Part shown: in pieces, positions 1-64,000 of the stretch | Numbering within the stretch: position 1 is the stretch's first letter | Layout of the letters: the number at the start of each line of letters is the position of its first letter | NCBI RefSeq assembly: GCF_000802245.2 | Contig: NZ_CP021080.1 | Coordinates: 992,001 to 1,056,000 of the forward strand | Direction of reading: 5' to 3' | Length of the DNA: 64,000 nucleotides | DNA from: Streptomyces pluripotens | Lineage (GTDB): Bacteria > Actinomycetota > Actinomycetes > Streptomycetales > Streptomycetaceae | Notes under the pieces: generated by a model | Seen by the model: the letters and a program-made list of their open reading frames with translations, nothing else | Database searches by the model: none | Told to the model about the DNA's origin: nothing | Made by a program: the position numbers and the translations under genes

Positions 1-1
1 G

Positions 2-133
2 GACGCCGATCCCTCGCGGGCCCGCCGCCATCTGGCGCTGTGCAGCGTGTTCCCCGCGGTCGCGGACGGGGGCCGTACGGCGGGGTGCCGCACGGCCCCG
101 GCCGTCAGCCGAGTCGTGAGCGGAGTTCCGTGA
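2..133 (+). CDS. possible 3' end of an unidentified gene entering from the left edge
   Basis: A plus-strand frame that starts before the window runs to a TGA at 131-133. Its codons up to about 76 are rich in G/C at the third position (for example GAC GCC ... CGC CGC), which fits Streptomyces coding sequence, but the last part looks less coding and overlaps the end of hisS. Too little is visible to name a product, and the frame could be chance. Confidence 0.25.
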
Positions 134-1367
134 GGACCTCGGCGATCGCGACCGCCGACTGCTCACCGGAGTCCATGTCCTTGAGCTGGACCACGTCGTC
201 CGCCAGGTCGCGCTCCCCGAGGACGAGGGCGTAGCGCGCGCCCGAGCGGTTGGCCGCCTTCATCGCCGCCTTGAGGCCCTTGCCGCCGTAGGCGAAGTCG
301 GCCGCGATGCCCGCCTTGCGCAGCTCGGTGACCTTCGCGAACAGCACGCGGCGGGCCTCTTCACCCAGCGGGACGGCGAACACACTGGTGACGGCGGGGA
401 GTTCGAGTTCGATCCCCTCTGCCTCCAGGGCGAGAACCGTGCGGTCGACGCCGAGGGCCCAGCCGACGGACGGCAGCGCGGGGCCGCCGATCATCTCGGA
501 CAGGCCGTCGTAACGACCACCGCCGCCCACCGCGGACTGCGAGCCCAGACCGTCGTGGACGAACTCGAAGGTCGTGCGGGTGTAGTAGTCCAGGCCGCGT
601 ACCAGCTTCAGGTCGTCCTCGAAGGCCACGCCCGCCGTGGTGAGCAGTCCGCGGACCTCCTCGTGGTAGGTCTTGCAAGCGTCACAGAGATAGTCACGGA
701 GCAGCGGGGCTCCGGTGAGCTGCTTCTGTACCGACTCGCGCTTGTCGTCGAGGACCCGGAGCGGGTTGATCTCCGCCCGGCGGAGCGTGTCCTCGTCCAG
801 GTCCAGGCCGCGCAGGAAGTCCTGCAGCGCGGCCCGGTACACCGGGCGGCACTCCCTGTCGCCCAGGCTGTTCAGCAGAATGCGGAAGTTGCGCAGACCC
901 AGCGAGCGGTACGCCTGGTCGGCCAGGATGATCAGTTCGGCGTCGACCGCCGGGTCCTCCACCCCGATCGCCTCGGCGCCAACCTGGGAGAAGTGCCGGT
1001 AGCGGCCTTTCTGCGGGCGTTCGTAGCGGTAGTACGAGCCGGAGTACCAGAGTTTGACCGGGAGGTTGCCCGCCTTGTGCAGGTTGGCCTCCAGGGCCGC
1101 CCGCAGCACGGATGCCGTGCCCTCGGGGCGCAGGGCGAGCTTGTCGCCGCCCTTGGTCTCGAAGGCGTACATCTCCTTGGTGACGATGTCGGTGGACTCG
1201 CCGACACCGCGCGCAAACAGTTCGACGTTCTCGAAGCCGGGTGTCTCGATGTAGCCGTAGCCGGAGGTGCGCAGCGGGGCGGCGATCGCCTCACGGACCG
1301 CCAGGAATGTGGCGGACTCCGGCGGAATCAGGTCGTAGGTGCCCTTGGGGGCCTTGAAGGTGCTCAC
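105..1367 (-). CDS. hisS: histidyl-tRNA synthetase
   Basis: This cytoplasmic class II aminoacyl-tRNA synthetase charges tRNA-His. The 420-residue product has the usual length. Motif 2 is visible as LALRPEGTA, and the histidine-binding signatures [12 protein letters not shown] and GGGGRYDGL are present. The frame is open further upstream, but the GTG at 1367 is chosen because it begins the conserved [12 protein letters not shown] sequence and has a GAGAG ribosome site just upstream. It lies 13 nt downstream of the MBL-fold gene, so the two probably form one operon. Confidence 0.96.
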
Positions 1368-1380
1368 GGAAGCTCTCTCG

Positions 1381-2097
1381 TCACATTCCTCGTCGGGGAA
1401 CGTCAGCGGCGCTGCCGACTTGGCGGCCGGTGGCCACTTGCCGTAGGTAGGGGTTGGTGGCGCGCTCACGGCCGATGGTCGTGTGGTCATTGTGACCGGG
1501 CAGCACCACGGTGGAGTCATCAAGCGGCAGGCACACGCGGGCCAGTGACGCAAACATGTCCTCCATGGAGCCGCCCGGCAGGTCGGTGCGTCCGATGGAG
1601 CCGGCGAACAGCAGGTCGCCCGAGAACAGGATGGGCGGGATGTCCGCCGCCTCGGGCAGGCCGAAGGTCACCGACCCCTTGGTATGGCCCGGGGCGTGGG
1701 CGACGGAGAAGGCGAGTCCGGCCAGCTCAAGCGCGGCACCGTCGGTCAGGTCCTTGACGTCGTCCGGCTCCCCCACGGTCAGCTCGCCCATCAGCGGCAT
1801 GCCGATGGACCGGCCGAGTGCCTTCTCGGGGTCGCTCATCATGTACCGGTCCTCGGGGTGGATCCAGGCCGGCACGTCGTGTGCGCCGCACACCGGGACC
1901 ACCGAGGCCACGTGGTCGATGTGACCGTGGGTGAGGACGACGGCGACAGGCTTGAGCCGATGCTTCTTCAGGGCTTCCTCGACGCCTTCGGCGGCCTGGT
2001 GGCCGGGGTCGATGATCACGCACTCCTCACCGGCGGCGGGGGCGACGAGATAGCAGTTCGTCCCCCAGGCCCCGGCGGGGAACCCGGCAATGAGCAC
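1381..2097 (-). CDS. MBL-fold metallo-hydrolase (glyoxalase II-like)
   Basis: This 238-residue protein belongs to the metallo-beta-lactamase superfamily. The metal-binding motif THGHIDH is at about residues 57-63, followed by further ligands in [16 protein letters not shown] and LPGHNDHTT, the order seen in glyoxalase II-type hydrolases. Such proteins hydrolyse thioesters or related bonds, but the natural substrate cannot be told from sequence. It precedes hisS with a very short gap, an arrangement known in Streptomyces. Confidence 0.9.
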
Positions 2098-2277
2098 GAT
2101 CGTCCTTCGTTTGTGTCGGATACAGGCGGCTTCGGCCAGCTTCAGCTGCTGTCAGAGCCTACCGGCGCTGCCGTTTCCTCAGCGAACCCATATACGGTAC
2201 GGGGCTACACGCAGCGGTCAGCTCACGAGGACGCACGCGTACCGCTCGACACACGACACGCATGAGGAGAGAACCCG

Positions 2278-3126
2278 GTGGTCAGCCAGGATCAGCGGCG
2301 GCGTCAGCTCGCCCGGGAGAAGTTCTTGCGGCAGCAGCAGCGGCGCACCGAGGCGCGGCGCAAGGCTCGCGTGCGCAACTCCGCGATCGCGTCCGTACTG
2401 GGCGTGGTCGTGATCGGCAGTGTCGCGCTGTACACGACCGGCGTGCTGAAGAACGACGGCAAGAAGACCAACGCGAGCGCCGACATCACGCCGAGCGCCG
2501 CCCCCACCAGCAAGGCGCCGGATCCGTGCGCGAAGCCGGCCAAGGGCTCGGTGAAGAAGCTGAGCTTCAAGAAGGAGCCGGCGATGACGATCGACACGTC
2601 GGCGAAGTACTCGATGAAGCTCGCGACGACGTGCGGTGACATCAACGTCGCGCTGAAGGCTTCGGCCGCGCCGCACACCGTGAACTCGTTCAACTTCCTG
2701 GCGGCCAAGGGCTACTTCGATCACACCAAGTGTCACCGCCTGACCACGCAGGGCATCTACGTGTTGCAGTGCGGTGATCCGAAGGGCACGGGGACGGGCG
2801 GTCCCGGCTACACGATCCCGGACGAGAATTTGAAGGACAAGAGCCTGAAGGGCAATGTGTACCCCGCGGGCACGGTGGCGATGGCCAACCAGTACAACGC
2901 GCAGACCCAGCAGGGACAGAACACCGGCGGCAGCCAGTTCTTCCTGGTCTACCAGGACAGTCAGCTGCCGCCCTACTACACGCCGTTCGGCACGGTCGAC
3001 GCCGCCGGCATGAAGGTGCTCAAGAAGATCGCCGCGGCCGGCGCCCAGGCTCCGGATCCGGTCTCGCGCAACACCGCTCCCAACGCGACCGTGGTGATCA
3101 ACAAGGCGACGGTCACCAAGTCCTGA
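2278..3126 (+). CDS. membrane-anchored cyclophilin-type peptidyl-prolyl isomerase
   Basis: The product is a 282-residue peptidyl-prolyl cis-trans isomerase. A basic cytoplasmic N-terminus (residues 1-35, many Arg) is followed by one hydrophobic segment at about 36-60 and a Ala/Pro/Lys-rich linker. The cyclophilin domain runs from about residue 110 to the end, with the typical FNFLAAKGYFD and GGSQFFLVYQD motifs. The domain should therefore fold outside the membrane and assist folding of exported proteins. The GTG at 2278 is preferred over the upstream ATG at 2262, because GAGGAGAG lies between them at ribosome-site distance. Confidence 0.92.
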   Translation: MVSQDQRRRQLAREKFLRQQQRRTEARRKARVRNSAIASVLGVVVIGSVALYTTGVLKNDGKKTNASADITPSAAPTSKAPDPCAKPAKGSVKKLSFKKEPAMTIDTSAKYSMKLATTCGDINVALKASAAPHTVNSFNFLAAKGYFDHTKCHRLTTQGIYVLQCGDPKGTGTGGPGYTIPDENLKDKSLKGNVYPAGTVAMANQYNAQTQQGQNTGGSQFFLVYQDSQLPPYYTPFGTVDAAGMKVLKKIAAAGAQAPDPVSRNTAPNATVVINKATVTKS

Positions 3127-3283
3127 CGCCGCCGGAAAGAAACCCGAGAACGGCTGACTGGGGAATTTCGGTCGCGCTGGATGCGGACAGGCAACCCGCT
3201 GGTCGCCTATGTTGGCCGTGACGAAACTGTGGACGATGCCCGAGGTGCCGAGCACCTCGCAGGCATCATGTGGAGGAGGCGCT

Positions 3284-4513
3284 GTGAGCAGCGACCCGTG
3301 GGGCCGCGTCGACGAGACGGGGACCGTGTACGTGCGTACGGCCGACGGTGAGAAGGTCGTCGGTTCCTGGCAGGCCGGCTCCCCTGAGGAGGCACTGGCC
3401 TACTTCGAGCGCAAGTACGAAGGCCTGGTTGTCGAGATCGGCCTCCTCGAAAAGCGCGTGCGGACCACCGACTTGTCGGCGAAGGACGCCCAGACCGCGA
3501 TCGGCCACCTGCGCGAGCAGGTCGACGCGCACCATGCCGTCGGTGACCTGGACGCGCTACGGAAGCGGCTGGACAAGCTCGTGGAGACCGTAGAGGCGCG
3601 CCGCGAGGAGCGCAAGCAGCAACGGGCCAGACAGTCCGACGAGGCCCGCACGGCCAAGGAGGAACTGGTCGCGGAGGCGGAGGCGCTGGCCCAGTCCGAC
3701 CAGTGGCGGGTCGCCGGTGAGCGGCTGCGGGCGCTGGTGGACACCTGGAAGGGGCTGCCTCGCCTGGACCGCAAGTCCGACGACGAACTGTGGCACCGCT
3801 TCTCCCACGCCCGGTCGGCGTTCTCCAAGCGTCGCAAGGCGCACTTCGCGCAGCTGGACGCGCAGCGCGAGGAGGCCCGCCAGACCAAGGAGCGGCTGGT
3901 CGCCGAGGCAGAGGCGCTGTCGGGCTCCACGGACTGGGGGCCGACGGCGGCTCGCTACCGCGACCTGATGACGGAGTGGAAGGCCGCTGGCCGCGCCCAG
4001 CGCGAGCACGAGGACGACCTGTGGAACCGCTTCCGCGGTGCCCAGGACGTGTTCTTCGCTGCACGCAGCTCGGTGTTCGCCGAGCGGGACGCGGAGCAGG
4101 CGGAGAACCTGAAGCTGAAGGAGGAGCTGGCCGAGGAGGCCGAGAGGCTCCTACCGATCACGGAGTTGAAGGCCGCACGGGCCGCCTTCCGCTCGATCAA
4201 CGAGCGCTGGGAGGCCATCGGCCACGTGCCGCGGGACGCACGTCCCAAGGTCGAGGGCCGGATGCACACGGTCGAGCGTGCCATCCAGGAGGCCGAGGAG
4301 GCCGAGTGGCGCCGGACGAACCCGGAGGCACGTGCGCGTGCCGAGGGTCTGACCGGCCAGCTGCAGGCCGCCGTGGACAAGCTGAAGGCGCAGATCGAGC
4401 AGGCCAGGGTCCAGGGCAACAACGCCAAGGCCGAGAAGCTGGAGCGCGAACTGGAGGGCCGCCAGGCGCTCCTCGACCAGGCTCTCAAGGGCCTGCAGGA
4501 GTTCGGCGGCTGA
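3284..4513 (+). CDS. DUF349 domain-containing protein
   Basis: This 409-residue, highly charged, alpha-helical protein carries repeats of the DUF349 type. Related W-[KR]-x-x-[GP] helices recur near residues 140, 215 and 290, each followed by LWxRF-like segments (LWHRFSHA, LWNRFRGA). A coiled-coil tail runs from about 340 to the end. The GTG at 3284 follows GGAGGAGG and matches the conserved start SSDPWGRVDE; the frame itself is open from 3209. The biochemical role of the family is not established. It converges on relA across a very strong hairpin. Confidence 0.88.
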   Translation: MSSDPWGRVDETGTVYVRTADGEKVVGSWQAGSPEEALAYFERKYEGLVVEIGLLEKRVRTTDLSAKDAQTAIGHLREQVDAHHAVGDLDALRKRLDKLVETVEARREERKQQRARQSDEARTAKEELVAEAEALAQSDQWRVAGERLRALVDTWKGLPRLDRKSDDELWHRFSHARSAFSKRRKAHFAQLDAQREEARQTKERLVAEAEALSGSTDWGPTAARYRDLMTEWKAAGRAQREHEDDLWNRFRGAQDVFFAARSSVFAERDAEQAENLKLKEELAEEAERLLPITELKAARAAFRSINERWEAIGHVPRDARPKVEGRMHTVERAIQEAEEAEWRRTNPEARARAEGLTGQLQAAVDKLKAQIEQARVQGNNAKAEKLERELEGRQALLDQALKGLQEFGG

Positions 4514-4537
4514 GAGACAGGGCCGGTGGACTGAAAC

Positions 4538-4605
4538 AGGGCCGGTGACGATGGCAGAGGGCCCCGTACGCGTGTACGGGGCCCTCTGCCATCGTCACCG
4601 GCCCT
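4538..4605. terminator. 32-bp perfect hairpin between convergent genes
   Basis: Bases 4538-4569 pair perfectly with 4574-4605, leaving a 4-nt loop. The stem separates the plus-strand DUF349 gene from minus-strand relA and can terminate both transcripts. Its length is unusual for a terminator. Confidence 0.85.
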
Positions 4606-4618
4606 CGGTGCTTGGCGA

Positions 4619-4706
4619 GGTCCGAGGGCGTCCCTCAGGGGGTCCGAGGGCGTCCCTCAGGGGGTCCGAGGGCGTCCCTCAGGGGGTCCGAGGGCGTCCG
4701 TCAGGA
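4619..4706. repeat. four tandem copies of a 22-bp repeat overlapping the relA stop
   Basis: The unit ggtccgagggcgtccctcag plus gg is repeated at 4619, 4641 and 4663. A fourth, slightly diverged copy at 4685-4706 contains the relA stop codon (4701-4703). Each unit holds a small inverted repeat GAGGG/CCCTC, so the array can form a row of short hairpins at the 3' end of the relA message. Confidence 0.85.
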
Positions 4707-7274
4707 CCTGCTGCGCCCCGACGTCACCCGGTAGACGTCGTACACGCCCTCCACGCCCCGTACCGCCTTCAGGACGTGACCGAGGTGCTTCGGGTCACCC
4801 ATCTCGAAGGTGAACCGGGAGGTGGCCACCCGGTCGCGGGAGGTCTGGACGGCGGCCGAGAGGATGTTGACGTGCTGGTCGGACAGCACACGCGTGACGT
4901 CCGACAGCAAGCGGGAACGGTCCAGGGCCTCCACCTGGATGGCGACCAAGAACACCGAGGACTGGGTGGGCGCCCACTCGACTTCCAAGATGCGTTCCGG
5001 TTCACGGGACAGTGACTCGACGTTGACGCAGTCGCTGCGGTGAACCGATACGCCACTGCCGCGCGTGACGAAGCCGATGATCGGATCGCCAGGCACCGGT
5101 GTGCAGCAGCGGGCCAGTTTGACCCAGACGTCGTCGACGCCCTTGACGACGACGCCCGGATCTGCGCTGGAGCGGCGCTTGCGGCTGCGGCTGCGGGCCG
5201 GCGGAACCGTCTCGTCGATCTCCTCAGTGGCGGCCTCCTCACCACCGAGGGCCTGGACCAGCTTCTGCACGATGTTCTGCGCGGACACGTGGCCCTCGCC
5301 GATCGCCGCATACAGAGCGGAGATGTCCGAGTAGCGCATCTCGTGCGCCAGCGTGACGAGGGAGTCCCCGGTGAGGATGCGCTGGATCGGCAGGTTCTGC
5401 TTGCGCATGGCCCGCACGATGGCTTCCTTGCCGTGCTCGATCGCCTCGTCCCGGCGCTCCTTGGAGAACCAGGCCCGGATCTTGTTGCGGGCACGCGGCG
5501 ACTTCACAAACCCGAGCCAGTCGCGTGAGGGGCCCGCTCCGGGGGCCTTGGAGGTGAAGACCTCCACCAGGTCGCCGTTGTCCAGGGTGGATTCGAGCGG
5601 CACGAGCCGGCCGTTGACCCGGGCTCCTATGGTGCGGTGGCCGACCTCGGTGTGCACGGCGTAAGCGAAGTCGATCGGGGTCGCGCCGGCCGGCAATGCG
5701 ATGACGTCACCCTTCGGGGTGAAGACGAAGACCTCGTTACGGGACAGGTCGAAGCGCAGGGACTCCAGGAACTCGCCGGGGTCCTCGGTCTCCTTCTGCC
5801 AGTCCAGCAACTGCCGGAGCCACGCCATGTCGTTGATGGCGTCCTTGTCCTTCGCGGACGTCTTGGGCGCGTCCGTGCGGACCTTGGATGCGCCGGCGAC
5901 CGCCTCCTGCTTGTACTTCCAGTGGGCGGCGATGCCGTACTCGGCGCGGCGGTGCATGTCGAAGGTGCGGATCTGCAGTTCGACCGGCTTGCCGCCCGGC
6001 CCGATGACCGTCGTGTGCAACGACTGGTACATGTTGAACTTGGGCATCGCGATGTAGTCCTTGAACCGGCCCGGGACCGGGTTCCACCGCGCGTGCACCG
6101 TGCCCAGGGCGGCATAGCAGTCGCGGACCGTGTCGACGAGGACACGGATGCCCACCAGGTCGTAGATCTCGGCGAAGTCGCGGCCACGCACGATCATCTT
6201 CTGGTAGACGCTGTAGTAGTGCTTCGGGCGTCCGGTGACGGTCGCCTTGATGCGAGCAGCACGCAGATCGGCCTGCACCTCGTCGGTCACTATGGCGAGG
6301 TACTCGTCACGCTTGGGCGCCCGTTCGGCCACCAGCCGTACGATCTCGTCGTACATCTTGGGGTAGAGGATCGCGAACGCGAGGTCCTCCAGCTCCCACT
6401 TGATGGTGTTCATGCCCAAGCGGTGGGCGAGGGGCGCGTAGATCTCCAGCGTTTCGCGCGCCTTCTTCTCCTGCTTCTCACGCTTGAGGTAACGCATCGT
6501 GCGCATGTTGTGCAGGCGGTCGGCGAGCTTAATGACCAGCACGCGCGGGTCCTTGGCCATCGCCACGACCATCTTGCGCACGGTCTCGGCCTGCGCGGCC
6601 TCGCCGAACTTGACCTTGTCCAGCTTGGTGACACCGTCGACGAGCAGGGCCACGGTGTCACCGAAGTCACGGCGCAGCTGGTCCAGGCCGTACTCGGTGT
6701 CCTCAACGGTGTCGTGCAACAGGCCCGCCATGAGCGTGGCCGGATCCATGCCGAGTTCGGCGAGGATGGTGGTGACGGCGAGCGGATGCGTGATGTACGG
6801 ATCACCGCTCTTGCGCTTCTGTCCCCGGTGCCAGCGCTCGGCGACCTGGTAAGCACGCTCGATCTGGCGGAGGGTAGAGGTCTCGATCTTGGGGTCGTTG
6901 CTGCGCACTATCCGCAGCAACGGCTCCAGGACCGGGTTGTAGGGGTTCGCCCGCTGGACGCCGAGCCGAGCGAGGCGGGCGCGGACACGGTTGGAGGAGC
7001 CGCTCCGGCTCGACTGCACGGCGGGCTGGCGAAGCACGGGTGGCTGCACCGGACGCTCAGGCGACGGGGGTCCCCCCGCCCGAGCGGGGTCGGCGGCGGG
7101 GGAGGGCTTGGGACGTGAAACCTCGGCAGCCTTCTCGACGGGCGCGGACTGGGCGTGCTCGATCGCCCCGCGGGTGTCGTTCTTCGCGTGGGACGCGGTC
7201 GACGCGGGCTTCGCCGCGGGGGCCGAGGCGGGCTCGGGCTTGGCGGCGGTCAGTGGCTGGGCCTCGTCTGGCAA
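4701..7274 (-). CDS. relA: bifunctional (p)ppGpp synthetase/hydrolase
   Basis: The product is an 857-residue Rel protein that makes and degrades the alarmone (p)ppGpp during the stringent response. After a Pro/Ala-rich N-terminus of about 120 residues comes the HD hydrolase domain ([18 protein letters not shown]). The synthetase domain follows ([23 protein letters not shown]), then a TGS domain with [13 protein letters not shown] and a C-terminal ACT domain. Both catalytic halves look intact. The start is a TTG at 7274 with GAGGAG upstream. It is upstream of nothing on its own strand except the apt-sec-yajC run, from which a hairpin separates it. Confidence 0.96.
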
Positions 7275-7688
7275 GAGGACTCCTCGTGCGCGATCCGGGT
7301 CCCCCGGTCAGGCTCCGGAAACCCCATGGTAGCGATCCTGCGCCTGACCATCGCCCGCAGGCGGATGTGAGGACTGTCCATCCGTGAAACACAAGGGGCG
7401 GTCGCGGGATTCCGACAGAGGGTCCCGGGGCCCGCGAGGTGCGCGTCTGCACACGGCGGTGTGCCGCTGCAGTTCCCGGACCGCCCCCTCCTCATCGGTC
7501 AGGCTCTCCCGCTCAGCGTGCCTCCGAGGGCTGACCGTGCTGGAGGCCTCCGATCTCGCGGCCGGCCACGCCGCCGAAGCCCTGTTCCGGCCCCTCGGCG
7601 CGGTCGGAACCCCGCTGGCCGGGCAGACCGGACTCGGCCGCTCAGGCAGCGACGCGGAGGCGGACGCCGCACAGCTGGCCCGAACAGC
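7275..7688. other. relA upstream region without a convincing gene
   Basis: About 410 bases lie between the relA start and the apt terminator. Minus-strand frames of 80-130 codons exist here, but they lack a ribosome site with a family-like product and overlap one another. I read the stretch as the relA promoter and leader region; no clear operator or riboswitch is visible. Confidence 0.5.
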
Positions 7689-7726
7689 GAACGGCCGTCC
7701 CGGAGAAAGCACCGGAACGGCCGTTC
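7689..7726 (-). terminator. apt terminator hairpin
   Basis: gaacggccgt at 7689-7698 pairs with acggccgttc at 7717-7726, just beyond the apt stop codon on the minus strand. Confidence 0.75.
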
Positions 7727-7743
7727 AGGGTGTGTGCGGGGGG

Positions 7744-8292
7744 TCAGAGCTGGAGCAGCGCCGTCAGCGGTGCGCCGTCCAGGGACGGCGTCAGGCGGGC
7801 GCGACCGCCCAGGAAGCCCAGTTCCATCAGCACCGCGATGCCCGAGACCTCGGCTCCGGCCCGCTGGATGAGCTGCGCGGCGGCTTCTGCGGTGCCACCG
7901 GTGGCCAGCACGTCGTCCACGATCAGCACACGGTCGCCGGTGGTCAGGTCCTCGGCGTGCAGCTCGATCTCGGCCGAGCCGTACTCAAGGTCGTAGGCCT
8001 GGCGCAGGGTGGCTCCCGGCAGCTTGCCCGCCTTGCGGACCGGGATGAAGCCCAGGCCCGCGCGGACGGCGACCGGGGCACCGAGGATGAAGCCCCGCGC
8101 CTCCAGGCCGACGACCTTGGTCGCACCCGTGTCGGCGGCGATCCCAGCCAGTGCCTCGGTGAGCGCCATGAACGCGGCCGGGTCCGCCAGGAGCGGGGTG
8201 ATGTCTTTGAACATCACACCCGGCTCGGGGTAGTCGGCGACGTCCCGGATGCGGCTGAGCAGCAGCGAGGTGGTGTCCGTGAGCTCGGTCAT
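7744..8292 (-). CDS. apt: adenine phosphoribosyltransferase
   Basis: This 182-residue cytosolic enzyme converts adenine and PRPP to AMP in purine salvage. The PRPP-binding motif VLIVDDVLATGGTA is near residue 125, and the N-terminal YPEPGVMFKDITPLL signature of Apt is present. The ATG overlaps the secF stop by 4 nt, so translation is probably coupled to the sec genes. The apt-relA neighbourhood is conserved in Streptomyces. Confidence 0.95.
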   Translation of the reverse strand: MTELTDTTSLLLSRIRDVADYPEPGVMFKDITPLLADPAAFMALTEALAGIAADTGATKVVGLEARGFILGAPVAVRAGLGFIPVRKAGKLPGATLRQAYDLEYGSAEIELHAEDLTTGDRVLIVDDVLATGGTAEAAAQLIQRAGAEVSGIAVLMELGFLGGRARLTPSLDGAPLTALLQL

Positions 8293-9392
8293 CGGCGCTT
8301 CCCGGAGGTCCGGCCACGGCCCCGGCTACGGGACGCGGGCTGGTTGCGCGGGCCCACGACGGCGGGAGTGGCGTCCTCGGCGTCGTCACCGGCGGAACGG
8401 GCCTCGGCGAGGTCCCCCTCCGCGGCGGCCTGGGCGCGCTTGGCCATGACCCGCTTGGTGAGTGCCCGCATCGCCGGCTCACGCTCCTTGAGGTCGGCGA
8501 CCAGCGGTGTGGCGATGAAGATCGAGGAGTAGGCACCAGCGGCGAGACCGACGAACAGCGACAGCGAGATGTCGTTCAGCGTGCCCGCGCCGAGGAAGCC
8601 ACCGCCGATGAAGAGCAGCCCGGCGACCGGCAGCAGGGCGACGACCGTGGTGTTGATGGAGCGGACCAGGGTGCCGTTGATCGACCGGTTGGCGATCTCG
8701 CCGTAGGTGAAGCGGGTCTGCTTGGTGATGTCCTTCGTCTGCTCCTTGAGGCTGTCGAAGACGACGACCGTGTCGTAGAGCGAGTACCCGAGGATGGTCA
8801 ACAGGCCGATCACCGTGCCGGGTGTGACCTCGAAGCCGACCAGCGCGTAGATGCCCGTGGTGATGGTGATGTCGTGGATCAGCGCGACGAGGGCCGCGAG
8901 AGCCATGCGCCACTCGAAGGCGATCGCCAGGTAGATCACGACGAGCACCATGAAGATCGCCAGGCCTTCCCAGGCCTTGTTGGCGATCTGCTCGCCCCAA
9001 CTCGGGCCGACCAGGTCGGCATTGATCTGCTCGGAGTCGACGCTCAGGTCCTTGGCCAGCGTGTCCTTGATCTGGTCGGACTTGCCGGTGTCGATGCCGG
9101 CGATCTGGATCCGCAGGGCTCCGGTCCCGAGCTTCTGCACCACCGCGTCATGGCCGGACGCCTGCTGGGCGTAATTCTCGGCCTGGGCCACCGAGATGCT
9201 GGTCTTCGGTGTGGTGAAGACCGCACCACCCTGGAACTCGATGCCCATGTTCAGGTGGCGCACCGCCAGGCCGACGATGGCCGTGATGGTGATCAGGATC
9301 GAGATGCCGTACCAGATCTTGCGCTTGCCGACGAAGTCGTAACTGATCTCGCCGCGGTGCAGCCGGGCACCGAGGTTGCCGAGTTTCGACAT
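8289..9392 (-). CDS. secF: protein translocase subunit SecF
   Basis: This 367-residue membrane protein is the partner of SecD in the SecDF complex, which uses proton motive force to help pull preproteins across the membrane. A first membrane segment is followed by a periplasmic-type domain with GIEFQGGAVF, then five more hydrophobic segments (for example DTVVVFDSLKEQ between segments). A charged Arg/Ala-rich tail ends the protein. Three bases separate it from the secD stop codon and it overlaps apt. Confidence 0.95.
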   Translation of the reverse strand: MSKLGNLGARLHRGEISYDFVGKRKIWYGISILITITAIVGLAVRHLNMGIEFQGGAVFTTPKTSISVAQAENYAQQASGHDAVVQKLGTGALRIQIAGIDTGKSDQIKDTLAKDLSVDSEQINADLVGPSWGEQIANKAWEGLAIFMVLVVIYLAIAFEWRMALAALVALIHDITITTGIYALVGFEVTPGTVIGLLTILGYSLYDTVVVFDSLKEQTKDITKQTRFTYGEIANRSINGTLVRSINTTVVALLPVAGLLFIGGGFLGAGTLNDISLSLFVGLAAGAYSSIFIATPLVADLKEREPAMRALTKRVMAKRAQAAAEGDLAEARSAGDDAEDATPAVVGPRNQPASRSRGRGRTSGKRR

Positions 9393-9395
9393 CGC

Positions 9396-11204
9396 TCAGG
9401 CCTCCTTCGTGTCGACAGAGCCGGCGGCAGGACCGGCGGGACGGCGGGTACGGCGCAGCGGGGGCTTGGCACCCAGGCTCTTCGGGTCGAGCCCGGACCA
9501 CTTGTGGCCGCTCGCGAAGAACGTGCGGCGGGCGAGGATCGTCATCAGCGGCTTGGTGAAGAGGAAGACGACGACCACGTCGAGCAGGGTGGTCAGGCCG
9601 AGCGTGAACGCGAAGCCCTGCACCTTGCCGACGGTGACGATGAACAGCACCGCGGCGGCCAGGAACGACACGAAGTCGGAGACCAGGATGGTGCGCCGGG
9701 CGCGCGGCCAGGCCCGCTCGACGGCAGGACGCAGCGTGCGGCCCTCGCGGATCTCGTCGCGGATGCGTTCGAAGTACACGATGAACGAGTCGGCAGTGAT
9801 ACCGATGGCGACGATGGCGCCGCAGACCGCCGGCAGGTTCAGCGCGAAGTGGATGGCCGGGCCGAGCAGCGACATGATCACGTAGGTGAGGATCGCGGAG
9901 ACCATGAGGGACGCCACCGCGACGAGCGAGAGACCGCGGTAGTAGACCACCAGGTAGATGATCACGAGGGCCAGGCCGATGGCGCCGGCGATGAGGCCGG
10001 CCTTCAGCTGCTCACCACCGAGTGCAGCGGTCACCGTCGTGACGCTCGATTCCTTGAAGGACAGCGGGAGCGCGCCGTACGACAGCATGTTGGCCAGGCT
10101 CTGGGCCTCCTGCTGGCTGAAGCTGCCGGAGATCTCCGCGTCACCGCCGGTGATGGCGCTCTGCACGAACGGGTGGGAGACCACCTGGTCGTCGAGGACG
10201 ATCGCGAACTCGTTCTGCGGGGAAGGCTTCTGGGACAGCTGTCCGGTGATGTCGGCGAACTTGCTGGAGCCCTTGGAGTCGAAGGTCATCTGGACCTGCC
10301 AGCCGGCCGCACCCTGAGTGGCGAAGACGGCTTGGGCCTTCTTCACCTCGGTGCCGTCGACCGCTACCGGGCCGAGCAGGAACTTGCTCCAGACCTTGCC
10401 GTCCTTGCCGCACGCGACGGTGGGCTCGGTGGGCTTGGCACCCTTGCCGGCGCTGTTCTGCTCGGTGGGCTTGCTGCAGTCGAGGGCGGCATAGCGGGCC
10501 TGGAGGGCGGCAGCACCACTGCTCGCCGACGGCGAGGGCGTGGCGGCCTTGGGGGACGCGGAGCCGGTCGGGGACGGCGTGGGAGAGGTCTTCTTCAGGC
10601 CACCGGTGACAGCGCGGCCCTGCGTGGTGGCAGAGGCCGACGGGGCGCTGCTGGAGCCGGTCGCCTTCTGCGTGCCTGCGCTGCTCGACGCGCTCGATGA
10701 GGGGGTGCCGCTCGCCTTCGGAGAGGAGGTGCCACCCGCGCTGGATCCGGGACTCGGGCTGGATCCGGTACTCGGGCTCGCCTTGCCGGTCGTACCCGAG
10801 ACCTCACGCTGCAGGACCGGGCGGAAGTACAGCTTGGCGGTGGTGCCGACCTGCTGCTGCGCCTCCTTGGAGTTCGTTCCCCGCGGGATGTTGACGATGA
10901 TGTTGCGATCGCCCTGGGTCTGGACCTCGGTCTCCGACACGCCCAGCCCGTTGACACGGCGGTTCATGATGTCGACCGCGGTGTTCATGTTGGCCTTGTT
11001 GATCGCGTTGGGCTGTCCCGGCTGGTTGACCGCCGTCAGCGTGATGCTGGTGCCGCCGGCGAGGTCGATACCAAGGCGCGGGGTGTCGTGCCCCGAGGCG
11101 AACATTCCCCCGGCGAGCCCCACGATGGCGATCAGAATGAGGGCCAGCGAGCGCCCCGGCTTGCCTTGGGCGCTCGCATTCCGGCCCTTCTTAGGTGCTG
11201 CCAC
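9396..11204 (-). CDS. secD: protein translocase subunit SecD
   Basis: This 602-residue SecD has an N-terminal membrane segment, the LGIDLAGGTSITL motif, a large extracytoplasmic domain and five C-terminal membrane segments (GAIVAIGITADSFIVYFERIRDE). The GTG at 11204 is chosen because GAGGGAG precedes it and because AAPKKGRN fits the family start; the frame is open to 11258. A Ser/Pro/Ala/Thr-rich, low-complexity insert of roughly 100 residues interrupts the extracytoplasmic part, and makes the protein longer than SecD of many bacteria. Confidence 0.94.
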   Translation of the reverse strand: MAAPKKGRNASAQGKPGRSLALILIAIVGLAGGMFASGHDTPRLGIDLAGGTSITLTAVNQPGQPNAINKANMNTAVDIMNRRVNGLGVSETEVQTQGDRNIIVNIPRGTNSKEAQQQVGTTAKLYFRPVLQREVSGTTGKASPSTGSSPSPGSSAGGTSSPKASGTPSSSASSSAGTQKATGSSSAPSASATTQGRAVTGGLKKTSPTPSPTGSASPKAATPSPSASSGAAALQARYAALDCSKPTEQNSAGKGAKPTEPTVACGKDGKVWSKFLLGPVAVDGTEVKKAQAVFATQGAAGWQVQMTFDSKGSSKFADITGQLSQKPSPQNEFAIVLDDQVVSHPFVQSAITGGDAEISGSFSQQEAQSLANMLSYGALPLSFKESSVTTVTAALGGEQLKAGLIAGAIGLALVIIYLVVYYRGLSLVAVASLMVSAILTYVIMSLLGPAIHFALNLPAVCGAIVAIGITADSFIVYFERIRDEIREGRTLRPAVERAWPRARRTILVSDFVSFLAAAVLFIVTVGKVQGFAFTLGLTTLLDVVVVFLFTKPLMTILARRTFFASGHKWSGLDPKSLGAKPPLRRTRRPAGPAAGSVDTKEA

Positions 11205-11348
11205 CTTCTCGAACTCCCTCTCGGGCCGCCCCGCGCCAGGTGGGCGCCGAACGGCCATGACATGGTGTCGGGATCCCCTGCGGGAAACAGACGCGCCCGG
11301 GGCGCGCGGAGCGCGGCCGTGCCGCGCCGCGCACGCCCCGGGGCGTGA

Positions 11349-11864
11349 CTACTTCGCGCCGGAGTCGCCGTCGGTCTTCTTCGGCTCTTCGTCCGCCTCG
11401 GCCACGACGGCCTCGGCCACGTCGTCCTCCTGGTCATCCGCGTCCTCCTTGCCGAGATCGACGGCCTTGTCACCGGAGGCGGCGGCAGCGGCGGCGGCAG
11501 CGGGCTCGTCGGCGTCGTGGAACTGCGTGAGGGAGGAAGCGTCGTCCGGGACGAGGTCGGCGTCGGACTTCAGGTCGTGCTCGATGCCGTGGACGATGCG
11601 GTTGTATTCGTCGTCGGTCAGGACGGACCCGATCGCGCTCTTGGCGAAGAGGAGCTCGACGCCCGGCCCGGCGTCGAGGAGGACCGTGTCCTCGTTGACC
11701 TCCTTGACCGTCGCGTACATGCCCCCGATCGTGCGGACGCCGGATCCGGGCTGCACCTCGTTCCGCATCTGGGCGGCCTGCTGCTGCTTCTTCTTTGCCG
11801 AGCGTGTCATCAGGAACATGGCCGCGATGAGCACGATGAAGGGGAGAAGGGTAAAGGCATTCAC
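11349..11864 (-). CDS. yajC: preprotein translocase subunit YajC
   Basis: The 171-residue product has one N-terminal membrane helix (NAFTLLPFIVLIAAMFLM) followed by a basic SAKKKQQQ stretch and the small YajC domain (GSGVRTIGGMYATV). A long acidic Ala/Glu/Asp tail follows. YajC associates with SecDF. The GTG at 11864 is chosen over the upstream open frame because it places the membrane helix at the N-terminus, as in the family. It is the first gene of the yajC-secD-secF-apt run. Confidence 0.9.
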   Translation of the reverse strand: MNAFTLLPFIVLIAAMFLMTRSAKKKQQQAAQMRNEVQPGSGVRTIGGMYATVKEVNEDTVLLDAGPGVELLFAKSAIGSVLTDDEYNRIVHGIEHDLKSDADLVPDDASSLTQFHDADEPAAAAAAAASGDKAVDLGKEDADDQEDDVAEAVVAEADEEPKKTDGDSGAK

Positions 11865-12041
11865 GGGACGGGGTTCCTTCGCGCGACCGCGACGGAGAGC
11901 GGCCTTCTGGATGGGGGTGTGGTCGGCGCCGCCCGCAAAGGCGGCATCGGCGGAGTCTAAGCGAGTCCGCGTGCATGGAACAACGCTCAGCATGGCACCT
12001 GGGTTCCTGTCTGGGCCATTACCCCCTCCGTGACGGGGTCG

Positions 12042-13136
<1,095 letters not shown>

Positions 13137-13161
13137 ATGGCGTGCCTCAACAGTGGTGGGG

Positions 13162-13767
13162 TCAGCGGGCTCGGTTCAGGGTCTGCAGGGCGGCCTTCAG
13201 CAGTCTGCCCACCTCGGGCGTGCCGCCCGCTGCCTCGGCTTGGGGTGCCACGGCGGCTACGGCCTCATCGGCCTCGCGGGTGGCGTAGCCGAGGCCGATG
13301 AGGGCGGCGTGCAGCTGGTCGTGCCAGCCCTGGGTGACCGGTGTGCCGACCACGGGGGCACCGGTGGGCTCGCCGAGCCGGTCCTTCAGCTCCAGCAACA
13401 GTTTCTGCGCGCCCTTCTTGCCGATCCCGGGGACCGCGGTGAGGGCCTTCTCGTCACCGGTGGCGACGGCGCGGCGCAGCGCGTCGGGCGCGTACACGGC
13501 GAGCATCGCCTGGGCCAACCGTGGGCCTACGCCGCTCGCGGTCTGCAGCAGCTCGAAGATCTGGCGCTCGTCGTCATCGGCGAAGCCGTACAAGGTCAGC
13601 GAATCCTCACGGACGACGAGCGACGTGTGCAGCTTGGCGGGCTGGCCCAGTCGGAGCGTGGACAGCGTGTTCGGCGTGCACTGGACGGCCATGCCGACGC
13701 CGCCCACCTCGACGACTGCGGCATCGGGGGCGAGCGCGGCGACCGTGCCGCTGACGAAGGCGATCAT
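13162..13767 (-). CDS. ruvA: Holliday junction branch migration protein RuvA
   Basis: This 201-residue DNA-binding subunit forms a tetramer that grips the Holliday junction. It starts with the OB-fold [12 protein letters not shown], has helix-hairpin-helix segments ([17 protein letters not shown] and [17 protein letters not shown]) and a small C-terminal domain that binds RuvB. Its ATG overlaps the ruvC stop by 4 nt. Confidence 0.96.
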
Positions 13768-14303
13768 GCCGTACGGCCTTTCGTTGCGTTGGCTGTGTGC
13801 AGGGCGACGGCTTGCCTGAGCCGGTTCTGGGCGGGGGCGCGCCAGATGTGGCAGATGGCCAGCGCCAGAGCGTCCGCGGCGTCCGCGGGCTTCGGTGGAG
13901 CACTGAGTCTCAGCAGCCGGGTGACCATGGCGCCGACCTGCGCCTTGTCAGCGCGACCGCTGCCGGTGACAGCGGCCTTGACCTCGCTGGGGGTGTGCAG
14001 GGCGACCGGGATGCCGCGGCGGGCGGCGCACAGCATGGCCACGGCGCTGGCCTGCGCGGTCCCCATGACCGTGCGCACGTTGTGCTGGCTGAAGACACGC
14101 TCGACGGCGACGAACTCGGGCCGGTGCTCGTCCAGCCACTTCTCGACGCCCTGCTCGACCGCGAGCAGGCGGTGGCCGAGGTCGGCGTCCGGGAGCGTGC
14201 GGATGACCCCCACGCCGAGCATGGTCAGCGGCCGGCCCGCGACACCCTCGACCACGCCGACGCCGCACCGCGTCAGCCCCGGGTCCACACCGAGTACGCG
14301 CAC
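13764..14303 (-). CDS. ruvC: Holliday junction resolvase RuvC
   Basis: This 179-residue endonuclease cuts Holliday junctions. The catalytic aspartate lies in [12 protein letters not shown] at the start, a catalytic glutamate follows in VAVERVF, and the final acidic pair is in [13 protein letters not shown]. The GTG at 14303 is chosen because GGAG precedes it and it places VLGVDPG near the N-terminus; the frame is open to 14387. ruvC-ruvA-ruvB form one transcription unit. Confidence 0.95.
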
Positions 14304-14604
14304 CTCGCTCCGTCGCCCCCTCTGCGTTGACTCAAGTCTTCGGATCCTGCTGCGCCAGGCTATCCGGCGGCGCTGACAACGCTTCACCGGTCAAGATGAT
14401 CAAAGCCTGGGCAAAGGATCAGAGCAGGGTGGCCCATCATGATCACATAAGTAAGCAGGAATCGGACATAACGCCATCGAATTCCGATTGCTTCGCACAC
14501 TTGATCGCTTATAACTTCCCCGACGGTCGGGCGAGTCAGTACTTTTCCGACCACAACCGAACTCGCGTTCGGTTTGACCGCATTGCTAGAGAATCGGGGA
14601 AACC
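14304..14604. promoter_or_regulatory. AT-richer divergent promoter region
   Basis: About 300 bases separate divergent ruvC and the secreted-protein gene. The part from about 14390 to 14580 is clearly AT-richer than its surroundings and should hold both promoters. I cannot place the individual -10 elements with confidence. Confidence 0.5.
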
Positions 14605-14904
14605 ATGCGTTCCATGGCGAAGGTTGCCGTGACCGCTTCCGTCCTGCTGGCCGGCATGGCCGTCGCGACTCCCGCGCAGGCCGCGTCCGGTGTGACGAGG
14701 GGCCACATCGGATGCTTCAACTACTCCTACGGGGACGGCATTTCGACGACGACCGTCTACTTCCACAACATCTGCAAGCACACCGCGACGATCAACATCT
14801 GGTGGAAGGACGGGAGGATCGACTACATGCGCGCCGCCACCGTCAAGGCCAACGGCAAAGGCCACCTGAAGCACACCGGCTCCATCAAGTCGATCTACGG
14901 CTGA
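14605..14904 (+). CDS. small secreted protein of unknown function
   Basis: The 99-residue product starts with a clear Sec signal peptide: a short basic N-terminus, the hydrophobic VTASVLLAGMAVA and the cleavage motif PAQA-A near residue 27. The mature part of about 70 residues has two cysteines (GCFNY and HNICKH) that could form a disulfide, and is rich in Lys, His, Thr and Tyr. An internal ATG at 14614 would also keep the signal peptide. I do not recognise the family. It sits between ruvC and yebC, which are neighbours in the conserved gene order. Confidence 0.75.
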   Translation: MRSMAKVAVTASVLLAGMAVATPAQAASGVTRGHIGCFNYSYGDGISTTTVYFHNICKHTATINIWWKDGRIDYMRAATVKANGKGHLKHTGSIKSIYG

Positions 14905-14924
14905 CCGTAGCCGACTGAACGACG

Positions 14925-14957
14925 AACGGCCCGCCGAAGACTCTTCGGCGGGCCGTT
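14925..14957. terminator. bidirectional terminator hairpin
   Basis: The 15-nt arms 14925-14939 and 14943-14957 pair perfectly with a 3-nt loop. The hairpin lies between the convergent secreted-protein gene and yebC. Confidence 0.85.
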
Positions 14958-14965
14958 TCGCCTGC

Positions 14966-15718
14966 TCAGGCGCCGACCTTCTCCATGATCTCGTCACTGA
15001 CGTCGAAGTTGGCGAAGACGTTCTGCACGTCGTCGCTGTCCTCCAGCGCGTCGATCAGCTTGAAGATCTTCTTCGCGCCCTCCTCGTCCAGCTCGACCTG
15101 CATGGTCGGAACGAAGTTGGCCTCGGCGGAGTCGTAGTCGATACCGGCCTCCTGCAGGGAGGTGCGGACCGCGACCAGGTCGGTGGCCTCGCTGATGACC
15201 TCGAAGGTCTCGTCGAGGTCATTGACCTCCTCGGCACCGGCGTCCAGGACGGCGCCGAGCACGTCGTCCTCGGTCAGCTCGCCCTTGGGGACGATGATGA
15301 CGCCCTTGCGGTTGAACAGGTACGACACCGAGCCCGGGTCGGCCATGGAGCCGCCGTTGCGGGTCATGGCCACGCGGACCTCGGAGGCGGCGCGGTTGCG
15401 GTTGTCGGTGAGGCACTCGATGAGCACCGCGACGCCGTTCGGGCCGTAGCCCTCATACATGATCGTCTCGTAGTCGGCGCCGCCGGCCTCAAGACCGCCA
15501 CCGCGCTTGATCGCGGAGTCGATGTTCTTGTTGGGAACCGACTGCTTCTTGGCCTTCTGGACAGCGTCGTACAGCGTCGGGTTGCCCTCGAGGTCGATAC
15601 CGCCCATCCGCGCCGCGACCTCGATGTTCTTGATCAGCTTCGCGAAGAGCTTGCCGCGCTTGGCATCGATCACGGCCTTCTTGTGCTTCGTCGTGGCCCA
15701 TTTAGAGTGGCCGGACAT
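14966..15718 (-). CDS. yebC: YebC/PmpR family protein (TACO1 family)
   Basis: The 250-residue product begins with the family signature [23 protein letters not shown]. Family members have been described as transcriptional regulators and more recently as ribosome-associated translation factors, so the cellular role is not fixed by sequence. The ATG at 15718 is preceded by GGAG; the longer open frame upstream runs through pdxT and is ignored. It follows pdxT with about 50 nt between. Confidence 0.93.
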
Positions 15719-15767
15719 CTGCCTGTCTCCTTCGCGTAACCCATCTCTGCAACGAACGCCAGAGATC

Positions 15768-16376
15768 CTACAAGGACTCCGGTGTCCGGTTGGCGCGCAC
15801 CATGTCGACGAACAGGGAGTGCACACGGTGGTCGCCGGTGAGTTCCGGATGGAACGACGTGGCGAGCACGTTGCCCTGACGGACGGCGACGATGTGGCCG
15901 CCGTGCTCGGCGAGCACCTCGGCCCCAGCGCCCACGGACTCCACCCAGGGAGCGCGGATGAAGACACCCTCCACGGGATCGCCCGCGATGCCCTTCACGT
16001 CGACCGCGGCCTCGAACGACTCGTTCTGCCGCCCGAAGGCGTTGCGGCGCACGATCATGTCGATGCCACCGATGGTCTCCTGGCCCGAGCGCGGGTCGAG
16101 GATCTTGTCGGCAAGCATGATCATGCCCGCACAGGTGCCGTAAACGGGCATGCCTGCGCGCACGCGGGCGCGCAGGGGCTCCATCACGCCGAAGAGGACG
16201 GCCAGCTTGGAGATGGTGGTGGACTCGCCGCCGGGCAGAACGAGGCCGTCGACCCCGGCGAGTTCCTCGGGGCGCCGCACCGCCCTGGCCACGGCGTCGG
16301 CCGCGGCCAGGGCGATGAGGTGCTCCCGTACGTCGCCCTGGAGGGCCAGGACGCCTATGACGGGTGCGTCAGTCAT
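15768..16376 (-). CDS. pdxT: pyridoxal 5'-phosphate synthase glutaminase subunit
   Basis: This 202-residue class I-type glutaminase supplies ammonia to PdxS in vitamin B6 synthesis. Visible signatures are [10 protein letters not shown] at the start, [10 protein letters not shown], the nucleophile cysteine in YGTCAGMI and the His/Glu pair in [13 protein letters not shown]. It is 27 nt downstream of pdxS, so the two subunits are made from one message. Confidence 0.95.
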
Positions 16377-16403
16377 GTACGTGCAGTCCTAGGGGGAGGT
16401 CGC

Positions 16404-17309
16404 TTACCAGCCGCGGTTCGCGTAGCGCTCGGCCTCGGGGAGGGTGTCGCAATTGATGCCGACCATGGCCTCGCCGAGGTTGCGGGAGGCGTCCGCGATG
16501 ATCTTCGGGTCGTCGTAGAAGGTGGTGGCCTTCACGATGGCGGCGGCGCGCTTGGCCGGGTCGCCGGACTTGAAGATGCCGGAGCCGACGAACACGCCCT
16601 CGGCGCCGAGCTGGCGCATCAGGGCCGCGTCGGCCGGGGTGGCCACGCCGCCGGCGGAGAAGAGGACCACCGGGAGCTTGCCCAGTTCGGCGACCTCCTT
16701 GACCAGCTCGTAGGGGGCGCGCAGCTCCTTGGCGGCGGCGTACAGCTCGTGGTTGTCGAAGCCGCGCAGCTTGGCGATCTCATTCTTGATCTGGCGCAGG
16801 TGACGGACCGCCTCGACCACGTTGCCGGTCCCGGCCTCGCCCTTGGAGCGGATCATCGCGGCGCCCTCGGCGATGCGGCGCAGGGCCTCGCCCAGGTTGG
16901 TGGCACCGCACACGAACGGGGTGGTGAAGGCCCACTTGTCGGAGTGGTTGACCTCGTCGGCCGGGGTGAGGACCTCGGACTCGTCGATGTAGTCCACGCC
17001 GAGGGACTGCAGGACCTGGGCCTCGACGAAGTGACCGATCCGGGACTTGGCCATGACCGGGATGGAGACGGCGTCGATGATGCCTTCGATCATGTCCGGG
17101 TCGGACATGCGGGCCACACCGCCGTCCTTGCGGATGTCGGCCGGGACCCGCTCCAGGGCCATGACGGCGACGGCGCCCGCGTCCTCGGCGATCTTCGCCT
17201 GCTCCGGCGTGACGACGTCCATGATCACGCCGCCCTTGAGCTGCTCGGCCATGCCTCGCTTCACGCGAGCGGTGCCGGTCTCGGGAGCCTGGTTGTCGAT
17301 GGTGGACAC
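16404..17309 (-). CDS. pdxS: pyridoxal 5'-phosphate synthase subunit PdxS
   Basis: The 301-residue barrel enzyme joins ribose 5-phosphate, glyceraldehyde 3-phosphate and ammonia to PLP. Typical sequences are [44 protein letters not shown] and [12 protein letters not shown]. The GTG at 17309 is preceded by GAGG and gives the normal length; the frame is open another 330 nt upstream, through unrelated sequence. Confidence 0.96.
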
Positions 17310-17433
17310 GGATGACCTCACTGAAGGGAAAGAGGGTTGCTGCCCCCAGAGGAAACGTGAGTGGACCAGTCCACTGCAAGGGCCAATGGCAAGCCGGTGG
17401 ATCCTTTTGGCCTCCGGCGGCCCCGCCAGAGGC

Positions 17434-17976
17434 TCAGGTGGCCCTCTCCACCAGGGCCGACGGCGGCTCGTCATCCATCTCGAAGGCCAGTGGGAAGGGG
17501 GCGTGGCCGGCCAGCCGGAACCAGCGGACCTTGCGGTGTTCCCGCAACCTGCGGGCGGCTCCCACGGCGTCGTTGTGGAAGCGGCGGGCCATCGGCACCC
17601 GACGGACGGCTTCCGCCAGCTCACGGGCCGCCGCCTGGCCACCCGGAGCCACCCGTACGGCCTCCACCTGCGCCGGGTCCGCGAAGACCGCGCGCAGGGC
17701 CTGGCTCAGCTCGCTCTCCGCGACCTCCCGCTCCTCCTCCTCGGCCTGCCGGGCCGCGTGCGCGGCCTCGTACAACACGATCGAGGCGGCCGGGTCCAGT
17801 ACGCCCGAAGTCGCCAGCTCCTGCGCCACGGAAGCTCGCCGCAGCAGCTGCGCGTCCAGTGCGGCCCGGGCGGCGTCCATCCGCACGTGCAGCCGGTCGA
17901 GCCGGCCGGCCGTCCAGCTCAGGTACACGCCGATCGCCAGGAGTACGACGAGGATCCAAATGAGGGTTGCGGTCAC
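17434..17976 (-). CDS. membrane-anchored LemA-like protein
   Basis: The 180-residue product has one N-terminal membrane helix (residues 4-24) followed by a helical cytoplasmic part. The sequence [20 protein letters not shown] followed by [10 protein letters not shown] resembles the start of LemA-family proteins, though it is shorter than most. Function is unknown. It lies between pdxS and the PI-mannoside genes on the same strand. Confidence 0.75.
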
Positions 17977-18054
17977 GGCCGAAGGTTATCCGGACGGTCC
18001 GCGCGGTCGTCCGGTCCGGTTCGCTTCCGTCCGGTCCAATCCGGCGGAGTGTAC

Positions 18055-19218
18055 TCAGTCCCGTGCCAGCCCGAACCGTGCCCGCAAACCCGTCGTCCGC
18101 TCGTCGGCCGCGACCGCGGCGGCGCCGGCCGTCACGGTCTCATAGACGGACAGGATGTCCGCGCCGACCGTCGACCAGTCGAAACGCCGCACGTGGATGC
18201 TGCCGCGTTTACGCAGCTCGGCCCGCCGCTCCGGATCCCCCAGCAGCCGTACGGCCGCCTCCGCAAGCGCGTCCGCATCCTCGTTGGCGAAGACCTCGCC
18301 CGCTTCGCCCTGGTCGAGGACCTGTACGAAGGCGTCCAGGTCGGAGGCGAGGACCGGGGCGCCCGCGGACATCGCCTCGACCAGGATGATGCCGAAGCTC
18401 TCACCGCCGGTATTGGGTGCGACGTACAGGTCCACGCTACGCAGGAAGCGAGCCTTGTCCTCGTCGCTGATCATGCCGAGGAACTCCACGCGTGAGCGAA
18501 ACTCCTCCGGCAGGTTCTGCACGGCTGCCTCCTCGTCGCCCCGCCCCGCGACCAGCAGCCGTGCCCCCGGGCGGGCAGCCAGGATCTTCGGCAGTGCCGT
18601 CATCAGAACGGGCAGGCCCTTGCGGGGCTCGTCGATGCGGCCGATGAAGCCGATCGTGTCCCCCTGCCACTCCGGCTTCGGCTCGGCCTTGGCGAAGAAG
18701 TCCACGTCGACGCCGTTGGGGATGACCACGGCGTCCCCGCCCAGGTGCTCGACCAGGGTGCGGCGGGCGTACTCGCTGACCGCGATCCGCGCACTGATCT
18801 TCTCCAGGGCAGCCTGCAGGATCGCGTAGGCGGCGATCATCGCGCGCGAGCGCGGGTTGGAGGTGTGGAAGGTCGCGACGATGGGTCCCTGCGCCGCCCA
18901 GCAGGTCAGCAGACCCAGGGAGGGCGAGGTCGGCTCGTGGATGTGGACCACGTCGAAGGAGCCCTCGTGCAGCCAGCGCCGTACCCGCGCGGCCGACAGG
19001 AAGCCGAAGTTCAGCCGGGCCACCGAGCCGTTGTAGGGCACCGGGACGGCACGGCCGGCCGAGACGACGTAGGGCGGCAGCGGGGTGTCATCGTCGGCCG
19101 GGGCGAGGACGGACACCTCGTGGCCGAGACGGATGAAGTACTCGGCGAGGTCACGAATGTGGAACTGGACGCCACCGGGCACGTCCCAGGAATACGGGCA
19201 GACGATCCCGATTCTCAC
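18055..19218 (-). CDS. pimA: GT4 glycosyltransferase, probable phosphatidyl-myo-inositol mannosyltransferase
   Basis: The 387-residue GT-B glycosyltransferase starts with MRIGIVCPYSWDVPGGVQFHI, typical of PimA. The donor site GFIGRIDEPRKGL and the acidic motif ESFGIILVEAMSAG are present. PimA transfers mannose from GDP-mannose to phosphatidylinositol on the cytoplasmic face. The next two genes upstream encode the acyltransferase and PI-phosphate synthase of the same pathway, which supports the assignment. The start overlaps the acyltransferase stop by 4 nt. Confidence 0.88.
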   Translation of the reverse strand: MRIGIVCPYSWDVPGGVQFHIRDLAEYFIRLGHEVSVLAPADDDTPLPPYVVSAGRAVPVPYNGSVARLNFGFLSAARVRRWLHEGSFDVVHIHEPTSPSLGLLTCWAAQGPIVATFHTSNPRSRAMIAAYAILQAALEKISARIAVSEYARRTLVEHLGGDAVVIPNGVDVDFFAKAEPKPEWQGDTIGFIGRIDEPRKGLPVLMTALPKILAARPGARLLVAGRGDEEAAVQNLPEEFRSRVEFLGMISDEDKARFLRSVDLYVAPNTGGESFGIILVEAMSAGAPVLASDLDAFVQVLDQGEAGEVFANEDADALAEAAVRLLGDPERRAELRKRGSIHVRRFDWSTVGADILSVYETVTAGAAAVAADERTTGLRARFGLARD

Positions 19219-20123
19219 GAGGGTTCCTTCGCGGGGTCGAGGTCAGCGAGCCACAGGCGCTGGAGCATGTGCCAGTCCTCGGGATGGTCAGCGATCCCGG
19301 AGGCGAAGGTGTCGGCCAGCCCCTGTGTCATGGCGGACGTCTTCTCGGCCCGGGTACCCGATTCGGGCACGTCGATCGGGGGGTGCACACGGCCCCGCAT
19401 GACGGGCGAGTCGTCGTACCAGAGCGTGACCGGCAGCAGCAGGGCACCCGTCTGCTGGGCGAGCAGGGCCGGGCCAGCGGGCATCCGGGCCCGCTCGCCG
19501 AAGAAGTCGACCTCGACGCCGGAGGCGGACAGGTCGCGGTCGGCGACCAGGCAGACCAGGCCGCCTGCGCGGAGCCTGCGGGCCAGGGTGCCGAAGGCGG
19601 AGCCCCCGCTGTGTGGCAGGACCTCCATGCCGAGGCCCTCGCGGTAGGCGACGAAACGGTCGTAGAGGGTCTCGGGCTTCAGCCGCTCGGCGACGGTCGT
19701 GAAGGGCGTCTGGAGCTTGGTGGTGACCCAGGCACCGGCCAGATCCCAGTTGGCCAGGTGGGGTAGGGCGAGGATCACACCGTTGCCGGCCGCCAGGCCG
19801 TCGGTCAGGTAGTGCACGTCCTTCGGGTCGAAACTCGACTTCACGCGCTCGGCGCTCCAGGCCGGGAGCCGGAAGGACTCCATCCAGTAGCGCAGGTACG
19901 AGCGCATGCCCGCACGTGAGAGTTGGCCGAGGCGCTCCTCGGTGGCGTCGGGCACCACCCGCGCATAGTTGGCCTCCAGGCGCTCGACGCCCTTGCCCCG
20001 CTGCTTCCAGGCGAGGTCGGCGACGGTGCGGCCGAGGCGGACCGCTACGGGTTCGGGAAGCCTCTTGACGGTGCCCCAGCCGAGACCGTACAGCGCGTCG
20101 GTCAACCGTTCTGCGGTGCTCAC
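19215..20123 (-). CDS. phosphatidylinositol mannoside acyltransferase (LpxL/HtrB type)
   Basis: The 302-residue product carries the HX4D catalytic motif of lysophospholipid acyltransferases as HLANWD near residue 128. In actinobacteria this family (PatA) acylates the mannose of PIM. The GTG at 20123 overlaps the PI-phosphate synthase stop by 4 nt (GTGA) and has a GAGGCGG ribosome site. The open frame further upstream runs in the wrong phase through the synthase gene. Confidence 0.88.
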   Translation of the reverse strand: MSTAERLTDALYGLGWGTVKRLPEPVAVRLGRTVADLAWKQRGKGVERLEANYARVVPDATEERLGQLSRAGMRSYLRYWMESFRLPAWSAERVKSSFDPKDVHYLTDGLAAGNGVILALPHLANWDLAGAWVTTKLQTPFTTVAERLKPETLYDRFVAYREGLGMEVLPHSGGSAFGTLARRLRAGGLVCLVADRDLSASGVEVDFFGERARMPAGPALLAQQTGALLLPVTLWYDDSPVMRGRVHPPIDVPESGTRAEKTSAMTQGLADTFASGIADHPEDWHMLQRLWLADLDPAKEPS

Positions 20124-20809
20124 GTCGCCGCCTCGCTTCCCCGGGACGCGCTGCCGCGGTCGGCCGCTGCCGCGGCAGCGGCCTCGGCAGCGGCGGACTC
20201 GCGCCGAACGGTGACGACTCGCTGGACCAACGTGACGAGGCTGCCCACGGCCACGATCCACAGGGCGATCGGCAAGAGCCACTGGATGCCCGGCACACCG
20301 AACTTGTGCAGACCCGCGAAACCGGCCGCGACCAGCGAGATGACCAGCCGCTCGGCACGCTCGACGAGCCCGTTGACGGCTACCGGCAGCCCGATGGACT
20401 CACCGCGCGCCTTGGTGTACGAAACCACCTGCCCGCTCGCCAGGCAGAAGATCGAGACGGCGCACAGGACGTTGTCGTTCCCGTTGCCCGCGTACCAAAG
20501 GGCGAAGCCACCGAAGATCGCCCCGTCGGCGACCCGGTCCAGGGTGGAGTCCAGGAAGGCACCCCAGCGGCTGGAGCGACCCAGCTGACGGGCCATGTTG
20601 CCGTCGACCAGATCGGAGAAGACGAACAAGGTGATCACGACCGTGCCCCAGAAGAACTCACCCCTGGGGTAGAAGACCAGCGCGCCCGCGACCACCCCGG
20701 CCGTGCCGATGAGCGTGACCGTGTCGGGGCTCACGCCCCGCCGGATGAGGAACGCGGCGAAAGGTGTGAGGACACGCGTGAAGAATGCACGCGCGTACTT
20801 GTTCAGCAT
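20120..20809 (-). CDS. CDP-alcohol phosphatidyltransferase, probable phosphatidylinositol phosphate synthase
   Basis: The 229-residue integral membrane enzyme contains the CDP-alcohol motif DLVDGNMARQLGR followed by GAFLDSTLDRVAD. Location directly before the acyltransferase and pimA argues for PI-phosphate synthase rather than phosphatidylglycerol synthase. The ATG at 20809 follows GGGAAGG and matches the family start; ATGs at 20851 and 20863 are possible but have weaker ribosome sites. Confidence 0.87.
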   Translation of the reverse strand: MLNKYARAFFTRVLTPFAAFLIRRGVSPDTVTLIGTAGVVAGALVFYPRGEFFWGTVVITLFVFSDLVDGNMARQLGRSSRWGAFLDSTLDRVADGAIFGGFALWYAGNGNDNVLCAVSIFCLASGQVVSYTKARGESIGLPVAVNGLVERAERLVISLVAAGFAGLHKFGVPGIQWLLPIALWIVAVGSLVTLVQRVVTVRRESAAAEAAAAAAADRGSASRGSEAAT

Positions 20810-21115
20810 GGCCTTCCCGACGGTCGGTGTCGCCGTGGCCCTGGTGGCCATCGGCTGGCCCATCGTAGCCACGCCCGCGAGTCCGTGGCGGGCGGGCACC
20901 TGCACCCGATGCCGCGAACCGTGGTGTGGCGCCGCGCGTGCGGCGGTGCGTGGCGCGATCCGTGCCGGTCCGCGCCCTTCGCGGTCCTTCGTATGGACGC
21001 AGCATGACGGGAGTGGAAAGCTCGAATAACCGCGGGCGTCGCCGGAGCCGCCAGTGCACGCGGGTCCCGCGTGTCCGCGCCCACAGTGACCTCACCGTGC
21101 ACGGGAGGCAGGATC

Positions 21116-23323
21116 ATGGGCGACAAGACACAGACACACCCCGGAGCCGCCGGCAGGGCAGTAGCGGCCGACCGCCCCGCGTCCGTACGGAATGTGGTGC
21201 TGGTCGGCCACTCCGGTTCGGGAAAGACCACGCTGGTGGAGGCCCTCGCGCTGACCGCGGGAGCGGTGAACCGGGCGGGCCGCGTGGAGGACGGCGGCAC
21301 CGTCTCCGACCACGACGAGATAGAACACCGGCAGCAGCGCTCCGTACAGCTCTCCCTGGTACCGGTCGAATGGGACGGCATCAAGATCAACCTCCTCGAC
21401 ACTCCCGGTTACGCGGACTTCGTCGGGGAACTCAGGGCCGGTCTGCGCGCCGCGGACGCGGCCCTCTTCGTCGTCTCGGCCTCGGACGGGATCGACGGAT
21501 CGACCCGGATGGTCTGGGAGGAGTGCGCGGCCGTCGGGATGCCTCGCGCGATCGTGATCACACACCTGGAGGCCGCGCGCTCCGACTTCGAGGAGATGAC
21601 GCGGATCTGCGCCGAGGCCTTCGGCGGCGAGGACCCCGACGCCGTACTGCCCCTGTACCTGCCGCTGCGCGGCCCCGAGGGCCCCGACGGTCACGCGCCC
21701 GTGACCGGGCTGATCGGCCTGCTGTCGCAGAAGCTGTTCGACTACTCCACGGGGGAGCGCAAGGAGTTCGAGCCCGGCGAGGACCAGCTGCCGGACATCG
21801 AGGAGGCCCGCAACCGGCTCATCGAGGGAATCATCGCCGAGAGCGAGGACGAGACCCTGATGGACCGCTACCTGGGCGGTGAGCAGGTCGACCTCAAGAC
21901 CCTTGTCCAGGACCTGGAGCGGGCGGTGGCCCGCGGCACGTTCCACCCGGTGCTGGCTGCCGCACCCGCCGCCGAGGGAGCGAAGCAGGGACTGGGCACG
22001 GTCGAACTGCTGGAACTGGTCACCGGCGGGTTCCCCACCCCGTTCGAACACCCGTTGCCCGAGGTGGCCGCGCCCGACGGCAAGCCGCGTGAGATGAAGC
22101 CCTGCGACACGGACGGCCCGCTGGTCGCCGAGGTCGTCAAGACCTCCTCCGACCCCTACGTCGGCCGTATCTCCATGGTCCGTGTCTTCTCGGGCACCCT
22201 GCGGCCCGAGAAGACGGTGCACGTCTGCGGGCACGGACTGGCCGACCACGGCCACGAGGGCCGCCCCCTCCACGAGGCCGACGAGAAGATCGGCGCCCTG
22301 TCCATGCCCTTCGGCAAGCAGCAGCGCCCGGTGACGCACGCGGTCGCCGGTGACCTGGTGTGCGTGGCCAAGCTGGGCCACGCCGAAACCGGCGACACAC
22401 TGTCCGCGAAGGACGATCCGCTCCTGATGGAGCCCTGGCAGATGCCCGACCCGCTGCTGCCGCTCGCCATCCGGGCGCACAGCAAGGCCGACGAGGACAA
22501 GCTCTCCCAGGGCGTGGCCCGGTTGGTCGCCGAGGATCCCACGATGCGCCTGGAGCAGAACCCGGACACCCACCAGGTGGTCCTGTGGTGCCTGGGCGAG
22601 GCCCACGCCGACGTCGCACTGGAGCGGCTGCGCACCCGCTACGGCGTCCAGGTCGACGTGGTCCCGCACAAGGTCTCCCTCCGGGAGACGTTCGCGGAGA
22701 AGGCCACCGGGCGGGGACGTCACGTGAAGCAGTCCGGCGGGCACGGACAGTACGCCATCTGCGAGATCGAGGTGGAACCGCTGCCCGGCGGCTCGGGCAT
22801 CGAGTTCGTGGACAAGGTGGTCGGCGGCGCGGTGCCCCGCCAGTTCATCCCGTCCGTCGAGAAGGGCGTGAGGGCGCAGGCCGCCAAGGGGGTCGCCGCC
22901 GGCTATCCGCTGATCGATGTGCGGGTCACGTTGGTGGACGGCAAGGCCCACTCGGTGGACTCCTCCGACGCCGCCTTCCAGACCGCGGGCGCACTCGCGC
23001 TGCGTGAGGCCGCCACGGAGGCGAAGATCCATCTGCTGGAGCCGGTGGCCGAGGTGACCGTGCTGGTGGGCGACGACTTCGTGGGCGCCGTGATGAGCGA
23101 CCTGTCGAGCCGGCGCGGCCGGCTACTCGGCACCGAACAGATGGGCTCCGGACGGACCTTGATCCGGGCGGAAGTGCCGGAGTTCGAGATCGGCCGGTAC
23201 GCCGTCGACCTGCGCTCGCTGTCGCACGGCACGGCCCGCTTCGACCGGGCCTACGCCCGGCACGAGCCGATGCCGCCGCAGATCGCCGAGCGCATCCGTG
23301 AACAGGCAGGGGACGAAGCGTAG
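21116..23323 (+). CDS. elongation factor G-like GTPase (EF-G2 type)
   Basis: The 735-residue translational GTPase has G1 as GHSGSGKTTL at residues 31-40, G3 as DTPGYADF, and the later domains II-V with GRGRHVKQSGGHGQYA typical of EF-G. G4 is atypical (VITHLEA where canonical EF-G has NKxD), as in the EF-G2-like branch found beside fusA in actinobacteria. Its job is not settled. The ATG at 21116 follows GGGAGG; the frame is open from 21071. Confidence 0.88.
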   Translation: MGDKTQTHPGAAGRAVAADRPASVRNVVLVGHSGSGKTTLVEALALTAGAVNRAGRVEDGGTVSDHDEIEHRQQRSVQLSLVPVEWDGIKINLLDTPGYADFVGELRAGLRAADAALFVVSASDGIDGSTRMVWEECAAVGMPRAIVITHLEAARSDFEEMTRICAEAFGGEDPDAVLPLYLPLRGPEGPDGHAPVTGLIGLLSQKLFDYSTGERKEFEPGEDQLPDIEEARNRLIEGIIAESEDETLMDRYLGGEQVDLKTLVQDLERAVARGTFHPVLAAAPAAEGAKQGLGTVELLELVTGGFPTPFEHPLPEVAAPDGKPREMKPCDTDGPLVAEVVKTSSDPYVGRISMVRVFSGTLRPEKTVHVCGHGLADHGHEGRPLHEADEKIGALSMPFGKQQRPVTHAVAGDLVCVAKLGHAETGDTLSAKDDPLLMEPWQMPDPLLPLAIRAHSKADEDKLSQGVARLVAEDPTMRLEQNPDTHQVVLWCLGEAHADVALERLRTRYGVQVDVVPHKVSLRETFAEKATGRGRHVKQSGGHGQYAICEIEVEPLPGGSGIEFVDKVVGGAVPRQFIPSVEKGVRAQAAKGVAAGYPLIDVRVTLVDGKAHSVDSSDAAFQTAGALALREAATEAKIHLLEPVAEVTVLVGDDFVGAVMSDLSSRRGRLLGTEQMGSGRTLIRAEVPEFEIGRYAVDLRSLSHGTARFDRAYARHEPMPPQIAERIREQAGDEA

Positions 23324-23693
23324 GAGGGCATCGTGCGGACGGGCCCGGTACGGCCCGCGGTTGGTGTCCGCGAACCGGCCCTGGACGGCGCCAGGTTCGC
23401 CGACACGGACCGACCGGATCGGCACCAGGTACGCGAACCCCCGGCGGACCGGGGCGGGACGGCGCCCGCACGGCCGCATGATCGGGGCGGGTCCGGCTTC
23501 GCACCCGGGCGGGCGGTTTCGACCGTCCGCCCGCGTGTTGTCGGTATGGCCGGATACGCTGATCACCTGGTCACGTCGTGCCGCAGTTGTTCGGCGCTCG
23601 CGTGATATCGGCGCGACGGCCGGTCCAACAGGTGTGCGGAGCAAGGAAGTCGGGAAGGCCGCAGAAGCACAGCCGGCGGCGATGGGGGCGGGA
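23324..23693. other. intergenic region upstream of the large membrane protein
   Basis: About 370 bases follow the EF-G-like gene. The downstream reading frame is open through it, but no ribosome site with a sensible protein start is seen before 23682/23694. I find no tRNA, repeat or clear terminator here. Confidence 0.4.
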
Positions 23694-25340
23694 ATGTCGT
23701 TTGGAACGGAGTGGGACGGGCCGCAGGTGCCCGTCTCGGGCGACGCGGGGCATGCGGCGACCTCCTCGCTGGCCTCCGCGGCGTACCGGGACAGCCCGAT
23801 CGAGGAGATCAAGAAGGCCGACAACGAATGGCACCAGTCGACCGTCAAGCCCGGACGGATCGCACTGTTCCGGCCGAATCTCGGCGAGGCGTTCTCCCGG
23901 GCCGTGGTCGACCGCATGCTCGCCCCTGGCCGCAAGCCCCTCATCCAGTCCTTCGGCTCCGAGCCCAGGTTCGTGGTGGAGCACTGCCTGGCGGCCAACC
24001 ACCTCCGCCGGGAGCGGGACAACCGCCTGACCGCCGTGACGGTCCTGTGCGGACTGCTGTTCCTGCCCGGGCTGATCGGCTGGCTGCTCGTCTTCCAGCT
24101 GCGCGCGCTCGTCGCCAGACGCGACGGCAAACGCGCCGGCCCGCTGGCCACCGCACTGCTCCTCGGCGTCGGCGCGCTCTCGGTGCTGTTCCTGATCAAA
24201 ATGCCGTTCGGCGGCTTCTGGGCGTGGTATGCGCGCGCCGCCGTCGTGGTGCCCGTGCTGGGCTGGTTCCTGGCCAAGCAGATCTGCGAGCGCGCCGCCA
24301 AGGACCTGCGGGCCCGCTGGGACGGCCTGCTTTCCGGTACCAGCGTCGGCGCCAAGGTTCCCGAGGCCGTACCCCGCAGCCCGGACGAGACCGCGGCCGA
24401 GGAATTGCGCCAGTCACTGGCACGGCTCAGCGCCGAGCAGCAGTCCAATTCGGTCTTCTACGCCGGGCCCAAGGGCATACTCGGCATGGGGACCCGGTGG
24501 GGTGCCTGGCAGCTCGCTGAAGACCTGGTGCCCGTCGACCCCGCCCGGGAGATCCACCCCTTCCGCAGCTGGGACGTCATACGCGCGATCCACGACCAGT
24601 TGGGCCTGCTGGAGCGCGGCCCGCTGAACACCGGCGGCTTCCCCAAACCGTCGGTACGGCACTGGATCGTCACGCCGATCGGCGAGAAGGCCGGAGCGGT
24701 GTCCCGGCCTGAGGGCTCCGATGTCGAGGCCTTCCAGGTCAAGCCGCACGCCATACAGGAGATCTGCAACAAGCAGCAGTTCGGCAGTGGCGACAGGTAT
24801 TACCTGGGGGTGCAGTGGACGCTGTGGGACGGACAGCTGGTCCTCACCATGCTGATCTCGGTGACCGTGCTGCACGAGACGCTGCGCATCGAGGTCACCG
24901 GGCACGCCCTGGGACCGGTGAACCCGCTCTTCAACGCCAAGCCGGAGGCACCGACCAAGGAGGTCACCAAGACCCTCAAACCCTGGGAAACCCGTTCGAT
25001 CAAGCTACCGCTGGTCGGCACGGACGAGGTGGTACGACTCGCCGCCCGCGCCCCGCTGACCTGGTATCCGCCGCTGCTCAACTGGCTCGGGGGCTCGTTG
25101 GGCCTCCCTGAACCGTTCGGCCTGCGCCACGCCTGGGCCGACCAGCCGTGGCGGCACCGCTTCATGGCCGACGACGCGCTGCGCGCGGCCACGCCGGTGC
25201 TGCGGGTGGTGCACTCTGCGGCGATCAAGGTGCTCCAGGAACACGGCGTCGACACGGAGAAGTTCGGCGCCCGGTCGTCCTCCCTCAGCGGCGCCGTGCA
25301 GGACCCGGCGCCGAAGAAGGCGGACCTGTACGACGCGTAG
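23694..25340 (+). CDS. large membrane protein of unknown function
   Basis: The 548-residue product has a soluble N-terminal part of about 115 residues. Three hydrophobic segments follow between about residues 118 and 205 (one includes LLFLPGLIGWLLVF), and then a long soluble C-terminal domain of about 340 residues. No catalytic motif is evident. The ATG at 23694 follows a G-rich ribosome site; an ATG at 23682 is an alternative. It stands alone between the EF-G-like gene and the convergent HIT gene. Confidence 0.8.
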   Translation: MSFGTEWDGPQVPVSGDAGHAATSSLASAAYRDSPIEEIKKADNEWHQSTVKPGRIALFRPNLGEAFSRAVVDRMLAPGRKPLIQSFGSEPRFVVEHCLAANHLRRERDNRLTAVTVLCGLLFLPGLIGWLLVFQLRALVARRDGKRAGPLATALLLGVGALSVLFLIKMPFGGFWAWYARAAVVVPVLGWFLAKQICERAAKDLRARWDGLLSGTSVGAKVPEAVPRSPDETAAEELRQSLARLSAEQQSNSVFYAGPKGILGMGTRWGAWQLAEDLVPVDPAREIHPFRSWDVIRAIHDQLGLLERGPLNTGGFPKPSVRHWIVTPIGEKAGAVSRPEGSDVEAFQVKPHAIQEICNKQQFGSGDRYYLGVQWTLWDGQLVLTMLISVTVLHETLRIEVTGHALGPVNPLFNAKPEAPTKEVTKTLKPWETRSIKLPLVGTDEVVRLAARAPLTWYPPLLNWLGGSLGLPEPFGLRHAWADQPWRHRFMADDALRAATPVLRVVHSAAIKVLQEHGVDTEKFGARSSSLSGAVQDPAPKKADLYDA

Positions 25341-25375
25341 CGGGCACCTCTCGCCGAGGCGCCCGCTCGATGCGG

Positions 25376-25933
25376 CTACTCGGGCCACGCCTCCGCCAGC
25401 ATCCTCCTGGTGTCGGCCAGCAACTGCGGCAGCACCCGGGTGTGGCCCACCACCGGCATGAAGTTCGTGTCGCCACCCCAGCGCGGGACGACGTGCTGGT
25501 GCAGATGGGCGGCGATACCTGCGCCCGCCACCGCGCCCTGGTTCATGCCGATGTTGAAGCCCTGCGCCCCGGAGGCGGTGCGCAGGGCGGTCATCGCCTG
25601 CTTGGTCAGCTCGGCCAGCTCGGCGGTCTCCGGCCCGGTCAGGTCGGTGTAGTCGGCCACGTGCCGGTACGGCACGGTCATCAGGTGTCCGCCGTTGTAG
25701 GGGTAGAGGTTGAGCACGGCGTACGTGTGCTCACCACGCCGGACGATCAGTCCGTCCTCGTCGGACTTGGCCGGGATGGAGCAGAAGGGGCAACCGTCGC
25801 CGGCTCCCGGACCGGTCGGCTTGTTCTCACCCTGGATGTAGGCCATCCGGTGGGGCGTCCACAGGCGCTGGAACGCGTCCTGCGTCCCCACTCCGATCTG
25901 CTGTTCCGGCTCACTCGTCATGTGAGGCAGCAT
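25376..25933 (-). CDS. HIT family protein
   Basis: The 185-residue product has the histidine triad HLHQHVVPR near residue 150 and a zinc-type CPFC motif near residue 55. This combination is typical of actinobacterial HIT hydrolases related to Ap4A phosphorylases and nucleotide hydrolases. The start could be the ATG at 25933 or the one at 25921; both have weak ribosome sites. The gene is divergent from the channel gene across a 30-bp palindrome. Confidence 0.88.
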   Translation of the reverse strand: MLPHMTSEPEQQIGVGTQDAFQRLWTPHRMAYIQGENKPTGPGAGDGCPFCSIPAKSDEDGLIVRRGEHTYAVLNLYPYNGGHLMTVPYRHVADYTDLTGPETAELAELTKQAMTALRTASGAQGFNIGMNQGAVAGAGIAAHLHQHVVPRWGGDTNFMPVVGHTRVLPQLLADTRRMLAEAWPE

Positions 25934-25977
25934 ATGGCTTCGCCCGTTCGCGGCGTGTCGCCGGGGCGAACAGCAGC

Positions 25978-26007
25978 CGTCCACCGGCCAAGCTTGGCCG
26001 GTGGACG
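25978..26007. promoter_or_regulatory. 30-bp perfect palindrome covering the channel gene start
   Basis: cgtccaccggccaag at 25978-25992 is followed directly by its exact reverse complement at 25993-26007, so there is no loop. It covers the GTG start codon of the channel gene and lies between two divergent genes. It is a candidate operator; as RNA it would hide the start codon. Confidence 0.6.
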
Positions 26008-26657
26008 CCGACAGCCCCGAAGCCCGCTGGGAGCAGCGCACCGAGATCCCCCTCTTCTTGGCGGCCCTGCTCTTCATCGCTGCCTATGCCGCCCGTGTGC
26101 TGGCAGTGGACATGCCTGCCCTCTGGCAGGACGTGTGCGGGTTCGCATTGCTCGCCCTCTGGATGCTGTTCGCCGTGGACTACGGGGTGCGCTGGAGGCT
26201 GAGCGGGCAGGGCCTGCGCTTCGTTCCCGCCCATCCCCTACACACGGTCGTGGTGATCCTGCCGCTGCTGCGCCCCCTGCGCATCATTCCGCTGTACGAC
26301 GTCATGCGACGCCGGCACGTACAGCCCCGGCTCTCCTTGCACGCCCGCGTGATCGCCTACGCCAGCCTGTCCACCCTCCTCCTCGGCTTCGCTGGTTCCC
26401 TCGCGGTCTACCAGCAGGAGCGCGACGCACCCGGGGCGACGATGCGGACGTTCGGGGACGCCGTGTGGTGGGCCTGCTCGACCCTCAGCACCGTCGGTTA
26501 CGGCGACATCACCCCGGTGACCCCGCTGGGCCGGGTGATCGCGAGCGGAATGATGGCCGGCGGGCTGGCCCTGCTCGGCGCGGTGACGGGTTCGTTCTCC
26601 TCCTGGCTGCTGCAGGTCTTCTCTCTTGAGGGCGACGAAAGGCCCCCGCAGGACTGA
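26001..26657 (+). CDS. voltage-gated-like K+ channel / ion transport protein
   Basis: The 218-residue membrane protein contains the potassium selectivity filter STVGYGD near residue 171, between two membrane helices that form the pore. Earlier hydrophobic segments lie at about 17-35, 45-60 and 75-90, and an Arg-rich stretch (RPLRIIPLYDVMRRR) resembles a voltage sensor or its linker. The GTG at 26001 is the first start in frame and has no clear ribosome site, so the message may be leaderless. Confidence 0.85.
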   Translation: MDADSPEARWEQRTEIPLFLAALLFIAAYAARVLAVDMPALWQDVCGFALLALWMLFAVDYGVRWRLSGQGLRFVPAHPLHTVVVILPLLRPLRIIPLYDVMRRRHVQPRLSLHARVIAYASLSTLLLGFAGSLAVYQQERDAPGATMRTFGDAVWWACSTLSTVGYGDITPVTPLGRVIASGMMAGGLALLGAVTGSFSSWLLQVFSLEGDERPPQD

Positions 26658-26709
26658 CTCCCGCGAAGGCCTTCGTACGCCGGGCCGGCACCGGGCCGGA
26701 CCGATCACG

Positions 26710-26742
26710 CCGGTCCGGCTGGGAAGCAGACAGCCGGACCGG
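26710..26742. terminator. terminator hairpin between convergent channel gene and thrS
   Basis: ccggtccggct at 26710-26720 pairs with agccggaccgg at 26732-26742, next to the thrS stop codon. Confidence 0.75.
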
Positions 26743-26743
26743 A

Positions 26744-28720
26744 TCAAACCTGGGTCCGCTCCTCCACCACCTTGGCGATCTTCGCGAGGGCCTCGTCGAA
26801 CGGGATGCCGTTCTCCTGGGAGCCGTCGCGGTAGCGGAAGGACACCGAGCCGTTCGACATGTCCTCGTCGCCCGCGATGACCATGAAGGGCACCTTCTGC
26901 TTCTGGGCGTTGCGGATCTTCTTCTGCATGCGGTCCGAGGAGGAGTCCACCTCGACCCGCAGGCCCTTCTTCCTGGCCGCCGACGCGAACTTCTCCAGGT
27001 ACTCCACGTGCGCGTCACCGATCGGGATGCCCACCGCCTGAACCGGCGCCAGCCATGCCGGGAAGGCCCCCGCATAGTGCTCCAGGAGGACCGCGAAGAA
27101 GCGCTCGATGGAGCCGAACAGCGCGCGGTGGATCATGACCGGACGCTGCTTGGAGCCGTCCTGGCCGGTGTACTCCAAGGTGAAGCGCTCAGGCAGGTTG
27201 AAGTCGAGCTGGATCGTCGACATCTGCCAGGTACGGCCGATCGCGTCCTTCGCCTGGACGGAGATCTTCGGACCGTAGAAGGCGGCGCCGCCCGGGTCCG
27301 GCACCAGCGGCAGGCCCTGCTTCTCAGCGACCTGGCGCAGCGTCTCGGTCGCCTCCTCCCAGACCTCGTCGGAACCGACGAACTTCTCCGGGTCCTTGGT
27401 GGACAGCTCCAGGTAGAAGTCGGTCAGGCCGTAGTCGCGCAGCAGGCCGAGGACGAAGGTGAGCGTCTTGTCCAGCTCCTCGGACATCTGCTCACGGGTG
27501 CAGTAGATGTGCGCGTCGTCCTGGGTGAAGCCGCGGGCTCGGGTGAGACCGTGCACGACGCCCGACTTCTCGTACCGGTACACGGTCCCGAACTCGAAGA
27601 GACGCAGCGGCAGTTCGCGGTAGGAACGACCGCGCGCATCGAAGATCAGGTTGTGCATCGGACAGTTCATGGGCTTGAGGTAGTAGTCCACGCCCTCGTC
27701 GAGCTGCATGGGCGGGTACATGCCTTCGGCGTACCAGTCCAGGTGGCCCGAGGTTTCGAAGAGCTTCCCCTTCGTTGCGTGCGGGGTGTAGACGAACTCG
27801 TAGCCCTCTTCCTCGTGGCGGCGCCGCGAGTAGTCCTCCATGACCCGGCGGACGATCCCACCCCTGGGATGGAAGACCGCGAGGCCCGAGCCGATCTGCT
27901 CCGGGATGGAGAAGAGGTCCAGCTCGGAGCCGAGCTTGCGGTGGTCGCGCTTCTCGGCCTCGGCAAGGAAGTCCAGGTGCTGCTTCAGCTCGTCCTTGGA
28001 CGGCCATGCGGTGCCGTAGATGCGCTGGAGCATCGGGTTCTTCTCGCTGCCGCGCCAGTAGGCGGCAGCGTTGCGCATCAGCTTGAACGCCGGGATGAGC
28101 CGGGTGGAGGGCACGTGCGGACCGCGGCAAAGGTCCTTCCAGCACAGCTCACCGGTCTTGGCGTCCAGGTTGTCGTAGATGGTCAGTTCGCCGGCGCCGA
28201 CTTCGACGTCCGCACCGTCGTCGGTGGACGCGGAGCCCTTGAGCCCGATCAGCTCCAGCTTGTACGGCTCGCTCGCCAGCTCCTCACGGGCCGCCTCGTC
28301 GGTGACCACCCGGCGGGCGAACTTCTGCCCGCGCTTCTGGATCTCCTGCATCTTCTTCTCGATGGCCTTGAGATCCTCGGGCGTGAACGGCTTCTCGACG
28401 TCGAAGTCGTAGTAGAAGCCGTCCTTGACGGGCGGGCCGATGCCCAGCTTGGCCTCGGGGAACAGCTCCTGCACGGCCTGGGCCAGGACGTGCGCGGTGG
28501 AGTGGCGCAGGATGTTCAGCCCGTCCTGGGACGAGATCTCGACACCCTCGACCTCGTCACCGTCGGACAGTGCGTACGCGAGGTCCTTCAGTTCTCCGCC
28601 CACGCGGGCGGCGATGACCGACCGCTGGCCCGCGAACAGCTCGGCGGCCGTAGTGCCCGTTGTCACCACGCGTTCTTCCCGCTCGGAATCGCGTTGGATG
28701 ATCACACGGACGTCTGACAC
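26744..28720 (-). CDS. thrS: threonyl-tRNA synthetase
   Basis: The 658-residue class II synthetase has an N-terminal TGS domain, the editing domain with [11 protein letters not shown], then the catalytic core ([24 protein letters not shown]) and the anticodon-binding domain. The GTG at 28720 is chosen because GGAGAGA precedes it and [10 protein letters not shown] is the expected start. No T-box leader is seen in the short upstream region. Confidence 0.96.
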
Positions 28721-28819
28721 CGGTCTCTCCTGACTGAAGGTGGGGTGCGGCGCCATACCAGGAGCGCGCGCACAGGCGATCGTACCGACCCGGGGGTACC
28801 GACCGCGAAACGGTGACTC

Positions 28820-30040
28820 TCAGTCCCCGTCCGCGTACGCTTCCTCGACGAAGTCGAGGTTCTCCTGGAGGGACTTCAGCAGTCGGTCCCGCTCCGCCTC
28901 GTCGACCTGAACGGGTACGACACCGGAGGCTCCGGTGAGCCTGCGGAAGCCGCCCCGCCGCTCCAACCGGCCGCGCACGCACACGGGGAGTCCGACGAGA
29001 TGGGCATGGCCGGCGATGCGGTAGTCCTCCTCGTCCAGGGCGACGCGGACGTGGGAGACCTCGGCACCGGCCAGGACACGCAGGCGTACGGTGCCCTCGC
29101 CGCCGGGTCCGGCCCTGCGCATCCGGACGACGGCCCCGGTGACGCAGGCCGGGACGGAGGGTTCCGCGCTCAGGTAGCGGGCTGCGGCCTCACGCAGCAC
29201 GGGCAGGTCGCCGGGTGAGAACTCGATCGGGTCGGCCGGGGCGGCACATCCGTCGGGTGCGCCGGCGCCGGGTGCCCAGGCGACGGCGACACGGGCACCC
29301 TCGGTGCCGCGGACGAGCTCGCTCAGCGCCTCGGTCAGCTCACGGCTGACACCGGCTTCGACGGCGCCGTCGAAGGCGTCCATGCCACCGGTGGCCCGCC
29401 GGTAGTCGATGGCCTCGCGGGCGGCGCACAGCGCCTGGTGGAGGCGGACGGTGAGGGGGCGGCCGGTGGACAGGGGCGCGAAGGCGGTGAGCCGGCGCCC
29501 CTCAGCCGCGGGGCCGACGAGGACGTCCGCCAGGAGGGCGACGGCCGCGCGGCGGTGCCGGGCTCCGTAGTAGCCGGCCCGAGCGCGTGTGGCGAGCGCG
29601 GCCGCGAGCAGCATCTGCCGTGCGGCAGCACGCAGTTGCTCGTCGGCCGTCCACGCCGCGGCGCCGACGGGCCCGCTCGGGGTGTCCCGCCACCAGCGGA
29701 TCTCGTCGCTGGGGACGGCGAGGGAGATCAGCACCTCGTGCGCGGAGGGGGTGTCGGTGCGAGCGAGCGCACCGAGGGCCTCGGCGAGCAGGTCGTCACT
29801 GTCGGGGAAGGCACGGCTCTCCGGCACCAGCAGGCTGGTCCCCCCGCCACTCGGTCCCGGTGGGGTCCACCGGCCGTAGCGCCCGGCAGCTCCCCCACGC
29901 CGCTGCCACCCGTGCCGGCGCAGCAGGGCGCCCAGCACGGCGGGGTCGACCTCGGCAGGCTCCGGCGGGCGGTTCCAGGGCAGATCGTCGGGGTGCGGCC
30001 GAACCCGCCGCACCGGCTCCTCGTAGGGACGGCTCCTCAT
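28820..30040 (-). CDS. conserved actinobacterial protein of unknown function
   Basis: The 406-residue soluble product is rich in Ala, Arg and Gly and shows no catalytic motif that I recognise. Its C-terminal third (about 290-400) looks like a small beta-rich domain (VRLRVLAGAEVSHVRVALDEEDY). The ATG at 30040 follows GGGAGG and overlaps the DUF4365 stop by 4 nt, so the two genes are translated together. An upstream extension of the frame runs through that gene and is ignored. Confidence 0.75.
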   Translation of the reverse strand: MRSRPYEEPVRRVRPHPDDLPWNRPPEPAEVDPAVLGALLRRHGWQRRGGAAGRYGRWTPPGPSGGGTSLLVPESRAFPDSDDLLAEALGALARTDTPSAHEVLISLAVPSDEIRWWRDTPSGPVGAAAWTADEQLRAAARQMLLAAALATRARAGYYGARHRRAAVALLADVLVGPAAEGRRLTAFAPLSTGRPLTVRLHQALCAAREAIDYRRATGGMDAFDGAVEAGVSRELTEALSELVRGTEGARVAVAWAPGAGAPDGCAAPADPIEFSPGDLPVLREAAARYLSAEPSVPACVTGAVVRMRRAGPGGEGTVRLRVLAGAEVSHVRVALDEEDYRIAGHAHLVGLPVCVRGRLERRGGFRRLTGASGVVPVQVDEAERDRLLKSLQENLDFVEEAYADGD

Positions 30041-30660
30041 GGCCTGCCTCCCGTCCCGACCCGCGTCATGATCTCGCAGAGGGCCCGGTCGTCGAAGATG
30101 CGCGAGGTCGGTATCCGCACGGTGGTCCGGTGCCGGCCCGTGACGGGGTGCCCGGCGAGGTTGATCCAGTAGCAGCAATGTCTGAGGTCGAGCCGGTCGT
30201 GGCTGGCGCGCAGCCAGTCGTCCGGGGAGCGCGGGACCAGCATGACGACCAGGATCTTGTGCACCGAGACGGGGGTCCGGGCGAGCTTGCGCAAATGGTC
30301 GTTGTCAAGGGTGAAGGAGAAGGAACGGCCCAGGCCGGGGGGCGGGGCCGCGGTGCGGTCCGTGCGGGATGGCGAGGGGAGCCGGGCGGGCGGTTTCGGT
30401 GCGAGCTGGTAGGTGGCCTTCAGCTGCACCTTGATGGTGACCTCGTCGTCGACGGTGTGACCCGGCGCGCTGTGGCTGATGTGCCAGTCGATGCCGTTGT
30501 CCGGGAAAGGCTGGGACAGGGAGCAGCCGGCCGCGGCGGCGACCGCGTGCAGATAGCCGACCTGCAGCGTCTCCATGCAGGCGGTGGTGGCGAGCGTGCC
30601 GCGAAGGGAGCCCGTGCGGTCGGGCAGCAGACCGCCCCGCTCGGGCTGCGCCATGGCCAT
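30037..30660 (-). CDS. DUF4365 domain-containing protein
   Basis: The 207-residue product resembles DUF4365 proteins: a short helix region (MAVAAAAGCSL-like), GIDWHISHSA, VTIKVQLKATYQL, and a later PRSPDDWLRASHDRLDLRHCCYW-like region. The D...QxK arrangement is reminiscent of a PD-(D/E)XK nuclease fold, an inference only. The ATG at 30660 follows GGAAGG; TTG at 30666 is possible. It is divergent from the exonuclease gene. Confidence 0.78.
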   Translation of the reverse strand: MAMAQPERGGLLPDRTGSLRGTLATTACMETLQVGYLHAVAAAAGCSLSQPFPDNGIDWHISHSAPGHTVDDEVTIKVQLKATYQLAPKPPARLPSPSRTDRTAAPPPGLGRSFSFTLDNDHLRKLARTPVSVHKILVVMLVPRSPDDWLRASHDRLDLRHCCYWINLAGHPVTGRHRTTVRIPTSRIFDDRALCEIMTRVGTGGRP

Positions 30661-30828
30661 GACCAATAGCCTTCCAAGCCAAGAGTTTCCCCACTACGGG
30701 CCGCTGAACTGCAAAGACCCGTACTCCTGTTGTGTCCTCCCGGCGTACGGCGCAAACGGCCCGGGTATCACCAAACAGGCAGAAGACGGCACGTCACCTG
30801 CTATGGGTGAACGAGGAGTTGGGTTGGG

Positions 30829-31554
30829 ATGACGACCTGGTACGAGGGGCCGCTGGCCGCCTTCGACACGGAGACGACGGGCGTGGACGTCGAGGCCGAC
30901 CGGATCGTGTCGGCCGCCGTCGCCGTCCAGGACGCGCCGGGATCCCGGCCCCGGATCACCCGTTGGCTGGTGAACCCGGGTGTGCCGGTGCCGGAGGCAG
31001 CGACCGCGGTGCACGGCCTGACGGAGGAACACCTGCAGCGCAACGGCCGCTGGCCGGCGCCGGTGGTGTACGAGATAGCCGAGGAGCTGGCCAGGCAGGC
31101 CGGGATGGGCCGGCCGCTGGTGGTGATGAACGCGCCGTTCGATCTGACGCTACTGGACCGGGAGTTGCGCCGGCACCGGGCGTCGTCGCTGGAGCACTGG
31201 TTTGAGGCGGCCCCGTTGCGGGTGCTGGACCCGCGAGTGCTGGACAAGCACCTGGACCGCTACCGCAAGGGCCGTCGCACGTTGACCGACCTGTGCGCGC
31301 ACTACGACGTGACGCTGCAGGACGCCCACGACGCGGCGGCGGACGCATTGGCCGCACTGGAGGTCGTACGGGCTCTGAGCCGTCGTTTCGCGACCCGTCT
31401 GGAACGTCTGTCCCCCGCCGAACTGCACTCGCTGCAGGCCGGCTGGCACGCGGCGCAGGCACGCGGGCTGCAGGCCTGGTTCGCGCGCAGCGGCTCGACG
31501 GAGATCGTCAGCACGGACTGGCCGCTGCGGCCGGAGCTGCCCGCTGCGGCGTAG
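30829..31554 (+). CDS. DnaQ-like 3'-5' exonuclease
   Basis: The 241-residue product has the DEDDh exonuclease motifs: FDTETTG at residues 13-19, NAPFDLTLLDREL in the middle and HDAAADALAA near 165. It resembles the epsilon proofreading subunit of DNA polymerase III but lacks any polymerase partner nearby. The ATG at 30829 has GAGGAG upstream. It is the last chromosomal gene before the integrated element. Confidence 0.9.
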   Translation: MTTWYEGPLAAFDTETTGVDVEADRIVSAAVAVQDAPGSRPRITRWLVNPGVPVPEAATAVHGLTEEHLQRNGRWPAPVVYEIAEELARQAGMGRPLVVMNAPFDLTLLDRELRRHRASSLEHWFEAAPLRVLDPRVLDKHLDRYRKGRRTLTDLCAHYDVTLQDAHDAAADALAALEVVRALSRRFATRLERLSPAELHSLQAGWHAAQARGLQAWFARSGSTEIVSTDWPLRPELPAAA

Positions 31555-31729
31555 CGGACACGGGCCGCCAGGAACCGACTCCGCTGTCACTCGCACCCGC
31601 ACCACCGACACCACCGGAGCGAGCCTCCGCCGGAGCCGCCCCGGTACCTTCCGCCGGAGCTGCTTCAGTCGTGGGGAAGGGGCACCTCCCAGGAGGCGCT
31701 CGCGCTTGCCCGAGGCCCCCTGGCACCAC

Positions 31730-31760
31730 AAGAGCCGGTCCGCTGTGCGGACCGGCTCTT
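31730..31760. terminator. hairpin at the left junction, probably the original tRNA-Val terminator
   Basis: The 14-nt arms 31730-31743 and 31747-31760 pair perfectly with loop tgt. The hairpin lies 4-5 nt from the tRNA-derived core at 31764. A comparable hairpin lies beside the second tRNA-Val copy (55977-56010). It may serve the exonuclease gene today. Confidence 0.8.
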
Positions 31761-31763
31761 CCC

Positions 31764-31775
31764 GGTGGGCGATAC
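31764..31775. repeat. attL core
   Basis: ggtgggcgatac marks the left junction. To its left is chromosomal sequence with the tRNA-type terminator; to its right the element begins. The matching copy is at 54279-54290. Confidence 0.8.
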
Positions 31776-32199
31776 GGCTCACCTCTGGAACACAAAAGCC
31801 CAGCTCCAAGCCCTCCAGCACCTTGTCGCCACACTTCCGGGACTGGATGCGCCGCTGGTGGAGCAGGTTCGAGCGCCCGCTCCACGCACAGCCAAGCGCC
31901 TCAAAGGTGCCCAAGTGCAAGAGCTGGTCACGGCGTACGAAGTCGGGGCCACGGTGTACCAGCTCGCCGACCGCTTCGGGATCGAGCGGCGAACGGTCAG
32001 CAAGATCCTCAAGCGACAAGGCGTAGCGACCCGTTGGCAGCGTCTCAGCGAGGCGGATGTGGACGAAGCCGAGCGCCTGTACGCCAAAGGCCTGTCGCTG
32101 GCCCGGGTCGCCGAACGCTTGGACGTAGCCGCCGACACGGTCCGCCTGCGCTTGTTGAAGCGCGGCGTCAAGATGCGCGACCCCCATTGGCGAGGATGA
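31765..32199 (+). CDS. detached C-terminal HTH part of the serine integrase
   Basis: This 144-codon frame begins inside attL, with no ribosome site at its first GTG. Two helix-turn-helix motifs follow: one at about residues 52-85 ([19 protein letters not shown]) and one at about 95-130 ([20 protein letters not shown]). The reading phase across the 12-bp core equals that of the integrase at the other end, so end joining would fuse them into one 727-residue recombinase. A GTG at 31915 with AAAGGT six bases upstream could give a separate 95-residue HTH protein in the integrated state. Confidence 0.8.
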
Positions 32200-32220
32200 T
32201 CACGAACCACACACCAAGAA

Positions 32221-32253
32221 TGCCCCACTCGCCCATGGTCGGCGAGTGGGGCA
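32221..32253 (+). terminator. rho-independent terminator after the HTH frame
   Basis: tgccccactcgcc at 32221-32233 pairs with ggcgagtggggca at 32241-32253 and is followed by the T-rich ttcattttctt. It would end the full integrase message in the excised circle. Confidence 0.85.
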
Positions 32254-32337
32254 TTCATTTTCTTCTGACATAGCGCAAATCTTACGGCAAGTACCGTATA
32301 ACTAAAATCACCAACCACTAAACGGAAGGAGCTTCAA

Positions 32338-32721
32338 ATGAGTGAGCAACAACCAGATATGCAACCACAGGTTTCAGCAGCGACAGAAGAAGAACGCAAG
32401 CCCGTAGTCTTCGCCGTACGCATTGATCCAGTTCTACGAGAACAGATTGAGGGGCTACGCGGCATAACCGAGCAGAGTGTCAACGATGTTGGTGTCGAAG
32501 CCCTCAACGACTGGGTTACGAAGACACTTACCGATGAGGCCATCCAAGAGAAGGCTATGGCCGAGTTAGACGCCGAGGAGAAGCGACTCCAGGAACGGCG
32601 GGCTGCGATTGCGGGAATCCTCGGACAGCAGGCCACCGGGGCGGGAACTGCCAGCAAGGCCGCTCCAGAAGCAGGTACCACCAGCCGAGGCGGGCGTAGA
32701 AGCAAAGGCGGAAGCGAATAG
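32338..32721 (+). CDS. small possible ribbon-helix-helix protein
   Basis: The 127-residue product has a core FAVRIDPVLREQIEGL with a strand-helix-helix pattern and a later ALNDWVTKTL helix, which suggests a ribbon-helix-helix DNA-binding fold. A charged helix and a Gly/Ser/Lys-rich tail follow. GGAAGGAGC precedes the ATG. An inverted repeat (ttacgg/ccgtat, 32282-32298) lies upstream and could be its operator. A role in regulation, partition or directionality of excision is possible but unproven. Confidence 0.6.
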   Translation: MSEQQPDMQPQVSAATEEERKPVVFAVRIDPVLREQIEGLRGITEQSVNDVGVEALNDWVTKTLTDEAIQEKAMAELDAEEKRLQERRAAIAGILGQQATGAGTASKAAPEAGTTSRGGRRSKGGSE

Positions 32722-32729
32722 CTCCCGCA

Positions 32730-32942
32730 TCACACCACTCGCCGAAACCGATACCTGTCCTTGATGAAGCGAGCATGGTAGCGACCTTTGCTCGAAGCGC
32801 TCATGAACGCGGCGTACACAGACTGCGGAACACCGTAGTACTGATACGCAGTTCCGCTGTGGAACCCGACCTCAAGAATCGATCCTTCGAGGGCATAGCC
32901 CACAGAGGCAACATTACTTGAGGCGACAGGCTGTCGCTGCAA
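32730..32942 (-). CDS. KTSC domain protein
   Basis: The 70-residue product fits the KTSC domain: VASSNVASVGYALEG, EVGFHSGTAYQYYGVP and FMSASSKGRYHARFIKDRYRF, with the family's SKG and C-terminal aromatic-basic pattern. The domain is named for its likeness to the C-terminus of some lysyl-tRNA synthetases; its function is unknown. The start is a TTG at 32942 with GGAGGGG just upstream. Confidence 0.75.
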   Translation of the reverse strand: MQRQPVASSNVASVGYALEGSILEVGFHSGTAYQYYGVPQSVYAAFMSASSKGRYHARFIKDRYRFRRVV

Positions 32943-32985
32943 GACCCCTCCTTCAGATATTCGTTCCGGCTGGCTTCAGTTTGCA

Positions 32986-33957
32986 TCAGTTGATCGTGTG
33001 AATGTTCTCCCCCTTGTGGTTCTGCACCCACACGTCGCCGTCATCCCAAATCTTGACGGTAATAGTGCCGTTGTACCGAGTAGAGAGCACCTTGGCGCCG
33101 TGGCTCTTGTACTCGTCGGAGGCGTCGGTGTCGGGCTTCTTGCCGACCGAGCAGATCACGACCTCCGGCGACATGGCGTCGACGGCCTCCTCGTGGTAGC
33201 CAGACTCCCGGCCGTGGTGCGACGCCTTCAGGATGTCGCACTTGATCGCATCCTCCCCAGGATTATCCAGGATGGACTTCCAGGCTGCCGACTCGGCGTC
33301 GCCCGGCAGGATCACCGTACGGCCGGCGTGCGTGAGCTTCAGGACGTAGGAACAGTCGTTGTAGCTGCCGCTTACAGAACAGCCGTCGATCAGCTCCTGC
33401 GTGGGGGACAAGATCTCGATACTGTCATCCGTCCAGTACTCCCCCGTCGAGCCCCTGAACTTGTTCAGGACCTTGTGCGTGCTGCCGTCCGGCCCCTTTC
33501 CCTGGCGCAGGTTCTCGTACGCCTCCCAGTCCGCGTAGTCGAACGGCCCGTAGTCAAAGTCAGACTTCTTGAACGTCTTATCATGCTCGACATCCCAGAA
33601 GTTACCCAGATCCACCTTCTCGTCCCAGAAGATCCGGTGCAGGCCGCTCATGTGGTCCATGTCGGGGTGCGTCTGGATGTAGCGGAAGAGGCTCTTACCC
33701 GAGAAGTTTTCCTTGAAGTAGTCAGCCGGATCGACCAGCAGCGACTTGTAGTACTCCTCCCATGAGCGGAACTGGCCCTCGATGAAGCGGCGTGAGCGGA
33801 ACTCGTACAGCGACAGCCCCTTGCTGGCGGCCAGGGCCTTCTCGTCCTCCTCGGGCAGCTTTTTCGAGTTGTTTATGTCAATCATCATGATCCGCCCCGA
33901 GGGCAGCTCAACGATCGTGCAGTCTCCGTGCCCCACATTGAGGAAATGAATCTTCAT
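32986..33957 (-). CDS. ComEC/Rec2-like MBL-fold hydrolase
   Basis: The 323-residue product has the metallo-beta-lactamase fold of the ComEC/Rec2 branch. It starts with IHFLNVGHGDCTIVELPSG, then the metal motif THPDMDHMSGL, LPGDAESAAW and SHHGRESGYH. No membrane segments are present, so it is a free-standing domain, perhaps a nuclease or phosphodiesterase. It is downstream of and close to a two-helix membrane protein gene on the same strand, which may be its partner. The ATG at 33957 directly follows a GTG that could also be used. Confidence 0.8.
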   Translation of the reverse strand: MKIHFLNVGHGDCTIVELPSGRIMMIDINNSKKLPEEDEKALAASKGLSLYEFRSRRFIEGQFRSWEEYYKSLLVDPADYFKENFSGKSLFRYIQTHPDMDHMSGLHRIFWDEKVDLGNFWDVEHDKTFKKSDFDYGPFDYADWEAYENLRQGKGPDGSTHKVLNKFRGSTGEYWTDDSIEILSPTQELIDGCSVSGSYNDCSYVLKLTHAGRTVILPGDAESAAWKSILDNPGEDAIKCDILKASHHGRESGYHEEAVDAMSPEVVICSVGKKPDTDASDEYKSHGAKVLSTRYNGTITVKIWDDGDVWVQNHKGENIHTIN

Positions 33958-33995
33958 CACGGGTGTTTCACTACTCCGTTCAAGGTCGTACAGGA

Positions 33996-34751
33996 TTATG
34001 CGTTCGGATCCGGCGCAGCCACAGGGGCGTCACCTTTCAAGGTGACAGCGGACTGCAACAGTTGCTGGGCGTATTTGTTAGCCGCTTCTCGCACCCGCCC
34101 TGGAGACGGCCACACGCACCAGTAGATGAAGAATGCGAGGCATGAAGCCACGCCGAACAGGTTCTCGGATGTAATGCCGTCCTGGTGCCGCCCGAGCGAC
34201 ACCCATGCCATGTAGGCGCCTACAACCAGGACTCCGCCGAGGCTGATGCCGCGCCCGATCCAGCGAACCCCGTACAGGTTGCGCGCAAACCCGTAGTTTC
34301 GGTTCTCGTTGAACAACAGCTTGAACTTCTCGGAGTCGCGCGTACGGTCTCGCACCTGACCGACAGCGGTGGCAATCGCCTGGTCGGCCCGCGAAGAGTT
34401 CGCGCGCTCCGCCCGCAGACTCAGAAGCTCTACGCCGGACACTTCCGCCACTGCCTTGCGCCACAGGTCCCGCTGCACTTCGTTGTCCGAGGGCTCCCGC
34501 AGCCTCAACCATGCCGTAGTGGGCGGGCCGCCCCAGCTGGCCCAAAGGGTCTTCTCGGCCTTCCGGCCCTGCTGACGAACTATGTCAGCCACGACGACGG
34601 GGGTACCGATGAGGACCACCGCGCCCATGACGTAGGACACCGTCGGGAGCTGACGCAAGCTCAGCACCGACAGCAGGATCGCCACCGGAAAGATTGCAAG
34701 CAGACCGGGCACAAGTCTCGCCCGGCGCTCGTACTCGTCGAGCCACACCAC
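33996..34751 (-). CDS. membrane protein of unknown function with several membrane helices
   Basis: The 251-residue product has hydrophobic segments near residues 13-30, 35-50, 185-205 and 215-230, with a soluble charged region between them. There is no known motif. The GTG at 34751 (followed by a second GTG) has a G-rich ribosome site; the longer open frame upstream does not look coding. The short gap to the MBL-fold gene suggests one transcription unit. Confidence 0.6.
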   Translation of the reverse strand: MVWLDEYERRARLVPGLLAIFPVAILLSVLSLRQLPTVSYVMGAVVLIGTPVVVADIVRQQGRKAEKTLWASWGGPPTTAWLRLREPSDNEVQRDLWRKAVAEVSGVELLSLRAERANSSRADQAIATAVGQVRDRTRDSEKFKLLFNENRNYGFARNLYGVRWIGRGISLGGVLVVGAYMAWVSLGRHQDGITSENLFGVASCLAFFIYWCVWPSPGRVREAANKYAQQLLQSAVTLKGDAPVAAPDPNA

Positions 34752-35053
34752 GGTCAGACACCCCCGGCGGCGGCCTGCTCGTGACGGTTCCCGCTGAGGT
34801 TCCCATGCCGGAGGGCGATGGCATCGCACCCCTTGGGCTCCTCCCCGACCGGGAGAAGGTCGATCTCGTATCGCACGTTGGTTCCTTGGCATCCAGGCGC
34901 ATTGGCGCATCACACAAAGAGACGGCCGCCGCACCCCCGTGCCATCGGCCAACTACTCCACACAGTAGCCCCACAGACCGACATTCACTCACGCTCCGTC
35001 AGGCTCGGGGCAGACAAAGGGAGTAGACCACCCACGCCCCTGACCGAACGTGA
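34752..35053. other. about 300 bases without a convincing gene
   Basis: Frames on both strands cross this stretch, but none has a ribosome site with a recognisable product. It separates two minus-strand membrane-protein genes and probably contains the promoter of the MBL/membrane pair. Confidence 0.4.
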
Positions 35054-36172
35054 TCACTTCTGTCGACCAGTGACCGTGTGCATCTCTCGCTCCAACACCC
35101 ACACGAACGCCACGCCACCCTTGGGGAACGTCCAGCCCTCATAGGCGACTTCGACACACGGTGACGGATCCGATGCAGCGAGCTCGGTGTACCGCGGTTG
35201 CCGAGGACCAGAGAGGTAGTCCAGGACGTTCATGTAGCGGATACCGCAATCGCCGTACCAGAGTTCAGCCCTGAAGTCCTTGGTCGGCTGGGCGAGGTCG
35301 AGGTGTAGGGCATGTCCGTGCTGCTGGACCAGCACGCGGTACGTGTACGAAACGGTGACCGGCTCCCAGGTCTTCACGTCACCGCCGAGGCCCACGGTGC
35401 AGACCTGGCCCTCCTTGCGGACGCTGCGCCGGATCTTCTGCGACTTGCCGTTCACGGCGAGCTGCACGAGCTCGAATACCTCGGGCGACGACGCATCGAG
35501 GCCGTGAACAGGCTCGAAGTACCACGTCGCCGTAGACACCGGGTCGGTCAGAAGTTCCCGGTAGGTGTCCAGGTCGGAGACACAGGAGAAGCGGAGCACT
35601 GGGCTCGACGGCACGAAGCGGTACTCCCACCGGATGGTGGCGACGAACATCGCGCCTCGGCCCTCCGCCGGCCCCTTGGCCCAGGGCGCGAGCGATACCG
35701 CAACGCGGGCGTCCTCCCATCGCTGCTTGGCTCCGATGATCTGCTTCCGGAGGTCCTCGTAGGCGTCAGCCGCCAGTTCGTTGTCACCGAGCCGGATGGA
35801 CAGACAGTTCTCGACGATCCGGTCGAGCGTCTTCGGGGACGCCACGTTCGTCAGGGCCTCCGGCGCGAAGGCGAAGCCGTCGACCACCGCGTCCCGGATC
35901 GCAGGCGCTTCCTCGGAGAGCACCTTGCGGAGGCGATCATTGGCTCGCGTCTCAGCGTCGGCCTGGTCGATGTACTCGAAGAAGATGGCGATCAGGCCCG
36001 TAGTGAACAGGGCCGAGCCCACATCCAAGACGGGAAGGTCGTTGAACCACGCCCAACCCGCGTGGCCGGCTGCCCAGTGCGCCAAGACCATGAGGGCAAT
36101 GCCCGCAACCGTTGCGACGGTGGCGAGGAGTGCGAGCTTGGTGCGGTAGAGACGTTGTAGCGGGCTCTGCAT
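35054..36172 (-). CDS. two-helix membrane protein of unknown function
   Basis: The 372-residue product has two membrane helices at about residues 12-35 and 49-68, then a soluble domain of about 300 residues with many aromatic and acidic residues. I do not recognise the soluble domain. The ATG at 36172 has no good ribosome site, so the message may be leaderless. It lies upstream of the membrane/MBL pair on the same strand and may belong to the same cargo island. Confidence 0.65.
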   Translation of the reverse strand: MQSPLQRLYRTKLALLATVATVAGIALMVLAHWAAGHAGWAWFNDLPVLDVGSALFTTGLIAIFFEYIDQADAETRANDRLRKVLSEEAPAIRDAVVDGFAFAPEALTNVASPKTLDRIVENCLSIRLGDNELAADAYEDLRKQIIGAKQRWEDARVAVSLAPWAKGPAEGRGAMFVATIRWEYRFVPSSPVLRFSCVSDLDTYRELLTDPVSTATWYFEPVHGLDASSPEVFELVQLAVNGKSQKIRRSVRKEGQVCTVGLGGDVKTWEPVTVSYTYRVLVQQHGHALHLDLAQPTKDFRAELWYGDCGIRYMNVLDYLSGPRQPRYTELAASDPSPCVEVAYEGWTFPKGGVAFVWVLEREMHTVTGRQK

Positions 36173-36272
36173 ACAAGATCAATTGTAACAAACGTGCAGC
36201 TCAGCTCCAATGCCGAGCGCAGGAAGACCCCGGGCCGCAAGGGGTGCGAGCCGGGGTCTCCAGGGTGCGGGG

Positions 36273-36317
36273 CTATCCGCCGCCGGTACCACCGCCACCA
36301 CCGTTGCCGTGCACCAT
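36273..36317 (-). CDS. possible 14-residue glycine-rich peptide
   Basis: ATG at 36317 is preceded at 8 nt by a perfect AGGAGG. The frame reads MVHGNGGGGGTGGG and stops with TAG at 36275-36273. The ribosome site is far better than those of the neighbouring genes, so translation is likely if the region is transcribed. Function is unknown; in-frame GTG codons just upstream could extend it by two or three residues. Confidence 0.45.
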   Translation of the reverse strand: MVHGNGGGGGTGGG

Positions 36318-36365
36318 GACCACCACCTCCTCTGCTTCCGAGAGCTGCCTACGCGAGGCAGCATA

Positions 36366-36436
36366 GGACACATAGTCATGGGATGCAGAGAGTTGGGATA
36401 CATAGTCTCTGGATCTTGAGGCTTGGGACATATGAG
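36366..36436 (+). promoter_or_regulatory. three related boxes at exact 30-bp spacing upstream of the XRE gene
   Basis: ggacacatagtc starts at 36366, ggatacatagtc at 36396 and ggacatatgagc at 36426. The equal spacing puts them on nearly the same face of the helix. They end 13 nt before the XRE start codon and are likely operators for that regulator. Confidence 0.6.
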
Positions 36437-36448
36437 CTAGGGCTTGCC

Positions 36449-36709
36449 ATGGCAAAACAGCCCATCTCAGACGCCGCCCAGACCTTCGGAGCCCGGGTAC
36501 GCGCCCGCAGGAACGAACTCGGCAAGAGCCAAGAACGCCTCGCCGACGACAGCGGCATGCACTGGACGTTCATCGGGCAGGTCGAGCGTGGTCAGCGCAA
36601 CGTGAGCCTGCACAACATTCTGAAGTTGGCCGAGGCGCTTGGCGTGGATCCGGCGGAGTTGGTGCGCGGGCTGAAGTCGCCGGGCGAGGCCGGGAGCAGT
36701 AAGGACTGA
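36449..36709 (+). CDS. XRE-family transcriptional regulator
   Basis: The 86-residue product is essentially a lambda-repressor-like helix-turn-helix domain (FGARVRARRNELGKSQERLA, then MHWTFIGQVERGQRNVSLHNILKLAEALG). It resembles control proteins of restriction systems in size. The downstream nuclease-like gene starts 8 nt after its stop, and three phased boxes precede it, which suggests autoregulation of a two-gene unit. Confidence 0.88.
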   Translation: MAKQPISDAAQTFGARVRARRNELGKSQERLADDSGMHWTFIGQVERGQRNVSLHNILKLAEALGVDPAELVRGLKSPGEAGSSKD

Positions 36710-36716
36710 GGGCGGC

Positions 36717-38339
36717 ATGAAGAACAGGGTCGACTGGACCGACGAGCGGCTCGGATCCAACGTCTACGAAGACATGGTCTCCGTCCTCATCAGTCGTCTT
36801 CATCCGCAGGCCCAGCGCATCGACGGAGCGGGCGGAGACAAAGGGCGTGACGTTCAGGTACCGCTTCCGACCGGCCTGGAAATCTTCGAACTCAAGAGCT
36901 TTACCGGGCGTCTCGACGAAAGGTCCGGCAGGAGACGGCAAGTTTCCGACTCGCTCAAGAATGCCGCCAAGCATAACCCCGCGGCTTGGTACCTCGTGGT
37001 GCCCATCAATCACACCGATAGCGAACTCAAGTGGTTCAATGATCTGACTGCCAAGTATCCGTTCCCGTGCGTCTGGCGCGGGAAAGATTGGCTCGATGGG
37101 CAGTTGGCCTCCCGCCCGGAGCTCCCACGTTATTACCTAGAGGGTAGTAACGACGAGATCGTTAGCATGATGCGGGAGATCAACCAAGAACAAGCCGCTC
37201 TCACCCGAGGTGTTACTGATCTAGCAGATCGTGTACGCACACTCAAGGACCGCCTCAACTCTCTCGATCCACATTACGAATTTAGCTTCAGTATTCAGCC
37301 CAACGGCTCTGTCAACGTCACAACACATCCTCGATACCCTGGCGCTGAGAAGGATCGCCCCATTCAGGTCGGTGGCGTGTTTACCTTCCCCGACACCGAG
37401 GACGGAAAGAAAGCTGCACAGGCGCTTCAGGACAGTTTCGACTACGGGACAGCCACTGTTGTTCCGAGCGAGTTCGTGAAGAATTTTTCCATCGATGCAC
37501 CCGCTGATTTTGGCGGAAATTTCGATGGTGGTGAACTCCGTGTCGGTGGCGCCATTGACAACACGCCACTGGCAGACGCACGCTTCGCGCTCCGCATTCG
37601 GGATGCTCAGGGGGTTATCAGGGCTCACCTCCCGCTCGAAGCCAAAGAACGAACATCGGGTAGGAGAGGCGTCGAGCTGAAGCTCGAAGACCTCGGTGGT
37701 GTGGCGAAGGTTGTGACGCGGTTCGACGTGTCTACCCATCACGCCAAAATCAACTATTCGTTCCACATGCCCGAGCGCAGCCTGCCCTGCATCCTGTTGC
37801 CAGTCGTCCGTTTTCTAGCAGAGGCGAAAGAGGGCCGTGGCGCAACCTTGGTGCTTAATGGCAAGGAAATCGGTCCGCCAATGGATCTACCCGCCTCAAC
37901 CCCAAACGTTGAGGAGTCGCTCAAACTTCTTCGCGTCCTCGACGACATTCAACGCATCAGCGGCGTGTACTTTCCGATTCCTCAGTCCTTGACTGATGAA
38001 GAATTCGAGGCAACCAAAGAGACCCACCGGCACCTAACGAGCGAGACGACCATCGAGCAATGGGATTACGTCTCTTTCAGGATCCCGCGGGCAAGTTTGG
38101 ATAGCCCCGAGCTTCAGCAGCTCCGACAGGGTGACGCCGTCCACAACCTCGTTCTAAGGAATGAACTAGTCCTTCGCTTGGGTGAGGATTCCTACAACCT
38201 GGGATGCCTAAATAGGACGTACGCCTCGGCAAAGCTAGATTCTCTGACCGATGTTGCCAACGACTCTGGCACTGAAGAAACGATTTCCGTGAAAATCGTG
38301 CCGGGCGATGACACATCTGCATGGGTTTCTCTGATGTAG
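36717..38339 (+). CDS. protein with an N-terminal PD-(D/E)XK-like domain
   Basis: The 540-residue product begins with a helix YEDMVSVLISRL, then GDKGRDVQVPLPTG and EIFELKSF, giving D45...E58-L-K60, the pattern of a PD-(D/E)XK restriction-type nuclease. A coiled coil lies at about 145-180, and the remainder is beta-rich with no motif I know. The base composition is AT-richer than the flanking chromosome. Coupling to a small XRE regulator points to a defence role, which is inference. Confidence 0.65.
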   Translation: MKNRVDWTDERLGSNVYEDMVSVLISRLHPQAQRIDGAGGDKGRDVQVPLPTGLEIFELKSFTGRLDERSGRRRQVSDSLKNAAKHNPAAWYLVVPINHTDSELKWFNDLTAKYPFPCVWRGKDWLDGQLASRPELPRYYLEGSNDEIVSMMREINQEQAALTRGVTDLADRVRTLKDRLNSLDPHYEFSFSIQPNGSVNVTTHPRYPGAEKDRPIQVGGVFTFPDTEDGKKAAQALQDSFDYGTATVVPSEFVKNFSIDAPADFGGNFDGGELRVGGAIDNTPLADARFALRIRDAQGVIRAHLPLEAKERTSGRRGVELKLEDLGGVAKVVTRFDVSTHHAKINYSFHMPERSLPCILLPVVRFLAEAKEGRGATLVLNGKEIGPPMDLPASTPNVEESLKLLRVLDDIQRISGVYFPIPQSLTDEEFEATKETHRHLTSETTIEQWDYVSFRIPRASLDSPELQQLRQGDAVHNLVLRNELVLRLGEDSYNLGCLNRTYASAKLDSLTDVANDSGTEETISVKIVPGDDTSAWVSLM

Positions 38340-38409
38340 CCGCTTGCCACTCCCGAAGCAGTGGTCACCCTCTGTCGGCCGTCGGACCGACCGCCCTACG
38401 CTTGCCACC

Positions 38410-39228
38410 ATGCCAACTACAGACGTGAGCGTCCGCACCCTCGACGGTCTCCACCTCGCCGGCACCTTGGTTGAGTCAGGACAGCCAACATCCCGAGCCG
38501 TGGTGCTCGTGCATGGTGGTGGCGTCACCCGCGAAGAGGGCGGCTTCTTCACACGGCTGGCGGCTGGCCTGGCCGACGCGGGCGTTGCCTCGCTTCGCTT
38601 CGACCTCCGCGGCCATGGACAGAGCGAGGGTCGCCAGGAAGAACTCACCCTGTCGGCCATCCTGAACGACATCCGCGTCGTGCTGGCACATGCCCGCGAA
38701 GCAACCGGCGCTCAGGAGGTCACGCTGCTCGGTGCCAGCTTCGGCGGCGGCATCTGCGCGTACTACGCCGCGCAGCGCCCGGATGACGTCTCCCGTCTGG
38801 TGCTCTTCAACCCCCAGCTCGACTACAAGAAGCGGACTATCGACAGCCGGGCGTATTGGGAGAACGACTACCTCCAGGAGGAAGCCGCACAGCAGTTGGC
38901 GTCGGAGGGCTTCATCCAGTTCACGCCGACGCTCAAGCACGGGCGGCCCATCTTCAACGAGGTGTTTTGGCTGCGGCCCCATGAGGCGCTCGGCGGCGTC
39001 CAAGCCCCGACGCTTATCGTGCATGGTACGAAAGACACCTTCGTGCCCATCGAGTCGTCACGGGCCGCAGTCGAGCAGTTCGGCGGTCCCTGCAAGCTCG
39101 TCGAGATCGAGGGCTCTCAGCACGGCTTCGCCGTGCACGACGACCCGCAGTACCTCGACCCCCAGAGCCAGGAGTGGCAGGCGTTCGTCATCCGTACCGT
39201 GGCCGAGTGGGTAACGACGCCGCTGTGA
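38410..39228 (+). CDS. alpha/beta hydrolase
   Basis: The 272-residue product has the alpha/beta hydrolase fold. The oxyanion motif is VLVHGGGVTREEGGF, the nucleophile serine lies in LLGASFGGG near residue 117, the acid is in VHGTKDTFVP and the histidine in GSQHGF. Such enzymes are esterases or acyl hydrolases, and the substrate is unknown. The ATG at 38410 has no clear ribosome site, so the message may be leaderless. Confidence 0.88.
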   Translation: MPTTDVSVRTLDGLHLAGTLVESGQPTSRAVVLVHGGGVTREEGGFFTRLAAGLADAGVASLRFDLRGHGQSEGRQEELTLSAILNDIRVVLAHAREATGAQEVTLLGASFGGGICAYYAAQRPDDVSRLVLFNPQLDYKKRTIDSRAYWENDYLQEEAAQQLASEGFIQFTPTLKHGRPIFNEVFWLRPHEALGGVQAPTLIVHGTKDTFVPIESSRAAVEQFGGPCKLVEIEGSQHGFAVHDDPQYLDPQSQEWQAFVIRTVAEWVTTPL

Positions 39229-39231
39229 CCG

Positions 39232-40836
39232 TCAGGAGGCGCGAAGAGCCTCGCGGAAATCTCGTACCGCAGGCCGGCCGCTCCAGCGTCCCAAGGTGTG
39301 CAGCACTTCGGAGAGGACACGCAGGGTCCGCTCCGACTTCATGGTGTGGGCTACCTCGGCAGACTGTCGGCCGAGTTGGGCAGCTTCATCGGGTTCGCCG
39401 CAGAGCGCCACAGCAGCCGCCCGACGCGCATTGAAGAACCCCGTATCGCGCCGTGACAGCGTCCCCGCCCCGATCGCATCGCCGAACAGTTCCACCGCGA
39501 GACTGGGCTTCCCGGCCTCGGTGAAAGTAATGGCGTTGCGGAGCATGAGGGTGTCCTCGGTGAAGTACGCGCCGAGCGTCGGGGCGTCGTCGTCCGGCAC
39601 GGCGGTCAACAGTCCGTGTGCCTCGTCGAGCTTCTGCTTGACGGCGTCCAGCGGTTCACCGGTCATGGCCAGACCGAGGGCTTCTTGCTGCGTGACCTCG
39701 GCTCTTACCCGCGCCGGCAGGCACCACCGATCGTGGCTCCCTGCCTGGGCCAGGGTGAGCACCCGCAAGGCGTCGCGTTCGTCGTAGGCCATCTGCGACT
39801 TCTTGAGTAGGACGTACCCCTGCATGGCAGCATCGTCGGCTTCTTGTGCCCACTCCATGGCGCGGTCGTACCAGAAGCCAGCCTGACCGGGCTGGTGAAG
39901 ATCACGCCACAACCAGCCTGCGAACTCCGCTCCGTCGGCCCCGACGGAAAGCAGCTCGCGGCGGCTTTTTGGCTTCACATCCCGGGCATGTTGCTCGATC
40001 GCCCCCAGCAGTCCGAGCACCACCGGCAGGGTCTTCTTTGGGCCGAGGCTGCCGTCGTCACGCTTGGCGTAGTCGAGCTGCGTGCGGAAGTAGTCGACGA
40101 CAGGGCCGCCCTGGTAGCGGCGGGAATCTTCCAGAGCGGTCGCGACGCGCTGAAGTTCTTCCAGGCCACAACCCGGCAGGGCGGCAGCGGCAATGCCGCT
40201 GAGGAGCGTTCGGCGGTGGAGCGGACTCATGGCCTCGTATTCCGTGGCGGTGGTGCTGTCGGCCGGGAGTGCCGACAGGCTGCCGAGGCCGCTCGTCGCC
40301 AGCGTTTCCGCATCGACCGGTACGAAGACGGGTTGTCCGTTGACCATGACCGGAAGCAGCGCCGAGCCCCGGGTCTCGGGTGGTTCCTCGGGCCTCTGGT
40401 GGTCGCTTTCTTGCCGCGGATTGGCAGGAGCGGCGAACTGATGTCCGCTGCCTGGCAGCTTGAACCACAGTAAGTCGGCCGGGATCTTCAGGCTATGCGC
40501 CCATTGCATGAGCTTCGAGAGGTCTTGCGGGGCCGATCCGTTCTCGATCCGGCTGAGCTGGGCCTGGGTCACGCCGAGCCAGTCGGCGACGGCTCCTTGC
40601 GACAGCGCTCGTCCGTGATGCGGATGGGTGCGGTAGGCGTAGAGCACTTGGCCGAAGTGCCAACTCTCCAGGGCCTCACACATCCGGGGGTGCTCCCAGA
40701 ACTCGGCGGGGAGAACGGGCGGTTGGCCGGCTGACTGGCGCTCCTGGCGGACGCAGGCCCCGCAGCGATCTCCGGCGTTGTCCCTGGCCAGCCGCGTACC
40801 GCACTGGCAGTAGCGGACCGCTTGCTGTGGTGCCAT
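39232..40836 (-). CDS. XRE-type regulator with zinc-ribbon and TPR-like region
   Basis: The 534-residue product starts with a small Cys cluster (YCQCG and CGACVRQ) and a helix-turn-helix at about residues 73-115 (LSQGAVADWLGVTQAQLSRIENG). After a Pro-rich linker comes an alpha-helical repeat region to the end. This layout matches Streptomyces XRE/TPR regulators of the NsdA-like type. It converges on the hydrolase gene and is divergent from the resolvase-like gene across an inverted repeat. Confidence 0.8.
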   Translation of the reverse strand: MAPQQAVRYCQCGTRLARDNAGDRCGACVRQERQSAGQPPVLPAEFWEHPRMCEALESWHFGQVLYAYRTHPHHGRALSQGAVADWLGVTQAQLSRIENGSAPQDLSKLMQWAHSLKIPADLLWFKLPGSGHQFAAPANPRQESDHQRPEEPPETRGSALLPVMVNGQPVFVPVDAETLATSGLGSLSALPADSTTATEYEAMSPLHRRTLLSGIAAAALPGCGLEELQRVATALEDSRRYQGGPVVDYFRTQLDYAKRDDGSLGPKKTLPVVLGLLGAIEQHARDVKPKSRRELLSVGADGAEFAGWLWRDLHQPGQAGFWYDRAMEWAQEADDAAMQGYVLLKKSQMAYDERDALRVLTLAQAGSHDRWCLPARVRAEVTQQEALGLAMTGEPLDAVKQKLDEAHGLLTAVPDDDAPTLGAYFTEDTLMLRNAITFTEAGKPSLAVELFGDAIGAGTLSRRDTGFFNARRAAAVALCGEPDEAAQLGRQSAEVAHTMKSERTLRVLSEVLHTLGRWSGRPAVRDFREALRAS

Positions 40837-40882
40837 ATTGCCGCCGCTCCCGCCCTTGGTGCCCTCTGGCCATGCCTACCCA

Positions 40883-40934
40883 GCGTATTGCCACATACGG
40901 CCCCCGGGGGCAATACGCGGGACGTATATGTCCC
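40883..40934. promoter_or_regulatory. inverted repeats in the divergent region
   Basis: gcgtattgcc at 40883-40892 is inverted as ggcaatacgc at 40909-40918. Directly after it, gggac and gtccc (40919-40934) flank gtatat. These may be operators for the XRE/TPR regulator at 40836. Confidence 0.5.
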
Positions 40935-41031
40935 CATGCGCGGCCGTAGTTGGCCCGCCAACTGACCCCCACCAGGCTCGGGAGGCCCCGTTTACCCCCC
41001 AGCCGACACGGGGCGGCAAGGAGCCGACGCG

Positions 41032-41391
41032 ATGCCCCCAACACCCCGACTGGCCTACGGCTACCTCCGCGTGCTGCCAGGGCTCGGGATAGACGACGTG
41101 CTGCGTCTCCACCGTGACCTGGTGGCCTTCGCCGAGGCCCGAGGCTTTGTGCTCGCCGACGTGTTCATCGAGGCCCAGTGGCAGCAACTCAAGGCGTGGC
41201 ACGAGGTCGTGGTCCACTGCCACACGAGGAACGTACGCCACGTCGTCATGCCCTCGCCCGAACACCTGCACACGATCCCCGTCTTGGCCGAGCTCATGAA
41301 GGACGATGTCGAGCGGGAGATTGGTGGCACGCTGTGGCTCGCCGCGTCGCTCGAAACGACCGCCGCTCCCGAGCAGGAGGCACGGCCGTGA
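41032..41391 (+). CDS. small protein resembling a degenerate resolvase domain
   Basis: The 119-residue product starts with LAYGYLRVLPG, close to the YGYLRVS start of serine recombinase catalytic domains, but the catalytic serine is replaced by leucine. Later segments (VAFAEARGFVLADVFIE, HVVMPSPEHL) also follow that fold. It probably has no recombinase activity. AAGGAG precedes the ATG. Its stop overlaps the GTG of the next gene, so the two are coupled. Confidence 0.65.
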   Translation: MPPTPRLAYGYLRVLPGLGIDDVLRLHRDLVAFAEARGFVLADVFIEAQWQQLKAWHEVVVHCHTRNVRHVVMPSPEHLHTIPVLAELMKDDVEREIGGTLWLAASLETTAAPEQEARP

Positions 41392-41804
41392 ACGCCACCC
41401 CCTACACCAGCGAGCTGGAGCTTGCCGCCCAGGCCGACGCCGTTCGCTGGGGTCGTCGCCACACACGAGATGTCTTGTCCGCCTGGCGCTTGCCCGACGA
41501 CCGCATTGACGATGCCCAGTTGGCGGTCTCGGAGTTGGTCACCAACGCCGTGCGCTGCGTCGGCAACGCGTCGCTCGACGCCGTACCTCCTCGCATTCGG
41601 CTGACGCTGCACAAGGAGCCACACCGGCTCCTGATCTGGGTGGCCGACCCTGACCCCCGGCCGCCCGTTCTCAACGCCTCGCCTGCGGCTGGCGCTGAGA
41701 ACGGCCGAGGGCTGCTCATCTTGGAACGGATCACGAAAGAGTGGAGCTACTACTTTGTGCCGACCGGCGGCAAGGTGGTGTGGTGCTCGATTGGGCTGGG
41801 GTGA
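41388..41804 (+). CDS. ATP-binding protein, anti-sigma factor (RsbW-like) type
   Basis: The 138-residue product is a HATPase_c domain of the RsbW/SpoIIAB class common in Streptomyces. The N-box is LAVSELVTNAVRC, the G1 region is LLIWVADPDPRPP and the G2 region is GRGLLILERI. AGGAGG lies upstream of the overlapping GTG start. Proteins of this class bind sigma factors or anti-anti-sigma partners; the target here is unknown. Confidence 0.85.
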   Translation: MNATPYTSELELAAQADAVRWGRRHTRDVLSAWRLPDDRIDDAQLAVSELVTNAVRCVGNASLDAVPPRIRLTLHKEPHRLLIWVADPDPRPPVLNASPAAGAENGRGLLILERITKEWSYYFVPTGGKVVWCSIGLG

Positions 41805-41863
41805 ACGGGCCACCGCGTACGCGCCGGCCCTTGTCTTGATGACGGGGGCCGGGTTCGTTCGTG

Positions 41864-43072
41864 CTACGAACCGCTCGGTACTACTACGTGGTCCAACGGT
41901 GGCATAAAGATGGAAATGACTTGGTCAGCTACAACAGAAGTGTGTCCATCTGAGGATCGGTAGAGTTTTCCTGAGCCACAGTAGCTAGCATTAGTATTGC
42001 TCGCCGCGCAGTGGTGCTGGATAAGGGAAATTCTTGTTGCGTGGTTCAATTGGCGCACCATCATCTCAGTGCTGGTACCTTCCTTGACCCATCGGGTGCC
42101 ATCCAAACGCCACAGACTTGCAGGCATCACCGTCATATACGGGTTGCCAGAGCTTTGCTTCTTGCAGGTCCACGAGGTAACCGTTGCCCTGAGATGACCA
42201 TCTAGGCCCCACCACATATCTGAGGCTGAAAAACCGTTGCGGGAACCGGCGACGTAGCCAGGTGGGTAGGCGGCGGAGAAATCGGTCTCGACCATTTCGA
42301 ATGTCTTCGGATCGAAGATGGAGACACGAGAGGTGTTGGTGCAAATCCCCGGATTTTCGTCGGCTTTCAGAGCGATTTGGGCCGATCCATAGGCGGTGTG
42401 CTCGGCGGATGCCGCAAAAATATGAGAAAGACTGAAAGTTCCCCAGGTGAAAATGTCCGAGCCGTCCGCACCGAGCAGATACAGCTTCTCTTGGTCGTGT
42501 AGCTGCGTTTGTGTTGGGTCAGTTGCGTTGATAAGCACTCGACCCGAGGTAGCGCCAAGGATCTGATTGAACTGTGCTGGAAGTAGAGAGCTTGAGTCCA
42601 CCGGGATAGCAGTACTCGGCGCATCGAGGTTGAAGCGCATGAGTGTATCGCCGAGGGCGATTATTTCGTTCGCGCCGATTGCGGCAAAACTAGTGCAGCC
42701 AGGACATGAGACATGACCTACAGCTCCAGTATGCGTGTTGACGAACTTGATCTCTTGCTTCTTTGGGTTGCTGTCTGGATCAAAGAGCAGATCTGCTAGA
42801 AAAGCAACGTAGTCACCAGTAGGCGTCCACACGACCTGGTCTTCATCTGGATTGGCTGCTGTGAACTTACGTGGAGCCCGAGCGACTACCTGTGTGCCTC
42901 GCATGAGAACAAAAGCGCTGTCCGTTATGTAAGCGTAGGCAGGTCCGTCCGAGACGGTGGTATTGCTGTGAGCTTTCGCTTTATGGGCTTGTTGGTAGAG
43001 TATAAATACGGCCACACCGAAAGTCGCAAACCACAACGGAATAAGCAGTAGTAAGAGTTTCCTCCACGACAT
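41864..43072 (-). CDS. membrane-anchored protein, possibly beta-propeller-like
   Basis: The 402-residue product has one N-terminal membrane helix (LLLLLIPLWFATFGVAVFIL) and a large extracytoplasmic part. That part is rich in short beta-strand-like segments (for example QVVWTPTGDYVAFLADL), which resemble propeller blades. Cysteines occur in pairs, as expected for an exported protein. The sequence is AT-richer than the chromosome. It lies 20 nt after the next gene on the same strand and is probably cotranscribed with it. Confidence 0.65.
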   Translation of the reverse strand: MSWRKLLLLLIPLWFATFGVAVFILYQQAHKAKAHSNTTVSDGPAYAYITDSAFVLMRGTQVVARAPRKFTAANPDEDQVVWTPTGDYVAFLADLLFDPDSNPKKQEIKFVNTHTGAVGHVSCPGCTSFAAIGANEIIALGDTLMRFNLDAPSTAIPVDSSSLLPAQFNQILGATSGRVLINATDPTQTQLHDQEKLYLLGADGSDIFTWGTFSLSHIFAASAEHTAYGSAQIALKADENPGICTNTSRVSIFDPKTFEMVETDFSAAYPPGYVAGSRNGFSASDMWWGLDGHLRATVTSWTCKKQSSGNPYMTVMPASLWRLDGTRWVKEGTSTEMMVRQLNHATRISLIQHHCAASNTNASYCGSGKLYRSSDGHTSVVADQVISIFMPPLDHVVVPSGS

Positions 43073-43092
43073 GTGCGCTTCCTCACTCCACT

Positions 43093-44511
43093 CTACTTAT
43101 GCTTATACGTTGCCGGGTCAACCTTCTGCCATTCGCTCAATCCGTAGTACGGGCCATTGATGTACGTTGCCTGATACCCCGAGAAAGGCGCTCCCTCGAT
43201 TCGGGGTTTGGCAAGCGCTGTGAGTTCGAACGGCTTGCCGTGGTCATCAATGGTCTCTGTGAACGCACCGGAAGTGGTTGCGACAAGCATCTCGAACCTG
43301 AACGAGCAATCGTGTAGTTTGGTGAATGCCCCGATGCTCAGAGTCACAGATTCTCCGCGGGCCAGTGTGATGTGACGGCCGACGAAATAGTTGCTCTTGT
43401 ACGGTGTGCCGGCTCCGGATTCAGGACTGAAAGCGACCTTCTGAGGAATCGGGTCGGGAACGTCGAGATTAAACGCCATCCCAATGTTATCGCCTTCTCC
43501 CTGGCTGGGAGACGAAAAAATAGTCCCTCGAAGGGGCGCTCGGCATGTCGAGTTGACCGACATCCCCTGGACCGTGACTTCGGCAGATTCATTCCCACGC
43601 AGCGTGACCGTGGTGAAAGCAAAACCTACCTGGGCGCTTTGGCGACCGGTATACCATGAGCGGAAGGCTGTCGAGTTCGAGTACACGTTCTTGTTGAAGT
43701 TAACCAGCCCGGTCGATGTCAAGCTGAGTTTGTCCGGCAGAACGAAACTCATATCTCCTGGCTCGTTGTTGGCCAGAGGGCTCACGCTCTCGATTTGCAC
43801 AGGGGGTGATGATGAGGGCGCAGGACGAGGTTCTGAGGTTGACTGAGCTTTATTACCCGTGCGCTGGCCGAAGCTGGTGGTGAGTGTTGCAATGCCGACT
43901 GCGCTCGCCACAACGACAAGAGTAATTGCCGACAGCACAAGTGGGCGGATCTTTCGCTTTTGAGGTTTGGGGGCAGGCTCCGGGGTGGGTGATGGCGGAA
44001 TTTCTTGCAGTACGTCAACGGGGGCTACAATATCGGTATACCTTGCAAGGAAGATATCGAGTTCTTCCTTGAGTATGGGCGCGGGTTTGGATAGACCGAA
44101 GCTCACAAGATCGGGAACGATATCGATCGAAAATTTCTTACGGTTGGCTTCGTAGCTCCCGTGAAGAGGCTTATAGTTTCGCGTTGCTTCGTGACGCTCT
44201 TTCAGGTCGAGCCCTGCGAGTCCCAATGATTCAAGCCCTGGGCCAACTAGGTTAAAGCTTACCCGGGCAACAATTTGCGCTTTCGGATCGGCGAGCCGAC
44301 TAACAAGTCGTTCAAGCTGGATGGCCATCTTGGCGCAAACGACGTCGGGGGTGTCGTCGACGCCAATATCCCAATAAGAACGGAGGGAGTAATAGTCCGG
44401 CTTTTCCTCGAATGCCTTGCGCAGAGGACGTCGAATACCACGTCCTTTTGGCAAGTCCCTCAGCACGTTTTCGAGACTGGCTTTTATCGGTTGACGCTCT
44501 TCCTGGTTCAC
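43093..44511 (-). CDS. single-pass membrane protein with cytoplasmic N-terminal domain
   Basis: The 472-residue product has a cytoplasmic N-terminal region of about 190 residues, with a helical segment of residues 1-100 resembling an effector-associated or adaptor domain. A Pro-rich stretch leads to a membrane helix at about 195-217, and an extracytoplasmic domain of 250 residues follows. No catalytic motif is visible. With the downstream propeller-like protein it may form a membrane complex; this is inference. Confidence 0.6.
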   Translation of the reverse strand: MNQEERQPIKASLENVLRDLPKGRGIRRPLRKAFEEKPDYYSLRSYWDIGVDDTPDVVCAKMAIQLERLVSRLADPKAQIVARVSFNLVGPGLESLGLAGLDLKERHEATRNYKPLHGSYEANRKKFSIDIVPDLVSFGLSKPAPILKEELDIFLARYTDIVAPVDVLQEIPPSPTPEPAPKPQKRKIRPLVLSAITLVVVASAVGIATLTTSFGQRTGNKAQSTSEPRPAPSSSPPVQIESVSPLANNEPGDMSFVLPDKLSLTSTGLVNFNKNVYSNSTAFRSWYTGRQSAQVGFAFTTVTLRGNESAEVTVQGMSVNSTCRAPLRGTIFSSPSQGEGDNIGMAFNLDVPDPIPQKVAFSPESGAGTPYKSNYFVGRHITLARGESVTLSIGAFTKLHDCSFRFEMLVATTSGAFTETIDDHGKPFELTALAKPRIEGAPFSGYQATYINGPYYGLSEWQKVDPATYKHK

Positions 44512-44592
44512 AGCCCCCGCCCCCCAATGCGCTCGTCCCTGGTCGAAGAGTATAGAGACAGATCGGCGATCTCATGGGGCAATCGAACTATT

Positions 44593-44633
44593 GCATATAT
44601 ATGCATAAAATGTTATAAATATCGCATATATGG
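44593..44633 (+). promoter_or_regulatory. AT-rich promoter with palindrome gcatatatatgc
   Basis: The 12-bp palindrome gcatatatatgc (44593-44604) and a partial copy gcatatatgg (44624-44633) flank a -10-like tataaa (44614-44619). The ATG at 44630 lies inside the second copy, so the message may be nearly leaderless and the palindrome an operator. Confidence 0.5.
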
Positions 44634-45388
44634 AACATCTGCACCAACCAACACCAGGCGAGAGCCCAGTTGTGCGCCTCCAGGTCACAGCCGAAGTTGT
44701 CACCGATCCGGAAACGGCTCTTGCCAAACAGTTAGAAATCGCCGAAGTCCTTAAGGCCATCGGTGGCGTGGCCGTCCGGTTCGAGGTAGCCACGGTACAA
44801 CTCGACGACATACCCGAAGTGGCTGAGCCAGCAACAACCGAAGCACCTGCCTCACTGGATGAGGTCGAACGACGATATCGGCTCGGGTTACCAATTAAAA
44901 GTGCACTCTTAGAATTTACTGACCGCGGCAAACGTTTCAGAGATGGCGCGTTCAAGAACAGTGGAGTCGTTAACCTCGCCGACGTACTTGTCGTCGGGAA
45001 GCGCCAAGCATCTAACCTGCGCGAGGTCGGCCCGGGCGCCATCCGCGACTTACAGCTCCTGATTGACCGGGCACTCCCGGGCACCTCATGGGATGAAGAC
45101 CCAAAAATCGAGACGGCCGTGCTTCTCTGCCCCAGCCTGAACGAAGTGACGTCGGCAGTCCTCGGCATCGACAGTCTTGATCATCTTCGCATTCAGGAAA
45201 TTTTAAAACTTGGGGTATCAGGGATCGAAAAGATACCCGGCTTTCTGAATCCCAACTGGGCTTATGTTAATGAAGTAAGCCGTATGGAGCCCGAGAAACG
45301 AGCTCCATACATCTATCAGCGGGCTCAAGCCTACGCCGCCAAATTTCTCGCCGAACAAGCCCGCCAGCGACGGCAGCGCAGCGAGTAG
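44630..45388 (+). CDS. unknown protein with a helix-hairpin-helix region like the RNA polymerase alpha C-terminal domain
   Basis: The 252-residue product has an N-terminal region of about 80 residues and then NLADVLVVGKRQASNLREVG followed by PGAIRDLQLLIDRAL (about residues 105-140). This resembles the helix-hairpin-helix of the RNA polymerase alpha C-terminal domain. A second similar helix pair occurs near residues 185-205. The assignment is weak. It is divergent from the membrane-protein pair and directly precedes the repeat-rich region at 45.48 kb. Confidence 0.5.
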   Translation: MEHLHQPTPGESPVVRLQVTAEVVTDPETALAKQLEIAEVLKAIGGVAVRFEVATVQLDDIPEVAEPATTEAPASLDEVERRYRLGLPIKSALLEFTDRGKRFRDGAFKNSGVVNLADVLVVGKRQASNLREVGPGAIRDLQLLIDRALPGTSWDEDPKIETAVLLCPSLNEVTSAVLGIDSLDHLRIQEILKLGVSGIEKIPGFLNPNWAYVNEVSRMEPEKRAPYIYQRAQAYAAKFLAEQARQRRQRSE

Positions 45389-45476
45389 AGCAGGGCACGC
45401 CCAAAGTTACTCACCACCTTCGAGGCCCGGCCGACCTGTGTTCGCGCACGTCGTCTTGGTCGTTCCTGCCGCCCTC

Positions 45477-45550
45477 CCAGTTTTTTACCAGTTCAGCTTC
45501 TGAGCTGGTGTTTTGTGCTGGGAAAAAACTGGTCACTGGTCAATAACTGG
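45477..45550. repeat. cluster of nested inverted and direct repeats, candidate origin
   Basis: ccagttttttaccag (45477-45491) is inverted with one mismatch as ctgggaaaaaactgg (45518-45532). Inside it a small hairpin cagct/agctg (45494-45507) occurs. Two direct copies of actggtc follow at 45529-45542, then aactgg at 45545-45550. The 318-base gene-free stretch 45389-45706 containing it precedes the mobility gene chain, so it is a candidate transfer or replication origin or a complex promoter. Confidence 0.55.
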
Positions 45551-45706
45551 GACAAGGGCTTTCACGCTCGACACCACTCTTCGCACTCTGCTCTGCTTCT
45601 CTCATCGCCACCAAGCGACAGCCCCCAAGGCACGCACACCAAACGTGAAGGCCCTGGGAATGGCTTGCATATTGAGAACTCAACAGAGTGAAAGGAGGTC
45701 TCGCCC

Positions 45707-45991
45707 TTGAGCGAGATCATGAGGCGCAATGCGCTTCCACCTACGTCGCGTAGGACACGACAGATTGTCGCTTCGGCTTCCGAAGCGACGCTTGCCGAAC
45801 AGGTCGCCATGCGAGCCGTATCGGCAACAGCCGAGTACGGCATGAGCGAGGTGCTGTTCCTCAAGCAGACACAAGCAGCGCTTGAGCAGCAGTGCCCGGA
45901 TGCAGCGGAAGCCCTGGCCCTGATTGCCAATTCCGCCGCGTTGTCCATCGCGCAGCAGGTGCGGCGCTTCGGTCAGCAGATGAGCGGATGA
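45707..45991 (+). CDS. first small gene of the mobility gene chain
   Basis: The 94-residue, mostly helical product has no recognisable motif. The start is a TTG at 45707 with a perfect AAAGGAGGT seven bases upstream. The next gene overlaps its stop by 4 nt. Similar small genes cluster next to transfer genes in actinomycete plasmids. Confidence 0.65.
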   Translation: MSEIMRRNALPPTSRRTRQIVASASEATLAEQVAMRAVSATAEYGMSEVLFLKQTQAALEQQCPDAAEALALIANSAALSIAQQVRRFGQQMSG

Positions 45992-46194
45992 CTGCCGCTC
46001 TGCTGCTCTTGGTCGGGGTGGTGGCCGGCTGGGTGCTCCGGTCGGTCGTCGCCGCCAAGCAATCCGCACGCCGTCAGTGGCGTGCGCATGCGCTCGGTCT
46101 GCGACAGCAACAAGTCATGAGCGACATAGCTGCACAGCGTCGTAGGTCTGAAGAACAGATGCGACGCATTGTCTACCTGAAAGGTGGTTCGTGA
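45988..46194 (+). CDS. small membrane protein
   Basis: The 68-residue product begins with the hydrophobic AALLLLVGVVAGWVL and continues with a basic Gln/Arg-rich helix. The ATG overlaps the preceding stop (ATGA). It is the second member of the overlapping chain. Confidence 0.65.
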   Translation: MTAALLLLVGVVAGWVLRSVVAAKQSARRQWRAHALGLRQQQVMSDIAAQRRRSEEQMRRIVYLKGGS

Positions 46195-46355
46195 AGCACG
46201 ACCTCATAGTTCCGGCAATCATCGCTGGGGCGTATGCCTTCGGGCGCATCCAGCAATGGACCCGGAACCGCAGCGACCGCAAGACCACCAAGGCCATTGA
46301 GCACATCCGAGATGTGCTCAACAAGTCCAACGACAAGAAGGGAAAGCCCGAGTGA
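46191..46355 (+). CDS. 54-residue protein of the mobility gene chain
   Basis: GTG at 46191 overlaps the previous stop (GTGA) and has GAAAGGTGG upstream. The product has a short hydrophobic start (LIVPAIIAGAYAF) and a basic, charged tail ending KKGKPE. No family is recognised. Confidence 0.6.
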   Translation: MKHDLIVPAIIAGAYAFGRIQQWTRNRSDRKTTKAIEHIRDVLNKSNDKKGKPE

Positions 46356-46570
46356 GCACCACAACGCACACAGCGGTTGCCATACCGCTGGGACTGCTGG
46401 AGTCCAAGACCATCACGGTTCTGGTGGACTCGTTTCAGGCGGCCTTTGTGGCCGCCTACGGCGAGGAGAAGCAGCGCAAGCAGATCGCCAAAGCACGGCT
46501 GCTGGCCACGCTGCGCGGCCTGGACGAGTTCCGACACAGCGAGCACGAGCGGGAGTACCGCCCGGCGTGA
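46352..46570 (+). CDS. 72-residue protein of the mobility gene chain
   Basis: The GTG at 46352 overlaps the previous stop by 4 nt. The product is mixed helical with a conserved-looking FQAAFVAAYGEEKQ segment and a charged C-terminus. Function unknown. Confidence 0.6.
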   Translation: MSTTTHTAVAIPLGLLESKTITVLVDSFQAAFVAAYGEEKQRKQIAKARLLATLRGLDEFRHSEHEREYRPA

Positions 46571-46752
46571 ACCGTGGTGGCCCGTTGGATGGATGGAGAC
46601 AGCGCTTTATTCAAGCGCTGTCTCTGTTCCTCATTGTCTCGATTTTGGCACGCTGGATATTCGATCTCCTCGCGCCAATGCTCCCACTGCTCATACCGGC
46701 GGCGATCGGACTGGGTATTTGGCGTCTGGTACGTCGGCGACGGCAATGGTAA
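46567..46752 (+). CDS. small membrane protein at the end of the overlapping chain
   Basis: The GTG at 46567 overlaps the previous stop (GTGA). The 61-residue product has two hydrophobic stretches (FIQALSLFLIVSILA and LAPMLPLLIPAAIGLGIW) and ends with the basic RLVRRRRQW. It resembles the small spread-type membrane proteins of actinomycete plasmids in size and layout only. Confidence 0.62.
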   Translation: MNRGGPLDGWRQRFIQALSLFLIVSILARWIFDLLAPMLPLLIPAAIGLGIWRLVRRRRQW

Positions 46753-46776
46753 GTCGGGCAGGTCCGAGGTGTCGTT

Positions 46777-46890
46777 GTGAATAACACTCCGACTTTCTCG
46801 CTGCCCGACCCGCGCGCAAAACGAGCGCTTCAACAGGCTTGGCTGACCGTTTACTCGATCGAACCTTCGCTCGAATGCTCGACCGAGTAA
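46777..46890 (+). CDS. possible 37-residue protein
   Basis: GTG at 46777 is preceded by GAGGT at six bases. The frame encodes a polar peptide (NNTPTFSLPDPRAKRALQQA at the start) and ends with TAA at 46888-46890. It fits the series of tiny genes but overlaps nothing that supports it; it could be chance. Confidence 0.35.
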   Translation: MNNTPTFSLPDPRAKRALQQAWLTVYSIEPSLECSTE

Positions 46891-46979
46891 AGGATTTTCA
46901 AGATCATCTCCATGCCCTAAATGTATACATAACTCCGGGGGCAACCTGCCATCTGGAGCGAAAAAAGAAAGGAGAGCAT

Positions 46980-47570
46980 GTGGAAGAAAATGCAACAGCA
47001 AAGCAGGTGACCCCCACCCGGTTCCGGACGATCTTGGCGGACCCGCCGTGGTCGCATGACCAAAGAGGTGCAAAAGGTGCAGAGCGGCATTACTCGCTCA
47101 TGGATCTGAGCAAGATCAAGGGGATGCCGGTCGCCGATCTGGCGGAAGAGAACAGTCATTTGTGGCTTTGGGTCACAAATAGCTCACTCCGTGACGGCTA
47201 CGACGTTGCCGCAGCCTGGGGCTTCGTCCCCAAGTCGATCTTGACCTGGGTGAAGTTTCGTCTCGGTTTGGGCAGCACGCTCCGAAATGCTTCCGAGCAT
47301 GTGCTGTTTTGCACGCGGGGCAAGGCTCCGGTCAAGTTCAAGTCACAGCCGACGTGGTTCAACGCGCCGGTCACTGAGCACTCCAGGAAGCCCGACGAGC
47401 AGTACGCCCTCATCGAGCGACTGTCGGATGGTCCATATTTGGAGCTATTTGCCCGCAGGCGTCCCCCGAGCAATCGAGGATGGTCAATCTGGGGTAATGA
47501 GGTCGATTCCGACTTGGTCATCCCCAGCTATCCCGTGCCGAGTGACCGGCACCACCAGCGAAACACCTAA
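46980..47570 (+). CDS. MT-A70 family adenine methyltransferase
   Basis: The 196-residue product carries the MT-A70 catalytic motif DPPW in ILADPPWSHDQ, preceded by the FRTI strand. The later region has HLWLWVTNSSL and HVLFCTRGKAPV typical of the family. Bacterial members are usually DNA N6-adenine methyltransferases, and here it may modify the element to escape host restriction. The GTG at 46980 follows AAAGGAGAG; the frame is open from 46839. Confidence 0.85.
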   Translation: MEENATAKQVTPTRFRTILADPPWSHDQRGAKGAERHYSLMDLSKIKGMPVADLAEENSHLWLWVTNSSLRDGYDVAAAWGFVPKSILTWVKFRLGLGSTLRNASEHVLFCTRGKAPVKFKSQPTWFNAPVTEHSRKPDEQYALIERLSDGPYLELFARRRPPSNRGWSIWGNEVDSDLVIPSYPVPSDRHHQRNT

Positions 47571-47589
47571 CCGCGGAAGGAGGTGGTCC

Positions 47590-47763
47590 ATGACCAAACG
47601 CAAGACAAGCAGCAAGCGGCCAGAACGCCGCTACGTCGTCCACGGTGTCCGGCGGGAGATGCCAGATCTCCGGAAGCTCAGCAAGGCCCTCCTGGCAGTG
47701 GTGCTCGCCGAACAACAGCGCACCGCGGATGCCGTTGAACCCGAGGAAGGTGTTCGCGGATGA
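47590..47763 (+). CDS. small basic protein preceding the ATPase
   Basis: The 57-residue product starts with a very basic segment (MTKRKTSSKRPERRY) and continues with one amphipathic helix. GGAAGGAGGT precedes the ATG. Its stop overlaps the ATPase start (ATGA), so the two are made together. It may act as an accessory factor of the ATPase. Confidence 0.65.
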   Translation: MTKRKTSSKRPERRYVVHGVRREMPDLRKLSKALLAVVLAEQQRTADAVEPEEGVRG

Positions 47764-49982
47764 CTGCTGCCTTGGGCAAAGCCTTGCAGTTTGCCCGACT
47801 GCACCTGCCGCGCCCCCTCGATGCCGATGCCGTGCTCGCCCTCTTGGGCCGGCTGGCGCCAGATCGCCAATCGGGGCACCTCGTGCTTGAACTTCACGCT
47901 GAGAGCGGCAGCCAGGTGCGCTGCCTCCTCGGTGCCCGACCGGTAGACATGGCGCGGCTGGGGCATCTGCTCGGGCACTTCCTGCCCGGCTCCTTGCTCG
48001 AAGTCACGCCGGAGCGGCCTCCGGCTCGTCCGCCCGTCACGGCCGCTGGTCGCCTGCGCGTCCGGCCTTCGTATCTGCCCTTGAGCATGGACGCACCCGA
48101 GAATGTCTCCCGGGCGGTGCTGTCGGCAGTGTCCATACCGCTCGCGCCAGACGAGGCGTTGGTCGTACAGGTCATCCTCGGTGAACGGATTTTGCCGCGT
48201 GTGCTACCGGCGGAATTCCAGGACCCAAGCCTGCCGCTCGCACAACTGCTTCTGGTCGGCACCAGGCCGGCGGGGGCGGAGCTTCGCGGACGCCTACGCA
48301 AGCGTGTGGAACACCCCGGCTTCATGGCCACAATCCGCGTCGGTGCGGCAGCTGCCACGCGGCAGCGTCGGACCAGCCTGCTCCTCGGCGTGTTGTCCGG
48401 CCTGACCGTGGCCCAAGGTCCGGGCACTCGTATTCGGCTCGTCCACGACAGCGCGGAGCGCCTCAACGAGGGCCGTCGGCCGTGGTTGTGGCCACTCAAG
48501 CTGTCCGTGCCAGAGTTGGTTGGGTTGTTGGCCTGGCCGCTTGGCGAGGAGGAGTTGCCAGGGTTGCCACCGCTGCACCCGAAGCCGCTGCGCGCATCGG
48601 CACGGGTACACCAGGGCGAGCGGGTCTTCGCCCAGAGCGCTGCGCCAGGCGACACGCGCCGGATCGGGATATCGGCCAGAGACCAGACGTTTCACGGAGT
48701 GGCCTACGGCCCCTCCGGGTCGGGTAAGACTAATGTCCTACTTCGCCTCATCCTCGCGGACATAGCAGCAGGTCGGCCGGTCATCGTCCTTGATCCAAAA
48801 CAGCAGCTCATCGACTCGATCTTGGCGCGCGTGCCCGCCGACCAGGTTGATCGGATCGTGGAGCTCAACCCTGCTGACGCTTCGCCTGTTTCGTTCAATC
48901 CGCTGGACGTTGGCCAGCGTGACCCCGACGTGATCGTTGACGGCCTATTGGCCGTTTTCGCAGCAGTCTTCGCAGACGGCTACGGCCCACGTACAGCGGA
49001 CATCTTCAGCTCGGGCTTGCGCACGCTGGCCCGCGGCAGTCTTCCGAACGCACCGGCGACTCTGACAGATTTGCCCCGGTTGTTCACCGACCCGGCGTTC
49101 CGCCGTCCCTACGTCGGCCGCGTGCAAGGCGACCTAGCGCTGGCTGGGTTCTGGTCCTGGTACGACGATCTCGCTCCGGCCAACCAGGCCGCCATCCTGG
49201 CAGCCCCTATGAATAAACTACGACAATTCCTGCTGCGGCCAGCGGTGGTGCGGATGCTCGACCAGCGGTCGGGGAAGTTTCGGCTGCGGGATGTCTTCCG
49301 TACCAACAAGGTCGTGCTCGTAGGGCTCAACGAGGGGCTCATCGGGCCGGGGGTGGCATCACTCATCGGTAGCCTCGTGATCGCGGAGGTCTGGCAGGCC
49401 GTCCAGGAGCGGGCCGGTGAACCGGGTGCACACCTGCGGCCCGGCACGGTGTATGTGGATGAAGCACCCCGGTTTGTACACCTGCCGACTTCACTGGCCG
49501 ACGCTTTGGCCATTTCGCGAAGTTTGTCCGTCGGCTGGTTCCTCGCCGCACAGTTCAGGAGCCAATTCCCGGCGGAGCTGCGGACGGCGGTGGACATAAA
49601 CGCACGGAGCAAGGTCGTCTTTGCGACCGAGGCCGACGATGCGCGCGACCTGGCGACCAAGCTGGCGCCGGAGCTGGAGCCTGTCGACTTCATGTCGCTG
49701 CGTCGCTTTGAGGCGTACGTGAATCTTGTGGCGGATGGTGCGCCTTCCGGTTGGGCGCTGGTCAAAACGCTGCCGCCACCGCCGGTCACTGGCGACGCCG
49801 AAGCGGTTCGGGCTATTGCCCGCACCAACTGGAGTCCCCAGCCGAGCACGTCAACGGGCGGGCCTGCTGCCGGAGTCCAAGGCGCTGTCGAGCCAGGGCT
49901 GTTGCAAAGTCTTTTGATCTTGCGTGGGAGCGCTGGTCAGGCAAGGCCGAGGAGGTCCAGTGGTCGGCGGAAGCCGTCGTAG
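47760..49982 (+). CDS. VirD4/FtsK-HerA-like DNA-pumping ATPase, C-terminus replaced by IS sequence
   Basis: The 740-residue product has an N-terminal region of about 300 residues of unknown fold, then a RecA-like motor domain. Walker A is GPSGSGKT at 317-324, VIVLDPKQQLID follows, and Walker B is VYVDEA at 564-569. Such ATPases drive DNA transfer as coupling proteins. The last 29 residues come from an IS element: removing the IS and one 8-bp duplicate restores a frame with 15 other codons (PPQIGRKRRTKPAEG) and a stop at 51286-51288, for 726 residues. Confidence 0.8.
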   Translation: MTAALGKALQFARLHLPRPLDADAVLALLGRLAPDRQSGHLVLELHAESGSQVRCLLGARPVDMARLGHLLGHFLPGSLLEVTPERPPARPPVTAAGRLRVRPSYLPLSMDAPENVSRAVLSAVSIPLAPDEALVVQVILGERILPRVLPAEFQDPSLPLAQLLLVGTRPAGAELRGRLRKRVEHPGFMATIRVGAAAATRQRRTSLLLGVLSGLTVAQGPGTRIRLVHDSAERLNEGRRPWLWPLKLSVPELVGLLAWPLGEEELPGLPPLHPKPLRASARVHQGERVFAQSAAPGDTRRIGISARDQTFHGVAYGPSGSGKTNVLLRLILADIAAGRPVIVLDPKQQLIDSILARVPADQVDRIVELNPADASPVSFNPLDVGQRDPDVIVDGLLAVFAAVFADGYGPRTADIFSSGLRTLARGSLPNAPATLTDLPRLFTDPAFRRPYVGRVQGDLALAGFWSWYDDLAPANQAAILAAPMNKLRQFLLRPAVVRMLDQRSGKFRLRDVFRTNKVVLVGLNEGLIGPGVASLIGSLVIAEVWQAVQERAGEPGAHLRPGTVYVDEAPRFVHLPTSLADALAISRSLSVGWFLAAQFRSQFPAELRTAVDINARSKVVFATEADDARDLATKLAPELEPVDFMSLRRFEAYVNLVADGAPSGWALVKTLPPPPVTGDAEAVRAIARTNWSPQPSTSTGGPAAGVQGAVEPGLLQSLLILRGSAGQARPRRSSGRRKPS

Positions 49983-51232
49983 GACATCTCGCGGAGTCCG
50001 GCCGCGATGTTCGCGTGGCCGGAGGCTCGCAGTGTGTTGATCGCGAAGCTGCGGAGGGTGGCCATGTTGTCCGGGCCGTGTCCGGTTCGGACCGTGGAGG
50101 CGTCCTCGGCGAAGGCGGTGTCTCGGACGAAGTGGAGACGGTTCTCGATGATCCACTGCGAACGGACGATCTTCGCGATGCGCTCGGGGGAGGCTTCGCG
50201 GCTGGCCAGGTCCGTGATGACGTAGACCGTCTCGCGGCTGCGTTTGCCGGTCTTGCGCTGAGTGCGGTGCCGGACGATCTTCGCGACCTGGACCGCGTGG
50301 GGGAAGTCGACGCCGAGGTCGGTGATGGTCAGGGCCTGCACGACGCGGGTCTCCAGGCGTCCGTGGGCATCGGTGCGGTCGTAGAACTTCGCACTCGCCT
50401 TCTCCCAGGGCAGGGTGGCGAGTTGGCGGTGCAGGTTCTTCTGGTTGCGCTTCACGGTGAAGGCGTAGTGCGCCTTCTTCTCCTCGACGAGGAACCGGGC
50501 GTGATCGCGCTGGCAGTGCAGGGCATCCGCGGAGACCGTGACGCCGGTCAGGTCGTAGGGCGCCAGCAAGGCGTCAAAGCAGGTGATTTCGTTCGTCTTG
50601 CCGGGGACCCGCAGTTGGGTGACGGTCAGGCCGGCGCCGGTGATCGCGGCCAGCAGATGGGCGGCCGGGATCTCGCCGTGGCGCGAGCCGCGGGCGCTCT
50701 TGCCGTCCACCGCGAGGGTGTCCGCCCCGGCCGGATCGGATCCGAGCAGGTCGGCGAGCCCGCCGGGGCAGGCGGCGTTCAGGACGCGGCGGATGGTCGC
50801 CGCACTCGGCGCGATGCGCACGTTCAAGACCGTCGTGGCGCGGGCGCCGAGCCGGGCGAGCGTGTCCTGCGGGGCGCTCGCTGCCCACTGGCCGATCGCG
50901 GCGAAGGAACGGGCTCCGGTCAGCACCGCCGAGCAGGCCACCAGCAGCACGCTCACGAACGAGTGACGCTTCCCGCGCCGATGCCGGGGGTCGGCCAAGG
51001 TCCGCAGCCGCAGGGCCAGCGGTCCGATCAACCGGTGCTGACGGGTGGGCGACTTGATCAGACAGACGGTGGCAGACTGACGGCACATCGAAGCTCCGGG
51101 CGGTGCGGGCGACTTGATCGGTCACCGGCATCAACCGGAGCTTCGTTGCGTACGGACCGGGCCGACCGCGCATCGTCATACCGTCGCGACCTGCGCACTC
51201 ACGTGATCACCGGGACTTTGAAACCGCCCTGG
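49893..51232. mobile_element. ISAs1-like insertion sequence, 1340 bp
   Basis: The IS is bounded by imperfect inverted repeats ccagggctgttgcaaagtc at the left and the complement of gactttgaaaccgccctgg at the right (51214-51232). An 8-bp target duplication ctgtcgag lies at 49885-49892 and 51233-51240. It contains one intact transposase gene. Clean duplications and an intact gene suggest a recent insertion. Confidence 0.88.
49937..51088 (-). CDS. ISAs1-family transposase
   Basis: The 383-residue DDE transposase shows an N-terminal SFAAIGQWA region, the first catalytic Asp in TLAVDGKSARGS, the second in TVSADALHCQ, and the Glu region in WIIENRLHFVRDTAF. These are typical of the ISAs1 group. The frame is complete. 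Its 3' end overlaps the truncated ATPase frame on the other strand. Confidence 0.88.
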   Translation of the reverse strand: MCRQSATVCLIKSPTRQHRLIGPLALRLRTLADPRHRRGKRHSFVSVLLVACSAVLTGARSFAAIGQWAASAPQDTLARLGARATTVLNVRIAPSAATIRRVLNAACPGGLADLLGSDPAGADTLAVDGKSARGSRHGEIPAAHLLAAITGAGLTVTQLRVPGKTNEITCFDALLAPYDLTGVTVSADALHCQRDHARFLVEEKKAHYAFTVKRNQKNLHRQLATLPWEKASAKFYDRTDAHGRLETRVVQALTITDLGVDFPHAVQVAKIVRHRTQRKTGKRSRETVYVITDLASREASPERIAKIVRSQWIIENRLHFVRDTAFAEDASTVRTGHGPDNMATLRSFAINTLRASGHANIAAGLREMSYDGFRRPLDLLGLA

Positions 51233-51288
51233 CTGTCGAGCCTCCGCAGATCGGGCGCAAGCGACGCACGAAGCCCGCCGAGGGATAG

Positions 51289-51587
51289 CCGTGGGTCGCG
51301 AATAGCGCTCGGGGTTGACCCTGTCTTCGCCCGTCTGTCCGCTGCTCTCTCCACGTTGGAGCAGACAGCCGCATTCGCCCAGCTCGACGCCTGTTCACCG
51401 GCAGATGCCGGAGGGGACTCAGAGCGTCTTCAGTCGTCCAATCCGCACCCCCGGCCCGGCAGGCCGGAGGAACAGCGAAGCGGTCCATGAACCGTTTTCC
51501 TGCGCGTGAGATCGGCGACGGGCGGCGCTCCTGGCGGAACGGCCACCCTGCGTGAAAACCCTACATTTTTTAAAGAAGGGAGAACGA
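51289..51587. other. region upstream of the replication-relaxation gene
   Basis: About 300 bases follow the ancestral ATPase stop. No convincing gene is seen. The last 40 bases turn AT-rich (ctacattttttaaag) and probably hold the promoter of the next gene. Confidence 0.45.
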
Positions 51588-52439
51588 ATGAAGAATAATG
51601 ACATCTCAAGCCTCCTTGAACTACTTTCCGACCGTGACCTATCCATCCTTGAATCACTGCGCACACACCGCGTTTTGACCACCGCTCTTATCCGGCGGCT
51701 CCATTTCCCGATCACTGGAGAGCCCACAGAACCAGGCACCAACAAAGGCCACGCCACCGAAATGGCCGCGAGCGTCGCCACCATCCGAGTCCTGACGAGG
51801 CTGGAGTCGCGTCGCCTCATTGCTCGGCTCAGTCGGCGGATCGGGGGAGTGCGTGCCGGTAGCAGTGGCATCTCCTGGCAACTGGGCGCCAGTGGTGAAC
51901 GGCTGCTGCGGGCACGACATGCCGACCCGGCACGACGGCGTTACAGCGAGCCGTCACCGAGCTTCATAGCGCACACCTTGGCGGCTGCTGACCTCGCGAT
52001 CCGGCTGTACGAGCTGGCCCGTGCGGGCGTGATCGAGCTGCTGGCCTTGGAAGCGGAGCCGGAGGCCTGGCGCACCTTCCTGTCGGCACATGGGGCCCGC
52101 CAGTGGCTCAAGCCTGACTTGTTCGCGGTCACGGCCGGCGGAGACTACGAGCACCATCTATTCATCGAGGCAGATTGTGCGACAGAGCACGCGCCGGTCA
52201 TCGTGCGCAAGGCACTCCAATACCAGCAGTACGCCAGGGCGGGCATCCACCAACAGGAGCACGGGTTGTTTCCGGCCGTGGTCTGGGTGGTGCCAGATGC
52301 CAAGCGGCAGAACGCCATCCGGGCGGCACTGGAAAGCGAGCCACGGCTCCGGGAGCCGGTGACCGCCGGGTTGTTTCAGGTGGTGACGAGTGAGGAATTT
52401 CCAGCGCTTATAACAAGCGCTGGACTGGCCAGCCCCTAA
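51588..52439 (+). CDS. replication-relaxation family protein
   Basis: The 283-residue product fits the replication-relaxation family found in actinomycete plasmids and integrative elements. The N-terminal winged-helix part reads LSDRDLSILESLRTHRVLTTALIRRLHF. The C-terminal part has KPDLFAV, FIEADCATEHAPVIVRKALQYQQY and FPAVVWVVPD, which resembles a nuclease-type fold (D...E.D...K). The ATG at 51588 follows GAAGGGAGA. It may start replication or process DNA for transfer, but the mechanism is not established. Confidence 0.8.
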   Translation: MKNNDISSLLELLSDRDLSILESLRTHRVLTTALIRRLHFPITGEPTEPGTNKGHATEMAASVATIRVLTRLESRRLIARLSRRIGGVRAGSSGISWQLGASGERLLRARHADPARRRYSEPSPSFIAHTLAAADLAIRLYELARAGVIELLALEAEPEAWRTFLSAHGARQWLKPDLFAVTAGGDYEHHLFIEADCATEHAPVIVRKALQYQQYARAGIHQQEHGLFPAVVWVVPDAKRQNAIRAALESEPRLREPVTAGLFQVVTSEEFPALITSAGLASP

Positions 52440-52453
52440 ACGGGCTTGGCCAG
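52425..52453 (+). terminator. terminator after the replication-relaxation gene
   Basis: ctggccagccc at 52425-52435 pairs with gggcttggccag at 52442-52453, with one bulged base. A second small stem ccagcgctt/aagcgctgg lies just upstream at 52401-52423. Confidence 0.6.
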
Positions 52454-52530
52454 CCAAAATGGCCCTCGGTAATTGGCCATAACGGAGTTAAAATAGGACT
52501 GCCAAATACCCGGAAACAAGGAGGAATTGA

Positions 52531-54321
52531 ATGAAGCAAAAGCAAAAGGCCGCTCAACGAGTCACTGGCGACGACTACGTAGCGTATCTACGCGTCTCCA
52601 CCAAGGGACAGGTCAACACCGACTACAACCCTGAGGGGCTGTCACTCCCGGCCCAGCGAGAGAAGGTTGAGGAGCGAGGCCGCGAGTTGGGCTCCGTCAA
52701 GGCCGCCGAGTTCGTGGACCCCGGGCGCACTGCCCGCACGATCGACCAGCGCCCCGAGTTCCAACAGATGATCGCCTACCTGCGCGAACACCCCAACGTG
52801 CGCTACGTCATCGTCTACATGCTGAGCCGGTTCGCCCGGAACCGGCTGGATGACGCGATCATGGTGGCGGCTCTGGAGCAACTCGGCGTCAAGCTGATCT
52901 CCGCCGTCGAGAAGAACATCGACGACACCCCGGCTGGACGGATGCTCCACGGCTTTCTCGCCGTAGTCAACGAGTACGTCTCCAACCAGAGTGCCGAGGA
53001 CGTCAAGTACAAGATGGGGCAGAAGGCCAAGAACGGCGGCACGATCACCCGGGCGCCAGTCGGCTACCTGAACACCATCGAGCACATCGAGGACCGCCGG
53101 GTCCGGACCGTGATCATCGACCCAGTACGCGGCCCGCTCATCCGCACCGCCTTCGAGCTGTACGCCACCGGCGAGTACACCCTCGCCGACCTGGCCGATG
53201 AGCTCTACGAGCGGGGCCTGCGGATGGTGCGCAACGCCAAGTACCCGGAGCGCGGCATCTCGCCGAACCGCCTGGCCGTAGCCATCCGGGATGACTACTA
53301 CACGGGGTGGATCACCTACGAGGGCGAGAAGTTTCGGGGACGCCACAAGCCGCTCATCTCGGAAGACGTCTTCGACCGGGTGCAGGACATCGCCAACAGC
53401 CGCACCCAAGCCCAGGAGCTACGGCGTGTCCACCACCACGAGCTGAAAGGCTCGCTGTTCTGTGGCTCCTGCCTGCGTCGTCACGGCGAACGCCGCCGCA
53501 TGATCCTGAGCCACGCCACCAATCGGCATGGCAACACCTACCGGTACTTCTTCTGCACCGGCCGCTACAGCCACACCTGCGAGCTGCCCTACGTCCCGCT
53601 CGGGCGGGTCGAGGAAGCTGTCGAGGCCCACTACGCGACTGTCCGGTTCACGCCCGAGTTCACGAGCGCGATGCGTGCCGACCTGGCTGCCATGCTGGAC
53701 GAGCAGCAGAGCACGACCAAGCTCCTCCATGCCCAGCTCACCAAACAGCTTCGTGAGCTCGACACCAAGGAGACCAACCTCATCGATCTGGCCGCCGACG
53801 GCACACTGCCACAGGGCAAGATCAAGGCCAGGCTGCGGGAGATCACCCGGCAGCGGGACCGTCTCACCGGCCGGTTGCAGGACACCGACCAGGATCTCAG
53901 CGTCACGGCAGAGATCATCGAGACGTGCTTGCAGCTCCTCGCGGACCCGCAAGCGCTCTACCAGCGCTGCGACGACCAGCAGCGCCGCCGGCTGAACCAA
54001 GCTCTCTTCGAGGAGCTGTACATCCATGAGGAACCGGACGGTGAGCTGCGGGTTGGTCACCAGCTCAAGGAGCCGTTCGACACCCTGCACGTGGCCCAGA
54101 ACAGTGGCCCCAAGCCCACAGACGGCCCAGCGGCCCCCGGTAGCCCCCATGCCGCCGTGCGTGCCCCCAAACGCACACAGCGCCCTCCCCAGGTGGGGGC
54201 GGGCGCTGCCAGGCACCAAACAGGGACCGCCCTGGCGGACGGCCCCTGGAAGGTAACGGGTTCCAATGAACTTCTTATGGTGGGCGATACTGGGTTCGAA
54301 CCAGTGACCTCTTCGGTGTGA
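52531..54321 (+). CDS. large serine recombinase (integrase), C-terminus changed by integration
   Basis: The 596-residue product has the serine recombinase catalytic domain, with Ser23 in YLRVSTKGQ and SRFARNRLDDA following. Next come the recombinase domain and a zinc ribbon (CGSC at 311-314, CTGRYSHTC later), then a coiled-coil region at about 390-470. Residues up to T587 are element-encoded; the last nine after the core come from the antisense of tRNA-Val. AAGGAGG precedes the ATG. In the excised form the frame would continue into the HTH ORF at 31776-32199, giving 727 residues. Confidence 0.9.
   Translation: MKQKQKAAQRVTGDDYVAYLRVSTKGQVNTDYNPEGLSLPAQREKVEERGRELGSVKAAEFVDPGRTARTIDQRPEFQQMIAYLREHPNVRYVIVYMLSRFARNRLDDAIMVAALEQLGVKLISAVEKNIDDTPAGRMLHGFLAVVNEYVSNQSAEDVKYKMGQKAKNGGTITRAPVGYLNTIEHIEDRRVRTVIIDPVRGPLIRTAFELYATGEYTLADLADELYERGLRMVRNAKYPERGISPNRLAVAIRDDYYTGWITYEGEKFRGRHKPLISEDVFDRVQDIANSRTQAQELRRVHHHELKGSLFCGSCLRRHGERRRMILSHATNRHGNTYRYFFCTGRYSHTCELPYVPLGRVEEAVEAHYATVRFTPEFTSAMRADLAAMLDEQQSTTKLLHAQLTKQLRELDTKETNLIDLAADGTLPQGKIKARLREITRQRDRLTGRLQDTDQDLSVTAEIIETCLQLLADPQALYQRCDDQQRRRLNQALFEELYIHEEPDGELRVGHQLKEPFDTLHVAQNSGPKPTDGPAAPGSPHAAVRAPKRTQRPPQVGAGAARHQTGTALADGPWKVTGSNELLMVGDTGFEPVTSSV
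54279..54290. repeat. attR core
   Basis: ggtgggcgatac at the right junction is also the 3' end of tRNA-Val(CAC). The element supplies a following tgg (54278-54280 on the plus strand), so the tRNA gene now encodes CCA. The left junction shows that the original flank read CCG. Confidence 0.8.
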
Positions 54322-54352
54322 ACGAAGCGCTCTCCCACTGAGCTAATCGCCC
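54281..54352 (-). tRNA. tRNA-Val(CAC)
   Basis: The 72-nt cloverleaf has the acceptor stem GGGCGAT/ATCGCCC, D-arm GCTCAGTGGGAGAGC, anticodon loop TTCACAC with anticodon CAC, and T-arm CTGGTTCGAACCCAG. It is the integration site of the element, whose sequence restores the last 12 bases. Confidence 0.95.
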
Positions 54353-54391
54353 GGGAACGCACTGAACGATACAGGTCCCGGCACGGTTCGT

Positions 54392-54844
54392 TCAAACCGC
54401 TTGCAGGTGGCGCAGCAGCCCGCGCCGTCCGGCCCGCATCATGAGCCGGTGGTTGGCGCGGAAGACGAGCCGACCCGGTACGGCGAACCGCCTCAGCAGG
54501 GGCTTGTGCACCCGGACTTCCTGGTCGTACCGGGCGGAAGCGCACGTGCCGGGGCCGCCGGTGGTGACGGTCCACCGGATCCAGCCCTCGATGTCGCCGG
54601 TCACGTCGATCTGCAGGACGCCTGCGGCCGGTTCGCGGTGCACGGCGCGAGCGGTGAAGGTCATGGTGTACGGCAGCACGGACCGGATAACGATGACACC
54701 AGTGCGGTGGTCCAGTCGACGCACCTCCCGTACCTGCGGCCACCAGCGGGGGTAGTCCTCGGGCCGGTCCAGTACCGCGTACACGGTGGCGGGCGGGGCG
54801 GGCAGGAGCCACAGGCTGCGGAAGCGGTACCGGGTCCAGTCCAT
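54392..54844 (-). CDS. SRPBCC-family protein
   Basis: The 150-residue product has the START/SRPBCC fold pattern: FRSLWLLPAPPATVYAVLDRPEDYPRWWPQV at the start and a long C-terminal helix region. Such proteins bind or transform small hydrophobic ligands (polyketide cyclase-like). The ligand is unknown. It is the first chromosomal gene right of the element. Confidence 0.85.
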   Translation of the reverse strand: MDWTRYRFRSLWLLPAPPATVYAVLDRPEDYPRWWPQVREVRRLDHRTGVIVIRSVLPYTMTFTARAVHREPAAGVLQIDVTGDIEGWIRWTVTTGGPGTCASARYDQEVRVHKPLLRRFAVPGRLVFRANHRLMMRAGRRGLLRHLQAV

Positions 54845-55976
54845 GGGGCGAGTCTGCCGGAGCTGCGGCGGGAATCTGAGTACCCGTACTCATGCGCGGC
54901 GCCATGGGGCGGACCAGACTCGGTTGGAGCGCCGCCGCCCGTGCGACGGCGCTTCCTTCCCCTTCTACGGGGAGGCATCCGGTCGTTGGGGAGGACCGGT
55001 GCTCGGTGACCACGGGTCAGCGGAGGCGGCTGCAGGTCTTCGGGACCCCGGACGGGCAACCGACGACGGCCGGTGAGGAGCACCGCGATGGTGATGCCGA
55101 CCGGAATTCCGAGGTGCACGCCACCAGCCTCGCCCGCCTCCGAAACGCTGCGGGTGGAACTGATCGAGGCTCAGGTCGGTGACTTTCACTTGGGTCTTGA
55201 GTTCGAGAGAAAATGTTCTCCCGTCACACTCCCGTGGAATCCCGACGCCATTCTCGAAAATATTCTCGGGATTTCCACGGGCGGCCTGAATCGGGAACTC
55301 CGGCAAGAAGGAGTGATCGGTACCGAAGTCACCTCGGCCTTGATCTTCCGAGCGCTTCTTCTCGAAGGGTGTGATCGCCTGGCCCGCCTTCCCGCCGAGC
55401 CCTCGACGCCCCACCGGGGTAACGGATCGTCACCGTACCGCCGAACCAAGCCCGCCGTTGCGCCGCTCATCCACGGGAGTCGGTCGCGGTCGCCGGAGCC
55501 ATGGCCGCCTTCAGGGGCGCAGGCCGCTCAAGACCGCCGTTCCGGCAAGCGGCTCCTCCCCGCGGCGGGTCCCTGCCGTTCCGGGCGTCACCATGACCGC
55601 GCCATGGCGCCCGTACGGCACAGTCCTGAACCGTGCTGGGGCGAGGGCCCGTGCATCGTCTCGGGTGGCGTCCACCGGCTGGACCCACCGGACCACGGCG
55701 CCCTGCTCCGGCCGTTCTCCCGCCCTGCGTACCTCGCCGACCGCACATCCGGAGGGACGGGCGCCCCCCACAGAACCGGCACCGGCGTCGACTGGGCCCA
55801 CAACGACCCGATCCGGGCACATCCCGCCCCCGCTGCGCTCGGCTCCCCCTGCACCTTGATCTGGTACCTCGCTCAGCACGCCGGGTCACAGCACGCCATC
55901 GGTTCAGACGGAAGCACCGCGCTCTCCCGGTACCGCGTCACGACGTCCGCGGAGCTCGGTGCGGCGGGCGTACGCC
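54845..55976. other. about 1.1 kb without a convincing gene
   Basis: Long frames cross this stretch on both strands, one of them running on into the antisense of the second tRNA-Val. None has a ribosome site together with Streptomyces-like third-position bias. The part 55180-55370 is AT-richer, with short inverted repeats around gaaaatattc, and may hold a promoter or an old insertion remnant. Confidence 0.45.
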
Positions 55977-56010
55977 GACGGCCCACCTGCTTTGGAGCAG
56001 GTGGGCCGTC
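55977..56010 (-). terminator. terminator of the second tRNA-Val(CAC)
   Basis: gacggcccacctgct at 55977-55991 pairs perfectly with agcaggtgggccgtc at 55996-56010 around a 4-nt loop, just downstream of the minus-strand tRNA gene. Confidence 0.85.
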
Positions 56011-56018
56011 GGTCCGGG

Positions 56019-56090
56019 TGGGCGATACTGGGTTCGAACCAGTGACCTCTTCGGTGTGAACGAAGCGCTCTCCCACTGAGCTAATCGCCC
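56019..56090 (-). tRNA. tRNA-Val(CAC), second identical copy
   Basis: The 72-nt gene is identical in sequence to that at 54281-54352, with anticodon CAC. Its 3' flank does not encode CCA. It contains the same 12-bp core used by the element and is an unoccupied potential target. Confidence 0.95.
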
Positions 56091-56177
56091 GGGCGCAGGA
56101 GGAACATTACCCCATGTCAGGGGGTGCCTCCGACCAGGGAGCCAGCCGGCGTCCGGCGGCCGGCACGCAGGAGCACG

Positions 56178-56633
56178 TCACTGGCCCTGGATCTTCCACG
56201 GCATGACGAGCCCGAACTTCCAGAGGTAGACCCCGACCAGCACTCCGACGATCACCAGGCCGGTCGCGGTGAGGGCGATGTTGCGGCGGCGCACCCTGGG
56301 GTCGAGAGCCCGCTGGGCCGCTTCGGTGACCTTGCGTTTGGTCCAGCGCAGCACCAGCTGGGCCCAGACGAACTCGGTCGCCCAGATCGCCATGCCACCG
56401 AAGATCACCACCCAGCCGGGCCCTGGCAGGGGCAACATGATGATGCCGACGCCGACGACCGCCAGGCCGACCAGGAACACGCCGACCTGCCAGCTCAGGT
56501 GCAGGACCCGGCGAGCCTTGATGAATTCCGGCGCCCTGGATCCGAGCCTGTGCCCGGTCCGCTCGTGCTGCCGCGCCTTCATCTTGTTCACTGCCACGGC
56601 GACCTCGCCCGGCTCGTCACTCCCCGTATTCAT
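56178..56633 (-). CDS. TIGR02611-type (PGPGW) membrane protein
   Basis: The 151-residue product contains the signature LPLPGPGWVVIFGGMAIWATEFVWA in the second of three hydrophobic segments (about 58-75, 78-100 and 120-142). This fits a family of actinobacterial inner-membrane proteins of unknown function. The ATG at 56633 is chosen over an upstream start because NTGSDEPG begins a normal hydrophilic N-terminus. Confidence 0.85.
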   Translation of the reverse strand: MNTGSDEPGEVAVAVNKMKARQHERTGHRLGSRAPEFIKARRVLHLSWQVGVFLVGLAVVGVGIIMLPLPGPGWVVIFGGMAIWATEFVWAQLVLRWTKRKVTEAAQRALDPRVRRRNIALTATGLVIVGVLVGVYLWKFGLVMPWKIQGQ

Positions 56634-56824
56634 ACAGACAAACCCTACCGGAGTGATTCGAGCCACCGAAATGGTCATACGCCTGGCACGAGATCTCGGC
56701 CGGAAGAGTTACGTAAACACACGCAAAACCCTCAGAGGGGTTTACAACGGCACCGTAGGTGGCATGTCGATTTCGCCGACGTGCGAATCCCCGAGCGCAC
56801 ACTGAGCGAAAGGCCCTGGCGCTT

Positions 56825-57238
56825 ATGAACACCACGGTCAGCTGCGAGCTGCACCTGCGCCTCGTTGTGTCGAGCGAGTCCTCCCTGCCTGTCCCCGCAG
56901 GCCTGCGGTATGACACGGCCGACCCCTACGCCGTGCACGCCACCTTCCACACCGGAGCCGAAGAGACCGTCGAGTGGGTGTTCGCCCGCGACCTCCTCGC
57001 CGAGGGGCTCCACCGGCCCACCGGCACCGGCGACGTCCGCGTCTGGCCGTCCCGCAGTCATGGTCAGGGCGTCGTGTGCATCGCCCTCAGCTCCCCTGAG
57101 GGGGAAGCCTTGCTCGAAGCCCCGGCGCGGGCCCTGGAGTCCTTCCTGAAGCGAACCGACGCCGCCGTGCCCCCAGGCACGGAGCACCGGCACTTCGATC
57201 TGGATCAGGAGCTGTCGCACATCCTGGCGGAAAGCTAG
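56825..57238 (+). CDS. ssgB: sporulation-specific cell division regulator SsgB
   Basis: The 137-residue SsgA-like protein matches SsgB as I know it from Streptomyces: MNTTVSCELHLRLVVSSESS at the start, DPYAVHATFHTG and WVFARDLLAEGL in the middle, and ELSHILAES at the end. SsgB recruits FtsZ to future septum sites in aerial hyphae. GAAAGG precedes the ATG. It is a single-gene unit followed by a strong hairpin. Confidence 0.96.
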   Translation: MNTTVSCELHLRLVVSSESSLPVPAGLRYDTADPYAVHATFHTGAEETVEWVFARDLLAEGLHRPTGTGDVRVWPSRSHGQGVVCIALSSPEGEALLEAPARALESFLKRTDAAVPPGTEHRHFDLDQELSHILAES

Positions 57239-57318
57239 GTCGCGACCCCGCAAAGCAGCCCGGCGCCGTCCACTCGGGGAGACGGCTCGGGCGAAGACAA
57301 CCGCATACGGCATGGGCC

Positions 57319-57354
57319 GACGCCGTCACCGTGAGTGTTCACGGTGACGGCGTC
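57319..57354 (+). terminator. ssgB terminator
   Basis: gacgccgtcaccgtga at 57319-57334 pairs perfectly with tcacggtgacggcgtc at 57339-57354, with a 4-nt loop. Confidence 0.85.
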
Positions 57355-57575
57355 GACCTGTGCCCGGCAGGTGGCACCGCTGCCGGGTGGGCGCCGGGCG
57401 GATGACAGCCGAGGTTTTCTGGAGCCTCAGCGGACGGGTTCGGGAACGCCCGGCGGCGCGGACGCGTTCTACGGGCAACCGGGACCGGGTAGGGGCAGTG
57501 CGGTGGGCGCGGTTGTCGCTACCATCGGCCAGCATCGGCGGGCGCCCGCCCGACCCCCAGGCCAGGGAGCGAAAT

Positions 57576-58133
57576 GTGCTGATCACCCACGACACCCGGT
57601 GCGCCCTCGATACCGTGGTGGATCTGGTGAACACCGCGCCGGAGGACGACGCGACGGACGGACTGTCCGATGTCCCGGCTCTTGTGAACTTCGTACGAAC
57701 GCACCAAATCAGTGATGTCGGCGTGCTGTCGGACTTCGACCTCTCGGCGGTGCGCAGGGCCCGGGGGCGGTTCGCGGCGATCTTCGCAGCCCCGGACGCC
57801 CGGTCCGCCGCCGGATTGATCAACGAGTTGGTCGCCGCGGCGGGCACCACACCGCGCCTGACGGACCACGACGGCTACGACTGGCACGTCCACTACTTCG
57901 CGCCCGGTGCATCCGTGGCCGACCACATCGCCGCCGACTGCGGCATGGCCCTTGCCTTCTTCGTGGTGGCCGGGGAGCAGGAACGACTGCGGCGCTGCGA
58001 GGCACCAGACTGTCGGCGCGCCTTCGTCGATCTTTCCCGCAACCGTTCGCGCCGCTACTGTGACAGCCGCACCTGCGGTAACCGCCTGCATGTCGCCGCC
58101 TACCGGGCCAGGCGCAAGGAAGCGGCAGGCTGA
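57576..58133 (+). CDS. CGNR zinc-finger protein (ABATE domain)
   Basis: The 185-residue product has the C-terminal CGNR zinc finger: RRCEAPDCRRAFVD, then RRYCDSRTCGNRLHVAAYRARR. The N-terminal part is a stress-response-type ABATE domain. Such proteins are presumed transcription regulators of actinobacteria. The GTG at 57576 follows GGGAG; the longer frame upstream is not used. Confidence 0.88.
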   Translation: MLITHDTRCALDTVVDLVNTAPEDDATDGLSDVPALVNFVRTHQISDVGVLSDFDLSAVRRARGRFAAIFAAPDARSAAGLINELVAAAGTTPRLTDHDGYDWHVHYFAPGASVADHIAADCGMALAFFVVAGEQERLRRCEAPDCRRAFVDLSRNRSRRYCDSRTCGNRLHVAAYRARRKEAAG

Positions 58134-58258
58134 CACCGCCGCGCCACCGGGACCCGAGGTGCTCCTGCTCTCCGCACCCGGGGCAGCACCGGCCCCGGCG
58201 CTCGTCCAGTCGGGCGACGTCGGTCCCGGCGGGTGGCGCCGGGACGGACGTGTACGAC

Positions 58259-58411
58259 TCACAGCAACAGCAGATCGTGCAGCGCAGCCATGAGGAGCAG
58301 ACACCCGATCACCGCAAGGAAGATCATCAGCGGTGGCTGGGAAAGGGCGAACAGGCACCCGCGCGGCTCGTCCTTCGGCGGCGCGGCCTCGCTCTCTGAC
58401 GTGTCCAGCAT
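58259..58411 (-). CDS. possible 50-residue membrane protein
   Basis: A minus-strand frame begins with ATG at 58411 and reads a charged N-terminus (MLDTSESEAAPPKDEPRG) followed by a hydrophobic helix (PPLMIFLAVIGCLLLMAAL) and HDLLLL. The ribosome site is weak. The layout is that of a small tail-anchored protein; the third-position bias fits coding. Confidence 0.5.
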   Translation of the reverse strand: MLDTSESEAAPPKDEPRGCLFALSQPPLMIFLAVIGCLLLMAALHDLLLL

Positions 58412-58576
58412 CTCGCGGCCGATAATGGCCTACCCGGAGCCCGGTGCGCGATCAGCACTCACGGATCTTGCAGGACTTCGCCGATTCCCATGATCTCTCG
58501 TTCGGCTCGCTTCACCTGGCGACCGGAACCGGACGTTCCTGGACTCACTGTGTCGCTTCAGCGAGTCGTATGACTG

Positions 58577-59023
58577 TCATATGCCGTGCTTCTTGAGGAT
58601 GGCCTCGATGTCGCTGAAGTCGTCGGCCGTATCAGATCCCCGAGAGGCCGCGGTGGGGCGGGACGCCGGGCGCGTCGGCTGGTCCAGGGCCGGTGCCGAG
58701 GCGCCGGGTGCCACCGCCTGCTGCCGTGCCGCACCCTTGGCTGCCTTGCGCTCGGAACCGGCGGCGGCTCGCCGGCGCTCCACGGCACGCGTGCTGGCGA
58801 ACAACAGCCAGGCCGCGCCCAGCACCCCGAAGCCCGCCCAGGCGGTGGGGCTGAAGGCGGTGTCGGAGAGCCAGCCGACGACTCCGGTCATCACCAGGCC
58901 GACCGGCACGAGCGAGTAGGCCGCAATGCGCGCCGCCGCCAGGAAACGCTTGCGGTAGGCGGTGACCGCCGCGATGCCCAGGCCGGCCACGGACACGGCG
59001 GAACAGACGGTCTCGGCAATCAT
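58577..59023 (-). CDS. membrane protein of unknown function
   Basis: The 148-residue product has three hydrophobic segments in its first 80 residues and a basic, Ala-rich tail ending DDFSDIEAILKKHGI. AGGAGG lies directly upstream of the ATG at 59023. A longer open frame upstream is ignored. It is divergent from the DsbA-like gene. Confidence 0.82.
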   Translation of the reverse strand: MIAETVCSAVSVAGLGIAAVTAYRKRFLAAARIAAYSLVPVGLVMTGVVGWLSDTAFSPTAWAGFGVLGAAWLLFASTRAVERRRAAAGSERKAAKGAARQQAVAPGASAPALDQPTRPASRPTAASRGSDTADDFSDIEAILKKHGI

Positions 59024-59252
59024 CCGATCCTCCTGGCGGACTCGGTCGGGCGGGTGGAAGAGGCTCCCGGCAACGACGGCACCCCGACATACGCGAGCTG
59101 CGCTTCGTTCCTTCCATCCTGCACCGTCCGACCCTGGTGATGCCATGACCGGGGCGGACCTCAGGGACATCTCCGGGTCACCTCCTCCTGAGGTGCCGGT
59201 CCGCGCAGTACCCGATGGGGTGGCCCGGGACCGGCCTGGAAGACTGGAGCGC

Positions 59253-59777
59253 ATGAGCGACTCCTCCCCCGCACACGCCGATGTCGTCGTCCTCGACCTC
59301 TGGTGTGAACTGCAGTGCCCCGACTGCCGCAGCGCCCTGGACGACGTACGCGCCCTGCGCGCCCGCTACGGCGACCGGCTGGAGCTCCGCCTCAGGCACT
59401 TCCCGCTGGAGAAGCACAAGCACGCCTTCGCCGCCGCCCAGGCCGCCGAGGAGGCACTGGAACAGGGCCAGGGCTGGCCGTACGTGGAGGCCGTGCTCGA
59501 CCGGGTCGAGGAGCTGGACCGGACCGGGGAACCCTTCCTGGTCGAGGTGGCCCGCGAACTCGGGCTGGACACCGAGGAATTCGACACCGCGCTGATTGAC
59601 GGCCGGCACATCCTGATCGTTGACGCCGACCAGGCCGAAGGCAAGGCGATCGGTGTGACCGGAACCCCGACATACGTCATCGGGGGCGAGCGCCTCGATG
59701 GTGGCAAGAGCCAGAAGGGGCTGCGCGAGCGGATCGAGGAGATCGCGGACCGACTGCTGGACGAGCGGGGTGCCTGA
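59253..59777 (+). CDS. DsbA-family thioredoxin-fold protein
   Basis: The 174-residue product has a thioredoxin-like fold with CPDC at residues 22-25 as the active-site disulfide, preceded by VVLDLWCELQ. The cis-proline loop is GVTGTPTYVIGG. It has no signal peptide, so it acts in the cytoplasm. It resembles actinobacterial FrnE/DsbA-like oxidoreductases. GGAG precedes the ATG at 59253. Confidence 0.87.
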   Translation: MSDSSPAHADVVVLDLWCELQCPDCRSALDDVRALRARYGDRLELRLRHFPLEKHKHAFAAAQAAEEALEQGQGWPYVEAVLDRVEELDRTGEPFLVEVARELGLDTEEFDTALIDGRHILIVDADQAEGKAIGVTGTPTYVIGGERLDGGKSQKGLRERIEEIADRLLDERGA

Positions 59778-59793
59778 GCCGGGCAGCGCCTCG

Positions 59794-60618
59794 TCACCCC
59801 AGCGGCTTGGCGAGGGAGCGGTTCACCGTCCGGTAGCCGAGTGACGCGTAGAGCCGCTCGGCCGGGGTGTTGCCGGCGAACACATTGAGGCCGAGGACCT
59901 GCCGCCCGGCCTCGATCGCCTGGCGTTCCGCCAGCAACATCAGTGCACGGCCGTGCCCCTGGCCCCGACGGTCCGTGGCGGTCTCGACGGTGAAGATGAA
60001 CGCCCCGGCGTCCTGCAGGGCCACCCACAGGGTGCCCACCCGGACCCCTTCGTGCTCCAGGACGCTGAAGAGCATGCCGTCGGTGGCCAGCCCGTCGGGC
60101 AGCAGCATCTCGTGGTCGTCGCGCGCCTTGGCGCGGGCCGTGGCCTCGGGGACGCCACGCGCAATCCACTCCCGCGTGTACTGCTCGCTCTCGTGCTCCT
60201 GCCACTCGTCGAACTCGGCGCCGGTCATGGGCCGCGCCCTGCTCCCCGGCGGCAGTTCGGGCGGGACGGCGGCGAGGCGCTTCTCCATGCCGCGGTTGCG
60301 CAGGGTGTAACCGAGTGCGGTGAACAGCCGCAGCGCCGCCTCGGCGCCGACGGGAACCACGGCGTCGATCTGCGTGCAACCCCAGCTGCGCGCTACCTCC
60401 TCCGCGGTGAGCGCGGCCACCGTGCCCCGGCCGCGCCGCCGGTCCGGTTCGGCGATCCGCAGGTCGAGGATGCGGGCCCCCGCGGCGCCGAGGGCCGGTG
60501 AGGTGCCGAGGTGGATCTCGCCTACCGGTCGGCTGTTGACGCACACCCGGTAGCGGCGGGAACGGGTACCGTCGGGGTGCTGCTGCAGCGGCTCGCTCGG
60601 CCGCAGGGTCGTGGTCAT
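59794..60618 (-). CDS. GNAT-family acetyltransferase, two GNAT-like halves
   Basis: The 274-residue product contains two GNAT-like units. The first has DLRIAEPDRRRGRGTVAAL near residue 57, and the second has VETATDRRGQGHGRALMLL near 205 followed by GLNVFAGNTPAERLYASLGY. Each has the R/Q-x-x-G-x-G acetyl-CoA motif. The substrate is unknown. Start is uncertain between ATG at 60618 and ATG at 60645; neither has a strong ribosome site. Confidence 0.85.
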   Translation of the reverse strand: MTTTLRPSEPLQQHPDGTRSRRYRVCVNSRPVGEIHLGTSPALGAAGARILDLRIAEPDRRRGRGTVAALTAEEVARSWGCTQIDAVVPVGAEAALRLFTALGYTLRNRGMEKRLAAVPPELPPGSRARPMTGAEFDEWQEHESEQYTREWIARGVPEATARAKARDDHEMLLPDGLATDGMLFSVLEHEGVRVGTLWVALQDAGAFIFTVETATDRRGQGHGRALMLLAERQAIEAGRQVLGLNVFAGNTPAERLYASLGYRTVNRSLAKPLG

Positions 60619-60712
60619 CACAGGTGTTCTACCCGCAACCGCCATCCGGCGTCAGCCCGGTTTCCCTGCTCGACCCGACCGTTTCACGGCTCGCTCCGGC
60701 AGGCTGCCGGAC

Positions 60713-61534
60713 TCAGGGGTCCAGGTCCGCCCCGGACCGCTCGTCGAAGATCCGCATCGCGTCGGTGGTCACCGGGCCCGGAGCGCCGGGCAGTTCCCGG
60801 TCGTCGGCCCGGTGCACGCCCTGGACGTCCCGCAAGGTGGAGGTCAAGAACACCTCGTCGGCCCGATCCAGGACATCCAGCGGCAGGTCGATCTCCTTGG
60901 CGCCCGTCCACTCGATCGTCAGGGCGCGGGTGATGCCCGCAAGGCAGCCGGAGGTGATCGGTGGGGTGTGGATCTCGCCGTCCAGGACGACGAAGACGTT
61001 GGACCCGGTGCCTTCGCAGAGCTGTCCCACCGTGTTGCCGAACAGGGCCTCGGAGGCACCGTGTTGGTGGGCACGCGCCAGAGCGACCACGTTCTCGGCG
61101 TAGGAGGTCGTCTTCAGGCCGGTGAGAGCGCCGCGCTCATTGCGGGTCCACGGCACGGTGATCACCGCGGTGGAGTCCGGACGGCGGGTGGTCTCACCGA
61201 CGGCGACGACCAGGGTCGGGCCGTGCCCACCGCGGTCGGAGCCGAGCGGACCGTGACCGCCGGTGTAGGTGATCCGGAGCCGGCCGAGCGGCATCGGGTT
61301 CGCTTCCAGGACGGCCGCACAGGCCTCACGGACCTCGCCGCGGTCGGGGTCGGGCAGGCCGAGGCCCCGGGCCGAACGGGTCAGCCGGTCGAGGTGTCGA
61401 GTGAGCGCGAACGGCCTGCCGTCGACCGCCTTCACCGTCTCGAAGATGCCGTCTCCGACGGTCAGCCCGTGATCGAAGACGGAGACGCGGGCGGTTTCCA
61501 CGTCCCGCAGTCCGCCGTCCAGCCAGATCGTCAT
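60713..61534 (-). CDS. pabC: class IV aminotransferase, probable aminodeoxychorismate lyase
   Basis: The 273-residue PLP enzyme starts with IWLDGGLRDVETARVSVFDHGLTVGDGIFETVK, typical of the fold-type IV family. The PLP lysine is in GLKTTSYAENV near residue 140, and EGTGSNVFVV follows. It overlaps the pabB stop by 4 nt. The pairing with a chorismate-binding enzyme points to p-aminobenzoate formation for folate. Confidence 0.88.
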   Translation of the reverse strand: MTIWLDGGLRDVETARVSVFDHGLTVGDGIFETVKAVDGRPFALTRHLDRLTRSARGLGLPDPDRGEVREACAAVLEANPMPLGRLRITYTGGHGPLGSDRGGHGPTLVVAVGETTRRPDSTAVITVPWTRNERGALTGLKTTSYAENVVALARAHQHGASEALFGNTVGQLCEGTGSNVFVVLDGEIHTPPITSGCLAGITRALTIEWTGAKEIDLPLDVLDRADEVFLTSTLRDVQGVHRADDRELPGAPGPVTTDAMRIFDERSGADLDP

Positions 61535-62631
61535 GCCAGCGCTCCTTCCCCGGTTCCCGGCCCACGCGTTCCGTCCGCCCCGTATTCCTCAAACGCCCCT
61601 GACGCTACCGCGAGCAGCCTTGATGCCTTCAGCTCCGTCTCCCGCCACTCGCCCTCGGGGTCCGAGCCCCAGGTGATGCCGGCGCCGGTGCCGAAACGCA
61701 GTGCACCGGCCTCCCGGTCGATCCAAAAGGTGCGGATTCCGACGGCCAGCTCAGCGGTACCTCGGTCGGCGTCCACCCAGCCGATGCCCCCGCAGTACGG
61801 CCCGCGCGGGACCGTCTCCAGCGCCTCGATGATCCTGAGCGCGCTCGACTTCGGTGCCCCGGTGACCGAGCCGGGCGGGAAGGCGGCCGCCAGGAGTTCG
61901 GTCCACCCGGCTCCGTCGCGCAGTTCACCGCGGACCGTGGACACCAGGTGGACCAGGCCCGGGTGCTTCTCGACGACACACAGGTCGGGCACGGTCACGG
62001 TGCCGGTCGCACAGACGCGCCCGAGGTCGTTGCGGACCAGGTCCACGATCATCACGTTCTCGGCGTAGTCCTTCTCCAGGAGGTCCGCCTCGGTACGCCC
62101 GGTGCCCTTGATCGGTCCCGACTCCACGGTCCGGCCGCGCCGTCGCAGGAACAGCTCGGGCGAAGCGGTGGCGATCTCCACCCCCCGCCCCGGCAGGCGG
62201 ATCGTCCCGGCGTACGGTGCCGGGTTGCCTCGGGCCAGCAGCGCGGTCAGGGCGTCCACGTCGGCGTCGGCGGCAATCGGCGCGCTGAGCACGCGGCAGA
62301 GGTTGGCCTGGTAGACCTCGCCGGCCGCGATGTGCTCGCGGATCCGGCGGACCCCCGCCGTGTACGCGGACCGGTCCAAGGAGGAGGTCCAGTCCCCCGC
62401 CGCCGGACCCCGCCAGCCACCGCGCACCGGTGCGGGCACCGGCTCCTCCCGTACGTCGGCGAAGCGGGCACAGGTGAGGCGGCCCTCGAAGTCCGCGCAG
62501 ACGGCCCAGAAGCCGGTGGAGTCCAGTGCGGCGGGGTCGCTGGTGACGTCGAGTAGTCCGGTGGCGATGCGGTCGCCGAAGCGGGCCAGTGGAGAAAGCC
62601 GCGACGGCGGGCCGGGAGGGTGGTGAAGCAC
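61531..62631 (-). CDS. pabB: chorismate-binding enzyme, probable aminodeoxychorismate synthase component I
   Basis: The 366-residue product has the anthranilate/ADC synthase fold: AAGEVYQANLCR, ASPELFLRRRG, GPIKGTGRTEAD, DLVRNDLGRV and PPGSVTGAPKS-ALRIIEALE. The GTG at 62631 is preferred. A TAGACT -10-like hexamer ends seven bases before it and no ribosome site is present, so translation may be leaderless. An upstream open frame extends to 62775. It forms a two-gene unit with pabC. Confidence 0.88.
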   Translation of the reverse strand: MLHHPPGPPSRLSPLARFGDRIATGLLDVTSDPAALDSTGFWAVCADFEGRLTCARFADVREEPVPAPVRGGWRGPAAGDWTSSLDRSAYTAGVRRIREHIAAGEVYQANLCRVLSAPIAADADVDALTALLARGNPAPYAGTIRLPGRGVEIATASPELFLRRRGRTVESGPIKGTGRTEADLLEKDYAENVMIVDLVRNDLGRVCATGTVTVPDLCVVEKHPGLVHLVSTVRGELRDGAGWTELLAAAFPPGSVTGAPKSSALRIIEALETVPRGPYCGGIGWVDADRGTAELAVGIRTFWIDREAGALRFGTGAGITWGSDPEGEWRETELKASRLLAVASGAFEEYGADGTRGPGTGEGALA

Positions 62632-62740
62632 GAGGTCGAGTCTAGGACGCGTGTCCGAAAGGTGGCCTCGGGATGTACCGGAGGGGGCCCTGACCGCCGG
62701 GTCCGTCGGGGGCAGCGCAGCACGCTGGGCAAACGCGTTT

Positions 62741-62768
62741 TTGTACTGGCCGGGGAATCCGCTAGAGT
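62741..62768 (+). promoter_or_regulatory. promoter of the tRNA cluster
   Basis: ttgtac (62741-62746) and tagagt (62763-62768) are separated by 16 bp and lie 41 bp before the tRNA-Gly gene. They match a housekeeping-sigma promoter. Confidence 0.7.
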
Positions 62769-62809
62769 TCAACACGTCGCCGGGACGCGGAAGCGGACCG
62801 AAACGACAG

Positions 62810-62882
62810 GCGGACGTAGCTCAGTTGGTAGAGCGCAACCTTGCCAAGGTTGAGGTCGCGAGTTCGAGCCTCGTCGTCCGCT
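62810..62882 (+). tRNA. tRNA-Gly(GCC)
   Basis: The 73-nt cloverleaf has acceptor stem GCGGACG/CGTCCGC and anticodon loop TTGCCAA with anticodon GCC. Confidence 0.95.
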
Positions 62883-62922
62883 CGAAGGAAGTAAGGGGTC
62901 GTCCCGATCCCCCTACACTCCT

Positions 62923-62993
62923 GGTGGAGTGGCCGAGAGGCGAGGCAACGGCCTGCAAAGCCGTCTACACGGGTTCAAATCCCGTCTCCACCT
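62923..62993 (+). tRNA. tRNA-Cys(GCA)
   Basis: The 71-nt gene has acceptor stem GGTGGAG/CTCCACC and anticodon loop CTGCAAA with anticodon GCA. CCA is encoded at 62994-62996. Confidence 0.95.
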
Positions 62994-62997
62994 CCAA

Positions 62998-63069
62998 GGA
63001 CGATTAGCTCAGCGGGAGAGCGCTTCCCTGACACGGAAGAGGTCACTGGTTCAATCCCAGTATCGTCCA
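62998..63069 (+). tRNA. tRNA-Val(GAC), copy 1
   Basis: The 72-nt gene has acceptor stem GGACGAT/ATCGTCC and anticodon loop CTGACAC with anticodon GAC. It starts one base after the CCA of tRNA-Cys. Confidence 0.95.
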
Positions 63070-63104
63070 CTGGGTCTGCCGGCTTGTACGGCGAGATCCG
63101 ATCC

Positions 63105-63176
63105 GCGCGATTAGCTCAGCGGGAGAGCGCTTCCCTGACACGGAAGAGGTCACTGGTTCAATCCCAGTATCGCGCA
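63105..63176 (+). tRNA. tRNA-Val(GAC), copy 2 with altered acceptor stem
   Basis: The body is identical to copies 1 and 3, but the acceptor stem reads GCGCGAT/ATCGCGC. Both changed positions keep pairing through matching changes on the other strand. Confidence 0.95.
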
Positions 63177-63204
63177 CAGCCCGTGACCGCTCAGTCACGG
63201 ACCT

Positions 63205-63276
63205 GGACGATTAGCTCAGCGGGAGAGCGCTTCCCTGACACGGAAGAGGTCACTGGTTCAATCCCAGTATCGTCCA
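63205..63276 (+). tRNA. tRNA-Val(GAC), copy 3
   Basis: The gene is identical to copy 1, with anticodon GAC and acceptor stem GGACGAT/ATCGTCC. It ends the tRNA cluster. Confidence 0.95.
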
Positions 63277-63282
63277 CACACC

Positions 63283-63312
63283 GAAGCCCCCGGTCCTGCG
63301 ACCGGGGGCTTC
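63283..63312. terminator. terminator of the tRNA cluster and the zinc-ribbon gene
   Basis: gaagcccccggtc at 63283-63295 pairs with gaccgggggcttc at 63300-63312 around a 4-nt loop, between convergent transcripts. Confidence 0.85.
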
Positions 63313-63323
63313 TCCGTGCCGGC

Positions 63324-63599
63324 TCAGCTGGAGAACAACAGGTGGCCGAAGCCCCTGCGACGGTGGTGTTTGTGGTGGCCGTGGCCACCGTGCGGGGCAC
63401 CCCAGGCGGGCGCCGGCGGAGCGGGGTACGCATGCGGGGCCGGCGGCGGCGCCGGCTGGGTCCACCGGGCTTCCAGACGGGTCAGCGCCTCCAGCTCGCC
63501 GTAGTCGAGGAAGATACCGCGGCAACCGCTGCACTGTTCGATCTGGATACCGCTTCTGTCGTAGGTGTGCATCGGCGCATGGCACTTCGGGCACTGCAT
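63324..63599 (-). CDS. TFIIB-type zinc-ribbon protein
   Basis: The 91-residue product has the zf-TFIIB motif MQCPKCHAPM with the second pair in QCSGCRGIFLDYGELE. A Pro/Ala-rich linker and a His/Gly/Arg-rich tail (HGGHGHHKHHRRRGFG) follow. The family's function is unknown. It converges on the tRNA cluster. Confidence 0.85.
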   Translation of the reverse strand: MQCPKCHAPMHTYDRSGIQIEQCSGCRGIFLDYGELEALTRLEARWTQPAPPPAPHAYPAPPAPAWGAPHGGHGHHKHHRRRGFGHLLFSS

Positions 63600-63613
63600 G
63601 GGCGGCTCAACTC

Positions 63614-64000
63614 CTAGCCGGTCGATCCTGCTTCGTCTTTCCCCAGCACAGACTCCGTCCGGCCCCTGGCGGTTGCAGTCTGGTCCGGGCGGGTGGACGT
63701 CAACTGTTGCGGGATGGAAGTCATTCGGACGCAGGCGTCGACCAAGGCTTGCTCGGCCTCGTCCAACGCGCGGTCCGCCTTGAGCGCCTTGACGATCGCC
63801 AGGGCGGCGGACTGCACGGTGAGTGCGCGGGCCGGGACGTCCAGCACGGGCCAGGGGTCACCGTCCTCGGGCACCGCGGGGCCGCCGGTCCCGCGGTAGG
63901 CGCCGAGGAAGCGGGTCCACTCGTCGGGCCGGAGGAGTCCGCAGGCGTACCAGGCGGCGGGACGTGCGAGGTCCCAGGCCGGGGCGCCCGTACCGAGGTC
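63614..64000 (-). CDS. C-terminal part of a possible phosphotransferase, runs off the window
   Basis: The visible 128 codons continue to the window edge; the internal ATG/GTG starts are not needed. The segment DLGTGAPAWDLARPAAWYACGL followed by DEWTRFLGAYR resembles the end of aminoglycoside/choline-type phosphotransferases (DLA and flaaYr). The last 40 residues are polar. The assignment is tentative, and the start and catalytic core lie outside. Confidence 0.5.
   Translation of the reverse strand, partial: DLGTGAPAWDLARPAAWYACGLLRPDEWTRFLGAYRGTGGPAVPEDGDPWPVLDVPARALTVQSAALAIVKALKADRALDEAEQALVDACVRMTSIPQQLTSTRPDQTATARGRTESVLGKDEAGSTG

What the first reader, a model, noticed from the sequence alone, without database searches (positions are those of the whole stretch)
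52531..54321. Integration splits the integrase: the att core lies inside its reading frame, and excision would restore a 727-residue protein with an HTH domain
Seen directly: the core ggtgggcgatac occurs at 31764-31775 and 54279-54290. The integrase frame reads it as V-G-D-T from 54280, and the left-end ORF reads it in the same phase from 31765. Joining the ends gives 583 integrase residues plus the 144 residues of the left ORF, with no stop, ending at 32199 just before a good terminator. The left ORF encodes two helix-turn-helix motifs of the kind fused to recombinases. In the integrated state the integrase instead ends with the antisense of tRNA-Val, and the HTH part is left without its start; a GTG at 31915 with AAAGGT upstream might still make it alone. 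So the element would have two forms of integrase: a full one in the circle, where integration is needed, and one lacking the HTH domain in the chromosome. That could be a built-in switch of direction or activity, comparable in logic to phages whose attP lies in the repressor gene.
Basis: partly seen in the sequence, partly recalled or inferred. Interest (0 to 1): 0.96.

Follow-up and report, generated by a model that had tools for sequence, protein, structure and literature searches.

The report
Integrase that cuts off its tail
In a Streptomyces bacterium and some thirty relatives, the gene for the enzyme that inserts a mobile element into a tRNA or similar RNA gene lies in two pieces at two distant places, typically the element's two ends, so that inserting itself likely cuts a DNA-binding tail off the enzyme and leaving the chromosome would restore it, which may act as a built-in direction switch.

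Summary
A 22.5-kb element (31764-54290) sits at the 3' end of tRNA-Val. Its large serine integrase reads through the att core into antisense tRNA; the other end carries, in the same phase, a 144-codon frame with two helix-turn-helix (HTH) motifs. Comparison shows an architecture, not an accident. In 65 of 81 integrase loci the gene runs antisense into a tRNA or tmRNA gene. Of 35 same-contig integrase/HTH pairs, 34 could be anchored at an in-frame GTG, and the next six bases match within pairs beyond all 20,000 shuffles. Uninterrupted integrase-HTH genes exist. The HTH half is under purifying selection. The two element arms, compared as separate strings, form a dyad whose outer motif recurs in the tRNA T-loop exactly 5 bp nearer the centre, as published for attP and attB of a serine integrase. 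So attP lies inside the integrase gene, and the T-loop is the likely target motif. The logic has precedents (Mx8, SSV: tyrosine integrases); my searches found none for serine integrases. That the tail switches direction is untested, and 15 of 82 genome handles, including a whole clade, showed no HTH half.

The parts
31764..54290 (.). integrated element between the two core copies (about 22.5 kb)
   Evidence: core repeats; G+C falls to 54-67% inside against about 70% outside; unoccupied site in relatives
52531..54321 (+). large serine integrase, integrated form, 596 aa: 583 codons before the core, then 13 codons of core and antisense tRNA-Val
   Evidence: Pfam Resolvase and Recombinase above cut-off, Zn ribbon just below it (24.9 against 25.3 bits); phrog_95 integrase
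31765..32199 (+). severed 3' part of the integrase gene: 144 codons with tandem HTH (HTH_23, HTH_38)
   Evidence: homology to tails of uninterrupted integrases; dN/dS 0.14-0.38
54279..54290 (+). att core copy at the integrase end (tRNA-Val 3' end)
31764..31775 (+). att core copy at the HTH end
54258..54268 (+). left attP arm motif, 15-25 bp from the dyad centre at 54283
   Evidence: dyad over 31 loci; window arms pair at 8 of 11 positions
31783..31793 (+). right attP arm motif, 15-25 bp from the same centre (31768 in this copy)
54293..54303 (+). attB arm motif: antisense T-loop of tRNA-Val, the attP arm motif 5 bp nearer the centre
54278..54352 (-). tRNA-Val(CAC), target gene, complete after integration
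32218..32256 (+). terminator-like stem-loop behind the HTH part
   Evidence: one found, 0.9 expected in shuffles
51552..52439 (+). Replic_Relax protein upstream of the integrase
   Evidence: Pfam PF13814
47760..49982 (+). T4SS-DNA_transf-type ATPase, likely transfer protein
   Evidence: Pfam PF02534

Best explanation
This is an integrated element whose large serine integrase gene contains the element's own attP, so that integration at the 3' end of tRNA-Val likely cuts a helix-turn-helix tail off the enzyme and excision would join the two parts again into one 727-residue protein. Shown by sequence: two in-phase pieces at the two ends, the same arrangement in relatives at many tRNA and tmRNA genes, uninterrupted homologues, a dyad attP centred on the junction, and the attP arm motif recurring 5 bp nearer the centre in the tRNA T-loop. 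Inferred: in the circle the full protein carries out attP x attB recombination, its zinc-ribbon domain reading the arm motif, which in attB is the universal T-loop; that would explain how one family reaches many tRNA genes. The cut enzyme keeps the catalytic, recombinase, zinc-ribbon and coiled-coil regions, so it likely stays active and carries out excision with a directionality factor. Inferred and untested: the tail is an extra DNA-binding module that favours integration, and its loss helps to lock the integrated state until excision is triggered. My odds: split gene with attP inside 0.95; T-loop as attB motif 0.85; truncated enzyme still active 0.65; tail favours integration 0.45.
For: Frames and core. 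Natural uninterrupted genes: P0051 (750 aa) and P0080 (734 aa) with all domains plus HTH; P0048, P0241, P0242 partial; a 780-codon frame in L041/L181; an N-terminally lost copy in L170. RNA gene overlapping the integrase end, antisense, in 65 of 81 loci. HTH halves in 67 of 82 genome handles. In 34 anchored same-contig pairs the junction codon is GTG on both sides and the next six bases match at 139 of 204, against a mean of 96 and a maximum of 124 in 20,000 shuffles. dN/dS of the HTH half 0.14-0.38. Dyad at one centre: 0.53 complementarity against 0.17-0.32 at the 25 other centres and 0.27 for the chromosome arms. Shift of exactly 5 bp between attP arms and T-loop: 0.64 and 0.56, against at most 0.41 and 0.35 at other shifts, as published for LI integrase (PMC3783163, passages). 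Unoccupied site in 15 of 23 relative loci. Solved integrases align with P0051 only up to residue 534, before the junction near residue 608.
Against: No excision product, expression or activity data. 15 of 82 genome handles gave no HTH half at E 1e-8, including the Actinoplanes/Nonomuraea-type clade that enters tmRNA or tRNA-Ala. An unanchored longest-match test gave the same phase in only 15 of 37 pairs, about chance, because the shared core is short outside the tRNA-Val group, where 7 of 8 agree. Anchors were picked by patterns, so GTG in frame is partly by construction. Only one attB arm carries the motif; the arm downstream of the tRNA shows none. Shuffled pairs already reach 0.48 in the dyad test because the arms are conserved across elements. 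Some pairs are 87-252 kb apart and may belong to different elements.
Confidence: 0.72

Rival explanations
1. Self-inactivation: the cut integrase is dead or nearly so, and excision needs a complete integrase from another copy in the cell, as proposed for archaeal SSV-type integrases.
For: Archaeal precedent (PMC8371274, passages). Some genomes carry several HTH halves (for example G214, G163, G185, G191) and the window's own genome has a second such integrase, so a helper is plausible. The tail gained from the target varies greatly between loci, as if unselected.
Against: Unlike SSV, the part kept includes the catalytic domain and every region aligned to solved serine integrases. For Mx8 a review reports that the truncated integrase stays active with changed specificity (PMC6070905, passages).
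Confidence: 0.25
2. The HTH tail does not steer recombination: it is a regulator, for example a repressor of the integrase or transfer genes present only in the circle, or the split merely follows from keeping attP and integrase as one compact module.
For: HTH_23/HTH_38 also occur in plain transcription regulators; purifying selection on the half fits any role in the circle. A clade without a detectable tail suggests that it is dispensable for the basic reaction.
Against: The tail is always found as the end of the integrase frame in the uninterrupted genes seen, not as a free gene.
Confidence: 0.25
3. The HTH half is made as a separate protein in the integrated state, from GTG 31915 or from the core GTG 31765, and acts on the element from there.
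For: GTG 31915 is in frame with AAAGG upstream; gene callers predict such short forms (94-144 aa).
Against: The core GTG has no ribosome-binding site here, no promoter-like site was found in 31600-32400 by a sigma-70-type scan, and the sequence upstream of the half is chromosomal and differs from locus to locus.
Confidence: 0.12
4. Coincidence or debris: the HTH ORF is unrelated, or a leftover of an earlier element at the same tRNA.
For: Long open frames are common at this G+C (14% of positions). Integrase and HTH half have different histories: against L003 the integrase differs at 9% of synonymous sites and the HTH half at 56%, so halves do re-assort.
Against: Repeated in-frame pairing across many loci, uninterrupted homologues, dyad arms shared between the two ends.
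Confidence: 0.03

Closest known systems
Myxococcus phage Mx8 (and Mx9) integrase
   Same: Bacterial; attP lies inside the int coding sequence and integration gives int a new 3' end; the review says the altered integrase is not inactivated but changed (PMC6070905, passages; original papers not held).
   Different: Counted among the tyrosine integrases in PMC4383910 (passages); here a large serine integrase that loses a tandem HTH tail, in many elements and targets.
SSV-type (suicidal) archaeal integrases
   Same: att site within the integrase gene, gene split on integration, often at tRNA genes (PMC8371274, passages).
   Different: Tyrosine enzymes, and the separated piece carries the catalytic domain; here the catalytic part stays whole. 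The review says such recombinases are found exclusively in archaea.
Large serine integrases (phiC31, Bxb1, A118/LI)
   Same: Domain order, dyad attP, arm motif 5 bp nearer the centre in attB (PMC3783163, passages).
   Different: In this family attP is inside the gene, the target is the end of tRNA or tmRNA genes, and there is an HTH tail with no counterpart in the solved chains found.
Ralstonia filamentous phage phiRSM and mycobacterial AICEs
   Same: Serine recombinases that enter the 3' end of a tRNA gene (PMC3816273, PMC3218068, passages).
   Different: phiRSM has a small serine recombinase and attP between two ORFs; the AICE paper's passages do not mention a split gene, and I did not examine those elements.

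Membership tests
large serine integrase | Resolvase catalytic domain followed by Recombinase and zinc-ribbon domains | tested here: met
   Resolvase 7e-26, Recombinase 8e-11, Zn ribbon 2.7e-5 (24.9 bits, just under the 25.3 cut-off); phrog_95
large serine integrase | long coiled-coil helices inside the zinc-ribbon region | tested here: met
   model of homologue P0051, helices 405-452 and 458-499; the window's own protein was not folded
large serine integrase | dyad attP with outer motif, shifted 5 bp inward in attB | tested here: met
   but only one attB arm shows the motif
large serine integrase | site-specific recombination activity | not testable with these tools
   no experiment
SSV-type suicidal integrase | tyrosine recombinase | tested here: not met
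   serine recombinase families only
SSV-type suicidal integrase | att site inside the integrase gene, gene split when integrated | tested here: met
Mx8-type integrase | attP in int; integration replaces the C-terminus | tested here: met
Mx8-type integrase | altered integrase keeps activity with changed specificity | not testable with these tools
   no experiment
actinomycete integrative and conjugative element (AICE) | integrase, replication protein and FtsK-type TraB | tested here: inconclusive
   Replic_Relax and a T4SS-DNA_transf ATPase found, no FtsK_SpoIIIE hit among the 20 proteins scanned

The most novel reading that the evidence does not exclude
A widespread class of actinobacterial serine integrases carries its own direction factor as an HTH tail that the integration reaction physically cuts off, making insertion self-locking, and uses the universal tRNA T-loop as its attB motif, so that the same enzyme can enter almost any tRNA or tmRNA gene.
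Probability: 0.35. Interest if true: 0.95.

Novelty: new variant of a known kind. Interest (0 to 1): 0.87.

Why it matters
[quoted passage not shown] already softened by PMC3218068). Directionality of serine integrases is an open and practically important question; a natural enzyme that changes its own C-terminus by the reaction it performs offers a direct test. If the T-loop is the target motif, the family would be a source of integrases for tRNA genes in many hosts. It also shows why annotations of these proteins end in antisense tRNA and why the HTH halves appear as orphan genes.

Tried and rejected
Unanchored longest-common-match test of the two ends: same phase in 15 of 37 pairs, about chance; replaced by anchoring on the junction codon, whose shuffled-pair control does not depend on the anchor. 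A loose pattern for antisense tails in the 120 listed homologues (101 hits) was dropped because it also hit unrelated stretches. The count of GAAC at the T-loop position (73 of 73) is largely forced by the search pattern and is not used as evidence. Plasmid and phage collections: no relative above 60% identity, one weak HTH match on a Microbacterium plasmid (not followed). Viral contigs: none confirmed. The tRNA-Pro target of L016 rests on an 84-nt ARAGORN call and is doubtful. Matching contig lengths (seven lengths) suggested pairing early; one of them (211704) has an integrase junction VELRG beside a half starting VGD. Rows dropped: of 37 pairs, two of three for L047 were not carried on; of 35, L047/L137 could not be anchored; the dyad test used one pair per integrase, 31. 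At least three genomes were searched under two handles (G011/G156, G014/G152, G083/G157). Three paper searches for prior reports under different wordings found nothing closer; most subscription papers are not in that library.

Full report
The element. The window lies in a 7.35-Mb single-contig genome. Two genomes counted as its genus mates (G011, G083) have contigs of exactly the lengths of those of S. pseudovenezuelae and S. humi, so the genus is Streptomyces. Between the core copies lie 22.5 kb of lower G+C with a Replic_Relax protein, a T4SS-DNA_transf ATPase, an MT-A70 methyltransferase and the integrase. I saw no drug-resistance family in the proteins scanned with Pfam, NCBIfam and PADLOC; an alpha/beta hydrolase at 38344 matches macrolide esterase models far below their cut-offs.

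The junction. The integrase has 583 codons before GTG 54280; the left frame has 144 codons from GTG 31765; both are free of stops. In relatives the site is unoccupied: of 23 loci fetched around the neighbouring exonuclease gene, 15 have that gene, tRNA-Val and the right flank next to each other (two of them with only about 50 matched flank bases), 2 hold an HTH half instead, and 6 are unclear.

Relatives of the two pieces. Of 846 homologues of the integrase the best 120 were listed; of 213 homologues of the HTH half the best 120. Integrase homologues commonly end in antisense tRNA; HTH halves commonly begin with V and have N eight residues later. Uninterrupted proteins that hold both parts: P0051 and P0080 complete, P0048, P0241 and P0242 partial. 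In genomes: a 780-codon frame with no tRNA beside it (L041/L181, from a MAG labelled Saccharibacteria) and a copy in Prauserella flavalba that has lost its N-terminal part but runs unbroken across the junction (L170). A search with the tail of P0051 over the protein database gave only P0051, P0241 and P0242, so uninterrupted forms are rare among deposited sequences, as expected if most genomes hold the integrated state.

Targets. A scan of genome contigs returned 80 named loci, kept from 107 confirmed. With the window, 65 of 81 have a tRNA or tmRNA gene overlapping the integrase end in antisense: Ala 36, Val 12, tmRNA 8, Arg 5, and one each Pro, Lys, Met, Leu (the Pro call is doubtful). Of the 16 without, some end at a contig edge, some show the antisense motif without an ARAGORN call, and some have no such tail. 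On a tree of 62 integrases the target changed at least 15 times (least possible 7; shuffled mean 25.5). Identical integrases occur at two tRNA-Ala genes of different anticodon (L029 CGC, L030 GGC).

Pairs. The HTH profile found a half in 42 of 44 and 25 of 38 genome handles (L035 was not held). Handles without one are G159, G181, G194, G200-G202, G204, G206-G209, G211, G219, G222, G225: several form the clade of L057, L060, L066-L069, L079, L082. I matched halves to integrases by contig and strand and tested 35 pairs, some with two halves for one integrase; distances run from about 6 kb to 252 kb, and the far ones (L014, L021, L030, L056) may not be one element. In 34 the junction could be anchored; both codons are GTG. 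GTG is the antisense of tRNA bases 72-74, which is why the residue is invariant (V584). The next six bases agree at 139 of 204 within pairs, 96 on average and 124 at most in 20,000 shuffles.

Selection. For seven tRNA-Val elements, 21 comparisons, dN/dS is 0.12-0.40 for the integrase and 0.14-0.38 for the HTH half (synonymous differences reach 0.70, so values are rough). The half is maintained as protein. The window and L003 have nearly identical integrases but diverged HTH halves, so the halves re-assort between elements, as described for archaeal self-splitting integrases (PMC8371274, passages).

The attachment site. I compared the arm left of the junction in the integrase piece with the reverse complement of the arm right of the junction in the HTH piece, 31 pairs. 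Complementarity peaks at one centre, the base after the GTG (window 54283): 0.533, against 0.171-0.323 at the 25 other centres and 0.273 for the two chromosome arms; shuffled pairs give 0.482 with sd 0.012, since the arms are alike in all elements. The motif, GGTTCnAG on the left, lies 15-25 bp from the centre. In the window 8 of 11 positions pair, in the unbroken genes L170 and L181 9 of 11. The arms match the tRNA T-arm at a shift of exactly 5 bp (left 0.639, next best 0.408; right 0.563, next best 0.352). For LI integrase the zinc-ribbon motif covers positions 16-24 of attP and lies 5 bp nearer the centre in attB (PMC3783163, passages). This independent agreement places attP at the junction and makes the T-loop the likely attB motif. 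The other attB arm, downstream of the tRNA, shows no such motif.

Mechanism. The model of P0051 (mean pLDDT 79, pTM 0.51) has the usual domains, then a poorly ordered linker around the junction, then well-predicted helices 653-737. Structures found by sequence align no further than residue 534, and the best Foldseek matches are serine integrase complexes. So the integrated form keeps the regions known to be needed and loses only the tail. I take it as most likely active in excision; the tail would add DNA binding in the circle and favour integration. None of this is tested. Review passages on Mx8 say that there the altered integrase keeps activity with changed specificity.

Literature. Seen as passages: PMC8371274, PMC3218068, PMC4383910, PMC6070905, PMC3783163, PMC3816273, PMC12884075, PMC9513070, PMC10654092, PMC12924846. 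In none of the passages did I see a serine integrase whose gene contains attP. Searches. Absence from that library is no proof of novelty.

Noticed in passing
G000:C1:4274672-4276108 (L090), outside the window: A second integrase of this kind in the same genome, 37% identical, ending in an antisense-tRNA-like tail (VDLRGFEPLAPSMRTRC...), so the genome likely holds a second such element.
   Followed up: partly
G214:C92, G163:C101 and C18, G185:C46, G191:C5: Several HTH halves within tens of kilobases on one contig, as if several such elements or remnants had piled up.
   Followed up: no
L170 (Prauserella flavalba): An integrase copy that lost its N-terminal part but kept the unbroken junction and HTH tail inside the chromosome, with no antisense-tRNA tail.
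   Followed up: partly
window 32986-33960, minus strand: Protein with matches to PADLOC candidate defence models PDC-M48B (E 6e-20); possible defence cargo near the left end.
   Followed up: no
window 39232-40836, minus strand: NsdA-family TPR-like regulator with HTH, above the NCBIfam cut-off.
   Followed up: no
window 32338-32721, plus strand: 127-aa protein just behind the terminator of the HTH part, no family in Pfam, PHROGs or NCBIfam; an untested candidate for a regulator or directionality factor.
   Followed up: no
window against L003/L109: Integrase end 91-98% alike but HTH end only 79%, and homology along the element in separate blocks: mosaic elements with re-assorted halves.
   Followed up: partly
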